Assembly (NCBI RefSeq): GCF_001542915.1
Contig: NZ_LNNH01000032.1
Span: 62,001-126,000 of the forward strand
DNA: 64,000 nt
Source of the DNA: Peribacillus simplex
GTDB taxonomy: Bacteria > Bacillota > Bacilli > Bacillales > DSM-1321
Direction of reading: 5' to 3'
Under the pieces are notes generated by a model. That model did not search any database, was not told where the DNA came from, and saw only the letters and a list, made by a program, of their open reading frames with translations. Both the position numbers and the translations under genes were made by a program. Below, piece by piece: positions 1 through 64,000 of the stretch (position 1 is the first letter of the stretch; each line of letters begins with the position of its first letter).

Positions 1-335
1 GCCGGGACCGACATCATGCAACGAGACGCAGAGTGTCACCGACCGGCCAGACTGCCCTCACCCATTACCGGGTTCTCAATCACGATTCCAAACGTAACTT
101 GACACTTATCAGCTGCACCTTGGAAAGCGGGCGAACCCACCAAATCAGGGTTCATTTCAGCCATTTGAATCATCCGTTGGCAGGCGATACATTGTATGGC
201 GGCAAAAAAACTTTTCATCGCCAAGCGCTGCATGCACGGAAAATCGAATTCACCCACCCGATTTCCGAAGAGAAAATGGCAATAGAAGCGCCATTCTTGG
301 ATAAACCTGAAATATTTGATGGAAGGAACCTTTAA
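1..335 (+). CDS. RluA/RluD-family RNA pseudouridine synthase, 3' part only
   Basis: The gene is cut by the left edge; the frame is open from base 3 and about 110 C-terminal residues remain. The visible part has the family signature RTHQIRVHFSHL followed by HPLAGDTLYGG, typical of the C-terminal half of RluA/RluD-type enzymes that isomerise uridine to pseudouridine in rRNA or tRNA. The catalytic Asp motif (HRLDxxTSG) would lie outside the window, so substrate and activity cannot be judged. It ends at TAA 333-335, just before a hairpin. Confidence 0.85.
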   Translation, partial: RDRHHATRRRVSPTGQTALTHYRVLNHDSKRNLTLISCTLESGRTHQIRVHFSHLNHPLAGDTLYGGKKTFHRQALHARKIEFTHPISEEKMAIEAPFLDKPEIFDGRNL

Positions 336-343
336 TGGACAAA

Positions 344-370
344 AAAACCGTTCCACCACGAAACGGTTTT
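344..370. terminator. Hairpin after the pseudouridine synthase
   Basis: A 9-bp perfect stem (AAAACCGTT / AACGGTTTT) with a 9-nt loop lies 8 bases after the stop codon. The longer A/T run is on its left side, so it would work best on the minus strand, but it is placed to end the plus-strand gene. Confidence 0.5.
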
Positions 371-445
371 CAGCCCATTCATCTAAGCGTGCGAGCAATA
401 CCCTTACCTTAGCAAAGACTTTTCATTATAAATGGACAAAAAAAT

Positions 446-466
446 AGCTGGCCGCTTGGGCCAGCT
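446..466 (-). terminator. Intrinsic terminator of the GlsB/YeaQ gene
   Basis: An 8-bp perfect stem AGCTGGCC / GGCCAGCT with a 5-nt loop is flanked by A- and T-rich runs on both sides. Read on the minus strand it lies 13 bases past the stop of the gene starting at 733 and is followed by a U-run. It could also act on plus-strand readthrough. Confidence 0.75.
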
Positions 467-478
467 TTATTTTTTATA

Positions 479-733
479 TTATGAAGCTTTTCTCATGCCT
501 TTTAAGATAAGGCTTAAGATGAAGACAAATACGATTGCACCAATCAATGCTGGAATGATAGCGAAGTCCGCTACTGAAGGTCCCCAAGTTCCAAGAATTA
601 ATGAACCTAACCAAGCCCCTACAAAACCTGCAATGATGTTACCGATAATTCCAAATGGTACGTCACGTCCAACGATCATACCTGCTAACCAACCAATGAT
701 ACCTCCGATAATTAATGACCATAAAAATCCCAT
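479..733 (-). CDS. GlsB/YeaQ/YmgE family small stress-associated membrane protein
   Basis: The product has 84 residues and is almost entirely hydrophobic. Three membrane segments alternate with glycine-rich turns (GGIIGWLAGMIVGRD near the N-terminus, then IIGNIIAGFVGAWLG, then a C-terminal helix ending in KGMRK). This glycine pattern and length fit the transglycosylase-associated (GlsB/YeaQ/YmgE) family, which is induced by general or envelope stress in several bacteria; its molecular function is unknown. A strong Shine-Dalgarno sequence (AAGGAGG) precedes the ATG. The gene is monocistronic, with its own terminator downstream. Confidence 0.85.
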   Translation of the reverse strand: MGFLWSLIIGGIIGWLAGMIVGRDVPFGIIGNIIAGFVGAWLGSLILGTWGPSVADFAIIPALIGAIVFVFILSLILKGMRKAS

Positions 734-1325
734 AATATATTTCCTCCTTCAAATTAGTTGTTTTTTTCCAGCAGACTCAAGAAATCTCTTTACGTTAAGT
801 CCTGCCCATCCAGTTCTTTACCTTTACACTCAAATGGTATGATGCCAATTTTGCACACTCTTTAATGAATGCGACTGTTTTAAATTAGTGGGTAAAGTTA
901 GCTAGCTAAGCCCTGCGGAACTGATTGGCGCTCCTCGATGTTAGTGTGTTTTCTTTTTGTTTGCCGCTGTACTCATTATTTTCCCCGTTTCTATAATCTA
1001 AAACCTAATTTCTTTAAAATATATTTGGCAATAAAAACAAGGTTATTAGAAGGAATGAACGGGTATATATTACGCTTAATTCTGTCACATAATTAGTATA
1101 AGCAGGAACTGCCTCAAATATGTCCCTACATAAAAGAAAGAGAAGGCCCTATCTTTTGGGATAACCCTCCCTTTCCGACATAGACGTTTTGGGAGCCTTC
1201 TCCCGCCTGGCTCCTGGATATTCAAGTGCCTGCAGTGATACGAACGTTCAAAGTCCAAGATACAAATACTGTGGGCCTTTGAAATTCCGGAGTTCCAATT
1301 CGAATGTAATGACCTGCTAAAACCT
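734..1325. other. Intergenic region without a supported gene
   Basis: About 590 bases between the small membrane protein and the aldo/keto reductase terminator. An 85-codon minus-strand frame (1085-1342) runs into the terminator hairpin, has no Shine-Dalgarno sequence and resembles nothing recognised, so it is not called. The part next to 733 presumably holds that gene's promoter. Confidence 0.5.
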
Positions 1326-1370
1326 AAAAAAACTGCAGACAAACCCCATTATTCTCGAGTTTGTCTGCAG
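1326..1370 (-). terminator. Intrinsic terminator of the aldo/keto reductase gene
   Basis: A 12-bp perfect stem (CTGCAGACAAAC / GTTTGTCTGCAG, 1333-1344 and 1359-1370) with a 14-nt loop is followed on the minus strand by seven U (A-run 1326-1332). It lies 50 bases after the reductase stop codon. Confidence 0.85.
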
Positions 1371-1419
1371 TCAGGTAAGGGAACCCACATAGTGGGACAG
1401 CCTCTGATTTCCGCCGTAT

Positions 1420-2250
1420 TTAAAACAAAACCTCATCCGGATTGCTTCCGAATCGTTCATTTTTGTTCAAGGAATCAATTTGATTCATTTCGTTAAGGCT
1501 CAATGAAAAGTCAAACACCTGGGCATTCTCCTCGATGCGGGCCGGTGTGATCGATTTCGGTATAACGACGATATCATGTTGTAGATGCCATCTAATCAGC
1601 ACTTGCGCTGGGCTTTTCCCATGCTTTTTCGCAATATGGTTAATCGTCGGTTCTTCCAATAGATTCCCCCTGCCTAGCGGGCTCCATGCTTCCACCTTGA
1701 TTTCATTCTTTTCACAGTAATTACGGATTTCCCCCTGAGTCAAAAGGGGATGCAACTCGATTTGATTGACGACTGGTTTCACTTCACAATTCGCCAGTAA
1801 ATTTTCCAAATGGTGAACATGGAAATTACTGACGCCGATCGATTTCACTTTTCCATCCTTATAAAGCTTTTCTAAAGCCTTCCATGTATCCAAGTACTTG
1901 TCTTTGCCCGGCCAATGGATCAAATATAAATCCAAGTATTCCAAACCAAGGCGTTTCAAGCTATCATCAAATGCCTGAAGGGTAGTATCGTATCCTTGCT
2001 CCGTATTCCACACTTTAGATGTAATGAATAGCTCTTCACGGGGAACTCCACACTCAGAGATTGCCTGTCCAACCCCTTCTTCATTTTCATAAATGGCTGC
2101 CGTATCAATCGCACGATAACCCACTTCAATTGCTTTCTTGACGGAAGCAACCGTTTCATTGCCATTCTTCACCTTGAAAACACCAAAACCCAATTGCGGC
2201 ATCTTAACCCCATTATGTAAAGTGATCGTTTCCCGTATATTTGAAATCAT
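1420..2250 (-). CDS. yvgN: Aldo/keto reductase, YvgN-like (glyoxal/methylglyoxal reductase)
   Basis: The 276-residue protein has the same length and closely similar sequence to B. subtilis YvgN as I recall it, a cytosolic NADPH-dependent reductase of glyoxal, methylglyoxal and other aldehydes (AKR5 group). The catalytic tetrad is visible: Asp49 and Tyr54 (RAIDTAAIYENEEG), Lys79 (ITSKVW) and His112 (LIHWPGKD). The C-terminal VIPKSI and RIEEN segments match the NADPH-binding signature. The ATG has a GGGGGAA Shine-Dalgarno sequence. The gene stands alone, divergent from the phosphate transporter at 2617, and ends at a strong terminator. Confidence 0.92.
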   Translation of the reverse strand: MISNIRETITLHNGVKMPQLGFGVFKVKNGNETVASVKKAIEVGYRAIDTAAIYENEEGVGQAISECGVPREELFITSKVWNTEQGYDTTLQAFDDSLKRLGLEYLDLYLIHWPGKDKYLDTWKALEKLYKDGKVKSIGVSNFHVHHLENLLANCEVKPVVNQIELHPLLTQGEIRNYCEKNEIKVEAWSPLGRGNLLEEPTINHIAKKHGKSPAQVLIRWHLQHDIVVIPKSITPARIEENAQVFDFSLSLNEMNQIDSLNKNERFGSNPDEVLF

Positions 2251-2398
2251 CTACATTCCCCCATACTTTTATTTACCAATTATACAACTCCCTTTCTCCT
2301 ATTTCTAACCATAAGCCTCGTATTTTCGTTTCCGTTTTAATGAAAATCCACCAGATAAAAGGAATAATCACACATTTATTCCTTCACTAAATTAAATA

Positions 2399-2489
2399 TT
2401 TTGTAAAAAAATGACCAAACATCTATCCTTATAGATAAGAAATTCGTTACAATTGAATAGTTGTTTAAAAACAAGTTAAAGAAGGTGCG
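2399..2489 (+). promoter_or_regulatory. Putative PhoP-box-like promoter region of the first pit gene
   Basis: This segment shares three blocks, in the same order and spacing, with the region before ykaA-pit (3731-3820): TTTTGTAAA (2399-2407), GTTACAAT (2446-2453, exactly 38 bases later in both copies) and AAGGTGCG (2482-2489). Read on the minus strand the first block gives TTTACA followed after 5 bases by TTTAAT, resembling the roughly 11-bp-phased TTWACA repeats of PhoP boxes. TACAAT (2448-2453) could be a -10 element. PhoP control is inference. Confidence 0.45.
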
Positions 2490-2616
2490 ATTTTTAAAGA
2501 ATAATCAAACGTAAAACCCCCATTCTAAATAATGAGGAGTTGCAGAACAAACCTTTCAGTGTTTACAATCCAAATTCAATTTTTACATATTTGAATATTA
2601 AGGGAGTCTTCCATGT

Positions 2617-3615
2617 ATGAGTAGCATTTTCATCTTAACCGCGTTAATTATCGTTTTTGCTTTGGTCTTTGACTTTATCAATGGATTTCATGATACGGCG
2701 AACGCCATCGCTACAGCCGTGTCAACCAAGGCGCTTAAGCCGCGCCACGCCATCATCATGGCTGCAGCCATGAATTTATTAGGGGCACTGACCTTTACAG
2801 GTGTGGCACATACGATTACGAAGGATATTGTGGATCCATTCACATTGAACAACGGTTCTTATGTCATTTTGGCTGCGCTTCTTTCAGCAATAACTTGGAA
2901 CTTGGTTACCTGGTATTTTGGCATTCCAAGCAGCTCTTCTCATGCGATAATCGGTTCAATAGCCGGGGCGGCCATTGTCGCCAGTGGGTTCGATGCGATT
3001 AAATGGAGCGGATTCACCAAGATTGTCCAAGCCTTGATTCTTTCACCCATCCTTGCTTTTACACTTGGATTCATTGTATACAGCATCTTTAAGGTGATTT
3101 TCAAAAACAACAATTTAGGAAAGACCAACAAGCGATTCAGGAGAATACAAATTCTCACGGCGGCCGTTCAATCCTATACACACGGAACGAATGATGCACA
3201 AAAATCCATGGGTATCATCACCATGGCTTTAATTGCTAACGGGTATTCCACTAATTCCGAAGTCCCTTTCTGGGTCCAATTATCCTGTGCAATAGCCATG
3301 GCGCTTGGAACATCAATCGGAGGCTGGAAAATCATTAAAACCGTCGGTGGGAAAATCATGAAAATTCGACCGGTAAACGGGGTCGCTGCCGATATGACAG
3401 GAGCGGCGATCATTTTCGGTGCTACCTTCCTGCACATGCCTGTCAGCACGACACATGTCATTTCTTCATCCATCCTTGGGGTCGGTTCTGCACACAGAAT
3501 CAAGGGGGTAAAATGGGGAACGGCTAAAAGCATGTTAATCACATGGTTCATAACATTGCCCATCTCCGCTTCATTAGCCGGTATGATTTATTATATTATT
3601 GCCTTGTTTTTATAA
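2617..3615 (+). CDS. pit: PiT-family inorganic phosphate transporter (copy 1)
   Basis: The 332-residue integral membrane protein has the duplicated PiT signature: an N-terminal FDFINGFHDTANAIATAVST and a C-terminal GGWKIIKTVGGKI / PVNGVAAD repeat, plus PSSSSHA and PVSTTHVISS loops. About ten hydrophobic segments are visible. PiT carriers import metal-phosphate with protons (or Na+) at low affinity. It is very similar along its whole length to the second copy at 4489 but has no DUF47 partner of its own. The start is the ATG at 2617, 10 bases after AGGGAG; a closer ATG at 2613 is out of frame. Confidence 0.93.
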   Translation: MSSIFILTALIIVFALVFDFINGFHDTANAIATAVSTKALKPRHAIIMAAAMNLLGALTFTGVAHTITKDIVDPFTLNNGSYVILAALLSAITWNLVTWYFGIPSSSSHAIIGSIAGAAIVASGFDAIKWSGFTKIVQALILSPILAFTLGFIVYSIFKVIFKNNNLGKTNKRFRRIQILTAAVQSYTHGTNDAQKSMGIITMALIANGYSTNSEVPFWVQLSCAIAMALGTSIGGWKIIKTVGGKIMKIRPVNGVAADMTGAAIIFGATFLHMPVSTTHVISSSILGVGSAHRIKGVKWGTAKSMLITWFITLPISASLAGMIYYIIALFL

Positions 3616-3622
3616 CATCGTC

Positions 3623-3650
3623 AGCCTTTCCTTCCGGAGAGGCTTTTTTT
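3623..3650 (+). terminator. Intrinsic terminator after pit copy 1
   Basis: A 9-bp stem with one G-U pair (AGCCTTTCC / GGAGAGGCT) and a TTCC loop is followed by seven T, 8 bases after the stop codon. It separates copy 1 from the ykaA-pit promoter. Confidence 0.88.
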
Positions 3651-3730
3651 ACATCGGATTCCGCTTAATAAGTGTAATTGGTTCCCATTTTTTACTTATC
3701 CTTGTTTTAATTTGTAAAGTTTTATTAAGA

Positions 3731-3820
3731 TTTTGTAAATTTTCGTCGAAAAACCTTCCCTGAATGTATATGAATTCGTTACAATCAACTTGTTAATACT
3801 AAGCGTACGACTAAGGTGCG
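3731..3820 (+). promoter_or_regulatory. Putative PhoP-box-like promoter region of ykaA-pit
   Basis: The segment has the same block order as 2399-2489: TTTTGTAAA (3731-3739), GTTACAAT (3778-3785, exactly 38 bases downstream) and AAGGTGCG (3813-3820). On the minus strand the first block and its flank read TTTACA-N5-TTAATA-N4-TTTACA, three roughly 11-bp-phased hexamers as in a PhoP box. TACAAT (3780-3785) is a possible -10. The conserved spacing is seen directly; PhoP as the regulator is inferred from the phosphate-transport genes downstream. Confidence 0.5.
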
Positions 3821-3851
3821 TAAATTGCATGAATAATTGGGAGGCTTCAAC

Positions 3852-4472
3852 ATGGCTTTTAAATCAAAAAAAGACAAATTCGCAGTAATGCTTTTCAACA
3901 TCGCTCAAAACCTTAAAGAAGGTGCTGACTATTTCGCGGATTATAAGCTGAAAAACATCTCCGATCTAAAAGTATTTTCAGATAAGATGAAAGATTATGA
4001 GCATAAAGGCGATTCAATGGTCCATAACGTGATCAAAGAGTTGAACAACGCTTTCATCACTCCTATCGAACGGGAGGATATCCTTGAATTAACCATGAGA
4101 ATGGATGATGTCATTGATGGTTTGGAGCACTGTTCCGCATTATTCGAAATGTACTCGATCGTCAATGCAGACGAGTATATGCTGAAGTTTGTTGATGCAA
4201 TCAAGGAATGTACGTATGAAATCGAAACAGCTGTAGATACTCTCTCGACAAAAAAATTACCAATGATTCGTGAGAATGCAATTAAAATAAAAGATCTTGA
4301 ATCTGTTTGTGACGGAATACAACGTCAATCGATCAAAAACCTGTTTACAGTTGAAAAAGATCCAATCAGAATCATTCAATATAAAGAAATTTACGAAAGC
4401 CTGGAAGAAATCGCCGATCACTGTCAAGCGGTGGCCAATACACTTGAAACAATCATAATGAAAAACGCCTAA
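3852..4472 (+). CDS. ykaA: DUF47 / PhoU-like protein, partner of PiT transporter (YkaA)
   Basis: About 206 residues, cytosolic and helical, with the DUF47 pattern: MAFKSKKDKFAVML at the start, DYEHKGDSMVH, a TPIEREDILELTMRMDDVIDGLE core and a repeat-like C-terminal half ending in IADHCQAVANTLETI. Such proteins are related to PhoU and are usually encoded next to a pit gene, where they are thought to regulate phosphate transport. I place the start at ATG 3852 (GGGAGG 7 bases upstream) rather than an in-frame TTG at 3837 that would include the Shine-Dalgarno sequence. It lies 16 bases before the second pit gene. Confidence 0.9.
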   Translation: MAFKSKKDKFAVMLFNIAQNLKEGADYFADYKLKNISDLKVFSDKMKDYEHKGDSMVHNVIKELNNAFITPIEREDILELTMRMDDVIDGLEHCSALFEMYSIVNADEYMLKFVDAIKECTYEIETAVDTLSTKKLPMIRENAIKIKDLESVCDGIQRQSIKNLFTVEKDPIRIIQYKEIYESLEEIADHCQAVANTLETIIMKNA

Positions 4473-4488
4473 GGAGTACCCCAAATAA

Positions 4489-5487
4489 ATGGATACTTTA
4501 TTAATTCTGACAATATTAATCGTTTTCTTTGCTTTAGCATTTGACTTCATCAATGGATTTCATGATACAGCCAACGCTATAGCGACTGCCGTTTCAACAA
4601 AGGCCATGAAGCCCCGCCATGCCATCATCATGGCCGCCATCATGAACTTCGTCGGAGCCATGACATTTACTGGCGTGGCGAAGACCATTACAAAGGATAT
4701 CGTGGATCCATTCACGCTTCCTAATGGTTCTTATGTGATCCTGGCCGCTTTGCTGGCTGCGATTTTTTGGAACCTACTCACTTGGTACTACGGAATACCA
4801 AGCAGTTCCTCCCACGCACTGATCGGCTCGATTGCAGGGGCCGCCATTGCTGCAGCTGGTTTTGCCGGCATAAGATGGGAAGGATTCCTAAAAATTCTTC
4901 AAGCTTTGATTTTCTCCCCGCTAATTGCTTTTGCAATCGGGTTTATCGTATACAGCATCTTTAAAGTTGTCTTCAAAAACAATAATTTGACGAAAACAAA
5001 CCAAAAATTCCGTACTATACAGATTGCCACTGCAGCACTTCAATCGTATACTCACGGGACGAATGATGCTCAAAAAGCGATGGGGATCATCACGATGGCC
5101 CTTATTGCGAATGGTTATGCTTCAAGTTCGGATATCCCCTTCTGGGTCCAATTCTCCTGTGCGCTAGCGATGGGGCTTGGAACTTCCGTAGGTGGATGGA
5201 AAATCATCAAAACCGTCGGCGGCAAGATCATGAAGATCCGCCCAGTAAATGGTGTAGCGGCGGATTTAACCGGTGCCTTCATCATTTTCGGCGCGACCGT
5301 GATACACATGCCCGTCAGTACTACCCATGTTATTTCCTCTTCCATTCTTGGAGTAGGATCGGCTCATCGGGTTAAAGGCGTAAAATGGGGAACGGCAAAA
5401 AGAATGATCATCACTTGGTTCATCACGATTCCCATTTCAGCAACATTGGCAGGTTTGATTTATTACCTAATCAATTTCCTATTTTAA
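4489..5487 (+). CDS. pit: PiT-family inorganic phosphate transporter (copy 2)
   Basis: The 332-residue membrane carrier has all PiT signatures (FDFINGFHDTANAIAT, PSSSSHALIG, the TVGGKIMKIRPVNGVAAD repeat, PVSTTHVISSS). It has the same length as copy 1 and is colinear with it without gaps. It follows ykaA in a two-gene operon; AAGGAG overlaps the ykaA stop codon and gives 12-base spacing to this ATG. Differences between the copies are scattered conservative changes, consistent with an old tandem duplication rather than recent conversion. Role: low-affinity phosphate uptake across the membrane, probably modulated by the YkaA-like partner. Confidence 0.94.
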   Translation: MDTLLILTILIVFFALAFDFINGFHDTANAIATAVSTKAMKPRHAIIMAAIMNFVGAMTFTGVAKTITKDIVDPFTLPNGSYVILAALLAAIFWNLLTWYYGIPSSSSHALIGSIAGAAIAAAGFAGIRWEGFLKILQALIFSPLIAFAIGFIVYSIFKVVFKNNNLTKTNQKFRTIQIATAALQSYTHGTNDAQKAMGIITMALIANGYASSSDIPFWVQFSCALAMGLGTSVGGWKIIKTVGGKIMKIRPVNGVAADLTGAFIIFGATVIHMPVSTTHVISSSILGVGSAHRVKGVKWGTAKRMIITWFITIPISATLAGLIYYLINFLF

Positions 5488-5493
5488 AAAATC

Positions 5494-5531
5494 AGAAAAT
5501 CCCTTCCGGTTTCCATCGGAAGGGATTTTCT
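5494..5531 (+). terminator. Intrinsic terminator after ykaA-pit
   Basis: A 15-bp perfect stem (5494-5508 and 5517-5531) with an 8-nt loop begins 6 bases after the pit stop codon; the 3' arm ends in TTTTCT. It is strong by stem length though the following U-tract is weak. Confidence 0.85.
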
Positions 5532-5633
5532 GTTATATGTACACCCCCCCATGCATTTAATCCATGCGTATTCAATAAAAATCGTATAAAATTCAAGGAG
5601 AAGGAATTTTTTTAGCGAGGGGCAAAAATAAAT

Positions 5634-6893
5634 ATGAAGGAATTCGAAAAAAATAGAGATATTTTTAAAGACCTTTATGGAGATATGATGGAGTTTGCCG
5701 ATAGAATCAGTTCGGTTTTAGGTTGCCCTATTACAATCGAAGACGGTAACCACCGTTTACTTGCATATAGCACACATGATGATACTACCGATCAGGCACG
5801 CATAATGACCATCATCGGAAGACGGGTACCTGAAAAGGTCATCAACAGTTTATGGAAAGATGGCATCATCCCTGCTTTATTGAAAAAGGATGCCCCCATC
5901 AAAATCGGGGCCATCAATGATGTTGGCCTCGGTAATAGGGCTGCGGTTTCCATTCGAAAAAATAATGAAGTCCTTGGTTTCATCTGGGCCCTGGAGGTCA
6001 ATGCGCCTTTCTCCGATGAAGATATGGACTTTCTCCAATTTGCAGCCAAGGAGGCTAAAAATCAGTTACAGCAATTGCAGCTGAAAAAGAAACGGAAAGA
6101 GGCGGGCCATCAGGAATTCCTATGGCGCCTGTTGACAGGACACTATCAAGAAGAAGCAGAAATAATTGAAAACTTCACGAAATTTTCGCTTCATGTACCT
6201 GTTGTTTTTTCGATCATGGTATTCGAATTTCCTGAAGAGATCAATCGTGAAGTGGAACGATACATTTCATACATGCTAACGACTACTCAAAAGATAAATA
6301 GTTCCCTCTTTGCCATTGACCAAAACAAGCTCATTCTTTTCGCAGGCGCCACAGAGGAAAACAGTCCTTTTTTCACTACATCCATATATGATTTCATTCC
6401 ATATTTCATCCTGGAAATGAAACAGCGCTTCGGTGTAGAGCATATCCTTGGTACAGCTGGCAATACGTATAAAAACTTTCTGGATGTTAAATCAAGCTAC
6501 GAGGAGTCACAATACACGTTAAGGATGAAGAATATTTTCCCTGATGATATGAACCTCATCGTACACTTTGAAGAGCTTGGCATGTTCCAAATGATTGAAG
6601 CGCTTGCAGGCAATAAACAGCGTCATGCCCATCCAGCCATTTTAAAATTAACAGCATATGATAGGAAGAACCAAACCGAATTGCTGCAAACACTTACCGT
6701 TTATTTGGAAAAAGACTGTAACCCAAACGAGGCATCGAGAAAGCTTCATATTCATGTGAATACATTGAATTACCGTTTAAAGCGAATATCCGAAGTGGGG
6801 GCCATCCGTCTAAAAGACCCGATTCAAAAAATGTCTCTTTTTCTTAATATTAAACTGGATCAATATGATGATTATTTCAAGAAAAATTCATGA
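5634..6893 (+). CDS. adeR: PucR-family transcriptional regulator, AdeR-like activator of ald
   Basis: A 419-residue regulator. The N-terminal 160 residues look like a GAF-type sensor (ITIEDGNHRLLAYSTHDD), the middle is the PucR-type GGDEF-like region, and the C-terminus carries the PucR helix-turn-helix (NEASRKLHIHVNTLNYRLKRI, about residues 360-390). In B. subtilis the PucR-type protein AdeR lies next to ald and activates it in response to alanine. Here the gene lies upstream of ald in the same direction with one EcsC-family gene between them, so I infer the same role. The ATG follows GAGGGG by 11 bases. Confidence 0.82.
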   Translation: MKEFEKNRDIFKDLYGDMMEFADRISSVLGCPITIEDGNHRLLAYSTHDDTTDQARIMTIIGRRVPEKVINSLWKDGIIPALLKKDAPIKIGAINDVGLGNRAAVSIRKNNEVLGFIWALEVNAPFSDEDMDFLQFAAKEAKNQLQQLQLKKKRKEAGHQEFLWRLLTGHYQEEAEIIENFTKFSLHVPVVFSIMVFEFPEEINREVERYISYMLTTTQKINSSLFAIDQNKLILFAGATEENSPFFTTSIYDFIPYFILEMKQRFGVEHILGTAGNTYKNFLDVKSSYEESQYTLRMKNIFPDDMNLIVHFEELGMFQMIEALAGNKQRHAHPAILKLTAYDRKNQTELLQTLTVYLEKDCNPNEASRKLHIHVNTLNYRLKRISEVGAIRLKDPIQKMSLFLNIKLDQYDDYFKKNS

Positions 6894-6940
6894 AATCGTG
6901 CCCGGTATGGAGATACTAGAAGCATGGAAAGGTTGGTCTT

Positions 6941-7762
6941 ATGAAACTGGAAACAAAAGAAGAGCTTGAGAAAGAATTACGAAACATCGAAAAATGGGAG
7001 AAGGATCAAAAGGGACTATGGTTTTGGGAACGAATCGGACGACTCCCCTTCAAGCTATTGGATAAGTTGACCCCAGACTTCATTCAGGATAAATTGGGGA
7101 TCATGCTCGATGAAATCGGCAGTTACATTCAGACTGGCGGAAAGTATTTAACGAAAGAGACCCACATTCTGGCTAAGCTTCAAGCCAAAAGTCCCGAAAC
7201 GAACATTAAGGGTCTGGATGATGTTTCAAGCTTGCCGCTCCATGTCATGGATGGCGTGAGCCAGGAAATTAAAAACTCCGGCAGCAAATTGGCAACGGTT
7301 CAAGGAGCCACTACCGGTATAGGCGGAATCTTCACCTTAGCCATCGATATTCCCCTTCTTCTCGGCATGTCGATCAAGACACTTCAGGATATCGCCATCT
7401 CGTATGGCTTCAATCCCCGTGACCGTCAAGAACGGATTTTCATCGTCAAATGCCTGCAATTCACAACATCGGATGTTGTTGGAAAAAAGGCCATATTAGA
7501 GGAATTGTCTAAAATGAATTTGCCTGAGTCTGAATCAAAGAGAAAAATCGCCTCCGAGATGCAAGGATGGCGCGAAGTCGTATATACATATCGTGATCAG
7601 TTTGGCTGGAAGAAGCTTTTGCAAATCGTTCCGATTGCCGGGATGATCTTTGGCGCCATCACCAATCGCTCCATGATTGCCGATATGGCTGATACAGGTA
7701 TCATGCTGTATAGGAAAAGACGGATTTTAGAGCGCATTCAAGAATCGACACTTAAAAGTTAA
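6941..7762 (+). CDS. EcsC family protein
   Basis: A 273-residue protein with a charged N-terminus (KLETKEELEKELRNIEKWEKDQ) and a central hydrophobic, glycine-rich segment (VQGATTGIGGIFTLAIDIPLLLGMSIKTLQDIAISYG) characteristic of EcsC-family proteins, followed by a second hydrophobic stretch (LLQIVPIAGMIFGAITNRSMIAD). The family is named after the third gene of the B. subtilis ecs operon; its biochemical role is unknown and no catalytic motif is evident. It starts 47 bases after adeR and may be co-transcribed with it. Alternative roles cannot be distinguished from sequence. Confidence 0.8.
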   Translation: MKLETKEELEKELRNIEKWEKDQKGLWFWERIGRLPFKLLDKLTPDFIQDKLGIMLDEIGSYIQTGGKYLTKETHILAKLQAKSPETNIKGLDDVSSLPLHVMDGVSQEIKNSGSKLATVQGATTGIGGIFTLAIDIPLLLGMSIKTLQDIAISYGFNPRDRQERIFIVKCLQFTTSDVVGKKAILEELSKMNLPESESKRKIASEMQGWREVVYTYRDQFGWKKLLQIVPIAGMIFGAITNRSMIADMADTGIMLYRKRRILERIQESTLKS

Positions 7763-7842
7763 GCCCCTTTGTCATATTATGTCACATTATTGATATGAAT
7801 GAAGGGCTCACAACGAGCAAGTCCATGTTTATTGAATCTGCG

Positions 7843-7860
7843 TTTGTGGAATTTCACAAA
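7843..7860. promoter_or_regulatory. Inverted repeat upstream of ald, candidate AdeR operator
   Basis: TTTGTG-N6-CACAAA forms a perfect 6+6 inverted repeat centred about 58 bases upstream of a plausible -10 (TATACT, 7913-7918). No good -35 is visible, as expected for an activated promoter. The position suits an upstream activator such as the PucR-type protein encoded just before; this assignment is inference. Confidence 0.4.
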
Positions 7861-7959
7861 TACACCTTTTTCATTTTTCTGATTTCCACATACTAACTGT
7901 TACTTTTTCCAACTATACTTGTGTTACAAATAGTAAAACATATTATTGGAGGGATTAAG

Positions 7960-9093
7960 ATGAGAATAGGAATTCCGAAAGAGATTAAAAACAATGAAAA
8001 CCGTGTAGCTATCACTCCAGCAGGCGTTGTAGCATTAGTGAATGCGGGACATGAAGTATTAATCGAAATGAACGCTGGTCTAGGAAGCAGTTTTACAAAT
8101 GAATCATACCAAGAAGCTGGTGCAGTAATAGTCGAGGACGCTGCTAGCGTTTGGTCAAGTACAGACATGATCATGAAAGTAAAAGAACCTATCTCATCTG
8201 AATATAAATATTTCCGTAAAGATTTAATTCTCTTCACATATCTACATCTTGCAGCCGAACCGGCCCTTGCACAGGCCCTAAAAGAAAGCGGTGTCTTGGC
8301 CATTGCTTATGAGACGGTTGCAGTAAACCGCACACTTCCGTTATTGACGCCAATGAGTGAAGTGGCAGGACGTATGGCTGCACAAATCGGTGCTCAATTC
8401 CTTGAAAAGAATAATGGCGGCAAAGGAATCCTATTAAGCGGAGTTCCTGGAGTGAAACGCGGTAAAGTCGCAGTTGTCGGCGGAGGAATGGTTGGGACGA
8501 ACGCAGCTAAGATTGCAATTGGTTTAGGCGCAGATGTAACCATTCTTGACTTAAGCCCCGACCGTCTTCGTCAATTGGATGATATTTTCGGAAATGAGCT
8601 GACTACGCTTATCTCCAATCCTTATAACATTGCTGAAGCAGTCAAGGATGCTGATTTGGTGATTGGCGCTGTACTGATTCCGGGTGCCAAAGCTCCAAAG
8701 CTCGTAACGGAAGAAATGGTTAAGTCGATGTCTCCAGGTTCAGTGATCGTCGATGTTGCAATCGACCAAGGCGGAATCTTTGAAACGGTTGACCACATAA
8801 CAACACATGATAACCCTACTTATGTAAAACATGGAGTTGTCCATTACGCAGTGGCGAACATGCCAGGAGCAGTGCCTCAAACATCTACTGTCGCTTTAAC
8901 GAACGTAACGGTTCCATTCGCCCTTCAAATCGCAAACAAAGGAGCTCTTAAAGCGATCCTTGAAAATGATGCCCTTGCTAAAGGCGTCAATGTGGCGAAC
9001 GGTGAAATCACGTTCGAAGCAGTTGCAAACGACTTAGGCTACAACTATGTGAGTGTTGAAAATGCCTTAAACCCAAATAACATTAACGCTTAA
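7960..9093 (+). CDS. ald: Alanine dehydrogenase
   Basis: The 377-residue cytosolic enzyme catalyses reversible NAD-dependent oxidative deamination of L-alanine to pyruvate and ammonia. It opens with [17 protein letters not shown], has the catalytic residues Lys75 (KVKEP) and His96 (TYLHLAAE) at the family positions, and a Rossmann motif [12 protein letters not shown] near residue 175. Length and sequence match bacillar Ald closely. I use the ATG at 7960, with GGAGGG upstream, instead of a GTG 39 bases earlier. Alanine catabolism and sporulation fit its placement behind an AdeR-like activator. Confidence 0.97.
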
Positions 9094-9108
9094 TATAAAA
9101 AAAGAAGC

Positions 9109-9140
9109 CTCCAGACACGGATCGTGTCTGGAGTTTTTTT
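9109..9140 (+). terminator. Intrinsic terminator of ald
   Basis: An 11-bp perfect stem CTCCAGACACG / CGTGTCTGGAG with a 3-nt loop is followed by seven T, 15 bases after the ald stop codon. Confidence 0.95.
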
Positions 9141-9440
9141 ATCGGAAATCTCAGGAATTTTTTGCTGTAGGCCGGTTTATCCCCGATGCGGGGCGAAATA
9201 CTAACTCGTTCGGACGGATTATTCCGATGTTGGTCGGATTTTCTGCTCGGACGGGCAGATTATTTTACACGTCAGGCATTTTTTCCGAATGTGCTTGATA
9301 TAGATCGAAAATTTCGGACACTCATGTAGTTCAATTACGTGTAATCGGCGTTGACTTGCCGTTCTTATAGGAACCGCAAGTCTGCCCTTTCACTAATTTC
9401 TTTATTGGAAGATACTGCTCATCTAGCACCCTGTACTCTT
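9141..9440. other. Convergent intergenic spacer
   Basis: Three hundred bases between ald and the GlcD-like gene, which converge. No gene, clear second terminator or repeat was found. Confidence 0.4.
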
Positions 9441-10808
9441 CTAATCTGCGAAAATTTTACCTGGATTCATAATTCCGTTCGGGTCCAGTGCATATTTGAT
9501 CGTTTTCATCACTTGGTAAGCTGCTCCGTGCTCCCTTGACTGATACTTCAATTTCCCAATCCCGACACCATGTTCACCCGTACAAGTGCCACCTTTTGAT
9601 AGAGCATATTCGACAATTTCTTCATTTAATCGCTTCGCCTCTCTCACTTCCTCATCGTTCTGTAGATCAATCATGAACAAAACATGATAATTGCCATCAC
9701 CTACATGTCCTACGATCGCTCCCTCCACTTTGGAAAGTTCGACCTTCTTCCTCGTTTCCAAGATGGCATTCGATAATTCATGCAGCGGTACGCTTACGTC
9801 GGTCACCATCAGTTTCTTGCCCGGAGCACTATGAATGAAGGCATACGCGAGATTGTGCCGGGCCTCCCACAAAGCATTCCGTGCTTTTGAATCCATTTCG
9901 AACTGGATATCGCCACACCCAAAATCACTTACTATTTCCTTGGCGAATTGGACATCCTGTTCCAAACCGGCAAAATTCCCGTGAAATTCCAGAAATAAGG
10001 TAGGTCTGACGTCATAGGCTTTGTCCATGAATTGATTAACTTTTTTTATTGATTCTGCATCAACCAATTCGATTCGTGCAATCGGGATTCCTGCAAGCAT
10101 GATCCCATTGACCGCAGATACAGCCTGTTCGACGGTCGGGAACGTCGCTCTTCCTGCCATGGTGACTTCAGGGATTCCATATACCTTTAATGTCAGCTCA
10201 GTAAAAACACCTAATGTACCTTCCGATCCTACAAACAGGCCATTCAAATGAATGCCTGATGAAGATTTTGTCGCTAAGCTGCCCGTGTGGATCACTTCAC
10301 CGTTTGCCAGTACGACTTCCAGATCCCTGACTTGATCACGCATTATCCCATATTTAACCGAGGTCGTCCCACTTGCATTCGTGGCGGCCATTCCGCCCAG
10401 CGTCGCATCGGCGCCGGGGTCGACGGAAAAGAACAGTCCATACTTTTTCAACTCTTTATTGAGGTGTGTCCTTGTCACGCCCGGCTGCACCTTAACGAGA
10501 AAATCATTTTCCCTGATCTCCAAAACTTGATTCATTAAGGTCATATCAAGGGAAATCCCTCCTTTAACCGGAACGACATGCCCCTCCAAGCTTGATCCTA
10601 ACCCGAACGGAATCACAGGAATATCGTGGTCATTCGCATACCTCATGACTGCACGTACTTCTGCCGTATCCTTTGGATAGATAACCGCATCAGGTAAATG
10701 CGGTGTATGGTACGATTCATCATGACTATGCTGTTCCAATAACGTTTCATTCACCGTTACTTGCTCATCCGTCAATATATTCCTTAAGTCCTCTATGTAC
10801 TGATTCAT
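9441..10808 (-). CDS. FAD-binding oxidoreductase, GlcD/D-lactate dehydrogenase family
   Basis: A 455-residue flavoprotein. The FAD_binding_4 (PCMH) domain occupies about residues 35-220, with PVIPFGLGSSLEGHV and GADATLGGMAATNASGTTSVKYG, and the FAD_oxidase_C domain ends in TGEHGVGIGKLKY and a LDPNGIMNPGKI motif. These place it with glycolate oxidase subunit GlcD and D-lactate dehydrogenases, which oxidise 2-hydroxy acids. No GlcE/GlcF partner or Fe-S subunit is adjacent, so a single-subunit D-2-hydroxyacid dehydrogenase is more likely than a GlcDEF complex. The ATG has AGGAGGG about 6 bases upstream. Confidence 0.88.
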   Translation of the reverse strand: MNQYIEDLRNILTDEQVTVNETLLEQHSHDESYHTPHLPDAVIYPKDTAEVRAVMRYANDHDIPVIPFGLGSSLEGHVVPVKGGISLDMTLMNQVLEIRENDFLVKVQPGVTRTHLNKELKKYGLFFSVDPGADATLGGMAATNASGTTSVKYGIMRDQVRDLEVVLANGEVIHTGSLATKSSSGIHLNGLFVGSEGTLGVFTELTLKVYGIPEVTMAGRATFPTVEQAVSAVNGIMLAGIPIARIELVDAESIKKVNQFMDKAYDVRPTLFLEFHGNFAGLEQDVQFAKEIVSDFGCGDIQFEMDSKARNALWEARHNLAYAFIHSAPGKKLMVTDVSVPLHELSNAILETRKKVELSKVEGAIVGHVGDGNYHVLFMIDLQNDEEVREAKRLNEEIVEYALSKGGTCTGEHGVGIGKLKYQSREHGAAYQVMKTIKYALDPNGIMNPGKIFAD

Positions 10809-10859
10809 CCTGCACCCTCCTTTTTTGACAAAACATTCTGAAAACGATAACCAAAAGGA

Positions 10860-10880
10860 GATTGCCCATTGGGGGCAATC
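10860..10880 (-). terminator. Hairpin after proC
   Basis: An 8-bp perfect stem GATTGCCC / GGGCAATC lies 9 bases beyond the proC stop codon on the minus strand, followed by a modest U-rich stretch. Confidence 0.6.
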
Positions 10881-10889
10881 GTCACTCTC

Positions 10890-11696
10890 TTATTTGCCAA
10901 TCCCTTTCGCTTTATCCGTACATGCCTTCATTGCTTGTAAAATGCCCGATCTAAGCTGTGCCTCTTCCAAAGCAGCCACTGCTGCTATCGTTGAACCACC
11001 TGGAGTGCAAACATCATCCTTTAAAGCGGCTGGATGCCTTTCCGTTTCAAGAACCATTTTAGCAGCCCCCATTACAGCTTGTGCTGCCATACGGTATGCT
11101 TGTTTTCGCGGAATGCCATCTCGAACCCCGCCATCAGCCAGCGCTTCGATGAACATGTATACATATGCTGGAGACGATCCACTTATGGCCGGTACTGCAT
11201 CCATCAAATTCTCATGAAGGATCTCCGTTTTTCCAAAGCTATTGAGCAGTGCCGTTACATTTGCGATATCATCATCCGTGATTTCATCGTTAATGCTTAT
11301 GGCTGTCAAGCCCTCACCCACAAGGGAAGGAGTGTTTGGCATCGTCCTTACGACCTTCACTTTCCCTTCAAAGCTGTTTTCTATTAGAGAAATATTGATT
11401 CCTGCCGCCATCGTAATGATCACGGTGCTTCCTTTTACATGACCCTTCACCTGTTCAAGCACTTGCTTATGCATGGCAGGTTGAATCCCAAGAAAGAGAA
11501 TGTCGGCAAACTCGGCAACTTCTTCATTATCGATGGTGCCTTTAACCTTATGTTTCGTGGTGATCTTCGTCATGGATTCCAAGCTTGCAGTACTTACCAT
11601 GATTCGATCGGGCGAAACCACCTCAGCAAGCAACATGCCCTCCAGCATGGCCTCCCCCATTTTACCGCAGCCGATAAAACCGATTTTTTCATTCAT
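10890..11696 (-). CDS. proC: Pyrroline-5-carboxylate reductase
   Basis: The 268-residue cytosolic enzyme makes L-proline from 1-pyrroline-5-carboxylate with NAD(P)H. The N-terminal Rossmann motif GFIGCGKMGEAM is clear, and the C-terminal domain has the family signature around residues 220-245 (DDVCTPGGSTIAAVAALEEAQLRSG, shown in part: CTPGGSTIAA). A PAISGSSPAYVYMFIEALADGG segment belongs to the active site and dimer interface. The gene is monocistronic. Bacilli often have several paralogues (ProI, ProG, ComER-like); this sequence is a standard biosynthetic type but I cannot say which. Confidence 0.93.
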   Translation of the reverse strand: MNEKIGFIGCGKMGEAMLEGMLLAEVVSPDRIMVSTASLESMTKITTKHKVKGTIDNEEVAEFADILFLGIQPAMHKQVLEQVKGHVKGSTVIITMAAGINISLIENSFEGKVKVVRTMPNTPSLVGEGLTAISINDEITDDDIANVTALLNSFGKTEILHENLMDAVPAISGSSPAYVYMFIEALADGGVRDGIPRKQAYRMAAQAVMGAAKMVLETERHPAALKDDVCTPGGSTIAAVAALEEAQLRSGILQAMKACTDKAKGIGK

Positions 11697-11859
11697 ATCT
11701 TACACTTCCTATCCAGATCCATCTATATTCCTTCTTATTATATCGGATTTGCTATATGGAAACACGCCGGAATATCCACTAGGAAGGATTTAGCGATTTC
11801 CAACCGAATTACTAAGGGGATATGGAGAAAATCTTGATTTTTTTAGCGAAAAAAAACCA

Positions 11860-11905
11860 TTGACTAATTGGTCATTTCCCCTATATAATTTTGACCTATC
11901 AGTCA
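11860..11905 (+). promoter_or_regulatory. Sigma-A promoter with two TGAC-N6-GTCA operators
   Basis: TTGACT (11860-11865) and TATAAT (11884-11889) are separated by 18 bases. Two palindromes of identical form, TGAC-N6-GTCA, lie at 11861-11874 (over the -35) and 11892-11905 (just after the -10), with centres 31 bases apart, three helical turns. This is the layout of a TetR- or MarR-type repressor site on an efflux-pump promoter. No such repressor gene is adjacent. Confidence 0.7.
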
Positions 11906-11911
11906 CAATGA

Positions 11912-13504
<1,593 letters not shown>

Positions 13505-13512
13505 ACAAAAAC

Positions 13513-13541
13513 AAGGCCGGCTGAGTGGTTCAGCCGGCCTT
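13513..13541 (+). terminator. Intrinsic terminator after the efflux gene
   Basis: A 12-bp GC-rich perfect stem (13513-13524 / 13530-13541) with a 5-nt loop is followed by TGTTAAT; stem strength is high, U-tract is short. Confidence 0.75.
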
Positions 13542-13618
13542 GTTAATCCCTTCAAATCGATGTTTCTTCTTCTTTGATTAGGGAAACTTACCTGTAAGCA
13601 ATAAAATGGAGTGATCAT

Positions 13619-14236
13619 ATGACCGAAATAACGAACCATTCAATCTTATCAGGCGATTTTTATGAACAACCCACGCTCGAGCTGGCAAAATCCCTCCTCG
13701 GGTGCCTGCTTGTAAAAGAAACACCGACTGGAACCGCTTCTGGATTCATCGTGGAGACCGAAGCCTATATGGGTCCTCTTGACAGGGCTGCACATAGTTT
13801 TGGAAATAGAAGGACAAAACGGACGGAAGTGATGTTCGGCAAGTCTGGATTGATTTATACATACGTCATGCACACCCATACTCTGGTCAACGTCGTAAGC
13901 GGCGGGGCCGGGAACCCGGAAGCCATTTTAATCCGGGCGGTTGAACCTTATTCAGGCCTTGAGACCATGCAGGAAAGGCGCGGCATTGCCGACATGCGCA
14001 AATGGACGAATGGTCCTGGAAAGCTGACAAAAGCACTGGGCATCACCATGGAGGATTATGGCCGATCCTATACGGCTCCCCCTCTTTATCTCGCTGTCGG
14101 GAAGCAGCCTGAACACATTTCCTGCGGCCCCCGCATCGGGATCGATAACTCTGGGGAAGCCAAGGATTATCCGTGGCGTTTTTGGGTGACAGGAAGCCCC
14201 TATATATCCCGCACCCGCACCATTAATAAAGGATGA
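13619..14236 (+). CDS. 3-methyladenine DNA glycosylase (AAG/MPG family)
   Basis: The 205-residue base-excision repair enzyme removes alkylated purines from DNA. The family pattern is visible: a start with L-A-xx-LLG-LV, then GFIVETEAYMGPLDRAAHSFGNRRTKRTEVMFG (the catalytic Glu lies in VETEAY), and TNGPGKLTKALGI near residue 130. This equals the human AAG fold and B. subtilis YxlJ in length. The N-terminus of about 10 residues before ILSGDFY is not conserved. The gene has its own ATG with GGAG 7-8 bases upstream and is probably monocistronic. Confidence 0.93.
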   Translation: MTEITNHSILSGDFYEQPTLELAKSLLGCLLVKETPTGTASGFIVETEAYMGPLDRAAHSFGNRRTKRTEVMFGKSGLIYTYVMHTHTLVNVVSGGAGNPEAILIRAVEPYSGLETMQERRGIADMRKWTNGPGKLTKALGITMEDYGRSYTAPPLYLAVGKQPEHISCGPRIGIDNSGEAKDYPWRFWVTGSPYISRTRTINKG

Positions 14237-14243
14237 GCCCACT

Positions 14244-14288
14244 CCCCTCCATGATCAAGTGATATTGATACACTTGATCATGGAGGGG
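14244..14288. terminator. Long perfect hairpin between converging genes
   Basis: An 18-bp perfect stem (14244-14261 / 14271-14288) with a 9-nt AT-rich loop sits 8 bases after the glycosylase gene and 36 bases before the end of the converging glycosyltransferase gene. There is no U-tract on either side. A bidirectional terminator is the simplest reading. Confidence 0.6.
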
Positions 14289-14323
14289 ATGAAGCTCGTC
14301 CCATCTGTAACGCAGTCCATGCC

Positions 14324-15484
14324 TTAAATGACTTTAGTTTGACTGCTCATATACGGAAGGTCGCTGGCTTCTTCGAGATTAATGATCAACTTCATCACTT
14401 CAACCATCCCCTCAGGCTTATCAAGTTCAATTTCCTTATGATAGGACTCGATCGAAGTGGTCCATTTCTCCATTAATTCCTGGTTCAACAACGTTTCCTT
14501 CATTTGTTGTTCAAATGGCCTTTTCTGATTAAGCTCGAATACAAGCTTTTGTTCATTTAAATACTTTAAATTAATTTCCTCCTGGCCGGGAAGCATGGAA
14601 TGGACGAAAATCGGCAGCCTTTTTCGTAATGCTTCGCTTATGGTGACACCGCCCGGCTTCGTAACGATGGCATCAACCTCTTCATAAAGCTTATTCATTT
14701 CAACTCTTGATGAGATGTAGGATAAAGGCTTGATATGAGCCAAATTCCAAGATTGGATTTCATCATACAGTTTGTTGTTATTGCCACAAAGTACGAAGTA
14801 GTCGAACTCGGTCGACGTCTTTAATTGGGCAGCTATATTCAAGATCCCGCCCAGGCCGCTATTCCCCCCCGATATCAAAATTTTAGGGCGATCCGATGTT
14901 TTTGGTTCACTGGCGATTTTAGTGATGTCCTCATGGACGGGGATGCCGGTGACCATCATCTTTTGTTTTGGTATTTCACGCATGCTCATTAACTTTTCTT
15001 TTGCTTCTTGGCTAGGGAGAAAATGGGCATCTATCCCTTGTGTCCCCCACACATTATTAATGAAGTAGTCCGTGTATACATTAATGATGGGGATATTGCA
15101 TTTCCCTTTTATCTTTAACTGGCTCAAAAGATAGGAAGGAAAACCATGTGTACATACGATTAAATCGGGTTTTTCCTCAGCTATCAATTGTTCCATCTTT
15201 CTTAAGAATATAGTTTGATACCATTTGAATGCCCATTCCTTCGATGTTGGAACATAGAAAAGGTTTTTATAGGCGAGGTTATAAGTTTCTGGTGCATACC
15301 TGATCCATTTTAGGTAACCAGTTGTCACCATTTTTTCTAAAGAATTATTTGTATAGCTTATCAAATCCACTTTTTTAAAAGCGATACCGTTTGAATGCTT
15401 CTTCAACATATCCATTAATGCCTCAGCAACTTGATGATGTCCTGACTGCATTCGAAAGAGAGGTAAAAACAAAATCTTTTTCAT
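14324..15484 (-). CDS. MGDG synthase/UgtP-type glycosyltransferase
   Basis: A 386-residue GT28-like glycosyltransferase. The N-terminal MGDG-synthase domain shows FRMQSGHHQVAEAL in place of the usual G-x-GH loop, and the C-terminal donor-binding domain has ISGGNSGLGG and the VTKPGGVTISEAL signature for a nucleotide-sugar donor, followed by PGQEEINLKYL. Relatives transfer glucose or galactose to diacylglycerol on the inner membrane face. I choose the ATG at 15484: AGGAG is 9 bases upstream, whereas it abuts the upstream ATG at 15493. With DedA and a deacetylase upstream in the same direction, an envelope-lipid role is likely; the exact acceptor is unknown. Confidence 0.82.
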   Translation of the reverse strand: MKKILFLPLFRMQSGHHQVAEALMDMLKKHSNGIAFKKVDLISYTNNSLEKMVTTGYLKWIRYAPETYNLAYKNLFYVPTSKEWAFKWYQTIFLRKMEQLIAEEKPDLIVCTHGFPSYLLSQLKIKGKCNIPIINVYTDYFINNVWGTQGIDAHFLPSQEAKEKLMSMREIPKQKMMVTGIPVHEDITKIASEPKTSDRPKILISGGNSGLGGILNIAAQLKTSTEFDYFVLCGNNNKLYDEIQSWNLAHIKPLSYISSRVEMNKLYEEVDAIVTKPGGVTISEALRKRLPIFVHSMLPGQEEINLKYLNEQKLVFELNQKRPFEQQMKETLLNQELMEKWTTSIESYHKEIELDKPEGMVEVMKLIINLEEASDLPYMSSQTKVI

Positions 15485-15541
15485 ACGTGTCATCTCCTAA
15501 GAAATCATACTTTGAATACCATATTTCATATAGACAAATAC

Positions 15542-15569
15542 TAGCAGGCTCGGAACGGAGATCCTGCTA
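15542..15569. other. Hairpin between DedA and glycosyltransferase genes
   Basis: TAGCAGG / CCTGCTA with inner CTC/GAG pairs forms a stem in the 216-base gap upstream of the glycosyltransferase. It may be an attenuator or mRNA-stability element; there is no U-tract, so it is only a structural note. Confidence 0.35.
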
Positions 15570-15709
15570 CAATAAATTATCATCTTTGCTGTACACGTTC
15601 TTGTTGATCGAGAATTCCAATGATAGTTCAAAGTATAATAAGTCTCCATTGATAAACTTATTTTCCAATAGGAAATCAGTGCTAACGCTTCATGGAAAAG
15701 AAGTGACTC

Positions 15710-16309
15710 TCAATTACTGGACTTTTGTTTCTTTCTTTTAATATATTTGAAAGTGCCATATAATACAAAAATAAATAAGAAAAAGACACCTAAATACGGA
15801 ACATATTCAGGGTTTATATTGAATGCATTCCCCATATAATATCCAGCCACTATAAAGGGGACAGTCCAGAGGAAAGTGCCCAATAAGGAAAGAAAGAAAA
15901 ATTTACGGAAAGGGATATTGGATATCCCAGCAAAATAAGGGCTAATTTGCCGCATCCCAGGTATATAAAATCCAAATACGATCGTCTTTTGGATATTTTC
16001 CATATAATTTATTTTTGCCTTTTCCCAACGCTCATTGGTAATCCCAACGTACTTGCCATATTTATTTATAAATGGGTACCCCACATATTTCCCACAAACG
16101 TAAGCTACGAGCATCCCTATAAAAGCACCCAGAAAAGCAGATAATACCGATAGCCCAAAGGCGAGTTTATCTTGGACGATCAACACTCCAATTAAAAAAA
16201 GGAGCGATTCTTCAGGAGCGGGAATTCCAACGATACCGAGGAACAAAAAAAGAAAAATGATCAGGTATCCATATATATTAATGAAGTGTAAAATCGTATC
16301 GATATTCAT
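15710..16309 (-). CDS. DedA family membrane protein
   Basis: A 199-residue integral membrane protein with the SNARE-associated/DedA pattern: a first segment followed by FLGIVGIPAPEESLLFLIG, a middle GAFIGMLVAYVCGKYVG, and the family segment near residue 110 (FGFYIPGMRQISPYFAGIS), here with the conserved arginine after PGMR. Recent work on the superfamily implicates DedA proteins in flipping phospholipids or undecaprenyl phosphate across the membrane. It begins 14 bases after the deacetylase stop codon with a GGGGGT Shine-Dalgarno sequence, so the two are an operon. Confidence 0.9.
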   Translation of the reverse strand: MNIDTILHFINIYGYLIIFLFLFLGIVGIPAPEESLLFLIGVLIVQDKLAFGLSVLSAFLGAFIGMLVAYVCGKYVGYPFINKYGKYVGITNERWEKAKINYMENIQKTIVFGFYIPGMRQISPYFAGISNIPFRKFFFLSLLGTFLWTVPFIVAGYYMGNAFNINPEYVPYLGVFFLFIFVLYGTFKYIKRKKQKSSN

Positions 16310-16323
16310 GGTACCCCCAGAAT

Positions 16324-17022
16324 TTATATGTCTCTTAACGTAACAAACTTCGTTCCCTTTTCTTTACTTTCGCGTAAATAAATTTCCAAGTTTTCAATCA
16401 TATGCAGTGGTGCCTCCTTATCCGCTCCCAATGTTTCACCACAGTCATGCAGTAGTAAAATTTCGCCTTCATTGGAAGTTGTCCGTAATCTCTCAAGCAG
16501 GTTATTTCTGCAATTATCCACTTTCCAATCACCAAAGATGGCCGACCACATGATCACCCTATAGTTCTTGCTAAGAATAGGTGTGAAAATATTGAAATGT
16601 CCCCATGGAGGCCTATAAAAACCGACCTTTTCCTTCGTACATTCAGTTATTGCCTTTTCGGTCATACCCAATTGCTTCTTTAATTGAAATGGTGAAAGGA
16701 CCCAACTTGAAACATGGTCAAAATGATGGATTCCAATCACATGCCCATCCTCATGCATTCGTTTAATGATTTCAGGATTCTTCTTCACCTTACTGCCAAC
16801 CACAAAGAACGAAGCTTTTACTTCATACTTATTTAAAAGATCGAGCAATCTTATTGTATATTCGGGGTTGGGTCCATCATCAAAAGTTAATGCTACCCCG
16901 CCATTTTTCTTTATATTTTTGGTTATTCCCAATCCGAATCCACGGATAAGCACCGTAGGGACTAACGTATATAGTAGAAATAGAGCCAATAAAATAGTAA
17001 AACCGACCATCCATATAACCAT
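16324..17022 (-). CDS. Polysaccharide deacetylase (NodB domain), membrane-anchored
   Basis: About 232 residues. An N-terminal hydrophobic segment (roughly residues 2-30) anchors a carbohydrate-esterase-4 domain. NodB motifs are intact: motif 1 TFDDGPNPE (catalytic base and metal Asp), motif 2 HHFDH (zinc histidines) and motif 3 RPPWG. These enzymes de-N-acetylate peptidoglycan or another cell-wall glycan outside the membrane. The start is ATG 17022; a GTG one codon upstream is possible and the Shine-Dalgarno sequence (GAGAGG) is rather distant. First gene of a run with DedA and a glycosyltransferase. Confidence 0.88.
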   Translation of the reverse strand: MVIWMVGFTILLALFLLYTLVPTVLIRGFGLGITKNIKKNGGVALTFDDGPNPEYTIRLLDLLNKYEVKASFFVVGSKVKKNPEIIKRMHEDGHVIGIHHFDHVSSWVLSPFQLKKQLGMTEKAITECTKEKVGFYRPPWGHFNIFTPILSKNYRVIMWSAIFGDWKVDNCRNNLLERLRTTSNEGEILLLHDCGETLGADKEAPLHMIENLEIYLRESKEKGTKFVTLRDI

Positions 17023-17025
17023 CAC

Positions 17026-17984
17026 GTAAAAAACCGATCCTCTCCATTTTCATATCCTTGCTTGAATTCACCTAATAAACTGCCACCTTTTCAATATAAA
17101 GGGATTGTAATGTAAATTCAATTAAACAATGAAACGATTTACATTTTCGTAAGGGCTCTGCCCACAGATCCATACTACTATCCTTTCCCCATCTTATTGT
17201 ATTATTAACTTACTTCTATATTCGGGGAGATTGACGGCTCGTTTATCGAATATTGATACAAGAGGCTACCATTCCCTTTGATTAAAACATTATACCAGCC
17301 TTGTGCCTTAGTTTTAGCCGGCTTTTAGCCCCATTATTTATAACGGAGGTGGCCGGGCTTACATCCAGTCATGGATTAAGAGGCTCTATATGGGAAAATG
17401 ATTACTATTAGGGATGACTGAAATGGAACATCTTAGCTGTAGGTAACTGGCACGATTGATAAATGCCGATTTTTTTCTGGAAAATTTAGTTCTGGGGACT
17501 GTGTTTAGGATATGCAGCTTTATGAGTAGAGGATAGGATTGTTGATCAGGTGAACTTAATTTGAAGTTTTCTATAAAAATCTGCTTCATTTGTCACAAAA
17601 TTCTACATTTAATGTACCAATATCCCAAAAAGAAATTGAAGCGTTCCATTTTTGAAACAGGACAACAGCTTAACCACTTCAAGTTCAGCAGAAATGCTAA
17701 CTTTGTATATTCCAGATAGTTAGTTACATGGATTCACTTACCTATTTTTTCCAATACAGCATATGGAATGACACATCTTTGACTCCCCCCTAATCGTTAT
17801 CCGGTTTCGCTGCCTTGGATGGGGTGAGCACTATATACGTTTCGACGAATCTATTGATGTTTCATGTGCACAGGAAAGAAGTTGCTGGAAATTTGCTGAT
17901 GAAAAAGAAAATGAAACCTTATAACAAGATTTCATTAATTCTCACAAAATCATATTAATAGGGAGTTAGTTTTCCTGGAATATA
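17026..17984. other. Long intergenic region, nothing recognised
   Basis: Roughly 950 bases upstream of the deacetylase and downstream of the acyltransferase, both on the minus strand. A 67-codon minus-strand frame (17386-17589) has no Shine-Dalgarno sequence or recognisable motif. The base composition is AT-rich and all frames are broken by stops. Decayed sequence is possible but I could not identify a parent gene. Confidence 0.4.
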
Positions 17985-18560
17985 TTACGTTTTATTTTCT
18001 TCTTCCAGTAAGCTCTTCATCACTTTTGCTGGATTACCTGCCACAACTGAGAATGGCGGCATACTTTTAGTGACGACGGCTCCAGCTCCAACTACGCAGC
18101 TCTCCCCAATTTCCACTCCAGGTAAAATGATGACCCTCGCTCCAATCCAACAATTATCCCTGATAATTACCGGTTGGATTGGACTGTAATCGTAAAATCT
18201 TCCCACGTCCTTGTGGAATTGCTTGTTTCTTGTATAAACTATGCAATCAGGAGCCAATTTAGAATTTTTGCCTATAACTGCATCTGCACCTACTAGGCAG
18301 TTAATTCCAACAGTGCATCCATCCTTCAATATAACCCCTTCCTGAAGATTAGCCCCTCTTTCGACGCTAATTCCTTTACCGAATTCCACAACAATCTGTC
18401 TCGCTACAAAGTTCCTGAAGTTCCTTCCTAGTATTTTACCGAAAGGATGATCCGATTGAGGCAATAAACCGCCTATATTTCTTAAAACCATTTTATTAAG
18501 TTTAATCCAATATTTTTTATAAAAACCATATTCCATGTACCCTTTTTCATTTCTATTCAT
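17985..18560 (-). CDS. Hexapeptide-repeat O-acyltransferase (WcaF/WbbJ/Maa-like)
   Basis: A 191-residue protein with left-handed beta-helix hexapeptide repeats. The catalytic part runs from about residue 60 to 180 (LQEGVILKDGCTVGINCLVGADAVIGKNSKLAPD, in short imperfect hexads) and ends with the family signature DNCWIGARVIILPGVEIGESCVVGAGAVVTKSMPPFSVVAGNPAKV, in which the conserved IGxR, PGV and AGNPAK elements are present. Such enzymes acetylate sugars in exopolysaccharide, LPS or small thiogalactosides using acetyl-CoA. Nothing adjacent indicates the substrate. It stands alone between two long non-coding regions. Confidence 0.85.
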   Translation of the reverse strand: MNRNEKGYMEYGFYKKYWIKLNKMVLRNIGGLLPQSDHPFGKILGRNFRNFVARQIVVEFGKGISVERGANLQEGVILKDGCTVGINCLVGADAVIGKNSKLAPDCIVYTRNKQFHKDVGRFYDYSPIQPVIIRDNCWIGARVIILPGVEIGESCVVGAGAVVTKSMPPFSVVAGNPAKVMKSLLEEENKT

Positions 18561-19340
18561 GTTTTAAACTCCGTTTTCCAAATGAATTTTACCCCATATA
18601 TCATATAAGCACAGTAAAGGGCATGGGCCATACCGTATTAGCTTCAAGATTCTATTAATATAAGTTAATAGAATCTGATATTTCACTCCTTTTTCTGTAA
18701 ATGTTTAACGCCTTGCACGCTCATTAACCTTAGCAGTACCACGATTACATAGACTGCTTCAAACCCTAATTTATGGATAATCGCAGCAAGAATAATCACA
18801 CTAGAAAAAACTATTTATAAGACCAATACTTCCTTTTCCTCATACCTCACGCAATAAACTTTGCATTTCCATAATCACATAATTGAGTTGGCTCATGATA
18901 CAGGGACCTTCCAGTCTTGATGATTCCTTTCGTTGGGCTATATCACCCATTTTTCCGATAATAGACCATTGTTTGTTTTAATAAAAAGCTTTCTTTAAAT
19001 CATTTTTTATCATCTGCCTGCTGTGGTGGATGTCTTTCCTGCTTGTGAAAAGCTGATTATTGTTGAGATTTTCTTCGTTCACTCCATTAATTGCCCCAAT
19101 GATAAATTTCATGCCCTTTTACCTGCAGGAATAGGCAAACTCCAAAAGAATAGTTATATCTGTTTGCCACTTCTTGCATGATAGTTTTATAATACTGTTA
19201 TTTTCAGAATTCGCGGTTCCAATTTTGAAATGACATGGACCAAAATTGATATGATCCTCTGGTTACTTCTACTTCTTAACTTGCCATTCTTGTTTATGAT
19301 TTGTCCGTGCAGAGTTCACTGACGCAATTACATCATCTAT
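18561..19340. other. Intergenic region with short possible gene remnants
   Basis: About 780 bases. An AT-rich 11-bp perfect hairpin lies at 18647-18676 in the acyltransferase upstream region. On the minus strand a 44-codon frame from ATG 19111 (opening MKFIIGAINGVNEENLN) is followed, after a frame change, by about 45 open codons ending near 18845. The two could be pieces of one small decayed gene or two tiny genes; I do not recognise either. Confidence 0.35.
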
Positions 19341-19380
19341 CCAACAAAAAAGGCCTTCATCAGAAGGCCTTTTTTGTTGG
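19341..19380. terminator. Bidirectional intrinsic terminator downstream of the keto-acid decarboxylase
   Basis: An 18-bp perfect stem (19341-19358 / 19363-19380) with an ATCA loop has a GC core AGGCCTTC and an A6/T6 outer part, so it works in both directions. It follows the decarboxylase stop by about 125 bases. Confidence 0.85.
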
Positions 19381-19504
19381 TTTCATAATTCCGCACCCTT
19401 TCCGTGAATGGCTGCCTAGCCTCCCGCCGCAATAATCTAGCGGGGTCCCTCAGTTTCTTGAATAATGCAGGAAAAATCATCTTCAGGGGTGGGATGGTAT
19501 TACT

Positions 19505-21169
19505 TTAGTTCTCTTGCTTTTCTAGGTACTGCCTCATTTTTTGCATATACTCCGGTCCATCCATGGGGTCTTTCACGATCAGTTCGATCAAGCACAGTTT
19601 TTCACCGTTGAGATCCTGAGCATTTGAGATGGCATCATCCAGTTCCCTGTTCGTCTCGACCCTGGCAGTGAAGGCTTCCTGGCCAAATGCTTCAGGCAAT
19701 TTTGTATAATTCCACGCTGGTATCTCATTGTATTTCTGTTTTTCGATATCAACCTTGACGTTCAAGAATTTTTCGATCGTATAGCCGTCATTGTTGAGGA
19801 TGAATATGATAGGTTTACAGCCATTTTCCAGCATCGAACTTATTTCCTGTGCAGTAAGCTGTATCGAGCCGTCACCGGTAAACAAAAGTACACGGCGGTT
19901 TTTATCCGCAATACAAGCGCCGAAAGCAGCAGGTGTGGCATACCCGATGCTTTGCCATCCTCCTTGCGCTATATAGGTCACACCCTTTGGCAGCCTAACC
20001 TGTGACATGCCATAAGAGAATGTTCCCGTTTCCGTGACCACAATGTCATCTTCCTTTAACATTTGCTGAATCCGGGGATAATAAGAAGCCGCATTCAGTG
20101 GTGCGGATGAGTCACCAGCCATTGTGTCATATGGGAACGCGATGGCTGTAACCGATTCCTCCTGCCTGAAGCCGATGTCCTTGAGTGCATCCAGGATATC
20201 CTCCGCCTTGACGTTCATATAACTGGCTGCACCCACTTTCAAGGAATCAGGTTGGATTTCGACCATTTTCAGCCGATCAAGCTTTGCTGTCTCTTTTGAG
20301 GTATTCGTGTCAGACCAAACCGGCCCAACGGCAATGATACAATCCGCTTCTTCAACGGTCTTGGTCACTTCCTGACTGCCGAACGCCCCGCCGTAAACAC
20401 CGATATACTGAGGATGGCTCTCATCGAAACCGCTTTTCCCCTGCATTAGCGAAGCGACCGGTACATTCAACCGTTCAGCAAGCTCCTGCACAGATTCTCC
20501 AAGGTTATACCGCAGTGTTTTCATATCGACAAGCAGTGCAGCTTTCTTTACCGGCTCTAGCATTTTTTGTATCTGCTCGACTGCTGCCTGCAGCGCGACC
20601 TGGTTCGTTTTGGCCTCGTTTTCCAATGGCTCACTGTGAGAAAGCAACGGTTTTGTAACAAGATCGATAGCCACTACCATATAAACCGGCTTTTTCTTTG
20701 ACTTCGCGATCCTGATGGCTGCCGGTATCTCCCTAGCAGCGTTCTCGGGTGTAAGAACCACTGTATAGCCCGTGATATGCTCATATACTTTACGAAAAAC
20801 GTCAAAATCTCCATCCATTAACGTATGATGGGCAATCGCCTTCTTTTTTTGCATCATGGACTTTGGCGACCCCACGATATGAATGAGCGGCACATCCTCA
20901 CTGTAGGCACCCGCCACTGCATTACATGCGCTCATTTCCCCAACACCAAAAGTGGTGATCAATGCCGAAATGCCCTTCACCCTGGCATAGGCGTCCGCTG
21001 CGTATCCAGCATTGAGTTCATTTCTTCCATTAATGAATTCAATCCCCTCATATTCCTCCAGGGTATCTAGCAGTGAGAAGTTATAGTCTCCGGGCACACC
21101 AAAAATTTCCGTAATTCCTTCTCCTTTTAAACAATCGTATAAATACTGTCCCAAGGTTCTGTTTTCCAT
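19505..21169 (-). CDS. ipdC: Thiamine-diphosphate 2-keto-acid decarboxylase (indolepyruvate/phenylpyruvate decarboxylase family)
   Basis: About 554 residues with the three-domain pyruvate-decarboxylase fold. The N-terminal PYR domain has IFGVPGDYNFSLLD and the catalytic Glu in NGRNELNAGYAADAYAR. The C-terminal PP domain has the ThDP motif GDGSIQLTAQEI ending 26 residues later in NNDGYTIEK. Members decarboxylate indolepyruvate, phenylpyruvate or branched-chain 2-keto acids to aldehydes. The EGN-type substrate-specific residues cannot be assigned by eye, so the symbol is provisional. ATG 21169 is preferred to TTG 21172 (GGAGGAG upstream). It diverges from a sigma-54 activator that probably controls it. 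Confidence 0.85.
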   Translation of the reverse strand: MENRTLGQYLYDCLKGEGITEIFGVPGDYNFSLLDTLEEYEGIEFINGRNELNAGYAADAYARVKGISALITTFGVGEMSACNAVAGAYSEDVPLIHIVGSPKSMMQKKKAIAHHTLMDGDFDVFRKVYEHITGYTVVLTPENAAREIPAAIRIAKSKKKPVYMVVAIDLVTKPLLSHSEPLENEAKTNQVALQAAVEQIQKMLEPVKKAALLVDMKTLRYNLGESVQELAERLNVPVASLMQGKSGFDESHPQYIGVYGGAFGSQEVTKTVEEADCIIAVGPVWSDTNTSKETAKLDRLKMVEIQPDSLKVGAASYMNVKAEDILDALKDIGFRQEESVTAIAFPYDTMAGDSSAPLNAASYYPRIQQMLKEDDIVVTETGTFSYGMSQVRLPKGVTYIAQGGWQSIGYATPAAFGACIADKNRRVLLFTGDGSIQLTAQEISSMLENGCKPIIFILNNDGYTIEKFLNVKVDIEKQKYNEIPAWNYTKLPEAFGQEAFTARVETNRELDDAISNAQDLNGEKLCLIELIVKDPMDGPEYMQKMRQYLEKQEN

Positions 21170-21429
21170 CAAATCAACACTCCTCCGAATTATTCATCTC
21201 TACTATATTTATACCCAAACATTAGTAGGTTAACCGTATAAGTGTCCAGGTAATGAAGACAAGCCTTGCTACTCTATTACTCTCTGGAAACTTGTAAGCA
21301 AACCTTACGGGGCAGAGACTATAGTAGGAAATGATTCATTTCCAAATCAAAATAACTGAAAATTCTTGATTTACCTCGCTTTTTTAATTTATATTTGAAT
21401 TAATGGAAAGAAGGACTAGGAGGAACATG

Positions 21430-22824
21430 ATGAATGATCATAACGTAAAAAGAATTTTGGAAAGCATCATCAGCACTTCCAATAACAATATCACCGTGAC
21501 AGATGAAAAGGGATTCATTTTATTTACTAATCCAAACCATTGGTGGATCTATGGAATTGAACCTGACCATTATCTTGGAAAATCCGTTTATCAGCTTGAA
21601 ACGGAGGGGATCCTCTCACCTTCAATTTCCGCAATGGTCTTGAAAGAAAAAACACCTGTCCAAATCATGCAGCATACAAAAACGGGAAAAATCGTCATGT
21701 CGACAGCTTACCCCATCTTTGATGATGATGGTGAACTGATTCGAGTCGTCAGTTATACCCAAGATCAAACGGAAATCAGGAAGCTCCAGGATCAATACGG
21801 CCAATTGGAGAAAAAGGTCCAAGAATATCAATCCGAGGTAGAAGAGCTTAGGGAACAGGAAGAGCTGATTTACCGAAGCAAAGAGATGCGGCAAATCGCC
21901 AAAACGATCCTGCGTGTTTCCAAAACGGATGCCACTGTCATGCTACTTGGCGAATCGGGGGTGGGAAAGAGCGTTTTTGCCCGAAGGCTCCATGATCAAA
22001 GTTATCGCAGGAAAGAGCCCTTCATCGAAGTCAATTGCAGTACCATACCAGAAAGCCTCTTTGAATCGGAAATGTTTGGGTATGAAGCAGGGTCCTTCAC
22101 AGGGGCGCAAAAGCACGGGAAGGAAGGCTTGATTGAACAAGCTGATAACGGAACGCTTTTTTTGGATGAAATCGGCGAGCTGCCTCTGGATATGCAAGTG
22201 AAATTATTAAATGTACTGCAAGAGAAGACGTTTAAAAGAGTCGGCGGAAAAAAAGAGCATAAGATTGATTTCCGGCTTGTAACGGCAACCAATCAAAACC
22301 TTGAGGAAATGGTCGAAAAGGGTGCTTTCAGGCTCGATTTGTATTACCGCTTAAATGTGATTCCCGTCCAAATACCGCCTTTACGAGAAAGAAAAGAAGA
22401 TATTGCTATCCTAATCAATCATAATCTCGAGATCATCAACAAGAAATACAACACAAATAAGAAATTGCATCCTTCCACATATGAAATCCTGATTCACCAT
22501 AAATGGTCCGGGAACGTGCGAGAATTGGAAAACCTTATTGAACGGCTCATTTTGACCTCGGAAGACTCCAACATTTTCCCAGGCTTCCTCGCCGCTCAAT
22601 TGCATGGACAGGATTCTTTTGGGAATCAAGATGATACCTTGATGCTCGATCAAATGCTGGTGGACGACAGTGACCTTAAGACTGCTCTTGAACAAGTGGA
22701 AAAGTGGATGTTGATGAAAGCGAGCAAACAATGTAAATCCACATATGAAATGGCAAAATCCTTAGGCATCAGTCAGCCGTCGGTCGTAAGGAAAATGAAG
22801 AAATATAAAGGTCAAGTGACGTGA
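21430..22824 (+). CDS. PAS-domain sigma-54-dependent transcriptional activator
   Basis: About 464 residues. An N-terminal PAS domain (NNNITVTDEKGFILFTNP and on, to residue ~125) is followed by a short coiled coil and an AAA+ domain with Walker A GESGVGKS (~residue 174), the sigma-54-contacting loop as GSFTGA (~220; GAFTGA in most members), Walker B TLFLDEIGELP and the arginine-finger segment LRERKEDI. A Fis-type helix-turn-helix ends the protein (TYEMAKSLGISQPSVVRKMKK). ATG 21430 is favoured by AGGAGG 6 bases upstream; an in-frame ATG exists at 21403. It lies divergent from the 2-keto-acid decarboxylase. Confidence 0.92.
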   Translation: MNDHNVKRILESIISTSNNNITVTDEKGFILFTNPNHWWIYGIEPDHYLGKSVYQLETEGILSPSISAMVLKEKTPVQIMQHTKTGKIVMSTAYPIFDDDGELIRVVSYTQDQTEIRKLQDQYGQLEKKVQEYQSEVEELREQEELIYRSKEMRQIAKTILRVSKTDATVMLLGESGVGKSVFARRLHDQSYRRKEPFIEVNCSTIPESLFESEMFGYEAGSFTGAQKHGKEGLIEQADNGTLFLDEIGELPLDMQVKLLNVLQEKTFKRVGGKKEHKIDFRLVTATNQNLEEMVEKGAFRLDLYYRLNVIPVQIPPLRERKEDIAILINHNLEIINKKYNTNKKLHPSTYEILIHHKWSGNVRELENLIERLILTSEDSNIFPGFLAAQLHGQDSFGNQDDTLMLDQMLVDDSDLKTALEQVEKWMLMKASKQCKSTYEMAKSLGISQPSVVRKMKKYKGQVT

Positions 22825-22935
22825 TACCAACAAACCTTGTACATATTAATATGGGACTTTCATAAGAACTTCCCTTTCCTCTCGCCTGTCTGTCACAATA
22901 TGTTGCCTTTTTTCTTCCACGTTGCTGCCATAAAA

Positions 22936-22951
22936 ATCGGGTAAGCCCGAT
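22936..22951 (-). terminator. Probable terminator of the sugar-utilisation operon
   Basis: On the minus strand ATCGGG-CTTA-CCCGAT is followed directly by UUUUUA. The stem is short (6 bp) but GC-rich, and lies about 100 bases past the nanE remnant, at the 3' end of the long operon. Confidence 0.6.
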
Positions 22952-23057
22952 CTGCCCAGCCTCACAGGGAAAAGAGCTATCCCTTAACTGTCATTAGGAT
23001 AACTCCGGTAATTACAGGATGTGAACCCCAACTTGGATCTTCCGGCTTATGCTTGAT

Positions 23058-23325
23058 TCAAGTTGAGTTTCTCATCGATTGAATTTCTTTGACAAAGCGC
23101 TCGGTAAACCCCGACTGAATGCGCTTTAAAGCCTATCGGCGGTGTTGACATTCCCTTCGGGGATGACTGGTAGATGAAAATCTCCACGGCATTAGCACGA
23201 ATCCCAACGGGCCCGCCTCTTTTTGCGGCATCTGCCATTCGTTTCATATTATCAGATCCACATAATGGTTACCCTTCTATAGCCTGACAAGATACAACTA
23301 ACCCTTTTTTGATTGTTGTTAACAT
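23058..23325 (-). pseudogene. nanE: Decayed nanE (N-acetylmannosamine-6-phosphate 2-epimerase)
   Basis: The start is intact: GGGGGAGGGAC then ATG 23325, overlapping the end of the DUF4127 gene. Translation gives a NanE-like N-terminus (LTTIKKGLVVSCQAIEG), then an in-frame TAA at 23269-23271 where family members read xPL, then PLCGSDNMKRMADAAKRGG and PVGIRANAVE. After that most of the barrel is missing: a frame-shifted fragment VIPEGNVNTADRL and, in the third frame, TERFVKEIQSM before a TGA at 23058-23060 match the C-terminal part. A stop, at least one large deletion and two frame changes make it non-functional. NanE would have made GlcNAc-6-P from ManNAc-6-P. Confidence 0.8.
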
Positions 23326-24854
23326 GTCCCTCCCCCTCTCCTATCAATTTGTAAGACCATTCCACATTCAAACATTCGATTCCAAGGTGCGAATGTGGTG
23401 ATTTTTTCAAGTTTGATTCCTTTAAAACTATGTAAAATCATTTCATGGTAACGCCTTATTAATCGATTATCTCTCTCTCTACTTACAACTCCCGCTTCAT
23501 TGTTCAGATTAAAGTACGTGAGATTATAATTGGGGAGAAAATCGGCTACCATGTCCATTCGAACTTCCGTTTGATAAAAATAGTCATCTAGTAAATGATA
23601 CATGATATTTTCCTCGATGATGTCCGCCTTGCCATTTAGAGCGACAACACCTTGACAAATGGTTGAACCAAGTGTGTTACAATTCGTATTCCATCCTTTA
23701 TAGGACAACAATTTATCCAGTATTCGTTCTTCATCCAAAAGTGTGATCAACTCCCGATCTCCCCCGTTCGCATAGGCAGCATCGGCAACCACCACTTTTT
23801 TTCCGGATTCTATAAACGTCCTGATAGAATCAACAAAGGTTAACATATTTCGAAAACTTGTGTATGTAATATCTTTTTTATGTTGATCCCATGCCTCTTG
23901 CATAATACGGCCTGGCGTATTATAAGCAAGTATTAAATCCGCATCTTCAGCGCTCGTTACTAATTGACAGCCTGCCGCTAGTACATGTGATTTTAAACTT
24001 TCAGCGTAAGGGCGATCCTCATACATGGGAATCAATTGGGGCCCAAGCGAACTACTCCAAATCGGATAAATCTTTGGCCTTTTCCCCATCCATTCATTAT
24101 ATACACGCGCCAATAAAGTCGCTCCCACCTCGTCCGCTCCAGGATACATATGCACTTGCTTATACAAGCGTAATTGTTCTATCTTCTCAGCAACCTTTTG
24201 TTGGTCCATTGCCGTGTATCCATATTCTGCGCTATCATCTTGAGGAATTGATAAGAATGTAATTACACCTTCCTTGACAAGCTCTAACATACTCGTGTTT
24301 ATCATGGAATTGAATGCTCGTCTCGATTCATAGTCTTGTATGTATGACTTGGGCAACAAGGATACAATCTCTTGTAGCTGTCTCTGTTCTTCTTCAGACA
24401 ACTTCTCGCGAATTTTTTTATCTGATAAGTAGGCACGCATGAAAATTTCACGGCCCCACTTTTCATAATAGTCGGGTTCTTCATCACTTGAGCTGTATTT
24501 TGGCGTACGCATAATTAAATTGGAGGCATAAATGGGCACGTGTGGATATGCTTTATGTAGGGTTCGCATTCGTTCCATCCACATAGTCACAGTATCTATT
24601 GATAAATCATGCAAACGGGAAGGCAGTAAACCTCCATACACCAACATATCGATGCTTAAAATCATAGCATCTGCGTTACTCGCAGCTTTAGTCAACCAAT
24701 TCCATAACTGGCTCGTATTAGCTGCAACTTTTTTGGCCCCGAGTAATTCTTCACTTGGGAGGATTACTTCCATATTTGATGAAGAACGGGCAATGTTTTT
24801 TATGTAATCAACATTACATGGTCGCTCATCGATGGGTACGTAGACAATTTTCAT
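23319..24854 (-). CDS. DUF4127 family protein
   Basis: A 511-residue, probably cytosolic protein starting MKIVYVPIDERPCNVDY, the typical opening of DUF4127 proteins, with further family-like segments MLVYGGLLPSRLHD, YASNLIMRTPKYSSSDEEPDYY, FLSIPQDDSAEYGYTAMDQ, ADEVGATLLAR and ADAAYANGGDRELI. Asp- and Asn-rich clusters suggest a metal or sugar-phosphate site, but no function is established to my knowledge. It starts 4 bases after the acetyl-esterase stop (AAGGAG upstream) and its last codons overlap the start of the nanE remnant, so it belongs to the sugar operon. Confidence 0.8.
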   Translation of the reverse strand: MKIVYVPIDERPCNVDYIKNIARSSSNMEVILPSEELLGAKKVAANTSQLWNWLTKAASNADAMILSIDMLVYGGLLPSRLHDLSIDTVTMWMERMRTLHKAYPHVPIYASNLIMRTPKYSSSDEEPDYYEKWGREIFMRAYLSDKKIREKLSEEEQRQLQEIVSLLPKSYIQDYESRRAFNSMINTSMLELVKEGVITFLSIPQDDSAEYGYTAMDQQKVAEKIEQLRLYKQVHMYPGADEVGATLLARVYNEWMGKRPKIYPIWSSSLGPQLIPMYEDRPYAESLKSHVLAAGCQLVTSAEDADLILAYNTPGRIMQEAWDQHKKDITYTSFRNMLTFVDSIRTFIESGKKVVVADAAYANGGDRELITLLDEERILDKLLSYKGWNTNCNTLGSTICQGVVALNGKADIIEENIMYHLLDDYFYQTEVRMDMVADFLPNYNLTYFNLNNEAGVVSRERDNRLIRRYHEMILHSFKGIKLEKITTFAPWNRMFECGMVLQIDRRGGGTC

Positions 24855-24858
24855 GCGA

Positions 24859-25827
24859 TTACTCCTTTTTAAACTTCTTTCTTGAAGCGATGAATTGAAG
24901 TTTCCTTTCTACGTGTATAGCTGGTAGCTCATGTCCAAATTCTGGATATACTTGGATGTGCTTCTCACCGCCTAAATGATGATATAAGGCAAATCCGCTG
25001 GAAGGCGGGCACACCCTATCTTCCAATCCTACTCCGATTAATGAAGGGCACGAAACAAAACTCGCTAGATTCATACAATCGACATAGCTCAAAGCGTCAA
25101 AAACTGCTGAACGGTTTTTCTGTAAGGGATCATGCAGTTTAAAATAATGATTAACTTCCCGATAAGGACCTTCTGTTGATAGTTGAATGGATCGTTTAAA
25201 ATGAGTAAGAAAAGGAACATCAGCTAGTAAGTACGAGATGCCTTCTTGCAAGGCAGCTGTCGCAACTGCTAGAGCGCCCCCCTGACTTCCTCCCTCTACA
25301 AAAACATCCGTCTTTCCTGATAATTCCCTTATAACATCAACGCTTCTATAACAATCCATATACACATAACTGAAGTAATAGTTATCCGGATCTGTAATTC
25401 CAAGTGTCATCCAACCAGAGGAACCTCCATTCTTGTATGGATTGTGATCGGGTGAACGAACATTTTGCCCTCTGACATCGACTAACATCACGGGAATACC
25501 TTGAATTAAATATTTGAATGCGTAGTGCGGCTGAAGAGTGTTCCAATTATATCCGTGAAAGATTACAGCTGCAGGCGATTTTGGATGAACATCTTTCTCA
25601 GGTTTTAAATAGGACGCATGTATACGTGAATTTCTGAACCCATTGAAGGTCACATCATACAGTTCTACGCCTGGAACATAATAGGAAACTGGTTCTATAA
25701 CAATATTTAAACCTTGCAGGGCACTTTCATTCTTCCGATTATTCCAAAACTCTTCAAAATCTTTTTTCTTTGTTTGTTCAGGTCGATACATCTGCAGTTG
25801 CTCAAGTGATAAATCAATGAGATTCAA
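24859..25827 (-). CDS. CE7 acetyl-xylan esterase / cephalosporin-C deacetylase
   Basis: The 322-residue alpha/beta hydrolase has the length of carbohydrate-esterase family 7 enzymes. The family motifs are present: RGQ (DVRGQNVRS), the nucleophile elbow GGSQGG (~residue 182) and the catalytic His in a C-terminal HE pair (FGHELPA); the catalytic Asp is in GLEDRVCPPS. CE7 enzymes are intracellular and remove acetyl groups from short acetylated oligosaccharides. Lacking a signal peptide, it would act on oligosaccharides already imported by the ABC transporter of this operon. Confidence 0.9.
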   Translation of the reverse strand: MNLIDLSLEQLQMYRPEQTKKKDFEEFWNNRKNESALQGLNIVIEPVSYYVPGVELYDVTFNGFRNSRIHASYLKPEKDVHPKSPAAVIFHGYNWNTLQPHYAFKYLIQGIPVMLVDVRGQNVRSPDHNPYKNGGSSGWMTLGITDPDNYYFSYVYMDCYRSVDVIRELSGKTDVFVEGGSQGGALAVATAALQEGISYLLADVPFLTHFKRSIQLSTEGPYREVNHYFKLHDPLQKNRSAVFDALSYVDCMNLASFVSCPSLIGVGLEDRVCPPSSGFALYHHLGGEKHIQVYPEFGHELPAIHVERKLQFIASRKKFKKE

Positions 25828-25906
25828 CGTGATTCCTCCATAAGCAGGTGACCAGTATTTCAGTAGGTGTTGTGGAATGGTACGGCATTCGGCTTCATCA
25901 CTTCTT

Positions 25907-27586
25907 TTACATAATATTTTTTTGGCTGATCACTTCACCATTATTTTGCATTTCCTTTAACAGGACATCCAGTAAGTAAAATGCACACACTTCACTAGCT
26001 GAATGACTATATCCTTGTATATCATCAGTGGCAGGAACGAGCAGGTGAATATCAGAAACAAGCGCGACAGGAGAGTCTTGTTGACTCGTAATTCCAATGG
26101 TCGTTGAGCCCATATTCTTAGCGCTTTCCATCATGTTCACTATATGGGCATCATAGCCTGATGTACTTAGACCGATTACAACCGTTTCTCGATCTAGTAC
26201 GTGCGTAGATATCTCCATTTGGTAGAGATCTGAGAATGCGTCTGCTTCCATACCAAGTTTCATTAGCTTATATTTTAATTGCTTGGCAACAAGGGTCATT
26301 TCGCCTGCACCGTATAGAAAAACTTTTTTTGCTGACACTAATCGATCTTTAAATTGCTTAATATCTTCTAACTCATTGAGCGTATCGAATTTGTTGAACA
26401 TTCTCGTATAAGCTTGTTTCACTGAACTCAAGCTCGTGTTTTCTGTTTGTTCGTATAATCGAGTGCTCACAATGGCTTCTTTCGCCATTAATCGCAGTTT
26501 ATTGTAAGACCCGATTTCTAGCTTCTTGCAAAATCTTGTAATCGTCGCCTCTGACAAATTTAATTGACGTGACATCTCGGATATCGTTTTGTTTGGCATG
26601 CTTTCTAAATTTAAAATGATGAATTTGGCGATATTTTGCTCGTGTTTCGTTAATTTATGTGTATTGGATTCGATAATCGTCGTGATGCTTTTTAACGGTT
26701 TTAAAGACTCTTGGAGCAAAAAGTGACGAAGCGCTCCGATCATGCCTGCATCATTAAGATTCCGGGCGATTTCAATTTGCACTTTATCTAACACGGCAGG
26801 CATGATATCTTTTTCCAACTGTGCCATGATAAGGGGATATAAATACTCTTTTTGTGCTGTAATCCCCCCGCCAATTATGATCATTTCTGGATTCATCATA
26901 TAAGCGATGGTTGTGATTCCTTTGGCCAAATAGTAAACGAGACGATTGATTTCCTGGATGCAAATCTCATCATCCAACTGTGCAAGAGCAAAAATTTCTT
27001 TCCCATCAATCTCACTTTCAGGTATTCCCTTACGCTTGGCAACATTTCTCACTAATATTCTTGTTGAAGCTAAATCTTGAAATTGACTTCCTTCTATTGG
27101 GATGTAACCGATCTCGCCAGCACTAAAGCTGTGTCCAGCCTGCAATTTATTGTCAATGATATAACTGCCGCCGATACCGGTCCCTATCGTTAGACAAAAC
27201 AAACTTTTCGCATCCCTGCCAGTACCAATCCACGACTCCGCTAACCCTGCGCAGTTCACGTCATTTTCAACTTCAACTGGTAATTGAAAAAATGTTTCTA
27301 GTTCTTTTTTCAATGGGGTACCTGTATAATCCGGAATGAAGGAAGAGGCATATAAAATCTCCCCTTTATTCGAATCCACTTGGCCGGCCGTGCTAATGCA
27401 AATACCGCTAATCGTATGCTGATCAATGAGGGTCTCCCCTAATCGTTTTACCTTATCAAGAATCGCCGGGCCACCCAAATATGCTTCAGTTAGGCATTCA
27501 TATTTCTCTACAAATGTCCCTTCTTCAGTTAGCACACCGTATTTGAGTATGGTTCCCCCGATATCAAATGCTAAAAATCTCCTCAA
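25907..27586 (-). CDS. Fused ROK-family sugar kinase and RpiR-family transcriptional regulator
   Basis: About 559 residues with two families in one chain. Residues 1-290 form a ROK domain: FDIGGT phosphate loop, catalytic Asp in VENDVNCAG, and TIGTGIGG; the usual CxCGxxGCxE zinc motif is absent. Residues ~300-375 form an RpiR helix-turn-helix (ISEMSRQLNLSEATITRFCKKL), and the remainder is a SIS sugar-phosphate-binding domain (VFLYGAGEMTLVAKQ, GLSTSGYDAHI). It could phosphorylate an imported sugar and sense the product. I choose TTG 27586 (AAGGTGAG upstream) over ATG 27601, which would include that Shine-Dalgarno. It lies 27 bases after the mannosidase stop is passed, in the same operon. Confidence 0.85.
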   Translation of the reverse strand: MRRFLAFDIGGTILKYGVLTEEGTFVEKYECLTEAYLGGPAILDKVKRLGETLIDQHTISGICISTAGQVDSNKGEILYASSFIPDYTGTPLKKELETFFQLPVEVENDVNCAGLAESWIGTGRDAKSLFCLTIGTGIGGSYIIDNKLQAGHSFSAGEIGYIPIEGSQFQDLASTRILVRNVAKRKGIPESEIDGKEIFALAQLDDEICIQEINRLVYYLAKGITTIAYMMNPEMIIIGGGITAQKEYLYPLIMAQLEKDIMPAVLDKVQIEIARNLNDAGMIGALRHFLLQESLKPLKSITTIIESNTHKLTKHEQNIAKFIILNLESMPNKTISEMSRQLNLSEATITRFCKKLEIGSYNKLRLMAKEAIVSTRLYEQTENTSLSSVKQAYTRMFNKFDTLNELEDIKQFKDRLVSAKKVFLYGAGEMTLVAKQLKYKLMKLGMEADAFSDLYQMEISTHVLDRETVVIGLSTSGYDAHIVNMMESAKNMGSTTIGITSQQDSPVALVSDIHLLVPATDDIQGYSHSASEVCAFYLLDVLLKEMQNNGEVISQKNIM

Positions 27587-27628
27587 AATTCTCACCTTCA
27601 TTTCTAAGAAAAGAGCAATCGTTGGTCG

Positions 27629-30178
27629 TTAATTCCCTTTCCTTTTCACGCGAATCGTTTTTATTTGTTTAGGATTAAATGCTATCGTTATTTGTGCTGA
27701 TGTTTCATATTTTTCAGCTAATATTCCTGTAAAATCCACTTCATAAATGGAGCTTGGTTCAAACCCAAGATTTAATCGTGTCAATTGCCGTTCATTAGTT
27801 GGATTAAACATGCGAATATCAAATGTATTCTCTTCTTTTTGTATGAAAGAAGAGAATGCAATGGTAGAGGAAGATTGATTGAACAACTTCCCTCCCTCTT
27901 TCAATACATATGATTGTTGGGTCAAGATTTGCTGACGCATTACTTTTGTAGTATTCAATGACTGATGACTTGTCCCTAAAACCAAGCCATATTCAAATTC
28001 ATACGTCCCTAAACACTGAGCACCTGGCGTTTCGAATCCAGGTGCTGCACCATTTCCACGGGTACGCAAATCTCGTCTTGATAACCAACCAACACTTCTT
28101 ACCATCGTTAGGAATATGAAATCATTTCCTTGAAAATGATCCACTTCATACTCTTGCAAACCCCTATGCACAAGTTGATGCTCCATTGCCAATACAGTTG
28201 AAAGGGTTGGATATTGGTTCATGACCGCTTCTTTATTTTTAGGCATATCCCATACCTTTTCCCTAATCGTTTGCCGTTTTACTAAATCAAAAGCTGTATC
28301 CCCATAGCTTTCATCTGCTTTTGATGTTGCAAAGCCAATTCGAAGCTTTTGGTCTTTTGCCTGATTATGAATTACTGTTTTGAATGATATAAATCGTCGA
28401 CCTTGATGAAGTGTGATTGTCGTCGTCATTTTATTCACAACATATTCTTCGCTTGGACCTGTTCGATTTTCATTCAAGGAAGCTGGTAACTTCATTTCAT
28501 AATGAAGCGTCATGGATTGATATGATTTCCCTTTTACAATATCGCTAACACCCTTTACAATCGCCAGGCTGCATGGATCATTGACAGGCGGCGAATAGTT
28601 ATACGCATCCCCCGCATCTAATGAAGAAACAAATTGATGCTGATTTTCATAGGCTTTATTTCTTTCTTTATCGGTTATGATTAATCCAGTTTCGCTGCAT
28701 TGGATATGATAAAACTCATTTTCAATTGCGTTTTCATCCACAATTTCAATTAACTCGGCTTCCATGCAAACCCGCTCGATCCGAATTCTTTTGGTCTCCA
28801 CTCCATCAAAGGGTAAGACGAAAGAAACATCATATATTACGTATTCAGCATAATGCGGTTCAGCTAAAATATGGCGTAAAAACACTTCCCGTTTTTCTTT
28901 TTTTATAAGATCAAACGCTATTTCTTCTGAATCGTACATGAGGGTGATTCCACCTAGATCGAGAGACGCTGGAATAAGTATCTCGGTTTTCACAGGATAG
29001 ATGTCTGCAACTGGTGTGTTATTCATTACATAAAGAAAGTCGTTTTCTATATTTTCCTGCAAGAATTCAAAAGGATATTCATTATTCAATGTGTCTTTAG
29101 AAAATTGACGAATCGCACTTAATACTTTTTGTGTCCTCGTTTCCATCTCAGTATGAACTTCATCTACACTACAACCACAAATGCTATCATGAGGCTGGTT
29201 TTGCAAAATGAGTTTCCATATATGTTCGATGAAGTGGGCTGAATTCGTGTTTCCGTTTGTCCATACATTCAATGCTTCCATAGTACCGATGGCTTGATCT
29301 TCACACATTTGATTTTGGTTTTTCAGATAAGAACGTGTAGAATACACGCCTGGCAAAATAAATATTTTTGAAGGGTCCCGTTGCTCACCAACGATTGTTT
29401 CTACCGGTTCATTTCCTGCGAATGATTGCACATAATGGGACATTAATGATTGCTTAAATTCAATTTCCTTATAGCAGGCATTTAATTCATTGATCCGTTC
29501 ATTTATATCTGGACATGTATAGGTATGATCCGCTCCGTTCATGACTAATGCACGTCCATACGTCAAATATGGGGAATTGCTTTCTAAATATGTTTTGGTC
29601 TTTTCAACATAGTCATCATGCTTCAAGAAGGTCTGATAATATCCTTCAAAAAGAGGCAGCACAAATGTAAAGACCTTACTTCCATCTGCACCTTCCCACG
29701 TATTTTCGAATGCACTTGAAATGGCCCCTCGCCATACGATGGCCGTATCAATATTGTATCCCTTGAAAATTTGGGGCATTTGGCTGTTATGGCCAAATGT
29801 GTCTGGCAAATAACCAATATTATAAGCAGAATTATAGGCTTTTGATTTATTAATGCCAATTTCCAGGTTTTTCAAGATCGATTCACCGGAAACGAGAAAC
29901 TCATCAGCTAACAAGTACCAAGGTCCGACTTCAATCTTCCCTTCTTTAATGAATGAAACAAGACGCTTATATTCCTCCTGGCTTACAATTTCTTGATAGT
30001 CCTCTAAAACGATGGTTTGTCCATCCAGAAAAAAATTATCAAGATTTCCAGAATCCAATAACCCTTGGACATAACGCAGCCCATTTCGCAATTTATAACG
30101 GAATTCTTCAAACGTTTCGTACCATTCACGATCCCAATGTGTATGATTTAACACATGTACCTCTTTAATGTTTTTCAT
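27629..30178 (-). CDS. GH38 alpha-mannosidase
   Basis: The 849-residue cytosolic glycosidase opens with the family-38 zinc motif NHTHWDREW (ligands His14 and Asp16). The nucleophile is Asp126 in LPDTFGHN, and a further zinc His is in QPHDSICG near residue 340. The middle domain and beta-sandwich C-terminus (YEVDFTGILAEKYETS) complete the family architecture; the length fits bacterial members such as MngB. It hydrolyses alpha-mannosides, or alpha-mannosyl sugar acids in MngB-type enzymes, releasing mannose or a derivative. No signal peptide: substrate must be imported. It starts 4 bases after the oxidoreductase gene with GGAGTG upstream. Confidence 0.93.
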   Translation of the reverse strand: MKNIKEVHVLNHTHWDREWYETFEEFRYKLRNGLRYVQGLLDSGNLDNFFLDGQTIVLEDYQEIVSQEEYKRLVSFIKEGKIEVGPWYLLADEFLVSGESILKNLEIGINKSKAYNSAYNIGYLPDTFGHNSQMPQIFKGYNIDTAIVWRGAISSAFENTWEGADGSKVFTFVLPLFEGYYQTFLKHDDYVEKTKTYLESNSPYLTYGRALVMNGADHTYTCPDINERINELNACYKEIEFKQSLMSHYVQSFAGNEPVETIVGEQRDPSKIFILPGVYSTRSYLKNQNQMCEDQAIGTMEALNVWTNGNTNSAHFIEHIWKLILQNQPHDSICGCSVDEVHTEMETRTQKVLSAIRQFSKDTLNNEYPFEFLQENIENDFLYVMNNTPVADIYPVKTEILIPASLDLGGITLMYDSEEIAFDLIKKEKREVFLRHILAEPHYAEYVIYDVSFVLPFDGVETKRIRIERVCMEAELIEIVDENAIENEFYHIQCSETGLIITDKERNKAYENQHQFVSSLDAGDAYNYSPPVNDPCSLAIVKGVSDIVKGKSYQSMTLHYEMKLPASLNENRTGPSEEYVVNKMTTTITLHQGRRFISFKTVIHNQAKDQKLRIGFATSKADESYGDTAFDLVKRQTIREKVWDMPKNKEAVMNQYPTLSTVLAMEHQLVHRGLQEYEVDHFQGNDFIFLTMVRSVGWLSRRDLRTRGNGAAPGFETPGAQCLGTYEFEYGLVLGTSHQSLNTTKVMRQQILTQQSYVLKEGGKLFNQSSSTIAFSSFIQKEENTFDIRMFNPTNERQLTRLNLGFEPSSIYEVDFTGILAEKYETSAQITIAFNPKQIKTIRVKRKGN

Positions 30179-30181
30179 ATT

Positions 30182-31540
30182 TCACTCCCCCATCTCAACA
30201 AGCTGTTGCTTAAGGAATGCGCCATCGATTTTATTGAGATCTACATTATGTGTAATGGAGTATGCGCACGCTAGCCCCGCTGCTTGTGCCATATCCCGAA
30301 TGGTCGGTTGGATACGCAGCGACGCCTGCATGAGAAATGTGCTTGAAACATGGCGGCCGACAATGATCAAGTTATTCACTTCATGGGTAATCAATGATCT
30401 GTATGGTATTTCGTAATACTCACCACGAGACAACCGAGCCTTTTCCACCTTTTCTTCACTGACGCTATGCACGTCAATATACCAATCGCCCCTTGCGATA
30501 CCGTCATTAAATCGGGCGCGGTTCACATAGTCCGTTTCCGATAAAACGTATTGGCCGATAATTCGGTACGATTCGCGAATGCCAAGCTGTGTTGCTTCCT
30601 TCAATAAGTAAGCATGCTTAAATCCAGGGATATAATTCGTTAAGAAGTTTGATAATCTGCGAATCATCATACGCCCTTTCGTAACTGCTTCCGAACGAAG
30701 AACAGGATCTGTCGTTTGATAAATATCAGGGATATGAGGGCAATTAAAAGACATGACTGTAGGTTTTCCAGGTTGAGTGAATGCTTGAAAATAACGCAAA
30801 TCTTCTTCCTGTAAATCTCCATTCCGTAAGCCTTTTTGAAAAAATGGTTCTAACACATGACCTTTTCCTGGAACCATTACGATCTCGAAGAACTTCGGGT
30901 TCTCAATTTTGCAAAACGTTTCGTTTCGAGATAAGATGAATTCCCGTAAAGCGGCTATATCAATGCCACCCATTTCGAACCGGAACGATATTTGCTGGTT
31001 TTGTCCGTCTTGGTTACCCGATTCAACTGGGACTGCAGCTGTTCTCGATAGAACCGCATCTGCTGTTGCATCGACAAATGTCTTTCCCTTGATCGCCACT
31101 AATCCGTTGCATGTGTTTACGATGATATGGGTAATTTGTTTGCCTTCTTTTAGACAATCTACATAATTGGCATCATATAATAGATGCCCACCACGCTCAA
31201 TAATCAACTGCTCCAATACATAGCTTAACGTTTCAACGTTAAACCAACTACAGGCAGTGGTCCCATCAAACGTATCGATTTTCTCTTTATGTAACCGCTC
31301 GATGATTAATTGATTCACACGCTGTCCTTTTACAAAAGTCGGCATCATCGGAGAAACTAACGCATTCGTTTGAGTACCTCCTAAAGAAATCGTTTTCTCT
31401 ATGACAAGTGTCTGTATGCCTTCGTCTAAAGCGGCGATCGCTGTTGCCGCCCCGCCTGTTCCTCCTCCAACCACAACGCAATCAATATCCCAAATAATCG
31501 GCAATTCCCGACCAAAAAATGAGATTGTTCCCACCTTCAC
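30182..31540 (-). CDS. FAD-dependent oxidoreductase (FAD_oxidored, PF12831-like)
   Basis: A 452-residue flavoprotein with an N-terminal dinucleotide motif DCVVVGGGTGGAATAIAALDEG and a GGTQTNALV segment typical of the FAD_oxidored family; a second FAD contact is VDATADAVLSRTAAV and the C-terminal part has NLIIVGRHVSSTFLMQASLR. Family members are often encoded among glycoside hydrolases and sugar ABC transporters, but substrates are mostly unknown; oxidation of a sugar hydroxyl is a reasonable inference. The frame starts at GTG 31540; GTG 31534 has a better-spaced GAGGTGA. It sits between the permease genes and the mannosidase. Confidence 0.82.
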   Translation of the reverse strand: MKVGTISFFGRELPIIWDIDCVVVGGGTGGAATAIAALDEGIQTLVIEKTISLGGTQTNALVSPMMPTFVKGQRVNQLIIERLHKEKIDTFDGTTACSWFNVETLSYVLEQLIIERGGHLLYDANYVDCLKEGKQITHIIVNTCNGLVAIKGKTFVDATADAVLSRTAAVPVESGNQDGQNQQISFRFEMGGIDIAALREFILSRNETFCKIENPKFFEIVMVPGKGHVLEPFFQKGLRNGDLQEEDLRYFQAFTQPGKPTVMSFNCPHIPDIYQTTDPVLRSEAVTKGRMMIRRLSNFLTNYIPGFKHAYLLKEATQLGIRESYRIIGQYVLSETDYVNRARFNDGIARGDWYIDVHSVSEEKVEKARLSRGEYYEIPYRSLITHEVNNLIIVGRHVSSTFLMQASLRIQPTIRDMAQAAGLACAYSITHNVDLNKIDGAFLKQQLVEMGE

Positions 31541-31615
31541 TCACCTCTTCCATTTAGAATTCGTGTCGTTTTTTTTAGACAGTTCAGCATCAATTTACCT
31601 ATTAAATCATTACAA

Positions 31616-32443
31616 TTATCCCTTTACCGCACCGTCCGTTGCCCCGGAAATAAAGTATTTTTGCAGCCAGATAAAAATTAATAAAGTAGGAATTGTCGTT
31701 AATATCGAAGCCGCACTTATTAACTTTAGATTTGAGCCATCGAAATTTTGTGAAAGCTGAGCTAAACCAATCGACAGGGTATACATGCTGCTTTCCGTGG
31801 AATTAAGCAACGGCCATAAATAATCCCCCCACGTACCCATGAAGGTGAAGATGGCCAGTGTAACCAAAGTAGGTTTCACTAGTGGTAAGGCAACTAAATA
31901 CCACACTTTAAATTTATTCGCACCGTCCAGATAGGCTGACTCTTCAAGCTCTTTTGGGATTCTTAAAAAGGCTTGGCGCATCAAGAATATACCAAAGGCC
32001 GTTGATACTTGCATGACGACCAAGCCAATATGTGTATTTTGTAAGCCAAGGCTACCGGCAAGTTGGAATAAAGGCGCCATATACAGTTGAAAAGGCACCA
32101 TCATCGTGGAAATGATTATTGCCAACACAACACTTCTCCCCCTAAAGTCCATACGTGCTAGCGGGTAGGCAGCCAAACTGCAAAATAACAAATTTAGTGG
32201 AATCGCTATTACCGTTACCACCAGGGTGTTTAAAAAGTACCTACCGAAATTGGCTTTATCAAAAGCGGTTACGAAGTTTTCTAGAGTAGGGGAAGCTGGA
32301 AGTATACTGCTGTAAATCCCTTCATTTGCTGCTTTTAATGACATGAACAAGGTAATCAAAAAAGGACCTACAGTGAGAATCGTGATAAAGATCATTAGAG
32401 TATAGAGCCACATTCTTTGATTGAATCGCTTCGATTTCATCAT
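31616..32443 (-). CDS. Sugar ABC transporter permease (MalG/CUT1 type)
   Basis: A 275-residue membrane protein with six hydrophobic segments. The cytoplasmic EAA loop that docks the ATPase is present (EESAYLDGANKFKVWYLVALPLVKP, shortened here to EESAYLDGA). N-terminal FITILTVGPFLITLFMSLK is typical of the second CUT1 permease. With the gene at 32460 it forms the membrane channel for the sugar bound by the lipoprotein at 33465. No ATP-binding subunit is encoded anywhere in the operon; in bacilli a shared MsmX-type ATPase usually serves such systems. ATG 32443 or the next codon may start it. Confidence 0.93.
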   Translation of the reverse strand: MMKSKRFNQRMWLYTLMIFITILTVGPFLITLFMSLKAANEGIYSSILPASPTLENFVTAFDKANFGRYFLNTLVVTVIAIPLNLLFCSLAAYPLARMDFRGRSVVLAIIISTMMVPFQLYMAPLFQLAGSLGLQNTHIGLVVMQVSTAFGIFLMRQAFLRIPKELEESAYLDGANKFKVWYLVALPLVKPTLVTLAIFTFMGTWGDYLWPLLNSTESSMYTLSIGLAQLSQNFDGSNLKLISAASILTTIPTLLIFIWLQKYFISGATDGAVKG

Positions 32444-32459
32444 GTTCTCTCCTATCTAT

Positions 32460-33401
32460 TTACGCTCTTAAATCATCTTCGCGGCTACTAGTTAATTTCA
32501 TTTGAAGTAAGGATGCCCCAATAGCGAGAACTAATAAGACTATTCCTGCTGCCGAAGCGATGCTGACATCTAAATTCATGAATTTTTTGTATATATACAT
32601 AACAAGAGTGGTCGTCGCACCAGAAGGCCCGCCACCTGTGGTTAAGGCAATTTCTTCAAACACCTTCATACCGGCGATGATTGTCATGACAGATACCAAT
32701 GTAACAGACGGTGCAAGCATGGGAATGGTAATGTTCCTAAATTGTTGGAAAACGGAAGCACCATCGATACTGGCAGATTCATACACATCCTTTGGGATGG
32801 ATTGCAGACCTGCTAAATAGATGATCATATAATATCCAAGCCCTTTCCAAACCGTGATCATCGATACTGCGAATAACGCTGTGGAAGATTGAATGAGTAG
32901 GTTTGTTGGAGAATCAAAGAGACCTAGCTTAACTAAAATCCCTGAAATGATTCCACTTTGTGAGTACAGCATTTTCCACATCAATGCCGCTACAACCATT
33001 GGTGTTACAACGGGCAAATAGTAGAGAATGCGGAACGTGGAAACGCCCCTGATCTTTTGGTTCACCAACACCGCCAAAATCATCGGTAAAAAGACATTCA
33101 GTGGCAGCACGATGATTAAGAAAATGAACGTGTTCAATAACGCCATCCAAAAATTAGCATCCGTAAAAATCTCTTTAAAGTTACTTAATCCAACGAATTC
33201 ACCCGTACCCGCAATGATTTTATAGTCCAATAAACTCCATTGAAAGGCTTCTAAGATGGGTATGATGAGGAATGTTCCCAAAATTAAAAGTGATGGTATT
33301 AAAAAGAACCACGGTGCCACATGTCGCATACTTAGTCTACTTTTCTTTTGCGTGCCGACTTTCACTTTAGCATTCGGAAGTACAACAGGTCCCCTGCTCA
33401 T
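32460..33401 (-). CDS. Sugar ABC transporter permease (MalF/CUT1 type)
   Basis: A 313-residue membrane protein with about six hydrophobic segments and the EAA loop YESASIDGASVFQQFRNITIPML. A basic N-terminal tail precedes the first segment (HVAPWFFLIPSLLILGTFLI). It is the first permease of a heterodimeric CUT1 importer and starts 63 bases after the binding-protein gene, across a hairpin. Its stop and the start of the second permease are 16 bases apart, so translation is probably coupled loosely within one transcript. Confidence 0.93.
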   Translation of the reverse strand: MSRGPVVLPNAKVKVGTQKKSRLSMRHVAPWFFLIPSLLILGTFLIIPILEAFQWSLLDYKIIAGTGEFVGLSNFKEIFTDANFWMALLNTFIFLIIVLPLNVFLPMILAVLVNQKIRGVSTFRILYYLPVVTPMVVAALMWKMLYSQSGIISGILVKLGLFDSPTNLLIQSSTALFAVSMITVWKGLGYYMIIYLAGLQSIPKDVYESASIDGASVFQQFRNITIPMLAPSVTLVSVMTIIAGMKVFEEIALTTGGGPSGATTTLVMYIYKKFMNLDVSIASAAGIVLLVLAIGASLLQMKLTSSREDDLRA

Positions 33402-33426
33402 GTTTCTCTCTCCTTTTAAAAAAGAA

Positions 33427-33450
33427 GATAGCTTTTTTTACAAAGCTATC
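33427..33450 (-). terminator. Intra-operon hairpin between binding protein and permeases
   Basis: A 9-bp perfect stem GATAGCTTT / AAAGCTATC is followed on the minus strand by a U-rich run. Placed directly after the binding-protein gene, it fits the common arrangement in which partial termination or 3' stabilisation yields more binding protein than permease. Confidence 0.65.
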
Positions 33451-33464
33451 CGCTTTTCCCTTCA

Positions 33465-34793
33465 TTAAAATGTCACTTTTTCATCTGACTTTTCAAATGC
33501 TTTATTCCATTCTGATGATAGTTGTTTGACAGCTTCTTCAGGTGTTAGCTTGCCTTGTAAGTTTTTAACAAAAATATTCTTAGTCGATTCACGTAATTCA
33601 GCGCTGCTTTCCGTTGGTGGAATTAGTACCTTTGCACGCTCTAAAGACTCCGATGCCTGCAGCATACCAAGTGCCTTCGGTGATTCCCCAGGATTTTTGA
33701 AGTAATCATCCTCTAAAGAATCTTTCGTAGCAGGTAATACTGTTCCTGCCGTTTTCGAAAATTCCAATTGGTTCTCTGCATTGGTAACAAATTCAGCCAG
33801 TGCAACAGCCGCTTCTTTGTTTTTTGTTTTTGCCGGTACTGCGAAGTTCATGACCGCAACGTTCACTGGTGCACTTTCAGACTCTAACGGTTGACCGGCT
33901 TTGGATGCTTTATATACGTCTGGCGCACCAGATTCTATTGGTCCTAAAAACGTTACGCCACCTTCCAGGAATGATGTATTACCCGCCATGAACAGCTCTT
34001 GGCCCGTTTTTAACGATCCTTCCGCTGTTTCTTGAGGAATTAATCCTTCCTTATACATCTTTTGTGTATAGGTGAAATAGTCGATAATGTCTTTGTTAGT
34101 TTCAAACACTGCTTTTCCATCTTTCACCATCGGTTTTCCGTTTGAAAGGGAAACCATTTTTTCCATAATCGTATTTCCGTCATTGATTACTGGATAATAA
34201 GAAGGTTTTCCTGTTTTGTCCGTTATAGCCTTTGCCGTATCATAGATGCCTTTTATCGTTGTCGGCAATTCTTTAATTCCTGCTTGGTCGAAATGATCTC
34301 CGTTATACCAAGAAATTGTTGTCGTTAAATACCATGGCAATGCGTACAACTTATCTTCATATATACCTGATTTGTATGGGCCTTCTACGAACGAATTTTT
34401 CGTTTTATCACTTACCATATCCGTTAAGTCCAATAAACCGCCTTGAGCTGCAATATTAGACATATAGTGTGGATTTAAGTTGACCACATCCGGAACATCT
34501 TTACCCGTAAGCGATGTTAGTACTTTTTGTTCCATTTCATTTTGGGGAATGTCCTCTATCGTGACATCCAAATCAGGATGAAGCTTTTCAAATTTTTTCT
34601 CAAGCTCATCAAAATATGTATCAAATGGCTCCCCTGCCAATGATGCCGTCCATAATGTTACCTCACCGCTCAACTCTCCAGATTTCGATGTGCTCGTCTT
34701 CTCGGCCCCTTCCTTATTACACCCTGCCAATAAACTCATTGAAAGTGCAGCCGCCAAAGTACCAGTAACGACCTTATTAATCTGTTTTCCCAT
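33465..34793 (-). CDS. Extracellular sugar-binding lipoprotein of a CUT1 ABC transporter
   Basis: The 442-residue protein has a lipoprotein signal peptide with lipobox LLAGC (Cys ~26) and then a Ser/Thr/Lys-rich linker. The mature part has the family-1 solute-binding pattern: VTLWTASLAGEPFDTYFDEL, a ligand-binding Trp-rich region ALPWYLTTTISWYN, and VALAEFVTNAENQLEF near the C-terminus. It would capture an oligosaccharide and deliver it to the two permeases downstream. First gene of the operon: a sigma-A-like promoter and a cre site lie just upstream; GGGGGA precedes the ATG. Confidence 0.93.
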   Translation of the reverse strand: MGKQINKVVTGTLAAALSMSLLAGCNKEGAEKTSTSKSGELSGEVTLWTASLAGEPFDTYFDELEKKFEKLHPDLDVTIEDIPQNEMEQKVLTSLTGKDVPDVVNLNPHYMSNIAAQGGLLDLTDMVSDKTKNSFVEGPYKSGIYEDKLYALPWYLTTTISWYNGDHFDQAGIKELPTTIKGIYDTAKAITDKTGKPSYYPVINDGNTIMEKMVSLSNGKPMVKDGKAVFETNKDIIDYFTYTQKMYKEGLIPQETAEGSLKTGQELFMAGNTSFLEGGVTFLGPIESGAPDVYKASKAGQPLESESAPVNVAVMNFAVPAKTKNKEAAVALAEFVTNAENQLEFSKTAGTVLPATKDSLEDDYFKNPGESPKALGMLQASESLERAKVLIPPTESSAELRESTKNIFVKNLQGKLTPEEAVKQLSSEWNKAFEKSDEKVTF

Positions 34794-34817
34794 TTCCAGT
34801 CCCCCTTTTAATCTACT

Positions 34818-34831
34818 TGAAAACGTTTTCT
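34818..34831. promoter_or_regulatory. cre site (CcpA) at the sugar operon promoter
   Basis: TGAAAACGTTTTCT matches the catabolite-responsive element consensus TGWNANCGNTNWCA at 13 of 14 positions (final base differs). It lies directly downstream of the predicted -10 on the minus strand, a position where CcpA represses. Confidence 0.75.
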
Positions 34832-34839
34832 TATCAATA

Positions 34840-34868
34840 ATAATAAAAGAGAATTAATTCCATTTCAA
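34840..34868 (-). promoter_or_regulatory. Sigma-A-like promoter of the sugar operon
   Basis: Minus-strand -35 TTGAAA (34868-34863) and -10 TATTAT (34845-34840) are separated by exactly 17 bases. Transcription would begin near 34833, within a few bases of the cre site, and reach the binding-protein ATG after about 40 bases. Confidence 0.65.
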
Positions 34869-34905
34869 CGGTTTTCGAAAATTAATTTTTAAAATTTATA
34901 AATAT

Positions 34906-34920
34906 TGAAAATAATTTTCA
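34906..34920. promoter_or_regulatory. Perfect palindrome, candidate RpiR-type operator
   Basis: TGAAAAT-A-ATTTTCA is a perfect 15-base palindrome about 40 bases upstream of the operon's predicted -35. A near-copy lies at 35104-35118 and a degenerate one at about 34877-34890. The fused RpiR regulator of the operon is the natural candidate ligand; this is inference from proximity and from the TGAAA/TTTCA form. Confidence 0.45.
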
Positions 34921-35103
34921 TTTTGATCTTTCTTATTGAATCCCTCGTTTAATTCGGTCCAAGCCTTTTGTATCGAAGACCATCTCAAAACTATACTTAC
35001 ACTTCGCAGAGTCCGCATCAAACTGGCCTGTTATTTAAAGGCTGTTATTCACCAAGTAATGCAATGTGGATGATTGCCCCTCCCTTGAACGTTTTTTCAT
35101 TAA

Positions 35104-35118
35104 TGAAAATTAATTTCA
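35104..35118. promoter_or_regulatory. Near-palindrome, second candidate RpiR-type operator
   Basis: TGAAAATTAATTTCA has the same TGAAA/TTTCA ends and 15-base length as the site at 34906 and lies on the side of the divergent glycosidase gene. Two similar sites, one per promoter, suggest shared control. Confidence 0.4.
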
Positions 35119-35189
35119 TAAAAATGAATAAAAGAAAAATTATTTAAAAATCCAGTTGTTAAATATGTAAACTTTGTTTATAGTTTCCT

Positions 35190-35203
35190 TGAAAGCGTTT
35201 TCT
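35190..35203. promoter_or_regulatory. cre site (CcpA) at the GH10-like glycosidase promoter
   Basis: TGAAAGCGTTTTCT matches the cre consensus at 13 of 14 positions, with the same final mismatch as the site at 34818. A TATAAT (35204-35209) follows immediately, so CcpA would overlap RNA polymerase. Confidence 0.75.
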
Positions 35204-35302
35204 TATAATTCCGCCTATGATACCCACTTTGCCTTTCATCCGTTTGTCCACCTAGAACTAACTACAGCAGGGTAACCAATAAAACGAAAAGGAGCACATA
35301 TT

Positions 35303-37678
35303 ATGAGTAGAAAATTGAGAGTGATCAATAGCTCTATTTTTGCTTCAAGCCTAGTTTTATCATCTTTCGGATCGGGGAGCAGCGTTACAGCCCAACATCC
35401 AAGCACTTCTGTCGATATATTGACCATCAAGGATCATTCTGGGGATCACATGATCATTGGCGGGACGAACCAACTTGCCAACGAAAACAAATTGATCGTT
35501 TTTAATGACACCTTCAGCTATTACACGGAAACAAAGAAAGGCAGTAAAGAAGTCATCCTTGAAAAGAAGGGATTAAATACATATCGGGTGAAAGCTAAGA
35601 CCGATGGTGATAGCCCGATTCCCCGGAATGGCCTTGTTCTTTCAACCGGTGCTAAGACAACTGCCGAGATAGATTCCTTCCTATCACAATTAGAAAGCGG
35701 AGAAACAGTTACCTTATTGGAACCTGTCGTGAAGAAGGAAGAAAAAGTCGCTAATGCAATCGACCCTACAGCGGCATCCAATCCAGCCGGAGCACCATTC
35801 GATGGATTTAGAGGCCCTGATCAATTGATTGTATATCACCCATCTTTTGGAGAAACAACTAAAACCAATGCATATGGTTACGAGATTACCGTTGAAAATG
35901 GGTTCGTTACGAAATTAGGAGGCGGAGGTTCCCGGATTCCGGCAAACGGATATGTTGTGAGCGGACATGGGATAGCAGCGAAATGGCTTACATCCCATTC
36001 GATTATAGGCTCTAAAGTCACTGTAGATGAAAATGGCTCTGTAAAAATCATTCAAGATGTTGATAGTTATGCATATCAAAGTAAGCAAGCCATTAAACAA
36101 GCTAAAGCATCTATGGAAAAATCCAAAACTATTTATTTGGATGTTGCTATGAATAAAGCGAAGAAGTCGATCTCCAATTCTGAAAAACTATTAATTGAAG
36201 CAGAGACTATAAAAGAAAGAGACCCCGTTAAAGCACTTGACCTCACACGGCAAGCGACCCAGTCTGCTTATGACGCCTACTATTATTCTTTGCCATCGAA
36301 TGTAGCGGAACAACGCGCCATTTGGTATCGTCCGGAGGAAACGACACTTGAGGGAGTCAAACAAGTACTTGACCGTATGGAAGAGGCGGGTTTCAATTCA
36401 GTCTATCTTGAAACTACATTCCATGGCTATACGATTTATCCGAGTAAAGTGATGGAGCAGTATGGTATGCCAGGACAGCACCCAAGGTTTCAGAATGGCG
36501 AATACGGTCGTTATGGTAACGATTTGTTAGCTGCCTATGTGAAAGAAGGAAGAAAGCGAGGACTTACGGTTCAAGCATGGACAGATGGATTTATGGTCGG
36601 TGAAAGCAGTTTAGGAACTCCGCCAGCATTTAAAAACCACCCTGAATGGGCAGCGATCCAACGACAAAACAATACAGGAGAACCACTCCCTGATACATCA
36701 AACAAATACTATTGGTTGGATATCGCACAACCAGAAGTACAGAAATTCATGCTAGCCATATACAAGGAAATGCAGCTAAACTACGATATAAAAGGTTTGA
36801 ATATAGATTATATGCGCTATCCGCATCATGATTTCGAGAAAAGCTACGGCTTTAGCACAAAAGTTCGTGCTTTGTATAAGGAACGGACTGGTAGTGATCC
36901 ATTCACCCTCAACCCAGCGACAAACCCAGAACAATGGGAAGATTGGACAACTTGGTTGCGTACAAAAGAAAATGAATTCGTTGAGAAGTTGCATGATCAA
37001 TCTAAAGATATTAACCAGAAATTCATGATGACAGCAACACCTGAACCAGGGCCAGAAGCGGTATTGATCAGCGATTGGAAAGATGATATAGATGGTGTCA
37101 TCCCACAGGCGTATGGGCATGACTTCAATAGTATTCAAAAAACCGTTCAAGACAGCAAAAAGCTAATGCCTGCTGGGACGATGTACTATACGGGAATATA
37201 TTCTTTCTACCATCACCTTGATGAAATGATGAATGTGGATGATGTCCTATCTGCAAAACATGGTACGTCTGGAGTGAATATGTTCGCTTTCGGACAAGCC
37301 AGTGCCCCTTCAGTTGATGCATTAGGGAAAGGACCGTGGCGTGAAAAGGCTCTAAACCCTGGCGAAGAACCGATTTTGGCTGCTCAAACCGTATTAACAG
37401 AAATCGAAAGACAAATAAGTGACGTATATTTGGAGCAAGGAGCTCTCGATAAAAAAGAAGGTAAGGCTTTAAAACAATCTCTCAATCGATTAAATAAAGC
37501 CATTGATAAAAATCCAGAACACATGGATAAAGAGTTCAATTCAGTCATGGAACTAATCGATAAGTTAATGGACAAAAATAAGCTTAAACCAGTTGTAGGA
37601 GATAGGATAAAAAAACAACTCGGAGAAGCAAAAGAATGGATGGACTACTCATTGAACCATCAAAATCCTTCAAATTGA
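35303..37678 (+). CDS. Secreted GH10-like (GHL10/YngK-type) glycoside hydrolase
   Basis: A 791-residue protein with a signal peptide (basic start, hydrophobic SSIFASSLVLSSFGSG, cleavage near TAQ, residue ~31). Residues ~32-235 hold two related stretches (LIVFNDTFSYYTET and LIVYHPSFGETTKT, each followed by a PRNG or PANG turn), a duplicated module I do not recognise. After a helical linker, residues ~330-680 match the glycosyl-hydrolase-like 10 barrel: RAIWYRPEETTLEGV, GFNSVYLET, GLTVQAWTDGF, LNIDYMRYP and DIDGVIPQAY. A charged helical tail ends it. It probably cleaves a glycan outside the cell for the divergent import operon. Confidence 0.85.
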   Translation: MSRKLRVINSSIFASSLVLSSFGSGSSVTAQHPSTSVDILTIKDHSGDHMIIGGTNQLANENKLIVFNDTFSYYTETKKGSKEVILEKKGLNTYRVKAKTDGDSPIPRNGLVLSTGAKTTAEIDSFLSQLESGETVTLLEPVVKKEEKVANAIDPTAASNPAGAPFDGFRGPDQLIVYHPSFGETTKTNAYGYEITVENGFVTKLGGGGSRIPANGYVVSGHGIAAKWLTSHSIIGSKVTVDENGSVKIIQDVDSYAYQSKQAIKQAKASMEKSKTIYLDVAMNKAKKSISNSEKLLIEAETIKERDPVKALDLTRQATQSAYDAYYYSLPSNVAEQRAIWYRPEETTLEGVKQVLDRMEEAGFNSVYLETTFHGYTIYPSKVMEQYGMPGQHPRFQNGEYGRYGNDLLAAYVKEGRKRGLTVQAWTDGFMVGESSLGTPPAFKNHPEWAAIQRQNNTGEPLPDTSNKYYWLDIAQPEVQKFMLAIYKEMQLNYDIKGLNIDYMRYPHHDFEKSYGFSTKVRALYKERTGSDPFTLNPATNPEQWEDWTTWLRTKENEFVEKLHDQSKDINQKFMMTATPEPGPEAVLISDWKDDIDGVIPQAYGHDFNSIQKTVQDSKKLMPAGTMYYTGIYSFYHHLDEMMNVDDVLSAKHGTSGVNMFAFGQASAPSVDALGKGPWREKALNPGEEPILAAQTVLTEIERQISDVYLEQGALDKKEGKALKQSLNRLNKAIDKNPEHMDKEFNSVMELIDKLMDKNKLKPVVGDRIKKQLGEAKEWMDYSLNHQNPSN

Positions 37679-37786
37679 AGCGTATAAGCATCTTTTTTCC
37701 CTTTCATTGGAAATCCACTTATAATGAGTAAGAGGAACATATTAACATGGGTATCCATGACAAATTAACACGTGGAGGTAATGTAG

Positions 37787-38332
37787 ATGAAAGTTGTCGC
37801 AATAGTGGGAAGCATTCGTAAAGAGTCTTATAACCTAAAGCTTGCCAAATATATTCAAACAAGATATCAAGATCGGTTCGATCTCGAAATCTTAAACATT
37901 CGTGATTTGCCTTTTTATGATCAAGATATTGAAAACGATCCTCCTGCCGTCGTGAAAGAGTTCAAAGGCAAAGTGGCCGATGCAGACGCAGTTCTTTGGG
38001 TAACACCTGAATACAATGGGACGATTCCCGGCGTATTGGGCAATGCCATCGATTGGTTATCACGTGTGGATAAAGTCTTGATTGGCAAACCATCATGGAT
38101 CATGGGTGCGTCAATGGGGCAGCTAGGAACGGTTAAAGCCCAACTGCATTTACGTGATATCTTATTCGCACTAGGTATCTCCTCACCACTCCTACCAGGA
38201 AATGAAGTGTATGTAGGAGCCGTGCATGATAAGATCGACAGTGACGGAAGCCTTACACACGAATCGACTGTCCAATTCATCGATACCGTCGTAGATAACT
38301 TCATAGACTGGTATAATCATCATACTCGTTGA
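37787..38332 (+). CDS. NADPH-dependent FMN reductase (flavodoxin-like fold)
   Basis: A 181-residue cytosolic flavoprotein. The FMN phosphate loop is VGSIRKESYNLKLAKY at the N-terminus, and the isoalloxazine-binding segment is TPEYNGTIPGVLGNAIDWLSR (~residues 75-95), the classic pattern of the NADPH-dependent FMN reductase/azoreductase family. GASMGQLGTVKAQLHLRDIL continues the family pattern. It could reduce quinones, chromate or azo compounds; the physiological substrate is not evident. GGAGGTAATGTAG precedes the ATG. It is monocistronic, ending at a hairpin. Confidence 0.92.
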   Translation: MKVVAIVGSIRKESYNLKLAKYIQTRYQDRFDLEILNIRDLPFYDQDIENDPPAVVKEFKGKVADADAVLWVTPEYNGTIPGVLGNAIDWLSRVDKVLIGKPSWIMGASMGQLGTVKAQLHLRDILFALGISSPLLPGNEVYVGAVHDKIDSDGSLTHESTVQFIDTVVDNFIDWYNHHTR

Positions 38333-38355
38333 GGAATTACTTAGAAAAAATACCA

Positions 38356-38393
38356 AAACGACCTGTGCCCCATATATTGGGGACAGTTCGTTT
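38356..38393 (+). terminator. Hairpin terminator after the FMN reductase
   Basis: A bulged stem pairing AAACGA-CCTGT-CCCC with GGGG-ACAG-TCGTTT, 24 bases after the stop codon. The U-tract is weak (TTTACCTTT). Confidence 0.55.
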
Positions 38394-38482
38394 ACCTTTG
38401 CCTGAATGCGCAATGAGTATACAATTTTGCACTACTCTAGAATAATGTACTCTTCGGCTGTAAAATTAGCCATAAAAAACAC

Positions 38483-38518
38483 CCCGTAAACGTTAGGTAA
38501 AAGTCTAACATTTACGGG
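38483..38518 (-). terminator. Intrinsic terminator of the first secreted paralogue
   Basis: CCCGTAAA-C-GTTAG pairs with CTAAC-A-TTTACGGG (13 bp, one mismatch); on the minus strand it is followed by GTGUUUUUU. It lies about 80 bases past the stop at 38599. Confidence 0.75.
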
Positions 38519-38598
38519 CCAGTTCAAGTTTGCCTACATTAAATTTTCCAGTATTAATTTTGTCTGAAGAGTTCTATGTTTTTAGTATTTTTGGTAAC

Positions 38599-39387
38599 TT
38601 ATTGCACGGTTGTTGTGACAGAACCATGAGTATATTGGCCGGATTCACTAATATCTTTGGCTAAAACTGTGACAATATCCCCTTTATTTAAATTTGGAAC
38701 TTGTACTGAATATACATATGGGGAGTATTTATTTTTTTTGACGGTAGTAACCCACTTCCCATTTACATATATGTCATAAGTCGAGGCTATCTCCATTGTT
38801 TCACCTTCAATGGTGACGCTGTTTCCAGCTTTAAGGTTATTAACAGTTACTTTATCTTCAGGTCTACTCATATCACTTACACTGAATTCTTTTCCTTTAG
38901 TTACTTGGCCGGACGAATCTTTTGTATCCACTCGCAAAATATCGCCTGGCTTTAATCCTTCGCCTGGATAAGTGAAACTTGCTCTATTACCCCAAGCTTT
39001 ATAATAGAAATAATAGATATTAGCTGATCCTTCATATTTGTCATTACGGTAAAAGTTGAGAGTTAGATCTTCCGCTGGATGTTCAACTTTTATTGTATTT
39101 TCTCCTGCATATGCTTCTAGAATAGTAATTTTACTATGGACTGAAGGACTAGATTCAGGAGTGGGATTTGAGTCTGGATCATCTGGCAGATGGCCTATTG
39201 CACTTCCGTTATTGTTCTCAGCCACTTCCTCCTGTTTTGGTTTCTCTTCCGGTTTAATTCCTGAAGTGGGATTTGAATCTGGATCATTTGGCAGGTATCC
39301 TACTGCACTCCTTGCATCTGCGGTGCTGTAAGCAAACCCCGATACTAACATGGTCACTACTGGTAAAGCTACGAATATTTTTTTCAT
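38599..39387 (-). CDS. Secreted protein of unrecognised family, paralogue A
   Basis: A 262-residue protein with a signal peptide (MKKIFVALPVVTMLVSGFAYS, cleavage near ADA at ~26). The mature N-terminus carries two copies of a short motif, SAVGYLPNDPDSNPTSG and SAIGHLPDDPDSNPTPE, separated by an acidic KPEEKPKQEEVAENNNG linker. Two beta-rich segments follow: residues ~88-170 and a C-terminal module DKVTVNNLKAGNSVTIEGETMEI to the end, shared with paralogue B. The C-terminal module resembles a small Ig-like surface domain. No anchor or catalytic motif is visible. ATG 39387 has AAGGGGGA upstream; a Fur/Zur-like box precedes it. Confidence 0.75.
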   Translation of the reverse strand: MKKIFVALPVVTMLVSGFAYSTADARSAVGYLPNDPDSNPTSGIKPEEKPKQEEVAENNNGSAIGHLPDDPDSNPTPESSPSVHSKITILEAYAGENTIKVEHPAEDLTLNFYRNDKYEGSANIYYFYYKAWGNRASFTYPGEGLKPGDILRVDTKDSSGQVTKGKEFSVSDMSRPEDKVTVNNLKAGNSVTIEGETMEIASTYDIYVNGKWVTTVKKNKYSPYVYSVQVPNLNKGDIVTVLAKDISESGQYTHGSVTTTVQ

Positions 39388-39535
39388 TTTAATTCCCCCT
39401 TATTCATATTCAATATTTAGTTTATATGGTAATCATTAATAATCTTGTCATTTATCATGAACTTTATTTAACAAGTTAAAAGAGTTCCGGAAAGTTGAAA
39501 GCTTGCAATGATACTTTCCTTTGAGCGTTGACTCC
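39388..39535 (-). repeat. Duplicated upstream region of paralogue A (with copy at 40435)
   Basis: This region and 40435-40610 are homologous: both hold an identical stretch of about 30 bases around ATTTAGTTTATATGGTAATC and a distal block (AACTTTATTTAACAAGT...AAAGAGTTC) of about 70 bases. The tandem duplication thus included promoter DNA as well as the gene. Copy B has extra AT-rich bases between the blocks. Confidence 0.7.
39427..39441 (-). promoter_or_regulatory. Fur/Zur-like box upstream of paralogue A
   Basis: Minus-strand TATTAATGATTACCA agrees with the 15-base Fur box TGATAATGATTATCA at 12 positions and contains the TAATNATTAC core of the Zur box. It abuts a possible -10 (TATAAA). Confidence 0.4.
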
Positions 39536-39690
39536 TTCCGAAGGCTTTAGAGAGGAAGACGAATGAAAGGATTCGATGCCCTGCTTCTTGAGCTAAGTTC
39601 TAATAAAGCATACGAAATATAAACTGATCCTTGATCACTGTGAAGCATCAATCCTTCTGGTTTACCCAGCTCAATAGCTTCTTTCTACTA
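39505..39690 (-). pseudogene. Decayed IS3-family transposase fragment
   Basis: Minus-strand translation gives EAIELGKPEGLMLHSDQG then SVYISYALLELSS, the IS3 orfB DDE region (HSDQGxxYTSxxY). After a frame change near 39582 the next piece reads IESFHSSSLKPSEGV, matching the downstream IESFHSSLK segment of the same transposases; the SMSRKGNCxDNA part between them is missing. No start, no orfA and no clear terminal repeats remain. Confidence 0.65.
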
Positions 39691-39900
39691 CCTTTACAAC
39701 CACCTTCGGCTCCAACTCCTTTGGATCTCCCGGTACTTTTTTGGATTCCAATTAAGCTTTTATCAAAATAGTACTTGGTTCCTATCTTTTTTCATTCTTA
39801 ATTGCCTCCCACTTTATTTCTTCTTATGCGTAATGCAAAACTCTTGCCCAAAGAAAAACATCACTAGATGAGGTTCCATGTTTTTGGGTGTTTTAGTAAC

Positions 39901-40434
39901 TTATTGCACTATAGTTGTAACAGAACCATGGACGTACCGGCTAGTTGCATCCATATAACTGGCATAAACTGTTACAATATCTCCTTTATTTAAATTTGAA
40001 ACTTTTGTTGAATATACTTTAGGGTTAACTTTATCTTTTACAGTAAATATAACCGGCTTTTCATTTACATATATTTCATAATAGGGGGCCATCTCCATTG
40101 TATTACCTTCAATTGTGACGTTATTTCCAGCTTTAAGGTTATTAACAGTTACTTTATCTTCAACTACTTCTTCCTGTTTTGGTTCCTCTTCCGGTTTAAC
40201 TTCTGAAGTGGTATTTGATTCTGGATTACTTGGCAGATGGCCTACTGCACTCCCATTATTGTTTTTAACTACTTCTTCCTGTTTTGGTTCCTCTTCCGGT
40301 TTTACTTCTGAAGTGAGATTGGATTCTGGATTATCTGTTAGATGGCCTACTGCACTCCTTGCATCTGTGGTGCTGTAAGTAAACCCCGATACTAACATGG
40401 TCATGACTGGTAAAGCTACGAATATTTTTTTCAT
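39901..40434 (-). CDS. Secreted protein of unrecognised family, paralogue B
   Basis: About 177 residues, a shorter relative of the protein at 38599. The signal peptide MKKIFVALPVMTMLVSGFTYS is nearly identical, followed by two motif copies (SAVGHLTDNPESNLTSE, SAVGHLPSNPESNTTSE) with KPEEEPKQEEVV linkers and then directly by the shared C-terminal module (DKVTVNNLKAGNNVTIEG to HGSVTTIVQ). The middle beta-rich segment of paralogue A is absent. I start at ATG 40434, where GGGAGG is 9 bases upstream; the frame is open to 40461. Function unknown. Confidence 0.75.
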   Translation of the reverse strand: MKKIFVALPVMTMLVSGFTYSTTDARSAVGHLTDNPESNLTSEVKPEEEPKQEEVVKNNNGSAVGHLPSNPESNTTSEVKPEEEPKQEEVVEDKVTVNNLKAGNNVTIEGNTMEMAPYYEIYVNEKPVIFTVKDKVNPKVYSTKVSNLNKGDIVTVYASYMDATSRYVHGSVTTIVQ

Positions 40435-40610
40435 TTTTATTTCCTCCCTATCTATATTCAATATTTAGTTTATATGGTAATCATTAACATTCTATTAATA
40501 GAAGATTAATAAATTTGTAATTTAATATTAACTTTATTTAACAAGTAAAAAGAGTTCTGGAAAGCTAAAGGCTTGCACGGATACTCTCCTTTGAGCATTG
40601 AAGCTCACGT
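40435..40610 (-). repeat. Duplicated upstream region of paralogue B (with copy at 39388)
   Basis: Homologous to 39388-39535. Both copies extend past the promoter into a shared block ending near CTTTGAGC, where copy A continues into the IS3 fragment and copy B does not. Confidence 0.65.
40475..40489 (-). promoter_or_regulatory. Fur/Zur-like box upstream of paralogue B
   Basis: Minus-strand TGTTAATGATTACCA matches the Fur box TGATAATGATTATCA at 13 of 15 positions. The position relative to the start codon and to a TATAAA -10 is the same as for paralogue A. Confidence 0.45.
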
Positions 40611-40674
40611 ACCTTTTATAAATTAGAAATTCCAACGTATGCAAGGCGCTTTCAAGAATATTGAAGGATAAAAA

Positions 40675-40703
40675 GGTTCCGGAATAGGTATCATTCCGAA
40701 ACC
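40675..40703 (-). terminator. Intrinsic terminator of glcU-gdh
   Basis: An 11-bp stem with one mismatch (GGTTCCGGAAT / ATTCCGAAACC) lies 32 bases past the gdh stop and is followed on the minus strand by UUUUUAU. Confidence 0.85.
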
Positions 40704-40734
40704 ATCTGTTGAGTATTTGCTGTTGGCGCTTGTT

Positions 40735-41535
<801 letters not shown>

Positions 41536-42390
41536 TTAACTTTTTGCCAATCCAAGCATGACCCCTGCTATGATGATCAATATTATTCCGATAACGATTC
41601 CAATTAGTTGGTGTTTCGTTTTCTTCTCGCGCAATATGATGATTCCGCCTAGCGTCGAGATGACAATGCCCATTTGTGACAGCGAAAAACTTGTAGCGAC
41701 TCCCACTCGAGGCTGGGAAATGAATAAAAACATGTTTCCAGCAGCCCATATCAATCCGGGAATGATATTTCGAATGGCATATTTGTTAAACGGTTTATGT
41801 TTAAACGTCAATAATAGTCCACCTATCACCATCCCTATCGCTTGAGGGAATAGTGCTGACCAGCCATCTACATCAAAGAGCCGGGCCACGACCACATAAA
41901 CCAAGTAACCGAAGGTGGAGATGAGGAGAATCATGATTCCTTTTTTCAAGTTTCCCGATTTCCCCTCTTTTGATTCTTTATCTTCCAAAGAGGTCAGGAC
42001 AATTCCGATAATGATGAAAACTAGTGCCAAAACGCCTAAAATGACCGCCTTCATCGTCGACCACTCATGGAAAACGATGACCCCGAATAACGTGGTCGAA
42101 ATGAGCTGCAACCCAGTTGATATCGGCATCGTTTTGGAGACCCCCATTAAATCGATGCTCTTTAGCTGATTGGCTTGTCCAACCGCCCAAAACAGACCAG
42201 ACACGACGCCGACGCCAAATACCAAAAGGGAAAGCTTGATATCGGCAAAAATATAAACGCCGATTGAGAATATCAAGGCCCCGATCGTTGTTCCCAGTGT
42301 CTGACTATAAGGTCCGCCTCCCAGCTTCACATTAAATAAAACGATGCTTCCCCAAAACACTGCCGGCAAGAGCGCTAATACTATATCCAT
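41536..42390 (-). CDS. glcU: Glucose uptake protein GlcU (GRP/DMT family)
   Basis: About 284 residues with ten hydrophobic segments, starting MDIVLALLPAVFWGSIVLFNVKLGGGPYSQT in the manner of B. subtilis GlcU (only LALLPAVFWGS need be compared). GlcU is a proton-coupled glucose importer encoded just before gdh, as here. I start at ATG 42390 after GGGGTTGAAG rather than at the longer frame's start at 42438, which adds 16 unrelated residues. A CATATTA at 42452-42458 (minus strand) resembles a sigma-G -10 element, in line with forespore expression, but a matching -35 is not clear. Confidence 0.93.
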   Translation of the reverse strand: MDIVLALLPAVFWGSIVLFNVKLGGGPYSQTLGTTIGALIFSIGVYIFADIKLSLLVFGVGVVSGLFWAVGQANQLKSIDLMGVSKTMPISTGLQLISTTLFGVIVFHEWSTMKAVILGVLALVFIIIGIVLTSLEDKESKEGKSGNLKKGIMILLISTFGYLVYVVVARLFDVDGWSALFPQAIGMVIGGLLLTFKHKPFNKYAIRNIIPGLIWAAGNMFLFISQPRVGVATSFSLSQMGIVISTLGGIIILREKKTKHQLIGIVIGIILIIIAGVMLGLAKS

Positions 42391-42529
42391 CTTCAACCCC
42401 CATATATGTATGTCCAAACTAAAGCAGGAAAATTTCACTTAGTCTTTTACTTAATATGTTCTCACTCCGTGAATTGAGCCTTGGTAATTTTTAGTTTGGT
42501 CATTAATCGATAGGGATCGATATCTTTTT

Positions 42530-42626
42530 CGGAGATATAAGTGCAGTTTTCATTGATATATCTCTATTTTCGGAGATATAAATGCAGTTTTCATTGATAT
42601 ATCTCTGTTTTTCGGAGAAATAACTG
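42530..42626. repeat. 41-bp tandem repeat, 2.3 copies
   Basis: Units begin CGGAGATATAARTGCAG and end in TATATCTCTRTTTT: 42530-42570, 42571-42612 and a partial third, 42613-42626. The two full units differ at two bases and a T-run length. Within each, GAGATATA and TATATCTC can pair to form a hairpin. It lies between the glcU promoter region and the kimA terminator. Confidence 0.85.
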
Positions 42627-42688
42627 TTTATAAGGGCAGTTTTTATTTTTTTGAATGAAGTGCAAAAAAAAACTGCAGACAAAAAGTA

Positions 42689-42716
42689 AGAAGCAACCCT
42701 GAGTTGGGTTGCTTCT
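42689..42716 (-). terminator. Intrinsic terminator of kimA
   Basis: An 11-bp perfect stem AGAAGCAACCC / GGGTTGCTTCT with a 6-nt loop lies 15 bases after the stop, followed on the minus strand by UACUUUUUG. Confidence 0.88.
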
Positions 42717-42731
42717 ATCATGATATGACAA

Positions 42732-44558
42732 TTATTTCTTCAAATGATACGGAACGGTCGTAACCACTACATTCCTTCTATAAAGTAAATACGCACGAAT
42801 CAGTAAACTAGATTGGTTATGGAGAATGTTGTGCCAGCCCTTCTTCGGAATGAATTGGGGGATGATCACGGTTACTTGATAATTGGATTCACTGGCCTTA
42901 TGCTCAACCGTATCCACAAATTTAGTCAAGGGCTGAATGATGCTCCGGTAGTAGGAATGAAGCGTGACAAGCCTGATATCAGGCTGCCATTTCTTCCATT
43001 TTTCTTCGAATTTCTTTTCATCTTCCCTTTCAAAGGAGATGTATACGGCAATGATTTGATCTGCCGAAAGGGACTTGGCATAATTCAAGGAATTCTCAAC
43101 TACATGAGTGATACCGGCAACAGGAACGATGATAACATTTCCTTGGATGGGCAGGGTCTGCTCACAGGTAGTGATGCGCAATTGATCGCCTACCGCATCA
43201 TAATGTCTCCTTATGCGATGGAACATGAAAATGATGATCGGCAGGAAGATCAAAACAGGCCATACATGAACGAATTTTGTTAAAAAGAAAATGATCGTGA
43301 CAATAAAGCTAATCATTGCCCCAATGGAATTAATCGTTAACTTCACGATCCAGCCTTTTGGCTTTTCCCGGATCCATTTAACCATCATCCCTGACTGCGA
43401 CAAGGTGAATGGAATGAAAACACCTACTGCATAAAGGGGAATGAGATTCTCGGTATGCCCTCCAAAAGCGACGATCAGGATAATCGATGCAAGTCCAAGG
43501 ATGATAATTCCATTGGAATAACCTAGGCGGTCTCCCCTTATCGTAAACATCCTTGGAATGAACTTATCCTTGGCTAAATTGACCGCTAGCAACGGGAAAG
43601 CGGAATACCCCGTATTGGCAGCAAGAATCAGGATCAATGCCGTCGTGCCTTGAATGAAGAAATACATGAAATTCCGTCCAAATATTTCTTCGGCGATTTG
43701 GGATACCACCGTTACTTCTGCGCTTGGAACAATGCTTAAATAATAGGCCAAAAATACAATCCCCGTAAATAAGACAGCTAGTAACGAGCCCATCGCTATT
43801 AAGGTTTTGGCTGCATTATTCGGTGCTGGATCTTTAAAGTTGGGGATTGCATTGGAAATCGCTTCGACGCCGGTCAAGGCGGAGCTGCCTGATGCAAATG
43901 CCCTCAGCAGGATGAATAAACTGATGCCCGCGACTGGGGTTCCGATCGAAGCATGCAATTCAGGTGAGACATCCCCCGTCAGGATTTTGTATAGTCCCAC
44001 CCCAATCAGGATGAATAATGCTAAAACGAACAGATAGACAGGATAGGCCAATACGGAAGCCGACTCTGTCACCCCTCTTAAGTTAAGGATGGTAAGCAGG
44101 ATCACAAAAATGATGGCAATGCCGACATTATAAGCATGCAGGCTGGGAAAAGCGGACGTGATGGCATCCGTGCCTGCAGAAACGCTCACGGCCACCGTCA
44201 ATATATAATCCACCAATAAGGATCCGCCAGCGATCAGCCCTGGATTTATGCCCAAATTGTTTTTTGAAACGACATAGGCGCCTCCGCCATGCGGGTAAGC
44301 AAAAATGATTTGCCTATAGGACAAGATAAGCGCCGTTAACAGGATCAAGACCCCGATGGCAATCGGTATGGAATACCAAAATGCCGCAGCACCAACCGTG
44401 ATCAAGACGATCAATATTTGTTCCGGACCATATGCGACTGAGGACAGAGCATCAGAAGATAGAATGGCCAACGCTTTTGTTTTGTTAAGCTTTTGATCAC
44501 CCAGTGCATTTGATTTTAAGGGTCTTCCTATCAAGAACCTCTTTATTGATGATAACAT
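42732..44558 (-). CDS. kimA: High-affinity potassium importer KimA (APC superfamily)
   Basis: About 608 residues, matching KimA (formerly YdaO) of B. subtilis in length. Twelve hydrophobic segments include the APC core (LSSVAYGPEQILIVL, AYPHGGGAYVVSKNNLG, SGSSALTGVEAISNAIP), and a ~150-residue cytosolic C-terminal domain follows (QGNVIIVPVAGITHVVENSL onward). KimA imports K+ with protons and is inhibited by c-di-AMP binding to that domain. The start is ATG 44558 (GCGGGTGA upstream); the in-frame upstream ATG at 44576 overlaps it. A c-di-AMP riboswitch and terminator lie upstream, so the nucleotide controls both synthesis and activity. Confidence 0.95.
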   Translation of the reverse strand: MLSSIKRFLIGRPLKSNALGDQKLNKTKALAILSSDALSSVAYGPEQILIVLITVGAAAFWYSIPIAIGVLILLTALILSYRQIIFAYPHGGGAYVVSKNNLGINPGLIAGGSLLVDYILTVAVSVSAGTDAITSAFPSLHAYNVGIAIIFVILLTILNLRGVTESASVLAYPVYLFVLALFILIGVGLYKILTGDVSPELHASIGTPVAGISLFILLRAFASGSSALTGVEAISNAIPNFKDPAPNNAAKTLIAMGSLLAVLFTGIVFLAYYLSIVPSAEVTVVSQIAEEIFGRNFMYFFIQGTTALILILAANTGYSAFPLLAVNLAKDKFIPRMFTIRGDRLGYSNGIIILGLASIILIVAFGGHTENLIPLYAVGVFIPFTLSQSGMMVKWIREKPKGWIVKLTINSIGAMISFIVTIIFFLTKFVHVWPVLIFLPIIIFMFHRIRRHYDAVGDQLRITTCEQTLPIQGNVIIVPVAGITHVVENSLNYAKSLSADQIIAVYISFEREDEKKFEEKWKKWQPDIRLVTLHSYYRSIIQPLTKFVDTVEHKASESNYQVTVIIPQFIPKKGWHNILHNQSSLLIRAYLLYRRNVVVTTVPYHLKK

Positions 44559-44636
44559 CAAAAATTCACCCGCCATGTTTTTTAGTAATAAGTTTAGGTT
44601 ACCCTGCTAAAGCAAAAAAACAGACAAAAAATAAAA

Positions 44637-44673
44637 ATGCCTGCAAGTCATAACTAAATAGACCTGCAGACAT
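44637..44673 (-). terminator. Expression-platform terminator of the kimA riboswitch
   Basis: An 11-bp stem (44663-44673 with 44637-44647, two G-U pairs) is followed on the minus strand by UUUUUAUUUUUU. It lies between the aptamer and the kimA start, so c-di-AMP binding would favour termination (off switch). Confidence 0.85.
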
Positions 44674-44710
44674 CAATTTTTTTGTCTAACAAGCTCCACC
44701 TTCCTTCTCA

Positions 44711-44840
44711 TATAACGCTTACGAGGTTAGCTGTCGGATTCGGACCTAAGAGTAGCCCTACCTTGGAAGGATTCACCCCTTGGATTATACAATAATCCCT
44801 ATAACGGGTCCCCCGCACCAAATGGTTTAAGCGATTTAGA
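44711..44840 (-). promoter_or_regulatory. c-di-AMP riboswitch (ydaO-yuaA class)
   Basis: Read on the minus strand the segment has the class's conserved blocks in order: ATCGCTTAA, GGTGCGGGGGACCC, GGGGTGAATCC, TAGGGC, CTCTTAGGTCCGAATCC, GACAGCTAACCTCGTAAGCG. The first and last blocks pair (CGCTTA / TAAGCG) to close the aptamer. It precedes a potassium importer, the best-known target of this class. Recognition is from memory of the consensus, but the match is extensive. Confidence 0.93.
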
Positions 44841-44991
44841 AATATGAAACTGTTGATTATCATACTCCCGTGAACTGGAAAAGTAAATGAAAATTTTCCT
44901 TGTAAAAAGAATATTTTTTTGCAACTAAGGTTATGTTGATAATCTATGCTTCCTACGAGATCCAAGCCCAGCAAATCCAGAAAGGATGACC

Positions 44992-45141
44992 GTGATTCGT
45001 ATGGCTAAAAATACAATGAAACCGATCCTATCGGATGAATTTTTAGATGAAGTGGTTAAAGAAATCAATGAACAATTTGGCGGGCCCCTAAATGAAAATA
45101 AGCATCACCTCCAGCATCCGGACGATGAAGAAAGAAGCTGA
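44992..45141 (+). CDS. Small acidic protein of unknown function (46-49 aa)
   Basis: From ATG 45001 the product is 46 residues: MAKNTMKPILSDEFLDEV, then VKEINEQFGGPLNENKHH and an acidic DDEERS end. AAAGGATG lies upstream at a spacing that suits GTG 44992 slightly better than ATG 45001. A strong terminator follows within 50 bases, and the helix-like LSDEFLDEVVKEINEQ stretch looks coding. I recall similar tiny bacillar proteins with an LSDEFL...EINEQ core but no function. Confidence 0.6.
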   Translation: MIRMAKNTMKPILSDEFLDEVVKEINEQFGGPLNENKHHLQHPDDEERS

Positions 45142-45187
45142 ATTTCCCCTATCCTACTGGATGTTTCGTACTTATCCATAGCGCTAT

Positions 45188-45222
45188 AAAAAAACTCCGG
45201 TAAATTCAACCGGAGTTTTTTT
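45188..45222 (+). terminator. Intrinsic terminator after the 46-aa gene
   Basis: A 14-bp perfect stem (45188-45201 / 45209-45222) with the GC core ACTCCGGT and A7/T7 outer part; active in both directions. Confidence 0.92.
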
Positions 45223-45560
45223 GGCTGCCCTGCCTTTCTTTGACGACTCGTCCAAACCGTTTTAGCTTATCCTCATAGAATGATAAAGTAGTCATCACCA
45301 AAAGCAGCAAGGATAATACTACGCGATCCTAAACCTTGTTTAAGGGAAGCATGTTTTTTCCATTTCATGGCCATATAGGTGCGTTTAGCCTTAGAAGACC
45401 AGCCAGCGTATCGTCATTTCCCCGCCAAATTCCCATCAAGCGCATACCTTAGTCCACTTTTTCACTCCTTCCGTCCCTGGGGCTTAATGTTTGGGTTGAT
45501 GAAACCCAATGGGAAGACTTATTGACGTCCTTACTTTTAGGGTTATCTTAATTTCAAAAG
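45223..45560. other. Intergenic region, nothing recognised
   Basis: About 340 bases between two small genes. No open frame with a Shine-Dalgarno sequence, no repeat and no structured RNA was recognised; the 3' end holds the Shine-Dalgarno of the next small ORF. Confidence 0.4.
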
Positions 45561-45572
45561 GAGGGATGAAAA

Positions 45573-45743
45573 ATGTATATGCATCATTCACCCAGAATGG
45601 GTATCATTCACACAGAATTGCCATATCTAGGGATGGCCGCGCAAGTATACACCGGATTTTTAGAATTTCAAAAGGATGTTGAGACTGTGCAAGAAACTGA
45701 AAACAGACAGTCGCTTTCCGCTCCTATAGATAAGTTTGAATGA
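45573..45743 (+). CDS. Small protein of unknown function (56 aa)
   Basis: AAAGGAGGG, a near-perfect Shine-Dalgarno sequence, precedes ATG 45573. The product starts MYMHHSPRMGIIHTELPYLG, has a short hydrophobic stretch (LGMAAQVYTGFLEF) and a hydrophilic tail ending PIDKFE. The DNA near the start holds a 15-base direct repeat, ATCATTCACMCAGAAT. A hairpin terminator follows. The strong ribosome-binding site is the main argument that it is real; no family was recognised. Confidence 0.55.
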   Translation: MYMHHSPRMGIIHTELPYLGMAAQVYTGFLEFQKDVETVQETENRQSLSAPIDKFE

Positions 45744-45789
45744 TCTCATGGCATTAACTGCCCCCATCATTCTTCATAGATACGATCTG

Positions 45790-45812
45790 AACCGACCTAT
45801 TAAAGGCCGGTT
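45790..45812 (+). terminator. Hairpin terminator after the 56-aa gene
   Basis: AACCGACCT pairs with AGGCCGGTT (9 bp, one A-C mismatch), followed by TTTATTATT, 46 bases after the stop codon. Confidence 0.7.
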
Positions 45813-46009
45813 TTTATTATTCAGCATACACACGCGTCCCATCAAAAGATGTTTAATTACAGATAAGAATTCCACATAATAAAGTTGCCTGAGTGGAATA
45901 AATTTACTTTTTTACGAATCATGATATATTAATATAGTTTTTTAGCACTTAAAGCGTTCAATTAAAAAAGATTGGTTTGTATACATAACAATGGAAGGGC
46001 CTTTATCAA

Positions 46010-46171
46010 ATGGAAAAGACGCATCATTTGCCAAGGCATGTCCAGTTTATGGCCTTGGTCGGACTGATTGGAACAGGGATCTTCAAGGGAAGTTCCGATT
46101 CATTGAATATGGCCGGTCCAAGTGTCGTGATAGCCTATTTAGAAGCCCTGAATGAAATTCAGGGCTTCTAA
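46010..46171 (+). pseudogene. Truncated amino-acid permease (APC family) N-terminus
   Basis: ATG 46010 follows GAAGGG by about 10 bases. The 53 codons read HLPRHVQFMALVGLIGTGIF and KGSSDSLNMAGPSVVIAYL, the start and first helix of LysP/GabP-type amino-acid permeases (RHxxFMALGGxIGTGLF...AGP). After IAYL the frame runs straight into a terminator hairpin and stops. About 400 residues are missing, so a deletion appears to have joined the 5' end of the gene to its own terminator. Confidence 0.75.
46142..46168 (+). terminator. Terminator hairpin fused to the truncated permease
   Basis: A 12-bp perfect stem GAAGCCCTGAAT / ATTCAGGGCTTC with a GAA loop lies inside the last codons of the permease remnant. 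The U-tract is poor (TAAATATT). Confidence 0.6.
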
Positions 46172-46308
46172 ATATTATCCACTTATCCCCAAAAATTGAA
46201 TTTTCCGATGGATTTTTCCTGATAACCTTATCTTTTTATTATATTTTCACCATACATATGTTAAAATATCCAATGAACCAATCATCCTACAAATTTGAGG
46301 TGTATTTG

Positions 46309-46986
46309 TTGTCCATATCCAAAGCAAATCGTTTATCACTTGTCGAACAGGTCGTTTCCCAAATCGAGACATTAATCGAATCCGGCGAATGGGAGATTGG
46401 AAGTCAGATTCCGCCTGAAATGGATTTGATCAAACAATTCGATGTAAGCAGAAATACATTAAGAGAAGCGATACGATCTCTTGTTTATGCAGGACTTTTA
46501 ATCACGCAACAAGGAAAAGGAACATTCGTCAAATCAGCAAGTGCCTTGGGCGCCGCATTTCAAAGAAGGATCCAACGATCAAGTTTATTTGAAACGTTAG
46601 AGGTGCGTCATGCCCTTGAAAGGCAAGGAGCCCAATTGGCCGCTGCTAGACGCGATCAAGAAGATATCGAAAAATTACGGCTGCACATAACAGCCTGCAG
46701 CAAAGCGGCAGAAGCCAAAGACCTCAAGGCATATGAGGAAGCGGATATACAGTTGCATAAAACGATCATGGCTTCCTCACATAATGGCTTATTGATTGAC
46801 TTGTACGAACATATGGAGGATTCCTTGCATGATTCGATCCATCAAATCGCTGGGATGAGTCCTGATGCGAATTTACACTTAAGCATCCATTGCAATCTAG
46901 TTGAAGCCATCATCGACCAGGATGTGGAGCGGGCAATCGATTCGGTGAATGGATACATTGCACATTTCAAAAAATTCATAGACTAA
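46309..46986 (+). CDS. GntR-family (FadR subfamily) transcriptional regulator
   Basis: About 225 residues. The N-terminal winged helix has SLVEQVVSQIETLIESGEW, LPP-like IPPEMDLIKQFDVSRNTLREAIRSLVYAGLL and QQGKGTFV; the C-terminal FCD domain (residues ~95-220) has LEVRHALERQGAQLAA and metal-site histidines (LHKTIMASSHN, LHLSIHCNLVEAI). I start at TTG 46309, which follows GAGGTG by 6 bases; an ATG at 46258 has no Shine-Dalgarno. Stop and next gene are 15 bases apart, so it is co-transcribed with the MFS carrier and presumably regulates it in response to the carried acid. Confidence 0.9.
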   Translation: MSISKANRLSLVEQVVSQIETLIESGEWEIGSQIPPEMDLIKQFDVSRNTLREAIRSLVYAGLLITQQGKGTFVKSASALGAAFQRRIQRSSLFETLEVRHALERQGAQLAAARRDQEDIEKLRLHITACSKAAEAKDLKAYEEADIQLHKTIMASSHNGLLIDLYEHMEDSLHDSIHQIAGMSPDANLHLSIHCNLVEAIIDQDVERAIDSVNGYIAHFKKFID

Positions 46987-47001
46987 GTACGGAGGAATAT
47001 T

Positions 47002-48228
47002 ATGGCCATGCAACAAGCGGTAAATCAGCTAGAACAAAACAAACTGAATAGTAATACCAAACTTGGACTGCTCATCATCGGAATTATCCTACTCGCAGCC
47101 AATCTAAGGGCTCCCCTTACATCAGTCGGTCCCCTTGTAACATCGATCCGCGATGCATTGGGAATCACCAATGCACTATCTGGTTCTTTAACGACTTTGC
47201 CTTTGCTCTCTTTCGCTTTATTATCTCCATTTGCACCTAGGATAGCCCGGCGTTTCGGGATGGAGCTCACCTTATTTGCATCTTTGATATTATTAACGGT
47301 CGGAATTGCAATACGCTCACTTGGCGGTGTCCCGACATTGTTCATCGGAACGATTTTAATCGGGCTTGCCATCGCAATTGGCAATGTTTTGTTACCTAGC
47401 CTGATCAAGCATAACTTTGCAAGAAATATCGGTTTGATGACCGGAGTTTATGCCGTTTCCATGAATTTATGCGGGGCCATGGCATCCGGCATCAGTATCC
47501 CCATTGCATCTTCATCGAGCATGGGTTGGGCTGGTGCCCTCGGATGCTGGGGCATCCTATCGCTCATCACCATTTTCTTCTGGATGCCGCAATTAAGACG
47601 GCCATTTAAAGGGGAAAGAAACGTACAAACCGTTAACAAACAAAAAAACACGAATCTGTGGCGTTCAGGGTTAGCATGGCAAATTACGTTTTTCATGGGC
47701 TTACAATCCTTCATCTTCTATACAGTCATAACCTGGATGCCTGAAATCCTCGAGCAAAAAGGGCTTAACGCCGATGAAGCCGGCTGGATGCTATCCATCA
47801 TGCAGCTTGCCGTCATTCCCATCACCTTCATTGTGCCGATTTTAGCCGGGCGTCTCCAGAGCCAGCGTATATTGGTGGTCCCGCCTGCCGTCTTCCTTGT
47901 TGTGGGGATTTTCGGCATCCTATATGGAAGCGAGCTATTGATCCCGGTATGCATGATGCTGATTGGGATTGGAGTCGGAACCATATTCAGCTTATCGATG
48001 ATGTTTTTTAGTCTGCGCACACGAAGTACCCATGAAGCGACGGAATTGTCAGGTATGGCCCAATCATTCGGGTACCTCCTAGCTGCCGTTGGACCCGTGT
48101 TATTCGGCTGGCTGCATGACATGACACATAGCTGGACCATTCCATTATTAATGCTAGTGATCATATCTGCCCTAATTTTCATCGTTGGAATGCGTGCAGG
48201 GAAAAATGAATATGTAACAGCTCATTAA
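47002..48228 (+). CDS. CynX/NimT-family MFS transporter (YycB-like)
   Basis: A 408-residue membrane carrier with 12 hydrophobic segments. The opening LLIIGIILLAANLRAPLTSVGPL is the family hallmark (N-L-R-x-x-x-T-x-V-G-P), followed by TLPLLSFALLSPFAPRIARRFG in the motif-A position. The family includes E. coli CynX (cyanate) and YeaN/NimT; B. subtilis YycB is similar. Substrate here is unknown. GGAGG precedes ATG 47002; it forms an operon with the GntR regulator and ends at a strong terminator. Confidence 0.9.
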   Translation: MAMQQAVNQLEQNKLNSNTKLGLLIIGIILLAANLRAPLTSVGPLVTSIRDALGITNALSGSLTTLPLLSFALLSPFAPRIARRFGMELTLFASLILLTVGIAIRSLGGVPTLFIGTILIGLAIAIGNVLLPSLIKHNFARNIGLMTGVYAVSMNLCGAMASGISIPIASSSSMGWAGALGCWGILSLITIFFWMPQLRRPFKGERNVQTVNKQKNTNLWRSGLAWQITFFMGLQSFIFYTVITWMPEILEQKGLNADEAGWMLSIMQLAVIPITFIVPILAGRLQSQRILVVPPAVFLVVGIFGILYGSELLIPVCMMLIGIGVGTIFSLSMMFFSLRTRSTHEATELSGMAQSFGYLLAAVGPVLFGWLHDMTHSWTIPLLMLVIISALIFIVGMRAGKNEYVTAH

Positions 48229-48237
48229 CTACATGAA

Positions 48238-48270
48238 AAAATGATCCCAGTATAATATTGGGATCATTTT
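48238..48270 (+). terminator. Intrinsic terminator after the CynX-type gene
   Basis: A 12-bp perfect stem AAAATGATCCCA / TGGGATCATTTT with a 9-nt loop, followed by CTTT, 10 bases after the stop codon. Confidence 0.9.
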
Positions 48271-48756
48271 CTTTAGTTTGGTATTCACTGTGGCAAGATG
48301 CTTTCCACCAAAACTAAACTGAAGGATGGCCGTGTTCCTGTAGGGGCACACCTCTAGCTCGATCATTCATTTTTTCAGCTACCAAAGTAGTATCCTGAAA
48401 GAGTACCAGAAAGTCAGCAATTTTCGTTTGTGATTTTGATTTTGTGTTTTGTGTTAGGAAGTAGCTACAGGCATCCTCTAAATGGCCATGAATTTATGGT
48501 GGATTGTATTCGCCTTAAAACTTCTGTCAGCAAAGCAAGATGACTCATTAACCATCTTGAGTGAACAAAGTAATGATCTGAATGAACTGACGAGGTAGTC
48601 TATTCGTAGCATACTGTAATTTATAAACTTTTCATATTTAGAGGCAGAAAGTAGAAGATCTTGGCTCATTGCGTTAACGAGGTAAGGCATCATGCTTGAT
48701 TTTTTTGAATCACGTTTGGGAACGGACCGATTCAAACATGAAAAAATTTCACTAGG
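48271..48756. other. Intergenic region without a supported gene
   Basis: About 490 bases. An 85-codon minus-strand frame (48478-48735) is open, with a lysine-serine-rich composition, but it lacks a Shine-Dalgarno sequence and recognisable family; it might be a decayed gene piece. Nothing else was seen. Confidence 0.4.
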
Positions 48757-50253
48757 TCAAACAATGTCATCTTCAAAAGGGTATAAGATATTGGGGTTTA
48801 AACCATACCTATCAATAAAATTCTTTCTGGTAAATATCTTGATTTCTTTTAATTCGGAAGGTGTTGGAAATGATGACACTTTGTATATTGGAATGTGCTC
48901 TATATTAATCAATTGCCCTAAGTCAGTAGTTATTAATATATCGAATCCATTTTTTCTAAATAGTGAATCTATATCAGAAAAGTCCATTACATAGATATTC
49001 AGCCGGTTTCCAAAATGATGTTTTAAGACTTCACGAATATAATCTTTCTCGACATATGAACGGCAAACTAAAGCCGCTTCGATAACCATCTGATTTTTTT
49101 TCCTTAATATAGAAGCTTGGACCAACATGAATATTTCCAAAATTTCGATATCTTCAAAATATATAGAGAACTTTCTCGAAATATCTTCTGCTATTTTTCC
49201 AATCATCCCAAATAGAGGGTTTTTTTCGAAATACGGAACGAATTGCAAGATATTATTTATTCTCGTATCTGTCTTTAATATCAAATCAAAAGTGATTCCG
49301 CGAAGTGTTTGCGCAAATTGGTACATGAAGATGTCGTCCTGGGAAACATCCAAGCCAATTTCTTTTGATAAATTATCAAGAAAATGATTTAAAGGCCTGC
49401 CACTGTCCGAATTAAGCTTGGAACGTATGTACCGGAGTTCCTGTGTACGATTTAAAGACATTTCTTCACTCATTAAATATAAAGAAAAAAAGAATATTTC
49501 TTGAATTTGTGTCTCCCTATTCGGGATTTTTTCCATGAAGTTGAATAATTTCTTTGATATTTCAAACACTCTCGATCCTTCGTTTTCATCGATAACCGCT
49601 TGCGGGATGGTTACAAAGCAACTATGGGCTATGCGAATGTTAGAGATATGAAGGATTATCGCCAATCTTTGGATTGCCCCCATATGTAAGGAGGTCCTAT
49701 GCTCCTTCAAAAGCTTCAATACTTGTTCTTGAAACTCTTTAAGATCGAAGGATGTAATGAATTCATTTAAGTTCCCTGACATATACTCAACATACTGCAT
49801 AATGAAGCGCCTGATCTTTTTTTCATCACCAACGATTTTATACGGACTATAAGTTAATTGAACTCCGGCACTTTTCACTACTTCTTCTATCTTCTCAAGC
49901 TGCCTGTACACTGTGGAACGGCTGATATGAACATGTTGTGTAATGTAATTTATGGTCACTCCATTATTAAGAAGAATTAATTCCAAGGTTTGAAAATAGG
50001 TATTTTCACTTTTAAGATGAAACCAAAGCTCTTCTATGGTACCGTTTTTCGGTTTAATTAGTCTTACACCTTGAACTTCATTTTTTTCAATTTTCCATTC
50101 TGGCGGAAGTGTTGAACCAGTATGTAATAAATCCCTCCATAATGTACTTTTTGAATAACCTGTTTTTTTTGAGAGCTCGTTTAAACTGCACCAGGTATCT
50201 TCATAAAATAAATGATACATAAGTTCTGAATAACGATCATTAAATCGATTCAT
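48757..50253 (-). CDS. Mga/AtxA-like PRD-containing transcriptional regulator
   Basis: About 498 residues. Two N-terminal helix-turn-helix units (SLNELSKKTGYSKSTLWRDL, then NYITQHVHISRSTVYRQLEK) have the Mga-type arrangement. The middle (~residues 165-390) is helical and PRD-like, with RFIMQYVEYM and QRLAIILHISNIRIAHSC. The C-terminus resembles an EIIB-like domain (VCRSYVEKDYIREVLKHHFG). Mga of streptococci and AtxA of B. anthracis share this plan and are controlled by PTS phosphorylation of PRD histidines. ATG 50253 is chosen for AAAGGTGAT just upstream; the frame extends to 50307. It is monocistronic and its target is unknown. Confidence 0.8.
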   Translation of the reverse strand: MNRFNDRYSELMYHLFYEDTWCSLNELSKKTGYSKSTLWRDLLHTGSTLPPEWKIEKNEVQGVRLIKPKNGTIEELWFHLKSENTYFQTLELILLNNGVTINYITQHVHISRSTVYRQLEKIEEVVKSAGVQLTYSPYKIVGDEKKIRRFIMQYVEYMSGNLNEFITSFDLKEFQEQVLKLLKEHRTSLHMGAIQRLAIILHISNIRIAHSCFVTIPQAVIDENEGSRVFEISKKLFNFMEKIPNRETQIQEIFFFSLYLMSEEMSLNRTQELRYIRSKLNSDSGRPLNHFLDNLSKEIGLDVSQDDIFMYQFAQTLRGITFDLILKTDTRINNILQFVPYFEKNPLFGMIGKIAEDISRKFSIYFEDIEILEIFMLVQASILRKKNQMVIEAALVCRSYVEKDYIREVLKHHFGNRLNIYVMDFSDIDSLFRKNGFDILITTDLGQLINIEHIPIYKVSSFPTPSELKEIKIFTRKNFIDRYGLNPNILYPFEDDIV

Positions 50254-50307
50254 ACTATCACCTTTAACTTTACTAATTTTCATATCTACTAAACAAGCTT
50301 TCGACAC

Positions 50308-50780
50308 AGGTACTTAAGTACCAAAACTCCCTTCATCATAAAAAAAATTAACATACTCACTACTTACAACCCAAATTTATCACATTTTCTACCTGATGTC
50401 GTTTCATATGCAACACATGAAATTCAAATATTGAAACTTGACAAGTCTTTACCCGTTCATTAAAATTTCAAAAAAAACACTTAAGTTTACATTATCCTAT
50501 TGGATTGTTCCCGCTTCATAGGACAAAGATCTCCTTGTTACATCAATAATGGCCTAGTATAAGCAAGTAAAGGAGCAGGTAATCAAGAAGATAGTTATCT
50601 TATCTTTCAAAAAATGAAATACACAACAAACAAGCATTAGTATTCCAAAATTGAAACAATGTATTTCATTTTAGACACAAGCCTATTACTTTAGCATCAC
50701 TATTTTGAGGTCTCCACTTATTTACACAGTTACGGTCTTCACAAAATAAAAACACCGGTTTGCAGAAATGATAAAAGAAA
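50308..50780. other. AT-rich intergenic region
   Basis: About 470 bases upstream of the Mga-like gene and downstream of the small-gene terminator. No gene is supported. The repeated ATGAAAT/ATTTCAT-type words (for example TTGAAACTTGAC, ATTGAAACAATG) near 50430-50670 might be regulatory but form no convincing array. Confidence 0.35.
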
Positions 50781-50782
50781 AC

Positions 50783-50820
50783 GCAGATGGAGTTTCCCTA
50801 AAAAACACTACTCCATCTGC
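50783..50820 (-). terminator. Intrinsic terminator downstream of the 66-aa gene
   Basis: An 11-bp perfect stem GCAGATGGAGT / ACTCCATCTGC with a 16-nt loop is followed on the minus strand by GUUUUCUUUU. Confidence 0.8.
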
Positions 50821-51003
50821 AACTTCCTGGATATGCCACATTTATGATCGTTGGAAAGACCGCTTTATCATGACACTTTCCTGATGCGTGATCAGTTCTC
50901 GAATTTCCGGAAAGAAAAAGACTGCGGAGGGTTATCTCCCATACAGTCTGGTCATAGCGGCGTTTCACCTCCATGGCTTTCTTACTGGAAAATACAACGC
51001 CCA

Positions 51004-51204
51004 TCAATATTCATAATGGACCAATCTCTTAGGGAGAATCTTTACAGACTGCAGATCGACCTTTTGCAAATGAGATATAGGGGCTAATTCGAACTTTCCA
51101 TGCTTACCGTCAAGTGAAAGAAGCTCGGCTGTTAAATCATTTCCATAGATGTAAATAATTTTATATTGTCTTGATTTATAGATCACCTTATCACCAATCT
51201 TCAT
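51004..51204 (-). CDS. Small hypothetical protein (66 aa)
   Basis: The product starts MKIGDKVIYKSRQYKIIYIYG and is beta-rich (the spaced VIYK, YKIIYIY, AELLSLDG strands look like an SH3/KOW-type barrel), then runs to a basic C-terminus (KILPKRLVHYEY). GAGGG lies 5 bases before the ATG, and a terminator follows at 50783. No family was recognised with confidence. A downstream frame overlapping its stop (50798-51007) runs into the terminator and is not called. Confidence 0.6.
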   Translation of the reverse strand: MKIGDKVIYKSRQYKIIYIYGNDLTAELLSLDGKHGKFELAPISHLQKVDLQSVKILPKRLVHYEY

Positions 51205-51237
51205 AAGCGCCCTCGTTTCTATTGCAGAATAAAACAG

Positions 51238-51279
51238 CCTTCCAAAAATGAAATGAGGCTCAATTCCATTTTTGGAAGG
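51238..51279 (-). terminator. Intrinsic terminator downstream of the 57-aa gene
   Basis: A 13-bp perfect stem (51238-51250 / 51267-51279) is followed on the minus strand by CUGUUUUAUU, 17 bases after the stop codon. Confidence 0.8.
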
Positions 51280-51295
51280 GGAAGATTAAAAATAT

Positions 51296-51469
51296 TCATG
51301 CGGAATCTTCATTATTTACTACAATGGAATGAAGTTCTATCGCTTTTATATTTTCCACTAACCTTTTTCTTGTACTTTCTATCTCTCTTCCATATAAACC
51401 CTTTTGTTTACTTGAAAGATACACCAATTTGTCAATATCTCGATAAATCTTTTTAAACGTCATTCTCAT
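51296..51469 (-). CDS. Small helical hypothetical protein (57 aa)
   Basis: From ATG 51469 the product starts MRMTFKKIYRDIDKLVYLSS and continues with a charged helical KQKGLYGREIESTRKRL segment. AAGGAGG is 10 bases upstream of this ATG but only 1 base from an in-frame ATG at 51478, so the internal start is preferred. A strong terminator follows. Function unknown; it lies just downstream of the polysaccharide operon in the same direction, possibly as an independent unit. Confidence 0.6.
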   Translation of the reverse strand: MRMTFKKIYRDIDKLVYLSSKQKGLYGREIESTRKRLVENIKAIELHSIVVNNEDSA

Positions 51470-51560
51470 ATCCGGCATGCCTCCTTTTATTTGGTAAGGA
51501 AGGTTCTTTCCTGATTGTTCCGGTACTTTTATATCTGGATATATGGCTTAGTCCGAAATC

Positions 51561-52721
51561 TCATTGGGTCATTTTGGATGGTGCTGCAATTTCCTTTACA
51601 ATCGCCGCTATACGATCCTGGTCTTCTTTTGTCATGGCGGAGCCGGATGGCAGGCAAAGACCTTGTTCAAATAACCTGCTTGAAACACCGATATCGTCCG
51701 CGGCGGTGAAAAATGCTGAACCTTTAAAGATAGGCTGTAAGTGCAAGGGTTTCCACAACGGTCTTGATTCTATATTTTCCGCTTCCAGTGCATGGATGAT
51801 ATCAATCGGCCGTGTACCGGTAACTTTTTCATCTATGATTACTGCCGTAAGCCAGCGGTTCCCCCTCGTATCCTTCAACTCAGGCATGAATGCGATTCCT
51901 GGTATAGCTCCCAATGACTTTTGATACCGATCAAAAACTCCTCTTCGTGCGCTGACACGATCGTCCAACACTTCCAATTGGGCCCGGCCGACTCCAGCTA
52001 ATATGTTACTCAGGCGATAATTATAGCCTACCGAGCTATGTTCATAGTGAATGGCCGGATCACGCGCCTGAGTGGATAGAAAAAGTGCTTTATCCAAATA
52101 ATCTTCATTATCAGAAACGAGCATCCCACCTCCAGATGCTGTAATGATCTTATTTCCGTTTAACGAATAAATTCCCATATCACCGAACGATCCCGTTTGT
52201 TTTCCCTTAAAAGTGCTTCCAAGCGATTCAGCTGCGTCCTCGATCAAGGCAACCTTATATTTCCTGCAAATGCTCTGAATTTCCTCCACCTTTGCACTTT
52301 GACCAAACAGATGGACTAAAATGACGGCTTTAGGAATCCTGCGTTTCTTCTTGGCTGTATCCAATGCTATTTCCAATGCTTGAGGAGACATATTCCATGT
52401 ATCGAATTCAGAATCAATGAAGACCGGTTCCGCTCCTTGGTAAACAATGGGATTCGCACTTGCTATGAAAGTAAAGGAAGAACAAAATACGGTATCTCCC
52501 CTGCTTACTCCCAATACTTTCAGGGCCAAATGGATTGCGGAGGTACCGGAGCTTACCGCCAATGCCCCATTAGTGCCGGCATATTGCGCAAAGCCTTCTT
52601 CCAAAGCCTTTACGTTCGGCCCTAGAGGTGCAATCCAATTCGTCTCGAAGGCTTGTTCAACATAATATTGCTCATTCCCACTCATATGAGGCGGTGAAAG
52701 AAAAACTCTTTTTTGCACCAT
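51561..52721 (-). CDS. epsN: DegT/DnrJ/EryC1-family aminotransferase (EpsN/PglE-like)
   Basis: The 386-residue PLP enzyme has the sugar-aminotransferase pattern: ALAVSSGTSAIHLAL, an FTFIASANPIVYQGAEPVFID segment, the Asp contacting PLP in IEDAAESLGS and the PLP lysine in SLNGNKIITASGGG. EpsN/PglE transfers an amino group to C4 of UDP-4-keto-6-deoxy-GlcNAc. AAGGAGGGGA precedes ATG 52721, 12 bases after the epsM-like stop. Last gene of the polysaccharide operon; no clear terminator was found after it. Confidence 0.9.
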   Translation of the reverse strand: MVQKRVFLSPPHMSGNEQYYVEQAFETNWIAPLGPNVKALEEGFAQYAGTNGALAVSSGTSAIHLALKVLGVSRGDTVFCSSFTFIASANPIVYQGAEPVFIDSEFDTWNMSPQALEIALDTAKKKRRIPKAVILVHLFGQSAKVEEIQSICRKYKVALIEDAAESLGSTFKGKQTGSFGDMGIYSLNGNKIITASGGGMLVSDNEDYLDKALFLSTQARDPAIHYEHSSVGYNYRLSNILAGVGRAQLEVLDDRVSARRGVFDRYQKSLGAIPGIAFMPELKDTRGNRWLTAVIIDEKVTGTRPIDIIHALEAENIESRPLWKPLHLQPIFKGSAFFTAADDIGVSSRLFEQGLCLPSGSAMTKEDQDRIAAIVKEIAAPSKMTQ

Positions 52722-52733
52722 TCCATCCCCTCC

Positions 52734-53357
52734 TTAGTTAGTGATCCTTGCTGGTGAACCCACGGCAGTTAATTCATCTTGCATGTCTTCAATAACAGTC
52801 GAACCGGCACCAACCGTACACCATTCACCGATCTTGATGCTTGGTATCACCGCGGCTCCCGCACCTAACAAGGTTCCAGTTCCTATCCTTACAGCCCCCG
52901 TAACCGTTGCATTTGGCGCTATATGAACAAAATCCTTTAGATGTGCATCATGTTCTATGACTGAGGAGGTGTTAAGGATAACCTGGTTCCCGACTTTTGC
53001 CCCTGCATTCAAAACGACATTGGGCATGATGACCGTTCCACTGCCAATCATGACATCTTGACCTATGACAGCTGTCGGGTGAATGACCGTCTCGTAATCC
53101 ATTGGATCCAAATTCAGTTCGTTCACGAGTTTCATTCTTATATCGTTCTTGCCTATTGCAATAATTAACTTACATTCAAAATGGATGAACAAGTCCTTGA
53201 AGCTTGAGATCGGACCGAAATACAGTTCCCCCTTTTTTTTCAACACTTTAAATTCATCATCCAATATGGCCATGAGCCGATGTCCATCCAGAGCTCGGAT
53301 GATGTCTTGGACTACTTTTGAATGTCCTCCTGCTCCGATAATAACGATTTTCTTCAA
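52734..53357 (-). CDS. epsM: NeuD/PglD-family sugar O/N-acetyltransferase (EpsM-like)
   Basis: A 207-residue protein. The N-terminal Rossmann-like part starts KKIVIIGAGGHSKVVQDII, and the C-terminal left-handed beta-helix is made of hexapeptides (VIGQDVMIGSGTVIMPNVV onward) with the catalytic His in VIEHDAHLKDFVHIAPNA. PglD acetylates the C4 amino group of UDP-4-amino-4,6-dideoxy-GlcNAc with acetyl-CoA, giving UDP-di-N-acetylbacillosamine. It sits between the priming transferase and the aminotransferase, as in eps-type loci. Confidence 0.9.
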   Translation of the reverse strand: MKKIVIIGAGGHSKVVQDIIRALDGHRLMAILDDEFKVLKKKGELYFGPISSFKDLFIHFECKLIIAIGKNDIRMKLVNELNLDPMDYETVIHPTAVIGQDVMIGSGTVIMPNVVLNAGAKVGNQVILNTSSVIEHDAHLKDFVHIAPNATVTGAVRIGTGTLLGAGAAVIPSIKIGEWCTVGAGSTVIEDMQDELTAVGSPARITN

Positions 53358-53448
53358 TTCATATCACTTCTCATATCTTTAAAGTTTAGCGGTTCCTTAA
53401 GCGGAAAAACATTTAGGAACCCCGTGGTTGGTTTTTAGCATGAACCTT

Positions 53449-54033
53449 TCACCCAACGAACTTGCGGGTCGTGACATGACCCTCTTGCGTAATGGCCTCT
53501 TGTTTACATACCTTGATCAAAGTAAGATATATGATTTTCATATCCAACAAGAAGGATTGATTTTCGACGTACCAAACATCAAGCTCAAATTTTTTCTCCC
53601 ATGATATCGCATTGCGGCCATTTACTTGGGCCCACCCTGTCATTCCTGGACGGACATCATGCCTCTTTGCTTGTTCTGGGGTATATAACGGGATATATTC
53701 CATCAATAGCGGCCTAGGCCCTACAAAACTGATATCTCCCTTGATGATATTTATTAATTGCGGTAGTTCGTCCAAACTTAGTCTCCTAAGAAATCTGCCA
53801 AAATTAGTCAACCTCTTTTCGTCGGAAATTAAATTCCCATCCTCGTCCTTTTCATCTGTCATCGTCCTGAATTTATATAGATCAAATGGAATGCCATTAA
53901 GACCTGGACGCTGCTGCTTAAATATTACGGGTGAGCCCAATTTTAAGCGGATAAGGATGAAGATGAGCAGCATGGGCAGCGAACACGAAAGGATCGCCAG
54001 ACTAGATATCAATAACTCGAAAGACCTTTTCAT
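53449..54033 (-). CDS. epsL: Undecaprenyl-phosphate sugar-phosphate transferase (EpsL/PglC-like)
   Basis: A 194-residue monotopic phosphoglycosyl transferase. One N-terminal hydrophobic hairpin (LLISSLAILSCSLPMLLIFILI) precedes the family core: PVIFKQQRPGLNG, FDLYKFRTM, LRRLSLDELPQL (catalytic Asp-Glu dyad) and FVGPRPLL. It would load the bacillosamine-type phosphosugar onto undecaprenyl phosphate, the first membrane step. Its small size is that of PglC-type single-domain enzymes, not the large WbaP type. Confidence 0.92.
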   Translation of the reverse strand: MKRSFELLISSLAILSCSLPMLLIFILIRLKLGSPVIFKQQRPGLNGIPFDLYKFRTMTDEKDEDGNLISDEKRLTNFGRFLRRLSLDELPQLINIIKGDISFVGPRPLLMEYIPLYTPEQAKRHDVRPGMTGWAQVNGRNAISWEKKFELDVWYVENQSFLLDMKIIYLTLIKVCKQEAITQEGHVTTRKFVG

Positions 54034-54151
54034 TTTTTCCTCCCTATTTCTTCATGCCTAGCTAGGATATTGTTTAATAGGATACATAATGGTTACTTGC
54101 TGTAAGCCTACTTCTATTTATAGAAAGTCCATTCTCGGGTTCATGCATTCA

Positions 54152-55963
54152 TTACGATACGTGAATTTCATTGCCCACCCTATTATTTGCCAAACACAGC
54201 ATTCTTTCTTTTAACGTTTCTTCGCTCATGACATCATAAGTGCTGATAATATCCTGAATGGCATGCCAATTTACATCCCTTGGTTTCCCAATATGGATTT
54301 TCGGATAGACCTGCTCTTCATAGACTTCATCTGCTCCAAGCAGTTCTTCAAATAATTTTTCCCCAGGCCGGATTCCTGTAAAGGTTAGCCCAATGTCTTC
54401 AACCTTGTAACCGGAAAGTTGGATGAGTTTCTTAGCGAAATCGACGATTTTGACCGGTTCGCCCATATCCAGCACAAATACCTCTCCTCCTTTTGCCAAA
54501 ACCCCTGCCTGAATGACCAATCTCGAAGCTTCTGGAATGGTCATGAAATAACGTACCATTTCTGGGTGTGTGACGGTCAGAGGTCCGCCCTTTTTTATTT
54601 GCTTTTTAAAAAGGGGAATGACACTGCCATTGCTGCCAAGAACATTTCCAAATCGAACCGTTACGAATTTTGTATGACTTGATGAACTTTTGTATGAAAT
54701 CATCATCTCGGCTATACATTTTGAAGCGCCCATGATGCTTGTCGGATTCACGGCCTTATCGGACGAAACCATGACAAAAGTGTTCACGCCACTCCCTTCC
54801 GCTGCATCCGCTACATTCCTCGTACCTAGGATGTTATTTTTCAACGCTTCTTTAGGATTGGACTCCATAAGCGGGACATGTTTATGGGCAGCTGCATGAT
54901 ATACGATCTTGGGTCGATGGTGGTCCATTACTTCAAACATCCTCCTTCGGTCCTGGATATCAGCAATTTCCGTGACAATCTCTATCTTGTCTTCATAAAT
55001 CTCCAGCAATTCCATCTCAATCGCATAAATGCTGTTTTCACCATGTCCAAGCAAAACGATTTTAGCTGGGTTATATTTCATGATCTGCCGACATATTTCC
55101 GATCCAATCGAACCTCCTGCCCCTGTTACCAGTATCGTACTTTCAACGATCGTTTCTAATATCCCTTTATCGTCCAATTGAACGGGAGAACGCCCCAATA
55201 AATCCTCCATTTGTATATCTTGCAATTCATTTATCGGAACGTTCCCATGTACGATTTCTTCAAGACTTGGGACGATTTGGGTCTTTACGGTTGTCTTCGT
55301 GCATTCGGACAAAATGGTATTCATATCTTCTCTTTTCAAGGAAGGAATCGCAATGACGATATGCTCAATCTTATATTCCTCCACCACTTGTGAAATATCG
55401 TTTGTTGTTGCCACTACTGGTATATTGAAAATCTCCAAGCCCAGCTTCGTTTTATCATCATCAACAAATGCAACTGGCACTAATTTTATATGATTGGATT
55501 TCAACAATCTGCTCGTTATCATCGTCCCTGCTGATCCAGCGCCGACGATCAAGGTTCGTTTGTTATCGGATGGCCGCTTGATTTTAGGATTAAAGTATAC
55601 CCGCCATGCCAGGCGGGAGTATCCGATCATGACCATATAGAGGATCCCTGTAATAAAAAGCTCCCTCAAATAAAGATAATGGGTAAAGTACAGCTGGCAG
55701 ATGGATGTACTGATCAGGGCAAATGCCATCGCCCTGAACAAATGGAACATTTCACTGGCAGTGACGTATTCCCAAGCCTTTTTATACTGTTTCAAAAAAG
55801 CCGTATAGAAATAATGAAACAAAAGCAAAACTAGCCCACCAATAAGTGCGAATGCTGGTATTTCATCAAGTGGATTCAATAACCAATAACTTAAAAAGAC
55901 AGCTGTCACAACAATCATCGCGTCAAATAAGACTAATGTGATAAGCCGGTTATAATATGTCAA
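54152..55963 (-). CDS. epsC: UDP-GlcNAc 4,6-dehydratase (EpsC/PglF/CapD family)
   Basis: A 603-residue protein with four N-terminal membrane segments (~residues 8-110), a CoA-binding-like Rossmann domain (TLIVGAGSAGTMI) and a C-terminal SDR domain (ILVTGAGGSIGSE) with the active-site segment VSSDKAVNPTSIMGASK, in which Met replaces the usual Tyr as in this inverting/retaining dehydratase group. It makes UDP-4-keto-6-deoxy-GlcNAc, the first step to bacillosamine. It lies 29 bases downstream of the ywqE-like gene. Confidence 0.93.
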   Translation of the reverse strand: MTYYNRLITLVLFDAMIVVTAVFLSYWLLNPLDEIPAFALIGGLVLLLFHYFYTAFLKQYKKAWEYVTASEMFHLFRAMAFALISTSICQLYFTHYLYLRELFITGILYMVMIGYSRLAWRVYFNPKIKRPSDNKRTLIVGAGSAGTMITSRLLKSNHIKLVPVAFVDDDKTKLGLEIFNIPVVATTNDISQVVEEYKIEHIVIAIPSLKREDMNTILSECTKTTVKTQIVPSLEEIVHGNVPINELQDIQMEDLLGRSPVQLDDKGILETIVESTILVTGAGGSIGSEICRQIMKYNPAKIVLLGHGENSIYAIEMELLEIYEDKIEIVTEIADIQDRRRMFEVMDHHRPKIVYHAAAHKHVPLMESNPKEALKNNILGTRNVADAAEGSGVNTFVMVSSDKAVNPTSIMGASKCIAEMMISYKSSSSHTKFVTVRFGNVLGSNGSVIPLFKKQIKKGGPLTVTHPEMVRYFMTIPEASRLVIQAGVLAKGGEVFVLDMGEPVKIVDFAKKLIQLSGYKVEDIGLTFTGIRPGEKLFEELLGADEVYEEQVYPKIHIGKPRDVNWHAIQDIISTYDVMSEETLKERMLCLANNRVGNEIHVS

Positions 55964-55992
55964 ATCTACTTCTCCTCATTAAATATTTTTAA

Positions 55993-56721
55993 TCAAAGAA
56001 ACGATTCCTTGACTTTCATCCCATACAAAACATTTTCCGCATTTACATGAAAGGCATTCACCACTGCTTGTCCCATGTTCTTTTCAACCAACTTATATGC
56101 TTCCCTGATTTGAAAACCTCTGTTTCCTACATTGTGGGCATCCGATGCAATGAAATGAGTAAGACCCGAGTGAATTAAATATTTGGAAAATCTTCTTGTT
56201 CTCCATCCGAATTTACCTGTGATGCTCCCAGCAGTTAATTGTGAATACGCCCCCTTCCAGATCAGTTCTTCTAAAAGGTGTGGATTTCTTATTATTTCTA
56301 AATTCCGCTCTGGGTGAGCAATGATTGGCGTGATTCTTTTCATTTGCAGATCATAGATCAATCGCTCCGTATATCTTGGCACATGGTTTGAAGGAAGTTC
56401 GAGAAGCATGTATTGCGAACCATTCAAGGCCATGACACTATTATTATCGTAATCTTCCAGAAGCTCATCCGATATCCTAATTTCCTGCCCCGGCCATACT
56501 TTAAGCGGGATGTCGAGTTCATCTAGCACTCGATTTAATTGCCATGTCTTGCGCTCGACCTTTTCTTTATCGTTATCATATTTCCCCTTATAGTAATGGG
56601 GAGTCGCAATGATGTCGGTAATTCCTTGTTCAACCGCTTTTCTCGCCATTTCGACACTTTCCTTAATATTTCCAGCGCCATCATCCAACTCTGGTAATAT
56701 GTGACTATGAATATCAATCAT
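55993..56721 (-). CDS. ywqE: PHP-type tyrosine-protein phosphatase (YwqE/CpsB/CapC-like)
   Basis: A 242-residue metal-dependent phosphatase. PHP motifs are visible: MIDIHSHILPELDDGA (metal ligands), TPHYYKGKY, PGQEIR, IAHPERN and FIASDAHN. Enzymes of this family dephosphorylate the cognate tyrosine kinase and its targets and so control polymer assembly. It lies 41 bases after the kinase gene, the usual order in Gram-positive capsule loci. Confidence 0.94.
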   Translation of the reverse strand: MIDIHSHILPELDDGAGNIKESVEMARKAVEQGITDIIATPHYYKGKYDNDKEKVERKTWQLNRVLDELDIPLKVWPGQEIRISDELLEDYDNNSVMALNGSQYMLLELPSNHVPRYTERLIYDLQMKRITPIIAHPERNLEIIRNPHLLEELIWKGAYSQLTAGSITGKFGWRTRRFSKYLIHSGLTHFIASDAHNVGNRGFQIREAYKLVEKNMGQAVVNAFHVNAENVLYGMKVKESFL

Positions 56722-56762
56722 TGTTAGTTTCCTTCCTTAAACCCAACAAAAAGATGAATTTC

Positions 56763-57461
56763 TTATTTACCATAGTAATAATATTCGTCTGAGTACTTTT
56801 GTTTTTTCTTATTCAGGATTGCTCCTAAAAGCTTGGCGTCGGCTTTCTGAAGCAACTCCTTCGCTTTTTTTGCTTGCTGTATTTCCGTACTTCCGCTGCT
56901 AACCACCAAAACAACTCCATCTGTCATATTCGCCAGGATTTGAGCATCTGTAACGGCATTGACCGGAGGCGTATCCAGAATAACCAAATCATAATTCATT
57001 TTTGCTTCTTCCAATAAATTCTCCATTCCATTCGACCCAAGCAATTCCGATGGGTTCGGAGGAATAGGGCCACTTGTCAACACATCCAAATTTGGGTAAA
57101 TGGAAGATTGTATAGCTTCCTGCAATTGATTTTGCTTTGTTATGATATTCGTTAATCCCAAGAAGTTCTCCATGTTAAAGTTCGTATGGACACTGGGTTT
57201 CCTCAAATCTGCATCGATGATGAGGATGCGTTTTCCCTGCTGTGCAAAAACAGCTGCAACATTTATAGAAGTGGTTGATTTCCCTTCACCAGGATTTGCC
57301 GAAGTGAAAATCATCGACCTTATGTCTTTTTCCACTGCAGAAAATTGAAGATTCGTCCGGATTGTCCTATATTGCTCCACAACCGGAGATTTCGATTTCA
57401 ACATGGAAATACTGCTTCTTTTTTTAGCCTCTGTCATTTTATGCCGTTCGTTGCGTGTCAA
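56763..57461 (-). CDS. Capsular bacterial tyrosine kinase (CapB/YwqD/EpsB-like)
   Basis: About 232 residues. A short N-terminal adaptor segment (VEQYRTIRTNLQF) precedes Walker A ANPGEGKSTTS, Walker A' ILIIDADLRKP and Walker B LVILDTPP; the C-terminus is a tyrosine cluster (SDEYYYYGK) that is autophosphorylated. It needs the separate transmembrane activator encoded just upstream. I start at TTG 57461 (GAGGTG 6 bases upstream); the frame opens at TTG 57491. Kinase/phosphatase cycling would set chain length and enzyme activity in the operon. Confidence 0.93.
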   Translation of the reverse strand: MTRNERHKMTEAKKRSSISMLKSKSPVVEQYRTIRTNLQFSAVEKDIRSMIFTSANPGEGKSTTSINVAAVFAQQGKRILIIDADLRKPSVHTNFNMENFLGLTNIITKQNQLQEAIQSSIYPNLDVLTSGPIPPNPSELLGSNGMENLLEEAKMNYDLVILDTPPVNAVTDAQILANMTDGVVLVVSSGSTEIQQAKKAKELLQKADAKLLGAILNKKKQKYSDEYYYYGK

Positions 57462-57501
57462 GCTATTCACCTCTTGAGGTTGTGATTGCAATACAAATCC
57501 A

Positions 57502-58194
57502 TCATTTCCATTTCTTTTTGTTTTCCATTAAATTAACGATGCCAAGCATCGGCATCTCTAGATGTTCTTCAATATCAGACTCAACCTTGATGGTATTGTC
57601 TAAAAATTCGATTAGGAATGTAACTACTAAACTGATAACCACACCTGCAAAAAATGCTTGAATCATGTTGATGATCGGATTCGGTTTTATAGGTGCGGTA
57701 TTATCTCCAACATTTCCTTTCGATAAGACATTGACATTGTCCACATTCATAAGCGTTTTTATTTCCTCTTGGAATATGACCGTTATTGTATTGACGATAT
57801 CTACAGCAAGTTTGGGATCGCTGGCTTCAACTTTTATCGTAAACAATTGTGAATTACCCTTACTGACGATTTCGATTTGTTCCGATAACGCAGAATTTGA
57901 AATGTCAAGATTCAGTCGGTCTTTAACCTTTTCAAGCATCATTGGACTTTTTATGATTTCGCTGTACGTTTCAATCAATTGAATATTAGTTTGAATCTCA
58001 CCTACCTTGTAAAGGTCTGTATTATCTTTGGATTGATTGACCAGGATTTGTGCAGATGCCTGGTATACAGGTGAAAGGATAAAAAGGCTAACGGCTCCTG
58101 TTATCACAGTTATTAGGGTTGTGATGATAAAAATGAGTGCTATGCGTTTTTTTACCATTTGAAAAAGATCTTTTATACTTAGTTTCTCCCTCAT
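57502..58194 (-). CDS. Chain-length / kinase-activating Wzz-family protein (CapA/YwqC/YveK-like)
   Basis: A 230-residue membrane protein with an N-terminal cytosolic tail, a first membrane segment (IALIFIITTLITVITGAVSLFI), an extracellular Wzz domain (SPVYQASAQILVNQS, QLIETYSEIIKSPM) and a second segment (MIQAFFAGVVISLVVTFLIEFL). The C-terminal tail ends near the kinase start and in this family activates the separate kinase. It starts 59 bases after the sugar dehydrogenase gene. Confidence 0.93.
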   Translation of the reverse strand: MREKLSIKDLFQMVKKRIALIFIITTLITVITGAVSLFILSPVYQASAQILVNQSKDNTDLYKVGEIQTNIQLIETYSEIIKSPMMLEKVKDRLNLDISNSALSEQIEIVSKGNSQLFTIKVEASDPKLAVDIVNTITVIFQEEIKTLMNVDNVNVLSKGNVGDNTAPIKPNPIINMIQAFFAGVVISLVVTFLIEFLDNTIKVESDIEEHLEMPMLGIVNLMENKKKWK

Positions 58195-58253
58195 TCAATC
58201 AACTCCAATCCTTCTAAAAATCTTTCCGTTTGTCTCATTCATGTTCTTGATAT

Positions 58254-59609
58254 CTATAACTTTGAAATCTTTTCTGATATCAAGCCATTTTCCTCCATCA
58301 CATTTTTGGAATCGAAAATCAATGGAGCATGTTCATGGATGCTTTTCCAGTCAAAACAGCTGTGCGGTGTTCCGATGACCACAATATCGGCGCTTCGAAG
58401 AATGGCAGCATCGTATTCCGCTACCGGTTGGATTTGTCCATTGATCATGATTTCTTTGGCATAAGGTTCAATGACGGTAAGGTTCCGGACCTTGTCTTGT
58501 AACCGTTCAAGCAAGCGAACGACCGGACTTTCCCTTAAATCACCGATGTCACTTTTATAAGCAACACCTAAAACCACAATATGTGAGTATTTCATGAGCT
58601 TGTCTTTGGCTGCAAGCAGTTCAAGGATGCGGGTGTATGAATAGTGGAGCATTCCGTCGTTAATTTCCCCAGCCAGTTCAATCATTTTTGCTCGATGACC
58701 ATGTTCTTTTGCTTTATATAGCAAGTAGTATGGATCGACCGGTATACAATGTCCTCCCACGCCAATTCCAGGGGTGAATTTCATGAACCCGTATGGCTTT
58801 GAGGAAGCGGCATTAATCGTTTCCCATACGTCAATTTCCAACTCTTTGCATAGAACGGTCATTTCATTGACCAAAGCCATGTTGATCCACCGGAATGTGT
58901 TCTCAAAGATCTTGCTTAATTCGGCTACACGGATGCCATTGACCCGATGAGCGGTTTTTCCGATAAACAGGCACGCTAAATCCGTACAGCTTTCCGTTAT
59001 CCCACCGACAACCTTTGGCGTGTTACTTAAATTAAAGTTTTTATTTCCTGGATCGATTCTTTCCGGAGAATAAGCTGCAAAGACGTTTTCCCCAATTACA
59101 TATCCTTTTTCAATTAATGGGGCACAAATATATTCTTCTGTTGTTCCTGGATATGTTGTACTTTCTAAAATGACCATTGTACCTTTCTTCACATGTTCAG
59201 CAATGACTTGCCCTACATCCTTGACAAATGAAATATCAGGTTCTTTCGTTTTATTGATAGGAGTCGGGACACAAATCAAAATAACATCCATCTCTCCCAG
59301 GAGGTCCATATTCGTTGTTGCTGAAAATCTTTTCTTTTTGATCAATCCTGTTAACTCCGCACTATCTACATCATTGATATAGTTAATTCCGTCATTTAGG
59401 TTCCCCACTTTTGTCTTGGAAACGTCGAAGCCAGTCACATTATAGCCTTTGGACGCGTAATGGCAGGCCGTCGGAAGGCCGACATACCCCAATCCAATCA
59501 CTCCAACTTTAGCCGTTTTATCCTCTATTTTTCTCCGCAGAACCTCATTTAATGAATAATGGACATTATCCATATGCCCGTCTACTTCTTGGATTACCTC
59601 TGTTATCAT
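58254..59609 (-). CDS. UDP-N-acetylhexosamine (GlcNAc/ManNAc) 6-dehydrogenase
   Basis: A 451-residue NAD-dependent nucleotide-sugar dehydrogenase: Rossmann motif GVIGLGYVGLPTACHYA, LICVPTPIN, the E-S-T segment VILESTTYPGT, and the active-site Cys in GVGGHCIPVDPYY. The GGHCIPVDPYY form is typical of WbpA/WecC-type enzymes acting on UDP-GlcNAc or UDP-ManNAc rather than UDP-Glc dehydrogenases. It oxidises C6 to a uronic acid. First gene of the operon: GGAGGAGAGGG precedes ATG 59609 and 500 non-coding bases lie upstream. Confidence 0.9.
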   Translation of the reverse strand: MITEVIQEVDGHMDNVHYSLNEVLRRKIEDKTAKVGVIGLGYVGLPTACHYASKGYNVTGFDVSKTKVGNLNDGINYINDVDSAELTGLIKKKRFSATTNMDLLGEMDVILICVPTPINKTKEPDISFVKDVGQVIAEHVKKGTMVILESTTYPGTTEEYICAPLIEKGYVIGENVFAAYSPERIDPGNKNFNLSNTPKVVGGITESCTDLACLFIGKTAHRVNGIRVAELSKIFENTFRWINMALVNEMTVLCKELEIDVWETINAASSKPYGFMKFTPGIGVGGHCIPVDPYYLLYKAKEHGHRAKMIELAGEINDGMLHYSYTRILELLAAKDKLMKYSHIVVLGVAYKSDIGDLRESPVVRLLERLQDKVRNLTVIEPYAKEIMINGQIQPVAEYDAAILRSADIVVIGTPHSCFDWKSIHEHAPLIFDSKNVMEENGLISEKISKL

Positions 59610-60051
59610 GGTTCCCTCTCCTCCATTTTTTCCTTTTTAATTTAAAACTGTAACGCCTGAGGAATCAGGACATTACACTCGAATGAATCATGCAGGAAAA
59701 CTCACACTTTAGACCCACAACAAAGGAATGTACGTGTACCCTATAAAAAATCAGGTTGTTATACTCACCAGTGACTCGATTGAGCATCCACTTTGTATGT
59801 TTTTCGGTAAACATTTTTCGTTCGCAGTAATAAGGTAACATAATTATTTTCAATGGCAGTTTCAGTTTTCGAATGCGCCGTTCTATTTTTGATACGCCTT
59901 CAAGTCGAAACGGTTATTTTCATTTCCGTCCTGCCCCACATTGATGATTGGCAGCAATTTATTAAAGCTTTGGTGTAAGTTTTCTACTTGATATAATTAA
60001 ATCCGCTGCTGCAAGAACCAGTTAATTATGATGAAATTTTTTTAAGGATAG
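59610..60051. other. Upstream region of the polysaccharide operon
   Basis: About 440 bases. It must hold the operon promoter; no clear -35/-10 pair stood out. A 62-codon minus-strand frame (59665-59853) has no Shine-Dalgarno sequence and is not called. No transcription antiterminator or LytR-type regulator gene is present here. Confidence 0.4.
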
Positions 60052-60107
60052 GAAATCCCCCGATTGTTTGGCCTTGGTCACAAGTGCCTGTTTTTTCGGG
60101 GGATTTC
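60052..60107 (-). terminator. Hairpin between lipoprotein gene and polysaccharide operon
   Basis: A 12-bp perfect stem GAAATCCCCCGA / TCGGGGGATTTC with a 32-nt loop lies 31 bases after the lipoprotein stop. No U-tract follows on the minus strand, so termination is uncertain. Confidence 0.5.
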
Positions 60108-60137
60108 TCCATTGTGCCTAGTTATTAACGTAAAGGA

Positions 60138-60677
60138 CTATTTCTTTTCAGAAGCTTTCGCAGTCATATCTGTCCATTTAAAAATCAGCCATTCCTGCTT
60201 TTCTTTAGTGTCCGTATTTTCATACTCCACCCTGAAAGGTCCCTTCCCTTCCAATACATAATATCCATTTCCTTTTACACTTTTTCCAGGTTCAAGTTTT
60301 GTCCCCAAATTATCCCCTGGATAGATCTTCAGCTTTTTATTGTCTTGATTCCATACCGACATTTCAAAAGCATCCACATGCCGTTCTTCTGCCGTTTTAT
60401 TTGTTGCCTTCAGCTGTATCTGTAAAACCTGCTTGTCTTTCTTATCTGGATGTTTAAGCTTCAAAGCCTTTTCTATCTCTATGCTTACGCCAGATACGGT
60501 TTTCTCTTGCCCTGTTTCTTTTTTATCCGTTTCGTCGTTAGTGGAAGCATTCGTTTGCTTATGCATTTCTTTCTGTTCATCCCGGGCTTCCTTTTCTCCT
60601 GAAATGCAGCCTGTCAAAAATATGGTTAAAGTCAATATACAAATCCAAATGCTTGGGAAGCTTCTCTTCAATCCCAT
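60138..60677 (-). CDS. Putative lipoprotein, DUF4352/DUF5067-like
   Basis: About 179 residues. The lipoprotein signal has lipobox LTGC (LTIFLTGCISG, Cys ~24), followed by a charged Asn/Thr/Lys/Glu linker. The mature domain (residues ~70-170) is beta-rich, with VLQIQLKATNKTAEERHVDAFE and ELEPGKSVKG-like elements that recall the telokin-like Ig fold of DUF4352 proteins. ATG 60677 (GGGGTGA upstream) is preferred to the preceding TTG. Anchored outside the cell membrane; function unknown. Confidence 0.75.
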   Translation of the reverse strand: MGLKRSFPSIWICILTLTIFLTGCISGEKEARDEQKEMHKQTNASTNDETDKKETGQEKTVSGVSIEIEKALKLKHPDKKDKQVLQIQLKATNKTAEERHVDAFEMSVWNQDNKKLKIYPGDNLGTKLEPGKSVKGNGYYVLEGKGPFRVEYENTDTKEKQEWLIFKWTDMTAKASEKK

Positions 60678-60740
60678 CAATTCACCCCTTTTAAAAAACG
60701 AAGAAATACCTGACCCATTAAGAAGGCTTTCAAGTATGTA

Positions 60741-60775
60741 AGAAGGACCCAGCTCCTATAGGAGTGTCCTTCTTA
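60741..60775 (-). terminator. Hairpin after the large repeat protein
   Basis: AAGAAGGAC / GTCCTTCTT forms an outer 9-bp stem and CTCCT / AGGAG an inner one, 10 bases past the stop. The U-tract is weak. Confidence 0.6.
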
Positions 60776-60784
60776 TTCCTTTGA

Positions 60785-63700
60785 TTATTCAACTATTGTT
60801 TTTGCGACTTCTCGTCCAACTACGAGAGGACCATTATCAACTTCAATGACATCTCCGGCTTGCAGCCTCCGAGTCACCCCATTTTCATCCTCAATAAATC
60901 GGCTGTAAATACGGTAACTTCCATCCGGATTGATGACTCCTGCTCCAGTTTGAGTAAGAGAAACTGTTCTCAGTGGCTTTCCGTTAACTATCAAACGGAG
61001 ATTCTGGGTCCCTTCCGGTGCTATGCCCGTAACATAATCTGCATTAGGGGCCACAGGATTCACCTGCAGTTTAACTGCTTCCTTGACTACCGTAATATTG
61101 GCTTGCAAGTTCGACGGAGTCCGTAGACCGTAATCAACCGTAACGATATCGCCTGCTTGTAAGGTTATATTATTTCCATTCTCGTCCACCCCAACATATC
61201 TGCTGTAAATACTGAATGTTCCATCTTGATTGACAGGTGCCGTACGCAATGGTACACCATTTATCAGTAAGCGTACGACCGTTGCTCCTTCCGGCGCAGT
61301 TCCAGTTATCGTTTGGGCATCTGGATACACAGGATCAATCTTTACAGGTTCACTAGGCATGAACTGCACGACTCTAACAGATGAGCTCTTGCTGACATTC
61401 CCTGCCGCGTCTGTCAGGGTGACTGATATGATCGTATTGACAGGCTGATTGGGAATCGCAACCTTGAATTTTCCGTCTGGACCCACTACCCCCGTATAAT
61501 TATTGGAATTAATGGTGACCGTGACATTTGCTTCGGGTTCACCGCTTCCTGTCACTTCTTTACTGTTTGTTGTCACTTCATCCAGTCTCGGTGCATTCGG
61601 AGCCGTTATATCCTTATCCAATAAATCTTTTGCTTTGTTCAGTAAATCTTGCAGGCGGTCTTTTTCGGCACCTCCCGGAAGCTTATTGACCGCTTCTTGG
61701 GCTGTATCAATCGCCCCTTGATTCGTTGTCTCTTTCAATGTGTTGAACTTATCATCCGTGAACAGATCTTCGACTTTGTTCTTCGCATCGTTCAAGTCTT
61801 TTTCGACTTGTTCGTTCTTGTTCAATAAATCTTGGGCGTTATTCAGGAGCTCTTCCAAACGCTCTTTTTCCGGGCCGGCTGGCAATTTATCGACTGCTTC
61901 TTTCGCTTCGTCTATCGCTCCTTGATCCGTACTTCCTTTCAATGTGTCGAACTTATCATCCGTGAACAAATCTTCGACTTTGTTCTTCGCATCGTTCAAG
62001 TCTTTTTCGGCTTGTTCGTTCTTGTTCAATAAATCTTGGGCGTTATTCAGGAGCTCTTCCAGTCGCTCTTTTTCCGGGCCGGCTGGCAATTTATCGACTG
62101 CTTCTTTCGCTTCGTCTATCGCTCCTTGATTCGTACTTCCTTTCAATGTGTCGAACTTATCATCCGTGAACAGATCTTCGACTTTGTTCTTCGCATCGTT
62201 CAACTCTTTTTCGGCTTGTTCGTTCTTGTTCAATAAATCTTTCGCTTTGTTCACTAAATCTTGTAATCGATTTTTTTCCGAACCGGCTGGTAATTTATTG
62301 ACTGCATTTTGGGCTTCGTCAATCGCCGCTTGATTCGTCGAACCTTTCAATGTGTCGAACTTACCGTCGGTAAAGAGATTTTCCACTTTATTCTTCGCTT
62401 CAGCTAGTTCTCTATTTGCTTGACCTTCAACATCCTTTCCTAGTTCAATCTTGCTTGTTTTTCCAAATTCAATATTGAACACGGAGCCCAAGTTCCTTGA
62501 ACCTCCAATAGCTGTGGCTGCGTCATAGCGATAATTAGCATCCCAAGTGAAATCCTTGCCGTCCCTACTCACATAGGTGTTAGGCGTTGGTGATTGCTTC
62601 GTCCATAGCTTGACCATACCCGTATCCATACTCATCGTTAGGTCGGTATAGTTATTATCAATGGCTTGACCTGTAAGTGAGGAAAGTATGACTTTCTCCG
62701 GCTTCTTAAAATTCATTTTCCCTACATTTACCACTTGTATAGCATGTCCATTTTCCGTACTCACTTGAAGCTCTGAGTTTTCATTGATCTCAGTTTCTCC
62801 ATAAGCTAAAATCATTGGCGCTGTCTCTGTACCCGTTCTATTCATCTCGACTTCTGCACCTGATTCAATAATAAATGATTTCAGAATCCCTTTGCCTGTA
62901 ACTCCCTTTAGTCCATCAAAGTTCACCTTTGCATTTTTTCCAATCGTGAAATCCCCATTACCCTCTGTTGGATAAAAGATCCCATACCCACTTTTGCCTG
63001 TTTTGATTTCTACATTAGCGTCAGGTGCAATCTTGAATTGAGGAGTTTTTGAAATTGACCAAATGAGGGCATAGCCATTATTATGAAAAATTTTAGTATC
63101 ACCTTCAATATCAATACTTCCAACTTCCGCCATCTCTTGGGCAGGTGATGACCCTGGCATTATGTCATTAGTAATACTAATCACATTAGTTCCTTTAAAA
63201 ATTGCTTTCCCGTAACGGTTCCAAATCATTTGTGGTCCTAAATACGATACATTTTCGAATACTTGTTCGACATTTTTTGATGCATCGTCTATTGTAATGA
63301 ATCCATAATAATTTTTTCCTTTAATTTTAAGGTCCTTTACAGTGACATTCCGCAATATATTACCCTTTCCATAGTAGAGCCCTCCTGTTGATCCATTCGC
63401 TCCTGTTTCCGATAATGTAAAGTTATTTCCTTCAATCAATATGTTTGATTTTTTCGCTTGAATGTTAATGGGACCGCTTATATCGATGTTTTGTCCAAGT
63501 ATGATTGTCGTAATTCCATTATCAGCTTCCAGCGCAGCCTTTAATTGTGCGAAGTTGGTAACGACGGCTTCATTGGCCACCCTAGCTGTTGCCGCTTTAC
63601 TATCTGATTGGGGTTCCTTTGTTTGTGTACGCGATTCCTGACCTTTGGCCTCAGACTCTTGTTCATTCATAACTTCCTTATTTGGTGTAGATGATTCCTC

Positions 63701-63793
63701 CGCAAATCCTACTGTTGGCATTACTAGTGAACTTGCTAACAAAAATGATGTGGTCATGACGTTAATAGGTTTTAACACTTTACTTTTTTTCAT
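60785..63793 (-). CDS. Large secreted surface protein: beta-helix, four-copy helical repeats, Ig-like domains
   Basis: About 1002 residues. Signal peptide (MKKSKVLKPINVMTTSFLLA..., cleavage near FAE, ~34), then a Glu/Gln-rich linker. Residues ~75-440 look like a pectate-lyase-like beta-helix adhesin domain (FAQLKAALEADNGITTIILG, FKGTNVISITND). Four ~68-residue helical repeats follow (AKNKVEDLFTDDKFDTLKG, KLPAGPEKERLEELLNNA), of the kind annotated as Cry1Ac-D6-related. A bacterial Ig domain (APNAPRLDEVTTNSKEVTGSG) and two ~90-residue Ig-like repeats (IYSRYVGVDENG, IYSRFIEDENG) end it. No LPXTG or S-layer anchor. ATG 63793 is chosen over the longer frame to 63865. Confidence 0.82.
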   Translation of the reverse strand: MKKSKVLKPINVMTTSFLLASSLVMPTVGFAEESSTPNKEVMNEQESEAKGQESRTQTKEPQSDSKAATARVANEAVVTNFAQLKAALEADNGITTIILGQNIDISGPINIQAKKSNILIEGNNFTLSETGANGSTGGLYYGKGNILRNVTVKDLKIKGKNYYGFITIDDASKNVEQVFENVSYLGPQMIWNRYGKAIFKGTNVISITNDIMPGSSPAQEMAEVGSIDIEGDTKIFHNNGYALIWSISKTPQFKIAPDANVEIKTGKSGYGIFYPTEGNGDFTIGKNAKVNFDGLKGVTGKGILKSFIIESGAEVEMNRTGTETAPMILAYGETEINENSELQVSTENGHAIQVVNVGKMNFKKPEKVILSSLTGQAIDNNYTDLTMSMDTGMVKLWTKQSPTPNTYVSRDGKDFTWDANYRYDAATAIGGSRNLGSVFNIEFGKTSKIELGKDVEGQANRELAEAKNKVENLFTDGKFDTLKGSTNQAAIDEAQNAVNKLPAGSEKNRLQDLVNKAKDLLNKNEQAEKELNDAKNKVEDLFTDDKFDTLKGSTNQGAIDEAKEAVDKLPAGPEKERLEELLNNAQDLLNKNEQAEKDLNDAKNKVEDLFTDDKFDTLKGSTDQGAIDEAKEAVDKLPAGPEKERLEELLNNAQDLLNKNEQVEKDLNDAKNKVEDLFTDDKFNTLKETTNQGAIDTAQEAVNKLPGGAEKDRLQDLLNKAKDLLDKDITAPNAPRLDEVTTNSKEVTGSGEPEANVTVTINSNNYTGVVGPDGKFKVAIPNQPVNTIISVTLTDAAGNVSKSSSVRVVQFMPSEPVKIDPVYPDAQTITGTAPEGATVVRLLINGVPLRTAPVNQDGTFSIYSRYVGVDENGNNITLQAGDIVTVDYGLRTPSNLQANITVVKEAVKLQVNPVAPNADYVTGIAPEGTQNLRLIVNGKPLRTVSLTQTGAGVINPDGSYRIYSRFIEDENGVTRRLQAGDVIEVDNGPLVVGREVAKTIVE
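61612..62405. repeat. 204-bp in-frame tandem repeats in the surface-protein gene
   Basis: Four units of 204 bases (68 codons) with equivalent points at about 61768, 61972, 62176 and 62380. The two central units are almost identical over their full length; the outer two are diverged. This is an in-frame array able to expand or contract by recombination. Confidence 0.9.
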
Positions 63794-64000
63794 ATGGATT
63801 TTCACTCCTAAAATGGTAATTTTGGTAGATGACAAATTTATAATACTATTTTTAGGCAAACACATCGTTCCAATAATGGTGAATAAAAATTCATTTTTGA
63901 AACTGCATGTATGCGTAAAAACTTATATATAGTGATTTTGTTTTATATAAAGGTGAAAGATGAAAAATAGAAGGTCGAGGTTCCACTACTTCTGCAAAAA
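63794..64000. other. Upstream region of the large surface-protein gene
   Basis: About 200 bases to the window edge, AT-rich. It holds AGGAG upstream of ATG 63793 and presumably the promoter; no other gene is supported. Confidence 0.4.

What the first reader, a model, noticed from the sequence alone, without database searches (positions are those of the whole stretch)
22936..37678. Glycan-utilisation system combining CUT1 importer, FAD oxidoreductase, GH38, ROK-RpiR fusion, CE7 and DUF4127
A nine-gene minus-strand operon with near-contiguous reading frames is divergent from a secreted GH10-like glycosidase. The order suggests outside cleavage, import, then intracellular deacetylation, oxidation and alpha-mannoside hydrolysis, and phosphorylation by a kinase that is also the regulator. 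DUF4127 and the oxidoreductase have no known substrates, and I know of no characterised pathway with this full set. The sequence shows the gene set; the pathway is inference.
Basis: partly seen in the sequence, partly recalled or inferred. Interest (0 to 1): 0.72.

Follow-up and report, generated by a model that had tools for sequence, protein, structure and literature searches.

The report
Bacterial ManNAc-glycan utilisation gene cluster
A soil bacterium carries a conserved gene set that appears to import and break down a rare amino-sugar (N-acetylmannosamine) glycan, using two partner enzymes of unknown chemistry and a sugar kinase fused to the gene switch.

Summary
The gene set is real: eight intact minus-strand genes, not nine, divergent from a secreted GHL10 enzyme. 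The ninth "gene" is a decayed nanE (ManNAc-6-P epimerase), intact in Peribacillus muralis. The neighbourhood is conserved: a PF12831 flavoprotein lies near DUF4127 in 24/25 loci of the same operon type and 20/20 loci with a divergent DUF4127, against 0/20 other importer loci; NanE in 17/25 and 10/20 against 0/20. GH38 and CE7 are optional. The ROK half resembles N-acetylmannosamine kinase more than any other solved kinase. A 15-bp palindrome occurs twice in the whole genome, both times between the divergent genes, and recurs in relatives. In the kinase–RpiR fusion the phosphosugar loop is lost (0/26 rows) while kinase and DNA-binding parts stay conserved; separate regulators mostly keep it (13/15). 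Best reading: a ManNAc-glycan catabolic operon, nan-like but fed by DUF4127 plus flavoprotein instead of sialic-acid lyase, with alpha-mannose as an optional branch. DUF4127 has a confident predicted structure without a clear PDB counterpart, and no paper in the held library names it. Substrate and chemistry are inferred.

The parts
23060..23325 (-). nanE (N-acetylmannosamine-6-phosphate 2-epimerase) pseudogene: 5' part with an in-frame stop, large internal deletion, frame-shifted 3' remnants; matching downstream flank goes on to about 22970
   Evidence: tblastn 85% over 48 aa to the intact L007 gene; short 3' matches; same in the same-species genome
23319..24854 (-). DUF4127 protein (PF13552), 511 aa; AF2 model pLDDT 93, no clear PDB fold match
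24859..25827 (-). CE7 / AXE1 deacetylase, 322 aa
   Evidence: RGQ, GGSQGG, HE motifs
25907..27601 (-). ROK kinase fused to RpiR regulator (HTH_6 + SIS), 564 aa
27629..30178 (-). GH38 alpha-mannosidase family enzyme, 849 aa
30182..31540 (-). PF12831 FAD-dependent oxidoreductase, 452 aa
31616..32443 (-). CUT1 ABC permease
32460..33401 (-). CUT1 ABC permease
33426..33451 (-). 10-bp hairpin with T run between SBP and permease genes (terminator-like, possible expression step-down; the scan as a whole finds no more such sites than shuffles)
33465..34793 (-). solute-binding lipoprotein (SBP_bac_1/8; LAGC lipobox read by eye)
34818..34831 (+). cre-like box, just downstream of a predicted operon promoter
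   Evidence: (2 in 64 kb, 0.04 expected)
34906..34920 (.). 15-bp palindrome TGAAAWTWAWTTTCA, operon side; putative operator
35104..35118 (.). 15-bp palindrome, GHL10 side; putative operator
35190..35203 (+). cre-like box, just downstream of a predicted GHL10 promoter
35303..37678 (+). secreted GHL10 enzyme, 791 aa

Best explanation
This is a catabolic locus for an N-acetylmannosamine-containing glycan, most likely from a bacterial cell wall or exopolysaccharide. Secreted GHL10 cuts the polymer; the CUT1 transporter imports the fragments; in the cytoplasm CE7 removes O-acetyl groups and GH38 trims alpha-mannose residues where present; the constant pair PF12831 flavoprotein + DUF4127 frees or converts the core amino sugar; the ROK domain phosphorylates ManNAc, and NanE turns ManNAc-6-P into GlcNAc-6-P. 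In this species the local nanE is dead and one of two PTS-linked copies may stand in. The ROK–RpiR fusion is the local switch and acts through two palindromes, one upstream of each predicted divergent promoter; because its SIS domain has lost the phosphosugar loop, the fused kinase is the likely sensor. CcpA probably represses through the cre boxes. Shown by computation: gene set, conservation, palindromes, nanE decay, loop loss. Inferred: every enzymatic step, the substrate, that the fusion binds the palindromes, the sensing role and CcpA action.
For: NanE is the gene next to DUF4127 in 15 of 25 fusion-type loci and is present in 17; it is also in 10 of 20 loci with a DUF4127 only 25-34% identical. 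Control importer loci: NanE 0/20, flavoprotein 0/20, against flavoprotein 24/25 and 20/20, on the same strand as DUF4127 wherever found. The flavoprotein link also holds in 8 of 22 loci from more distant Bacillota. ROK domain: N-acetylmannosamine kinase 5nck 194.7 bits, next 141.8. RpiR part: best PDB entries 8tx9 and 8v4v, which are S. pneumoniae NanR, a regulator that binds ManNAc-6-P (PMC12713135, abstract and passages). No sialic-acid lyase over cut-off in the genome. Palindrome at this locus only in the 5.1-Mb genome, reversed-pattern control 0; in the looser form TGAAAW5TTTCA, within 1 mismatch in 22 of 27 upstream regions, window included, 0.56 expected. GHL10 upstream of the SBP in 10/10 windows that hold that SBP, 0/20 controls. 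Mean pairwise identity in 26 fusion rows: ROK 0.74, HTH 0.75, SIS 0.46; in 15 separate RpiR proteins HTH 0.57, SIS 0.58.
Against: No enzyme, ligand or growth phenotype is tested. NanE was not seen in 8/25 and 10/20 loci within the DNA held, and six loci (L094, L101, L102, L104, L106, L108) have importer, flavoprotein and DUF4127 without NanE, GH38 or CE7, so the pair may serve other sugars. The local nanE is dead. The ROK domain is under both NanK cut-offs of NCBIfam. GH38 and PMI point to mannose, which this reading treats as a side branch. Of 22 distant loci 14 lack the flavoprotein near DUF4127 and 19 lack NanE; L021 has neither although it has the fusion-type operon. Of six NanR side-chain contacts with ManNAc-6-P that I could compare, the window protein keeps two (S179, S181); R148 is K, and S135, T184 and D160 differ (my reading; Tyr229 lies outside the alignment). 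The palindrome is not in the sister operons with separate regulators. Loci are related, so counts are not independent events.
Confidence: 0.55

Rival explanations
1. Alpha-mannoside system: the imported glycan is a mannan or N-glycan fragment, GH38 is the main enzyme, the ROK domain is a hexokinase, and NanE is a secondary addition.
For: GH38 is a true family member with 393 bits to mannosylglycerate hydrolase and PDB matches to bacterial alpha-mannosidases. Mannose-6-P isomerase genes were found only in GH38 loci, 8/21 against 0/24.
Against: GH38 is missing in 24 of 45 loci; the ROK domain matches ManNAc kinase best; a second, distant ROK gene lies next to PMI in L005, L011 and L015 and is the better mannokinase candidate.
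Confidence: 0.2
2. Sialic-acid-like catabolism: the cargo is a nonulosonic acid, with DUF4127 acting as an unusual lyase that yields ManNAc and the esterase removing O-acetyl groups.
For: NanE, ROK, RpiR and a sugar ABC importer are also parts of the pneumococcal nan system as I recall it; the regulator half is nearest to NanR; DUF4127 has six invariant arginines that could bind an acidic sugar.
Confidence: 0.1
3. Wall salvage: the cluster uses the teichoic-acid linkage unit or a secondary wall polymer (ManNAc-GlcNAc) of its own or neighbouring cells.
For: GHL10 relative Cwp19 is a peptidoglycan lytic transglycosylase (PMC6016235, passages); GH84 lies near DUF4127 in six loci, L022, L026, L098, L119, L120, L132 (Pfam for L022 and L120); one rumen Bacilli locus places DUF4127 beside a GDPD phosphodiesterase, NAGPA phosphodiester glycosidase, GH20C and a GlcNAc 2-epimerase.
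Against: The Cwp19 match is weak (E 7e-6); GH84 is in only 2/25 and 1/20 of groups A and B, not above control; catabolite boxes point to nutrition rather than upkeep; patchy presence in the family (4 of 43 genomes).
Confidence: 0.15

Closest known systems
Pneumococcal nan (sialic acid) operons with NanE, NanK, RpiR-type NanR and an ABC importer (make-up recalled)
   Same: NanE, ROK kinase, RpiR regulator, sugar ABC importer; regulator half nearest to S. pneumoniae NanR
   Different: No NanA over cut-off in the genome; DUF4127 and PF12831 flavoprotein instead; kinase and regulator fused; SIS loop lost
Cwp19 / GHL10 family (PF02638)
   Same: The window's secreted enzyme passes the GHL10 cut-off and matches Cwp19
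   Different: Weak similarity, activity untested
N-acetylmannosamine kinase 5nck (Fusobacterium nucleatum, organism recalled)
   Same: ROK domain over 283 residues at 194.7 bits; kinase motifs kept
   Different: Fused to HTH_6 and SIS domains; under NCBIfam NanK cut-offs
PRK14101 bifunctional glucokinase/RpiR regulator
   Same: A sugar kinase fused to an RpiR regulator
   Different: The model matches only in its RpiR part here; its kinase is of another family (recalled)
Mannosylglycerate hydrolase MngB and bacterial GH38 mannosidases
   Same: GH38 domains present
   Different: 393 bits against a cut-off of 1138, so not MngB

Membership tests
nan-type ManNAc/sialate catabolic operon | NanE encoded in the operon | tested here: met
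   Met for the operon type: intact in P. muralis and 17 of 25 loci. The window's own copy is broken.
nan-type ManNAc/sialate catabolic operon | NanA sialic acid lyase | tested here: not met
   No match over cut-off in the genome
nan-type ManNAc/sialate catabolic operon | ManNAc kinase | tested here: inconclusive
   Best PDB match is N-acetylmannosamine kinase but below the NCBIfam NanK cut-offs (71.7 of 450; 83.1 of 283)
GH38 | Pfam N-terminal, middle and C-terminal domains | tested here: met
   Four Pfam models over cut-off: 103.1/25, 49.7/31.1, 45.7/25, 25.6/22 bits
Mannosylglycerate hydrolase (MngB) | NCBIfam equivalog cut-off | tested here: not met
   393.3 against 1138 bits
CE7 acetyl esterase | AXE1 domain and RGQ, GxSQGG, HE motifs (motifs recalled) | tested here: met
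GHL10 | PF02638 over cut-off | tested here: met
   89.2 over 27.9 bits
GHL10 lytic transglycosylase (Cwp19-like) | 1,6-anhydro product from peptidoglycan | not testable with these tools
   Needs enzyme assay
CUT1 sugar importer | SBP_bac_1/8 lipoprotein and two permeases | tested here: met
   no ATPase among the cluster's genes, as is usual where an MsmX-type ATPase is shared (recalled)
RpiR phosphosugar-sensing regulator | HTH_6 and SIS domains | tested here: met
RpiR phosphosugar-sensing regulator | SxSGxT phosphate loop in SIS | tested here: not met
   0 of 26 fusion rows; 13 of 15 separate RpiR proteins have it under a slightly looser pattern, and T at the last loop column is 13 of 15 there
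DUF4127 (PF13552) | Pfam cut-off | tested here: met
   551.9 over 27 bits
Known glycoside hydrolase fold for DUF4127 | Confident structural match in PDB | tested here: not met
   Best E 1.8e-4 with TM-scores about 0.2; no PDB sequence match at E<=1

The most novel reading that the evidence does not exclude
DUF4127 founds a new carbohydrate-active enzyme family with an unseen fold that works as a pair with a PF12831 flavoprotein: the flavin enzyme oxidises a sugar hydroxyl and DUF4127 then breaks the linkage or epimerises the oxidised amino sugar, releasing ManNAc without ordinary hydrolysis. The locus is switched by a sugar kinase that has taken over sensing from the SIS domain of its fused RpiR regulator.
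Probability: 0.2. Interest if true: 0.85.

Novelty: new variant of a known kind. Interest (0 to 1): 0.62.

Why it matters
ManNAc is a common sugar of bacterial walls and capsules, yet I know of no described pathway for using it from a polymer (recalled; the few paper searches showed none in their listings). DUF4127 was found in 69 of 397 genomes sampled from the order and 63 of 398 from the phylum, own genome included, and no paper in the held library names it. The tight flavoprotein partnership gives a direct way to assign both. A kinase that took over sensing from an RpiR SIS domain would be a clear, testable case of sensor replacement.

Tried and rejected
Sialic-acid lyase: searched in the own genome, two matches, neither over cut-off. 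RNA element behind the ninth gene: Rfam at permissive threshold gave one chance-level match, E 0.49. DUF4127 fold: Foldseek against PDB gave xylose isomerases at E 1.8e-4 but TM about 0.2, which I treat as no match; the viral library gave one unnamed homologue, E 4e-31. The flavoprotein model was only fair (pLDDT 73) and matched many FAD enzymes of different chemistry, so it does not tell the reaction. My home-made GHL10 profile drifted and hit 8 of 20 controls (10/25 and 11/20 in groups A and B, no enrichment), so I used tblastn with the window protein instead. The GHL10/DUF4985 profile gave 9/25 and 11/20 against 2/20 controls (p 0.08 and 0.006). A first operator script mis-sliced upstream DNA for seven loci; one search replaces it. 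The palindrome was not found in group B (0 hits in 20 loci) and once in 22 group-C loci, so it belongs to the fusion type. L006 was left out as a near-copy of L005. In two group-C loci (L123, L131) my frame caller did not recover DUF4127 itself. Paper searches on NanE, N-acetylmannosaminidase, Cwp19, teichoic linkage units, PF12831, GHL10, DigH and ROK/RpiR listed no pathway like this one; I judged most by listing only.
Full report
What is in the window. Open frames and Pfam confirm eight intact minus-strand genes from 34793 down to 23319 and a divergent secreted gene at 35303-37678. From promoter outward: solute-binding lipoprotein, two CUT1 permeases, PF12831 flavoprotein, GH38, ROK–RpiR fusion, CE7, DUF4127. 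Gaps are 3 to 79 bp. The window lies in a 5.1-Mb draft genome; its DUF4127 is 93% identical to that of Peribacillus muralis.

The ninth gene. The stretch after DUF4127 has no long open frame. Its first 48 codons are 85% identical to the intact NanE of P. muralis, with one stop inside, followed by a deletion and displaced remnants of the 3' end. The same-species genome G025 has the same decay. NanE converts ManNAc-6-P to GlcNAc-6-P. The genome keeps two other nanE genes, one after a PTS EIIC/EIIB protein and one beside a mannose-family PTS with an RpiR gene nearby, so a stand-in is possible but not shown.

Conservation. One genome-contig scan with DUF4127 gave 44 loci. Twenty-five loci of Bacilli (group A: one Priestia plasmid locus and 24 named genomes) all hold the importer, the ROK–RpiR fusion and DUF4127. 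The flavoprotein is in 24 (not found in Lentibacillus, L021), NanE in 17, GH38 in 15, CE7 in 12. In Sporosarcina globispora, Oceanobacillus, Virgibacillus, Pseudogracilibacillus and Gracilibacillus the flavoprotein is a longer subtype placed after DUF4127 or NanE, in six of these loci with a PF00756-type esterase. Twenty further loci of the same order with a DUF4127 25-34% identical (group B) show much of the same set in other orders; where RpiR and ROK occur they are mostly separate neighbouring genes: flavoprotein 20/20, NanE 10/20, GH38 6/20, CE7 3/20. I picked group B from the 69 positive genomes, one locus a genome, to cover the lower-scoring types.

Control. For each of the 20 group-B genomes I took the best-scoring listed SBP_bac_8 place that was not at the DUF4127 locus and fetched about the same span (L152 is shorter). 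This favours maltose-type importers. Flavoprotein, NanE, GH38, CE7 and PMI were found in 0 of 20, ROK and RpiR in 1 of 20 each. Fisher p for the flavoprotein is 6.6e-12 (A) and 1.5e-11 (B), for NanE 1.1e-6 and 4.4e-4, for GH38 1.2e-5 and 0.02, for CE7 3.3e-4 and 0.23, for PMI 0.06 and 0.23. Loci are related, so these p values overstate independence. In 22 more distant loci (group C) the flavoprotein is near DUF4127 in 8 and NanE in 3; 14 lack the flavoprotein. L120 reads GHL10/DUF4985, flavoprotein, GNAT, DUF4127, GH84. In rumen Bacilli locus L031 DUF4127 sits among GH31, GDPD, GlcNAc 2-epimerase, NAGPA, GH20C and a CE2 esterase.

The secreted enzyme. Because most named loci end upstream of the SBP, I fetched upstream DNA for 20 genomes with a high-scoring DUF4127. 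GHL10 at 66-80% identity is present in 11, including 10 of 10 windows that hold the matching SBP; two more give short weak matches, seven none; none of 20 controls match at E<=1e-8. Windows without the SBP may lie beyond a shorter operon, so they say little. Its only PDB match at E<=0.001 is Cwp19, a peptidoglycan lytic transglycosylase (PMC6016235, passages seen). The Cwp19 structure paper PMC5765458 (passages seen) says precise substrates were yet to be determined.

DUF4127. The alignment of 34 sequences has 45 invariant columns, among them six arginines and many acidic residues. AlphaFold2 gives mean pLDDT 93 and pTM 0.93. Strands and helices alternate, with many invariants just after strands (my reading). 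No PDB sequence matches at E<=1, and Foldseek gives no convincing fold. No paper in the held open-access library mentions it.

Kinase and regulator. The ROK domain is nearest among solved structures to N-acetylmannosamine kinase 5nck, 194.7 bits against 141.8 for the next, yet below both NCBIfam NanK cut-offs. The RpiR half is nearest to 8tx9 and 8v4v, which the preprint PMC12713135 identifies as pneumococcal NanR, a ManNAc-6-P binder (abstract and passages). In a tree of 56 ROK rows the 26 fusions lie on one side of a branch at 100/100, so one origin is the simplest reading. Kinase motifs DxGGT, END, GTGIGG and GEIG are invariant in 27 rows, L006 included. The SIS domain is much less conserved (0.46) than ROK (0.74) and HTH (0.75), and the SxSGxT loop is absent in 26 of 26 rows; in 15 separate RpiR proteins from group B and C loci HTH and SIS are equally conserved (0.57, 0.58) and 13 keep the loop under a slightly looser pattern searched over the whole protein. 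Not all of those 15 are shown to belong to the DUF4127 operon. I infer that sensing passed to the kinase half.

Operators. TGAAAWTWAWTTTCA occurs at two places in the whole genome, both between the divergent genes; the reversed pattern occurs nowhere. In the looser form TGAAAW5TTTCA, 22 of 27 upstream regions, the window included, have it with at most one mismatch, 0.56 expected from shuffles; 19 of the 22 best matches lie 102-142 bp before the SBP gene. Nine loci had no upstream DNA and are not in the 27. Each palindrome lies 37 bp outside the -35 box of one predicted promoter, and a cre-like box lies 5-8 bp past its -10 box. I chose these two promoters among several candidates, and the scan finds no more promoters than shuffles do, so the equal spacing is suggestive only. 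The layout would fit activation by the fusion protein and catabolite repression.

Mannose branch. Mannose-6-P isomerase genes occur in 8 of 21 GH38 loci and 0 of 24 without GH38 (p 9e-4). A second ROK gene, distant from the fusion ROK in the tree, lies next to PMI in three group-A loci. So GH38 probably releases mannose from a decorated variant of the glycan.

Verdict. A conserved, regulated glycan-utilisation operon, most likely for a ManNAc-containing polymer. The open and interesting parts are the DUF4127-flavoprotein pair and the kinase-sensor fusion.

Noticed in passing
window 44700-44843 (-): c-di-AMP (ydaO/yuaA) riboswitch at 95.6 bits, upstream of a 614-aa amino acid permease-family gene at 42732-44576.
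   Followed up: partly
window 60785-63865 (-): 1026-aa protein with a pectate-lyase-like adhesive domain, an Ig-like domain and four stretches of the Endotoxin_C2 (Cry1Aa domain IV) family; looks like a surface adhesin.
   Followed up: no
window 54152-59609 (-): Polysaccharide biosynthesis genes, among them a Polysacc_synt_2 epimerase/dehydratase and a UDP-glucose/GDP-mannose dehydrogenase.
   Followed up: no
L005, L006: Two Priestia megaterium plasmids (167 and 147 kb) carry the whole operon with an extra ROK, manA, PTS, nanE and a second GHL10, so the set can probably move between genera.
   Followed up: partly
window GHL10 residues 165-249: A stretch shared with GH84 proteins of L022, L026 and L098 and GHL10/DUF4985 proteins of L033 and L107; possibly a common glycan-binding module of this system.
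   Followed up: no
L094, L101, L102, L104, L106, L108: A smaller operon of importer, a protein of about 230 aa (no Pfam match in L101, the one tested), flavoprotein and DUF4127; L094 has a histidine kinase and AraC-type response regulator upstream.
   Followed up: partly
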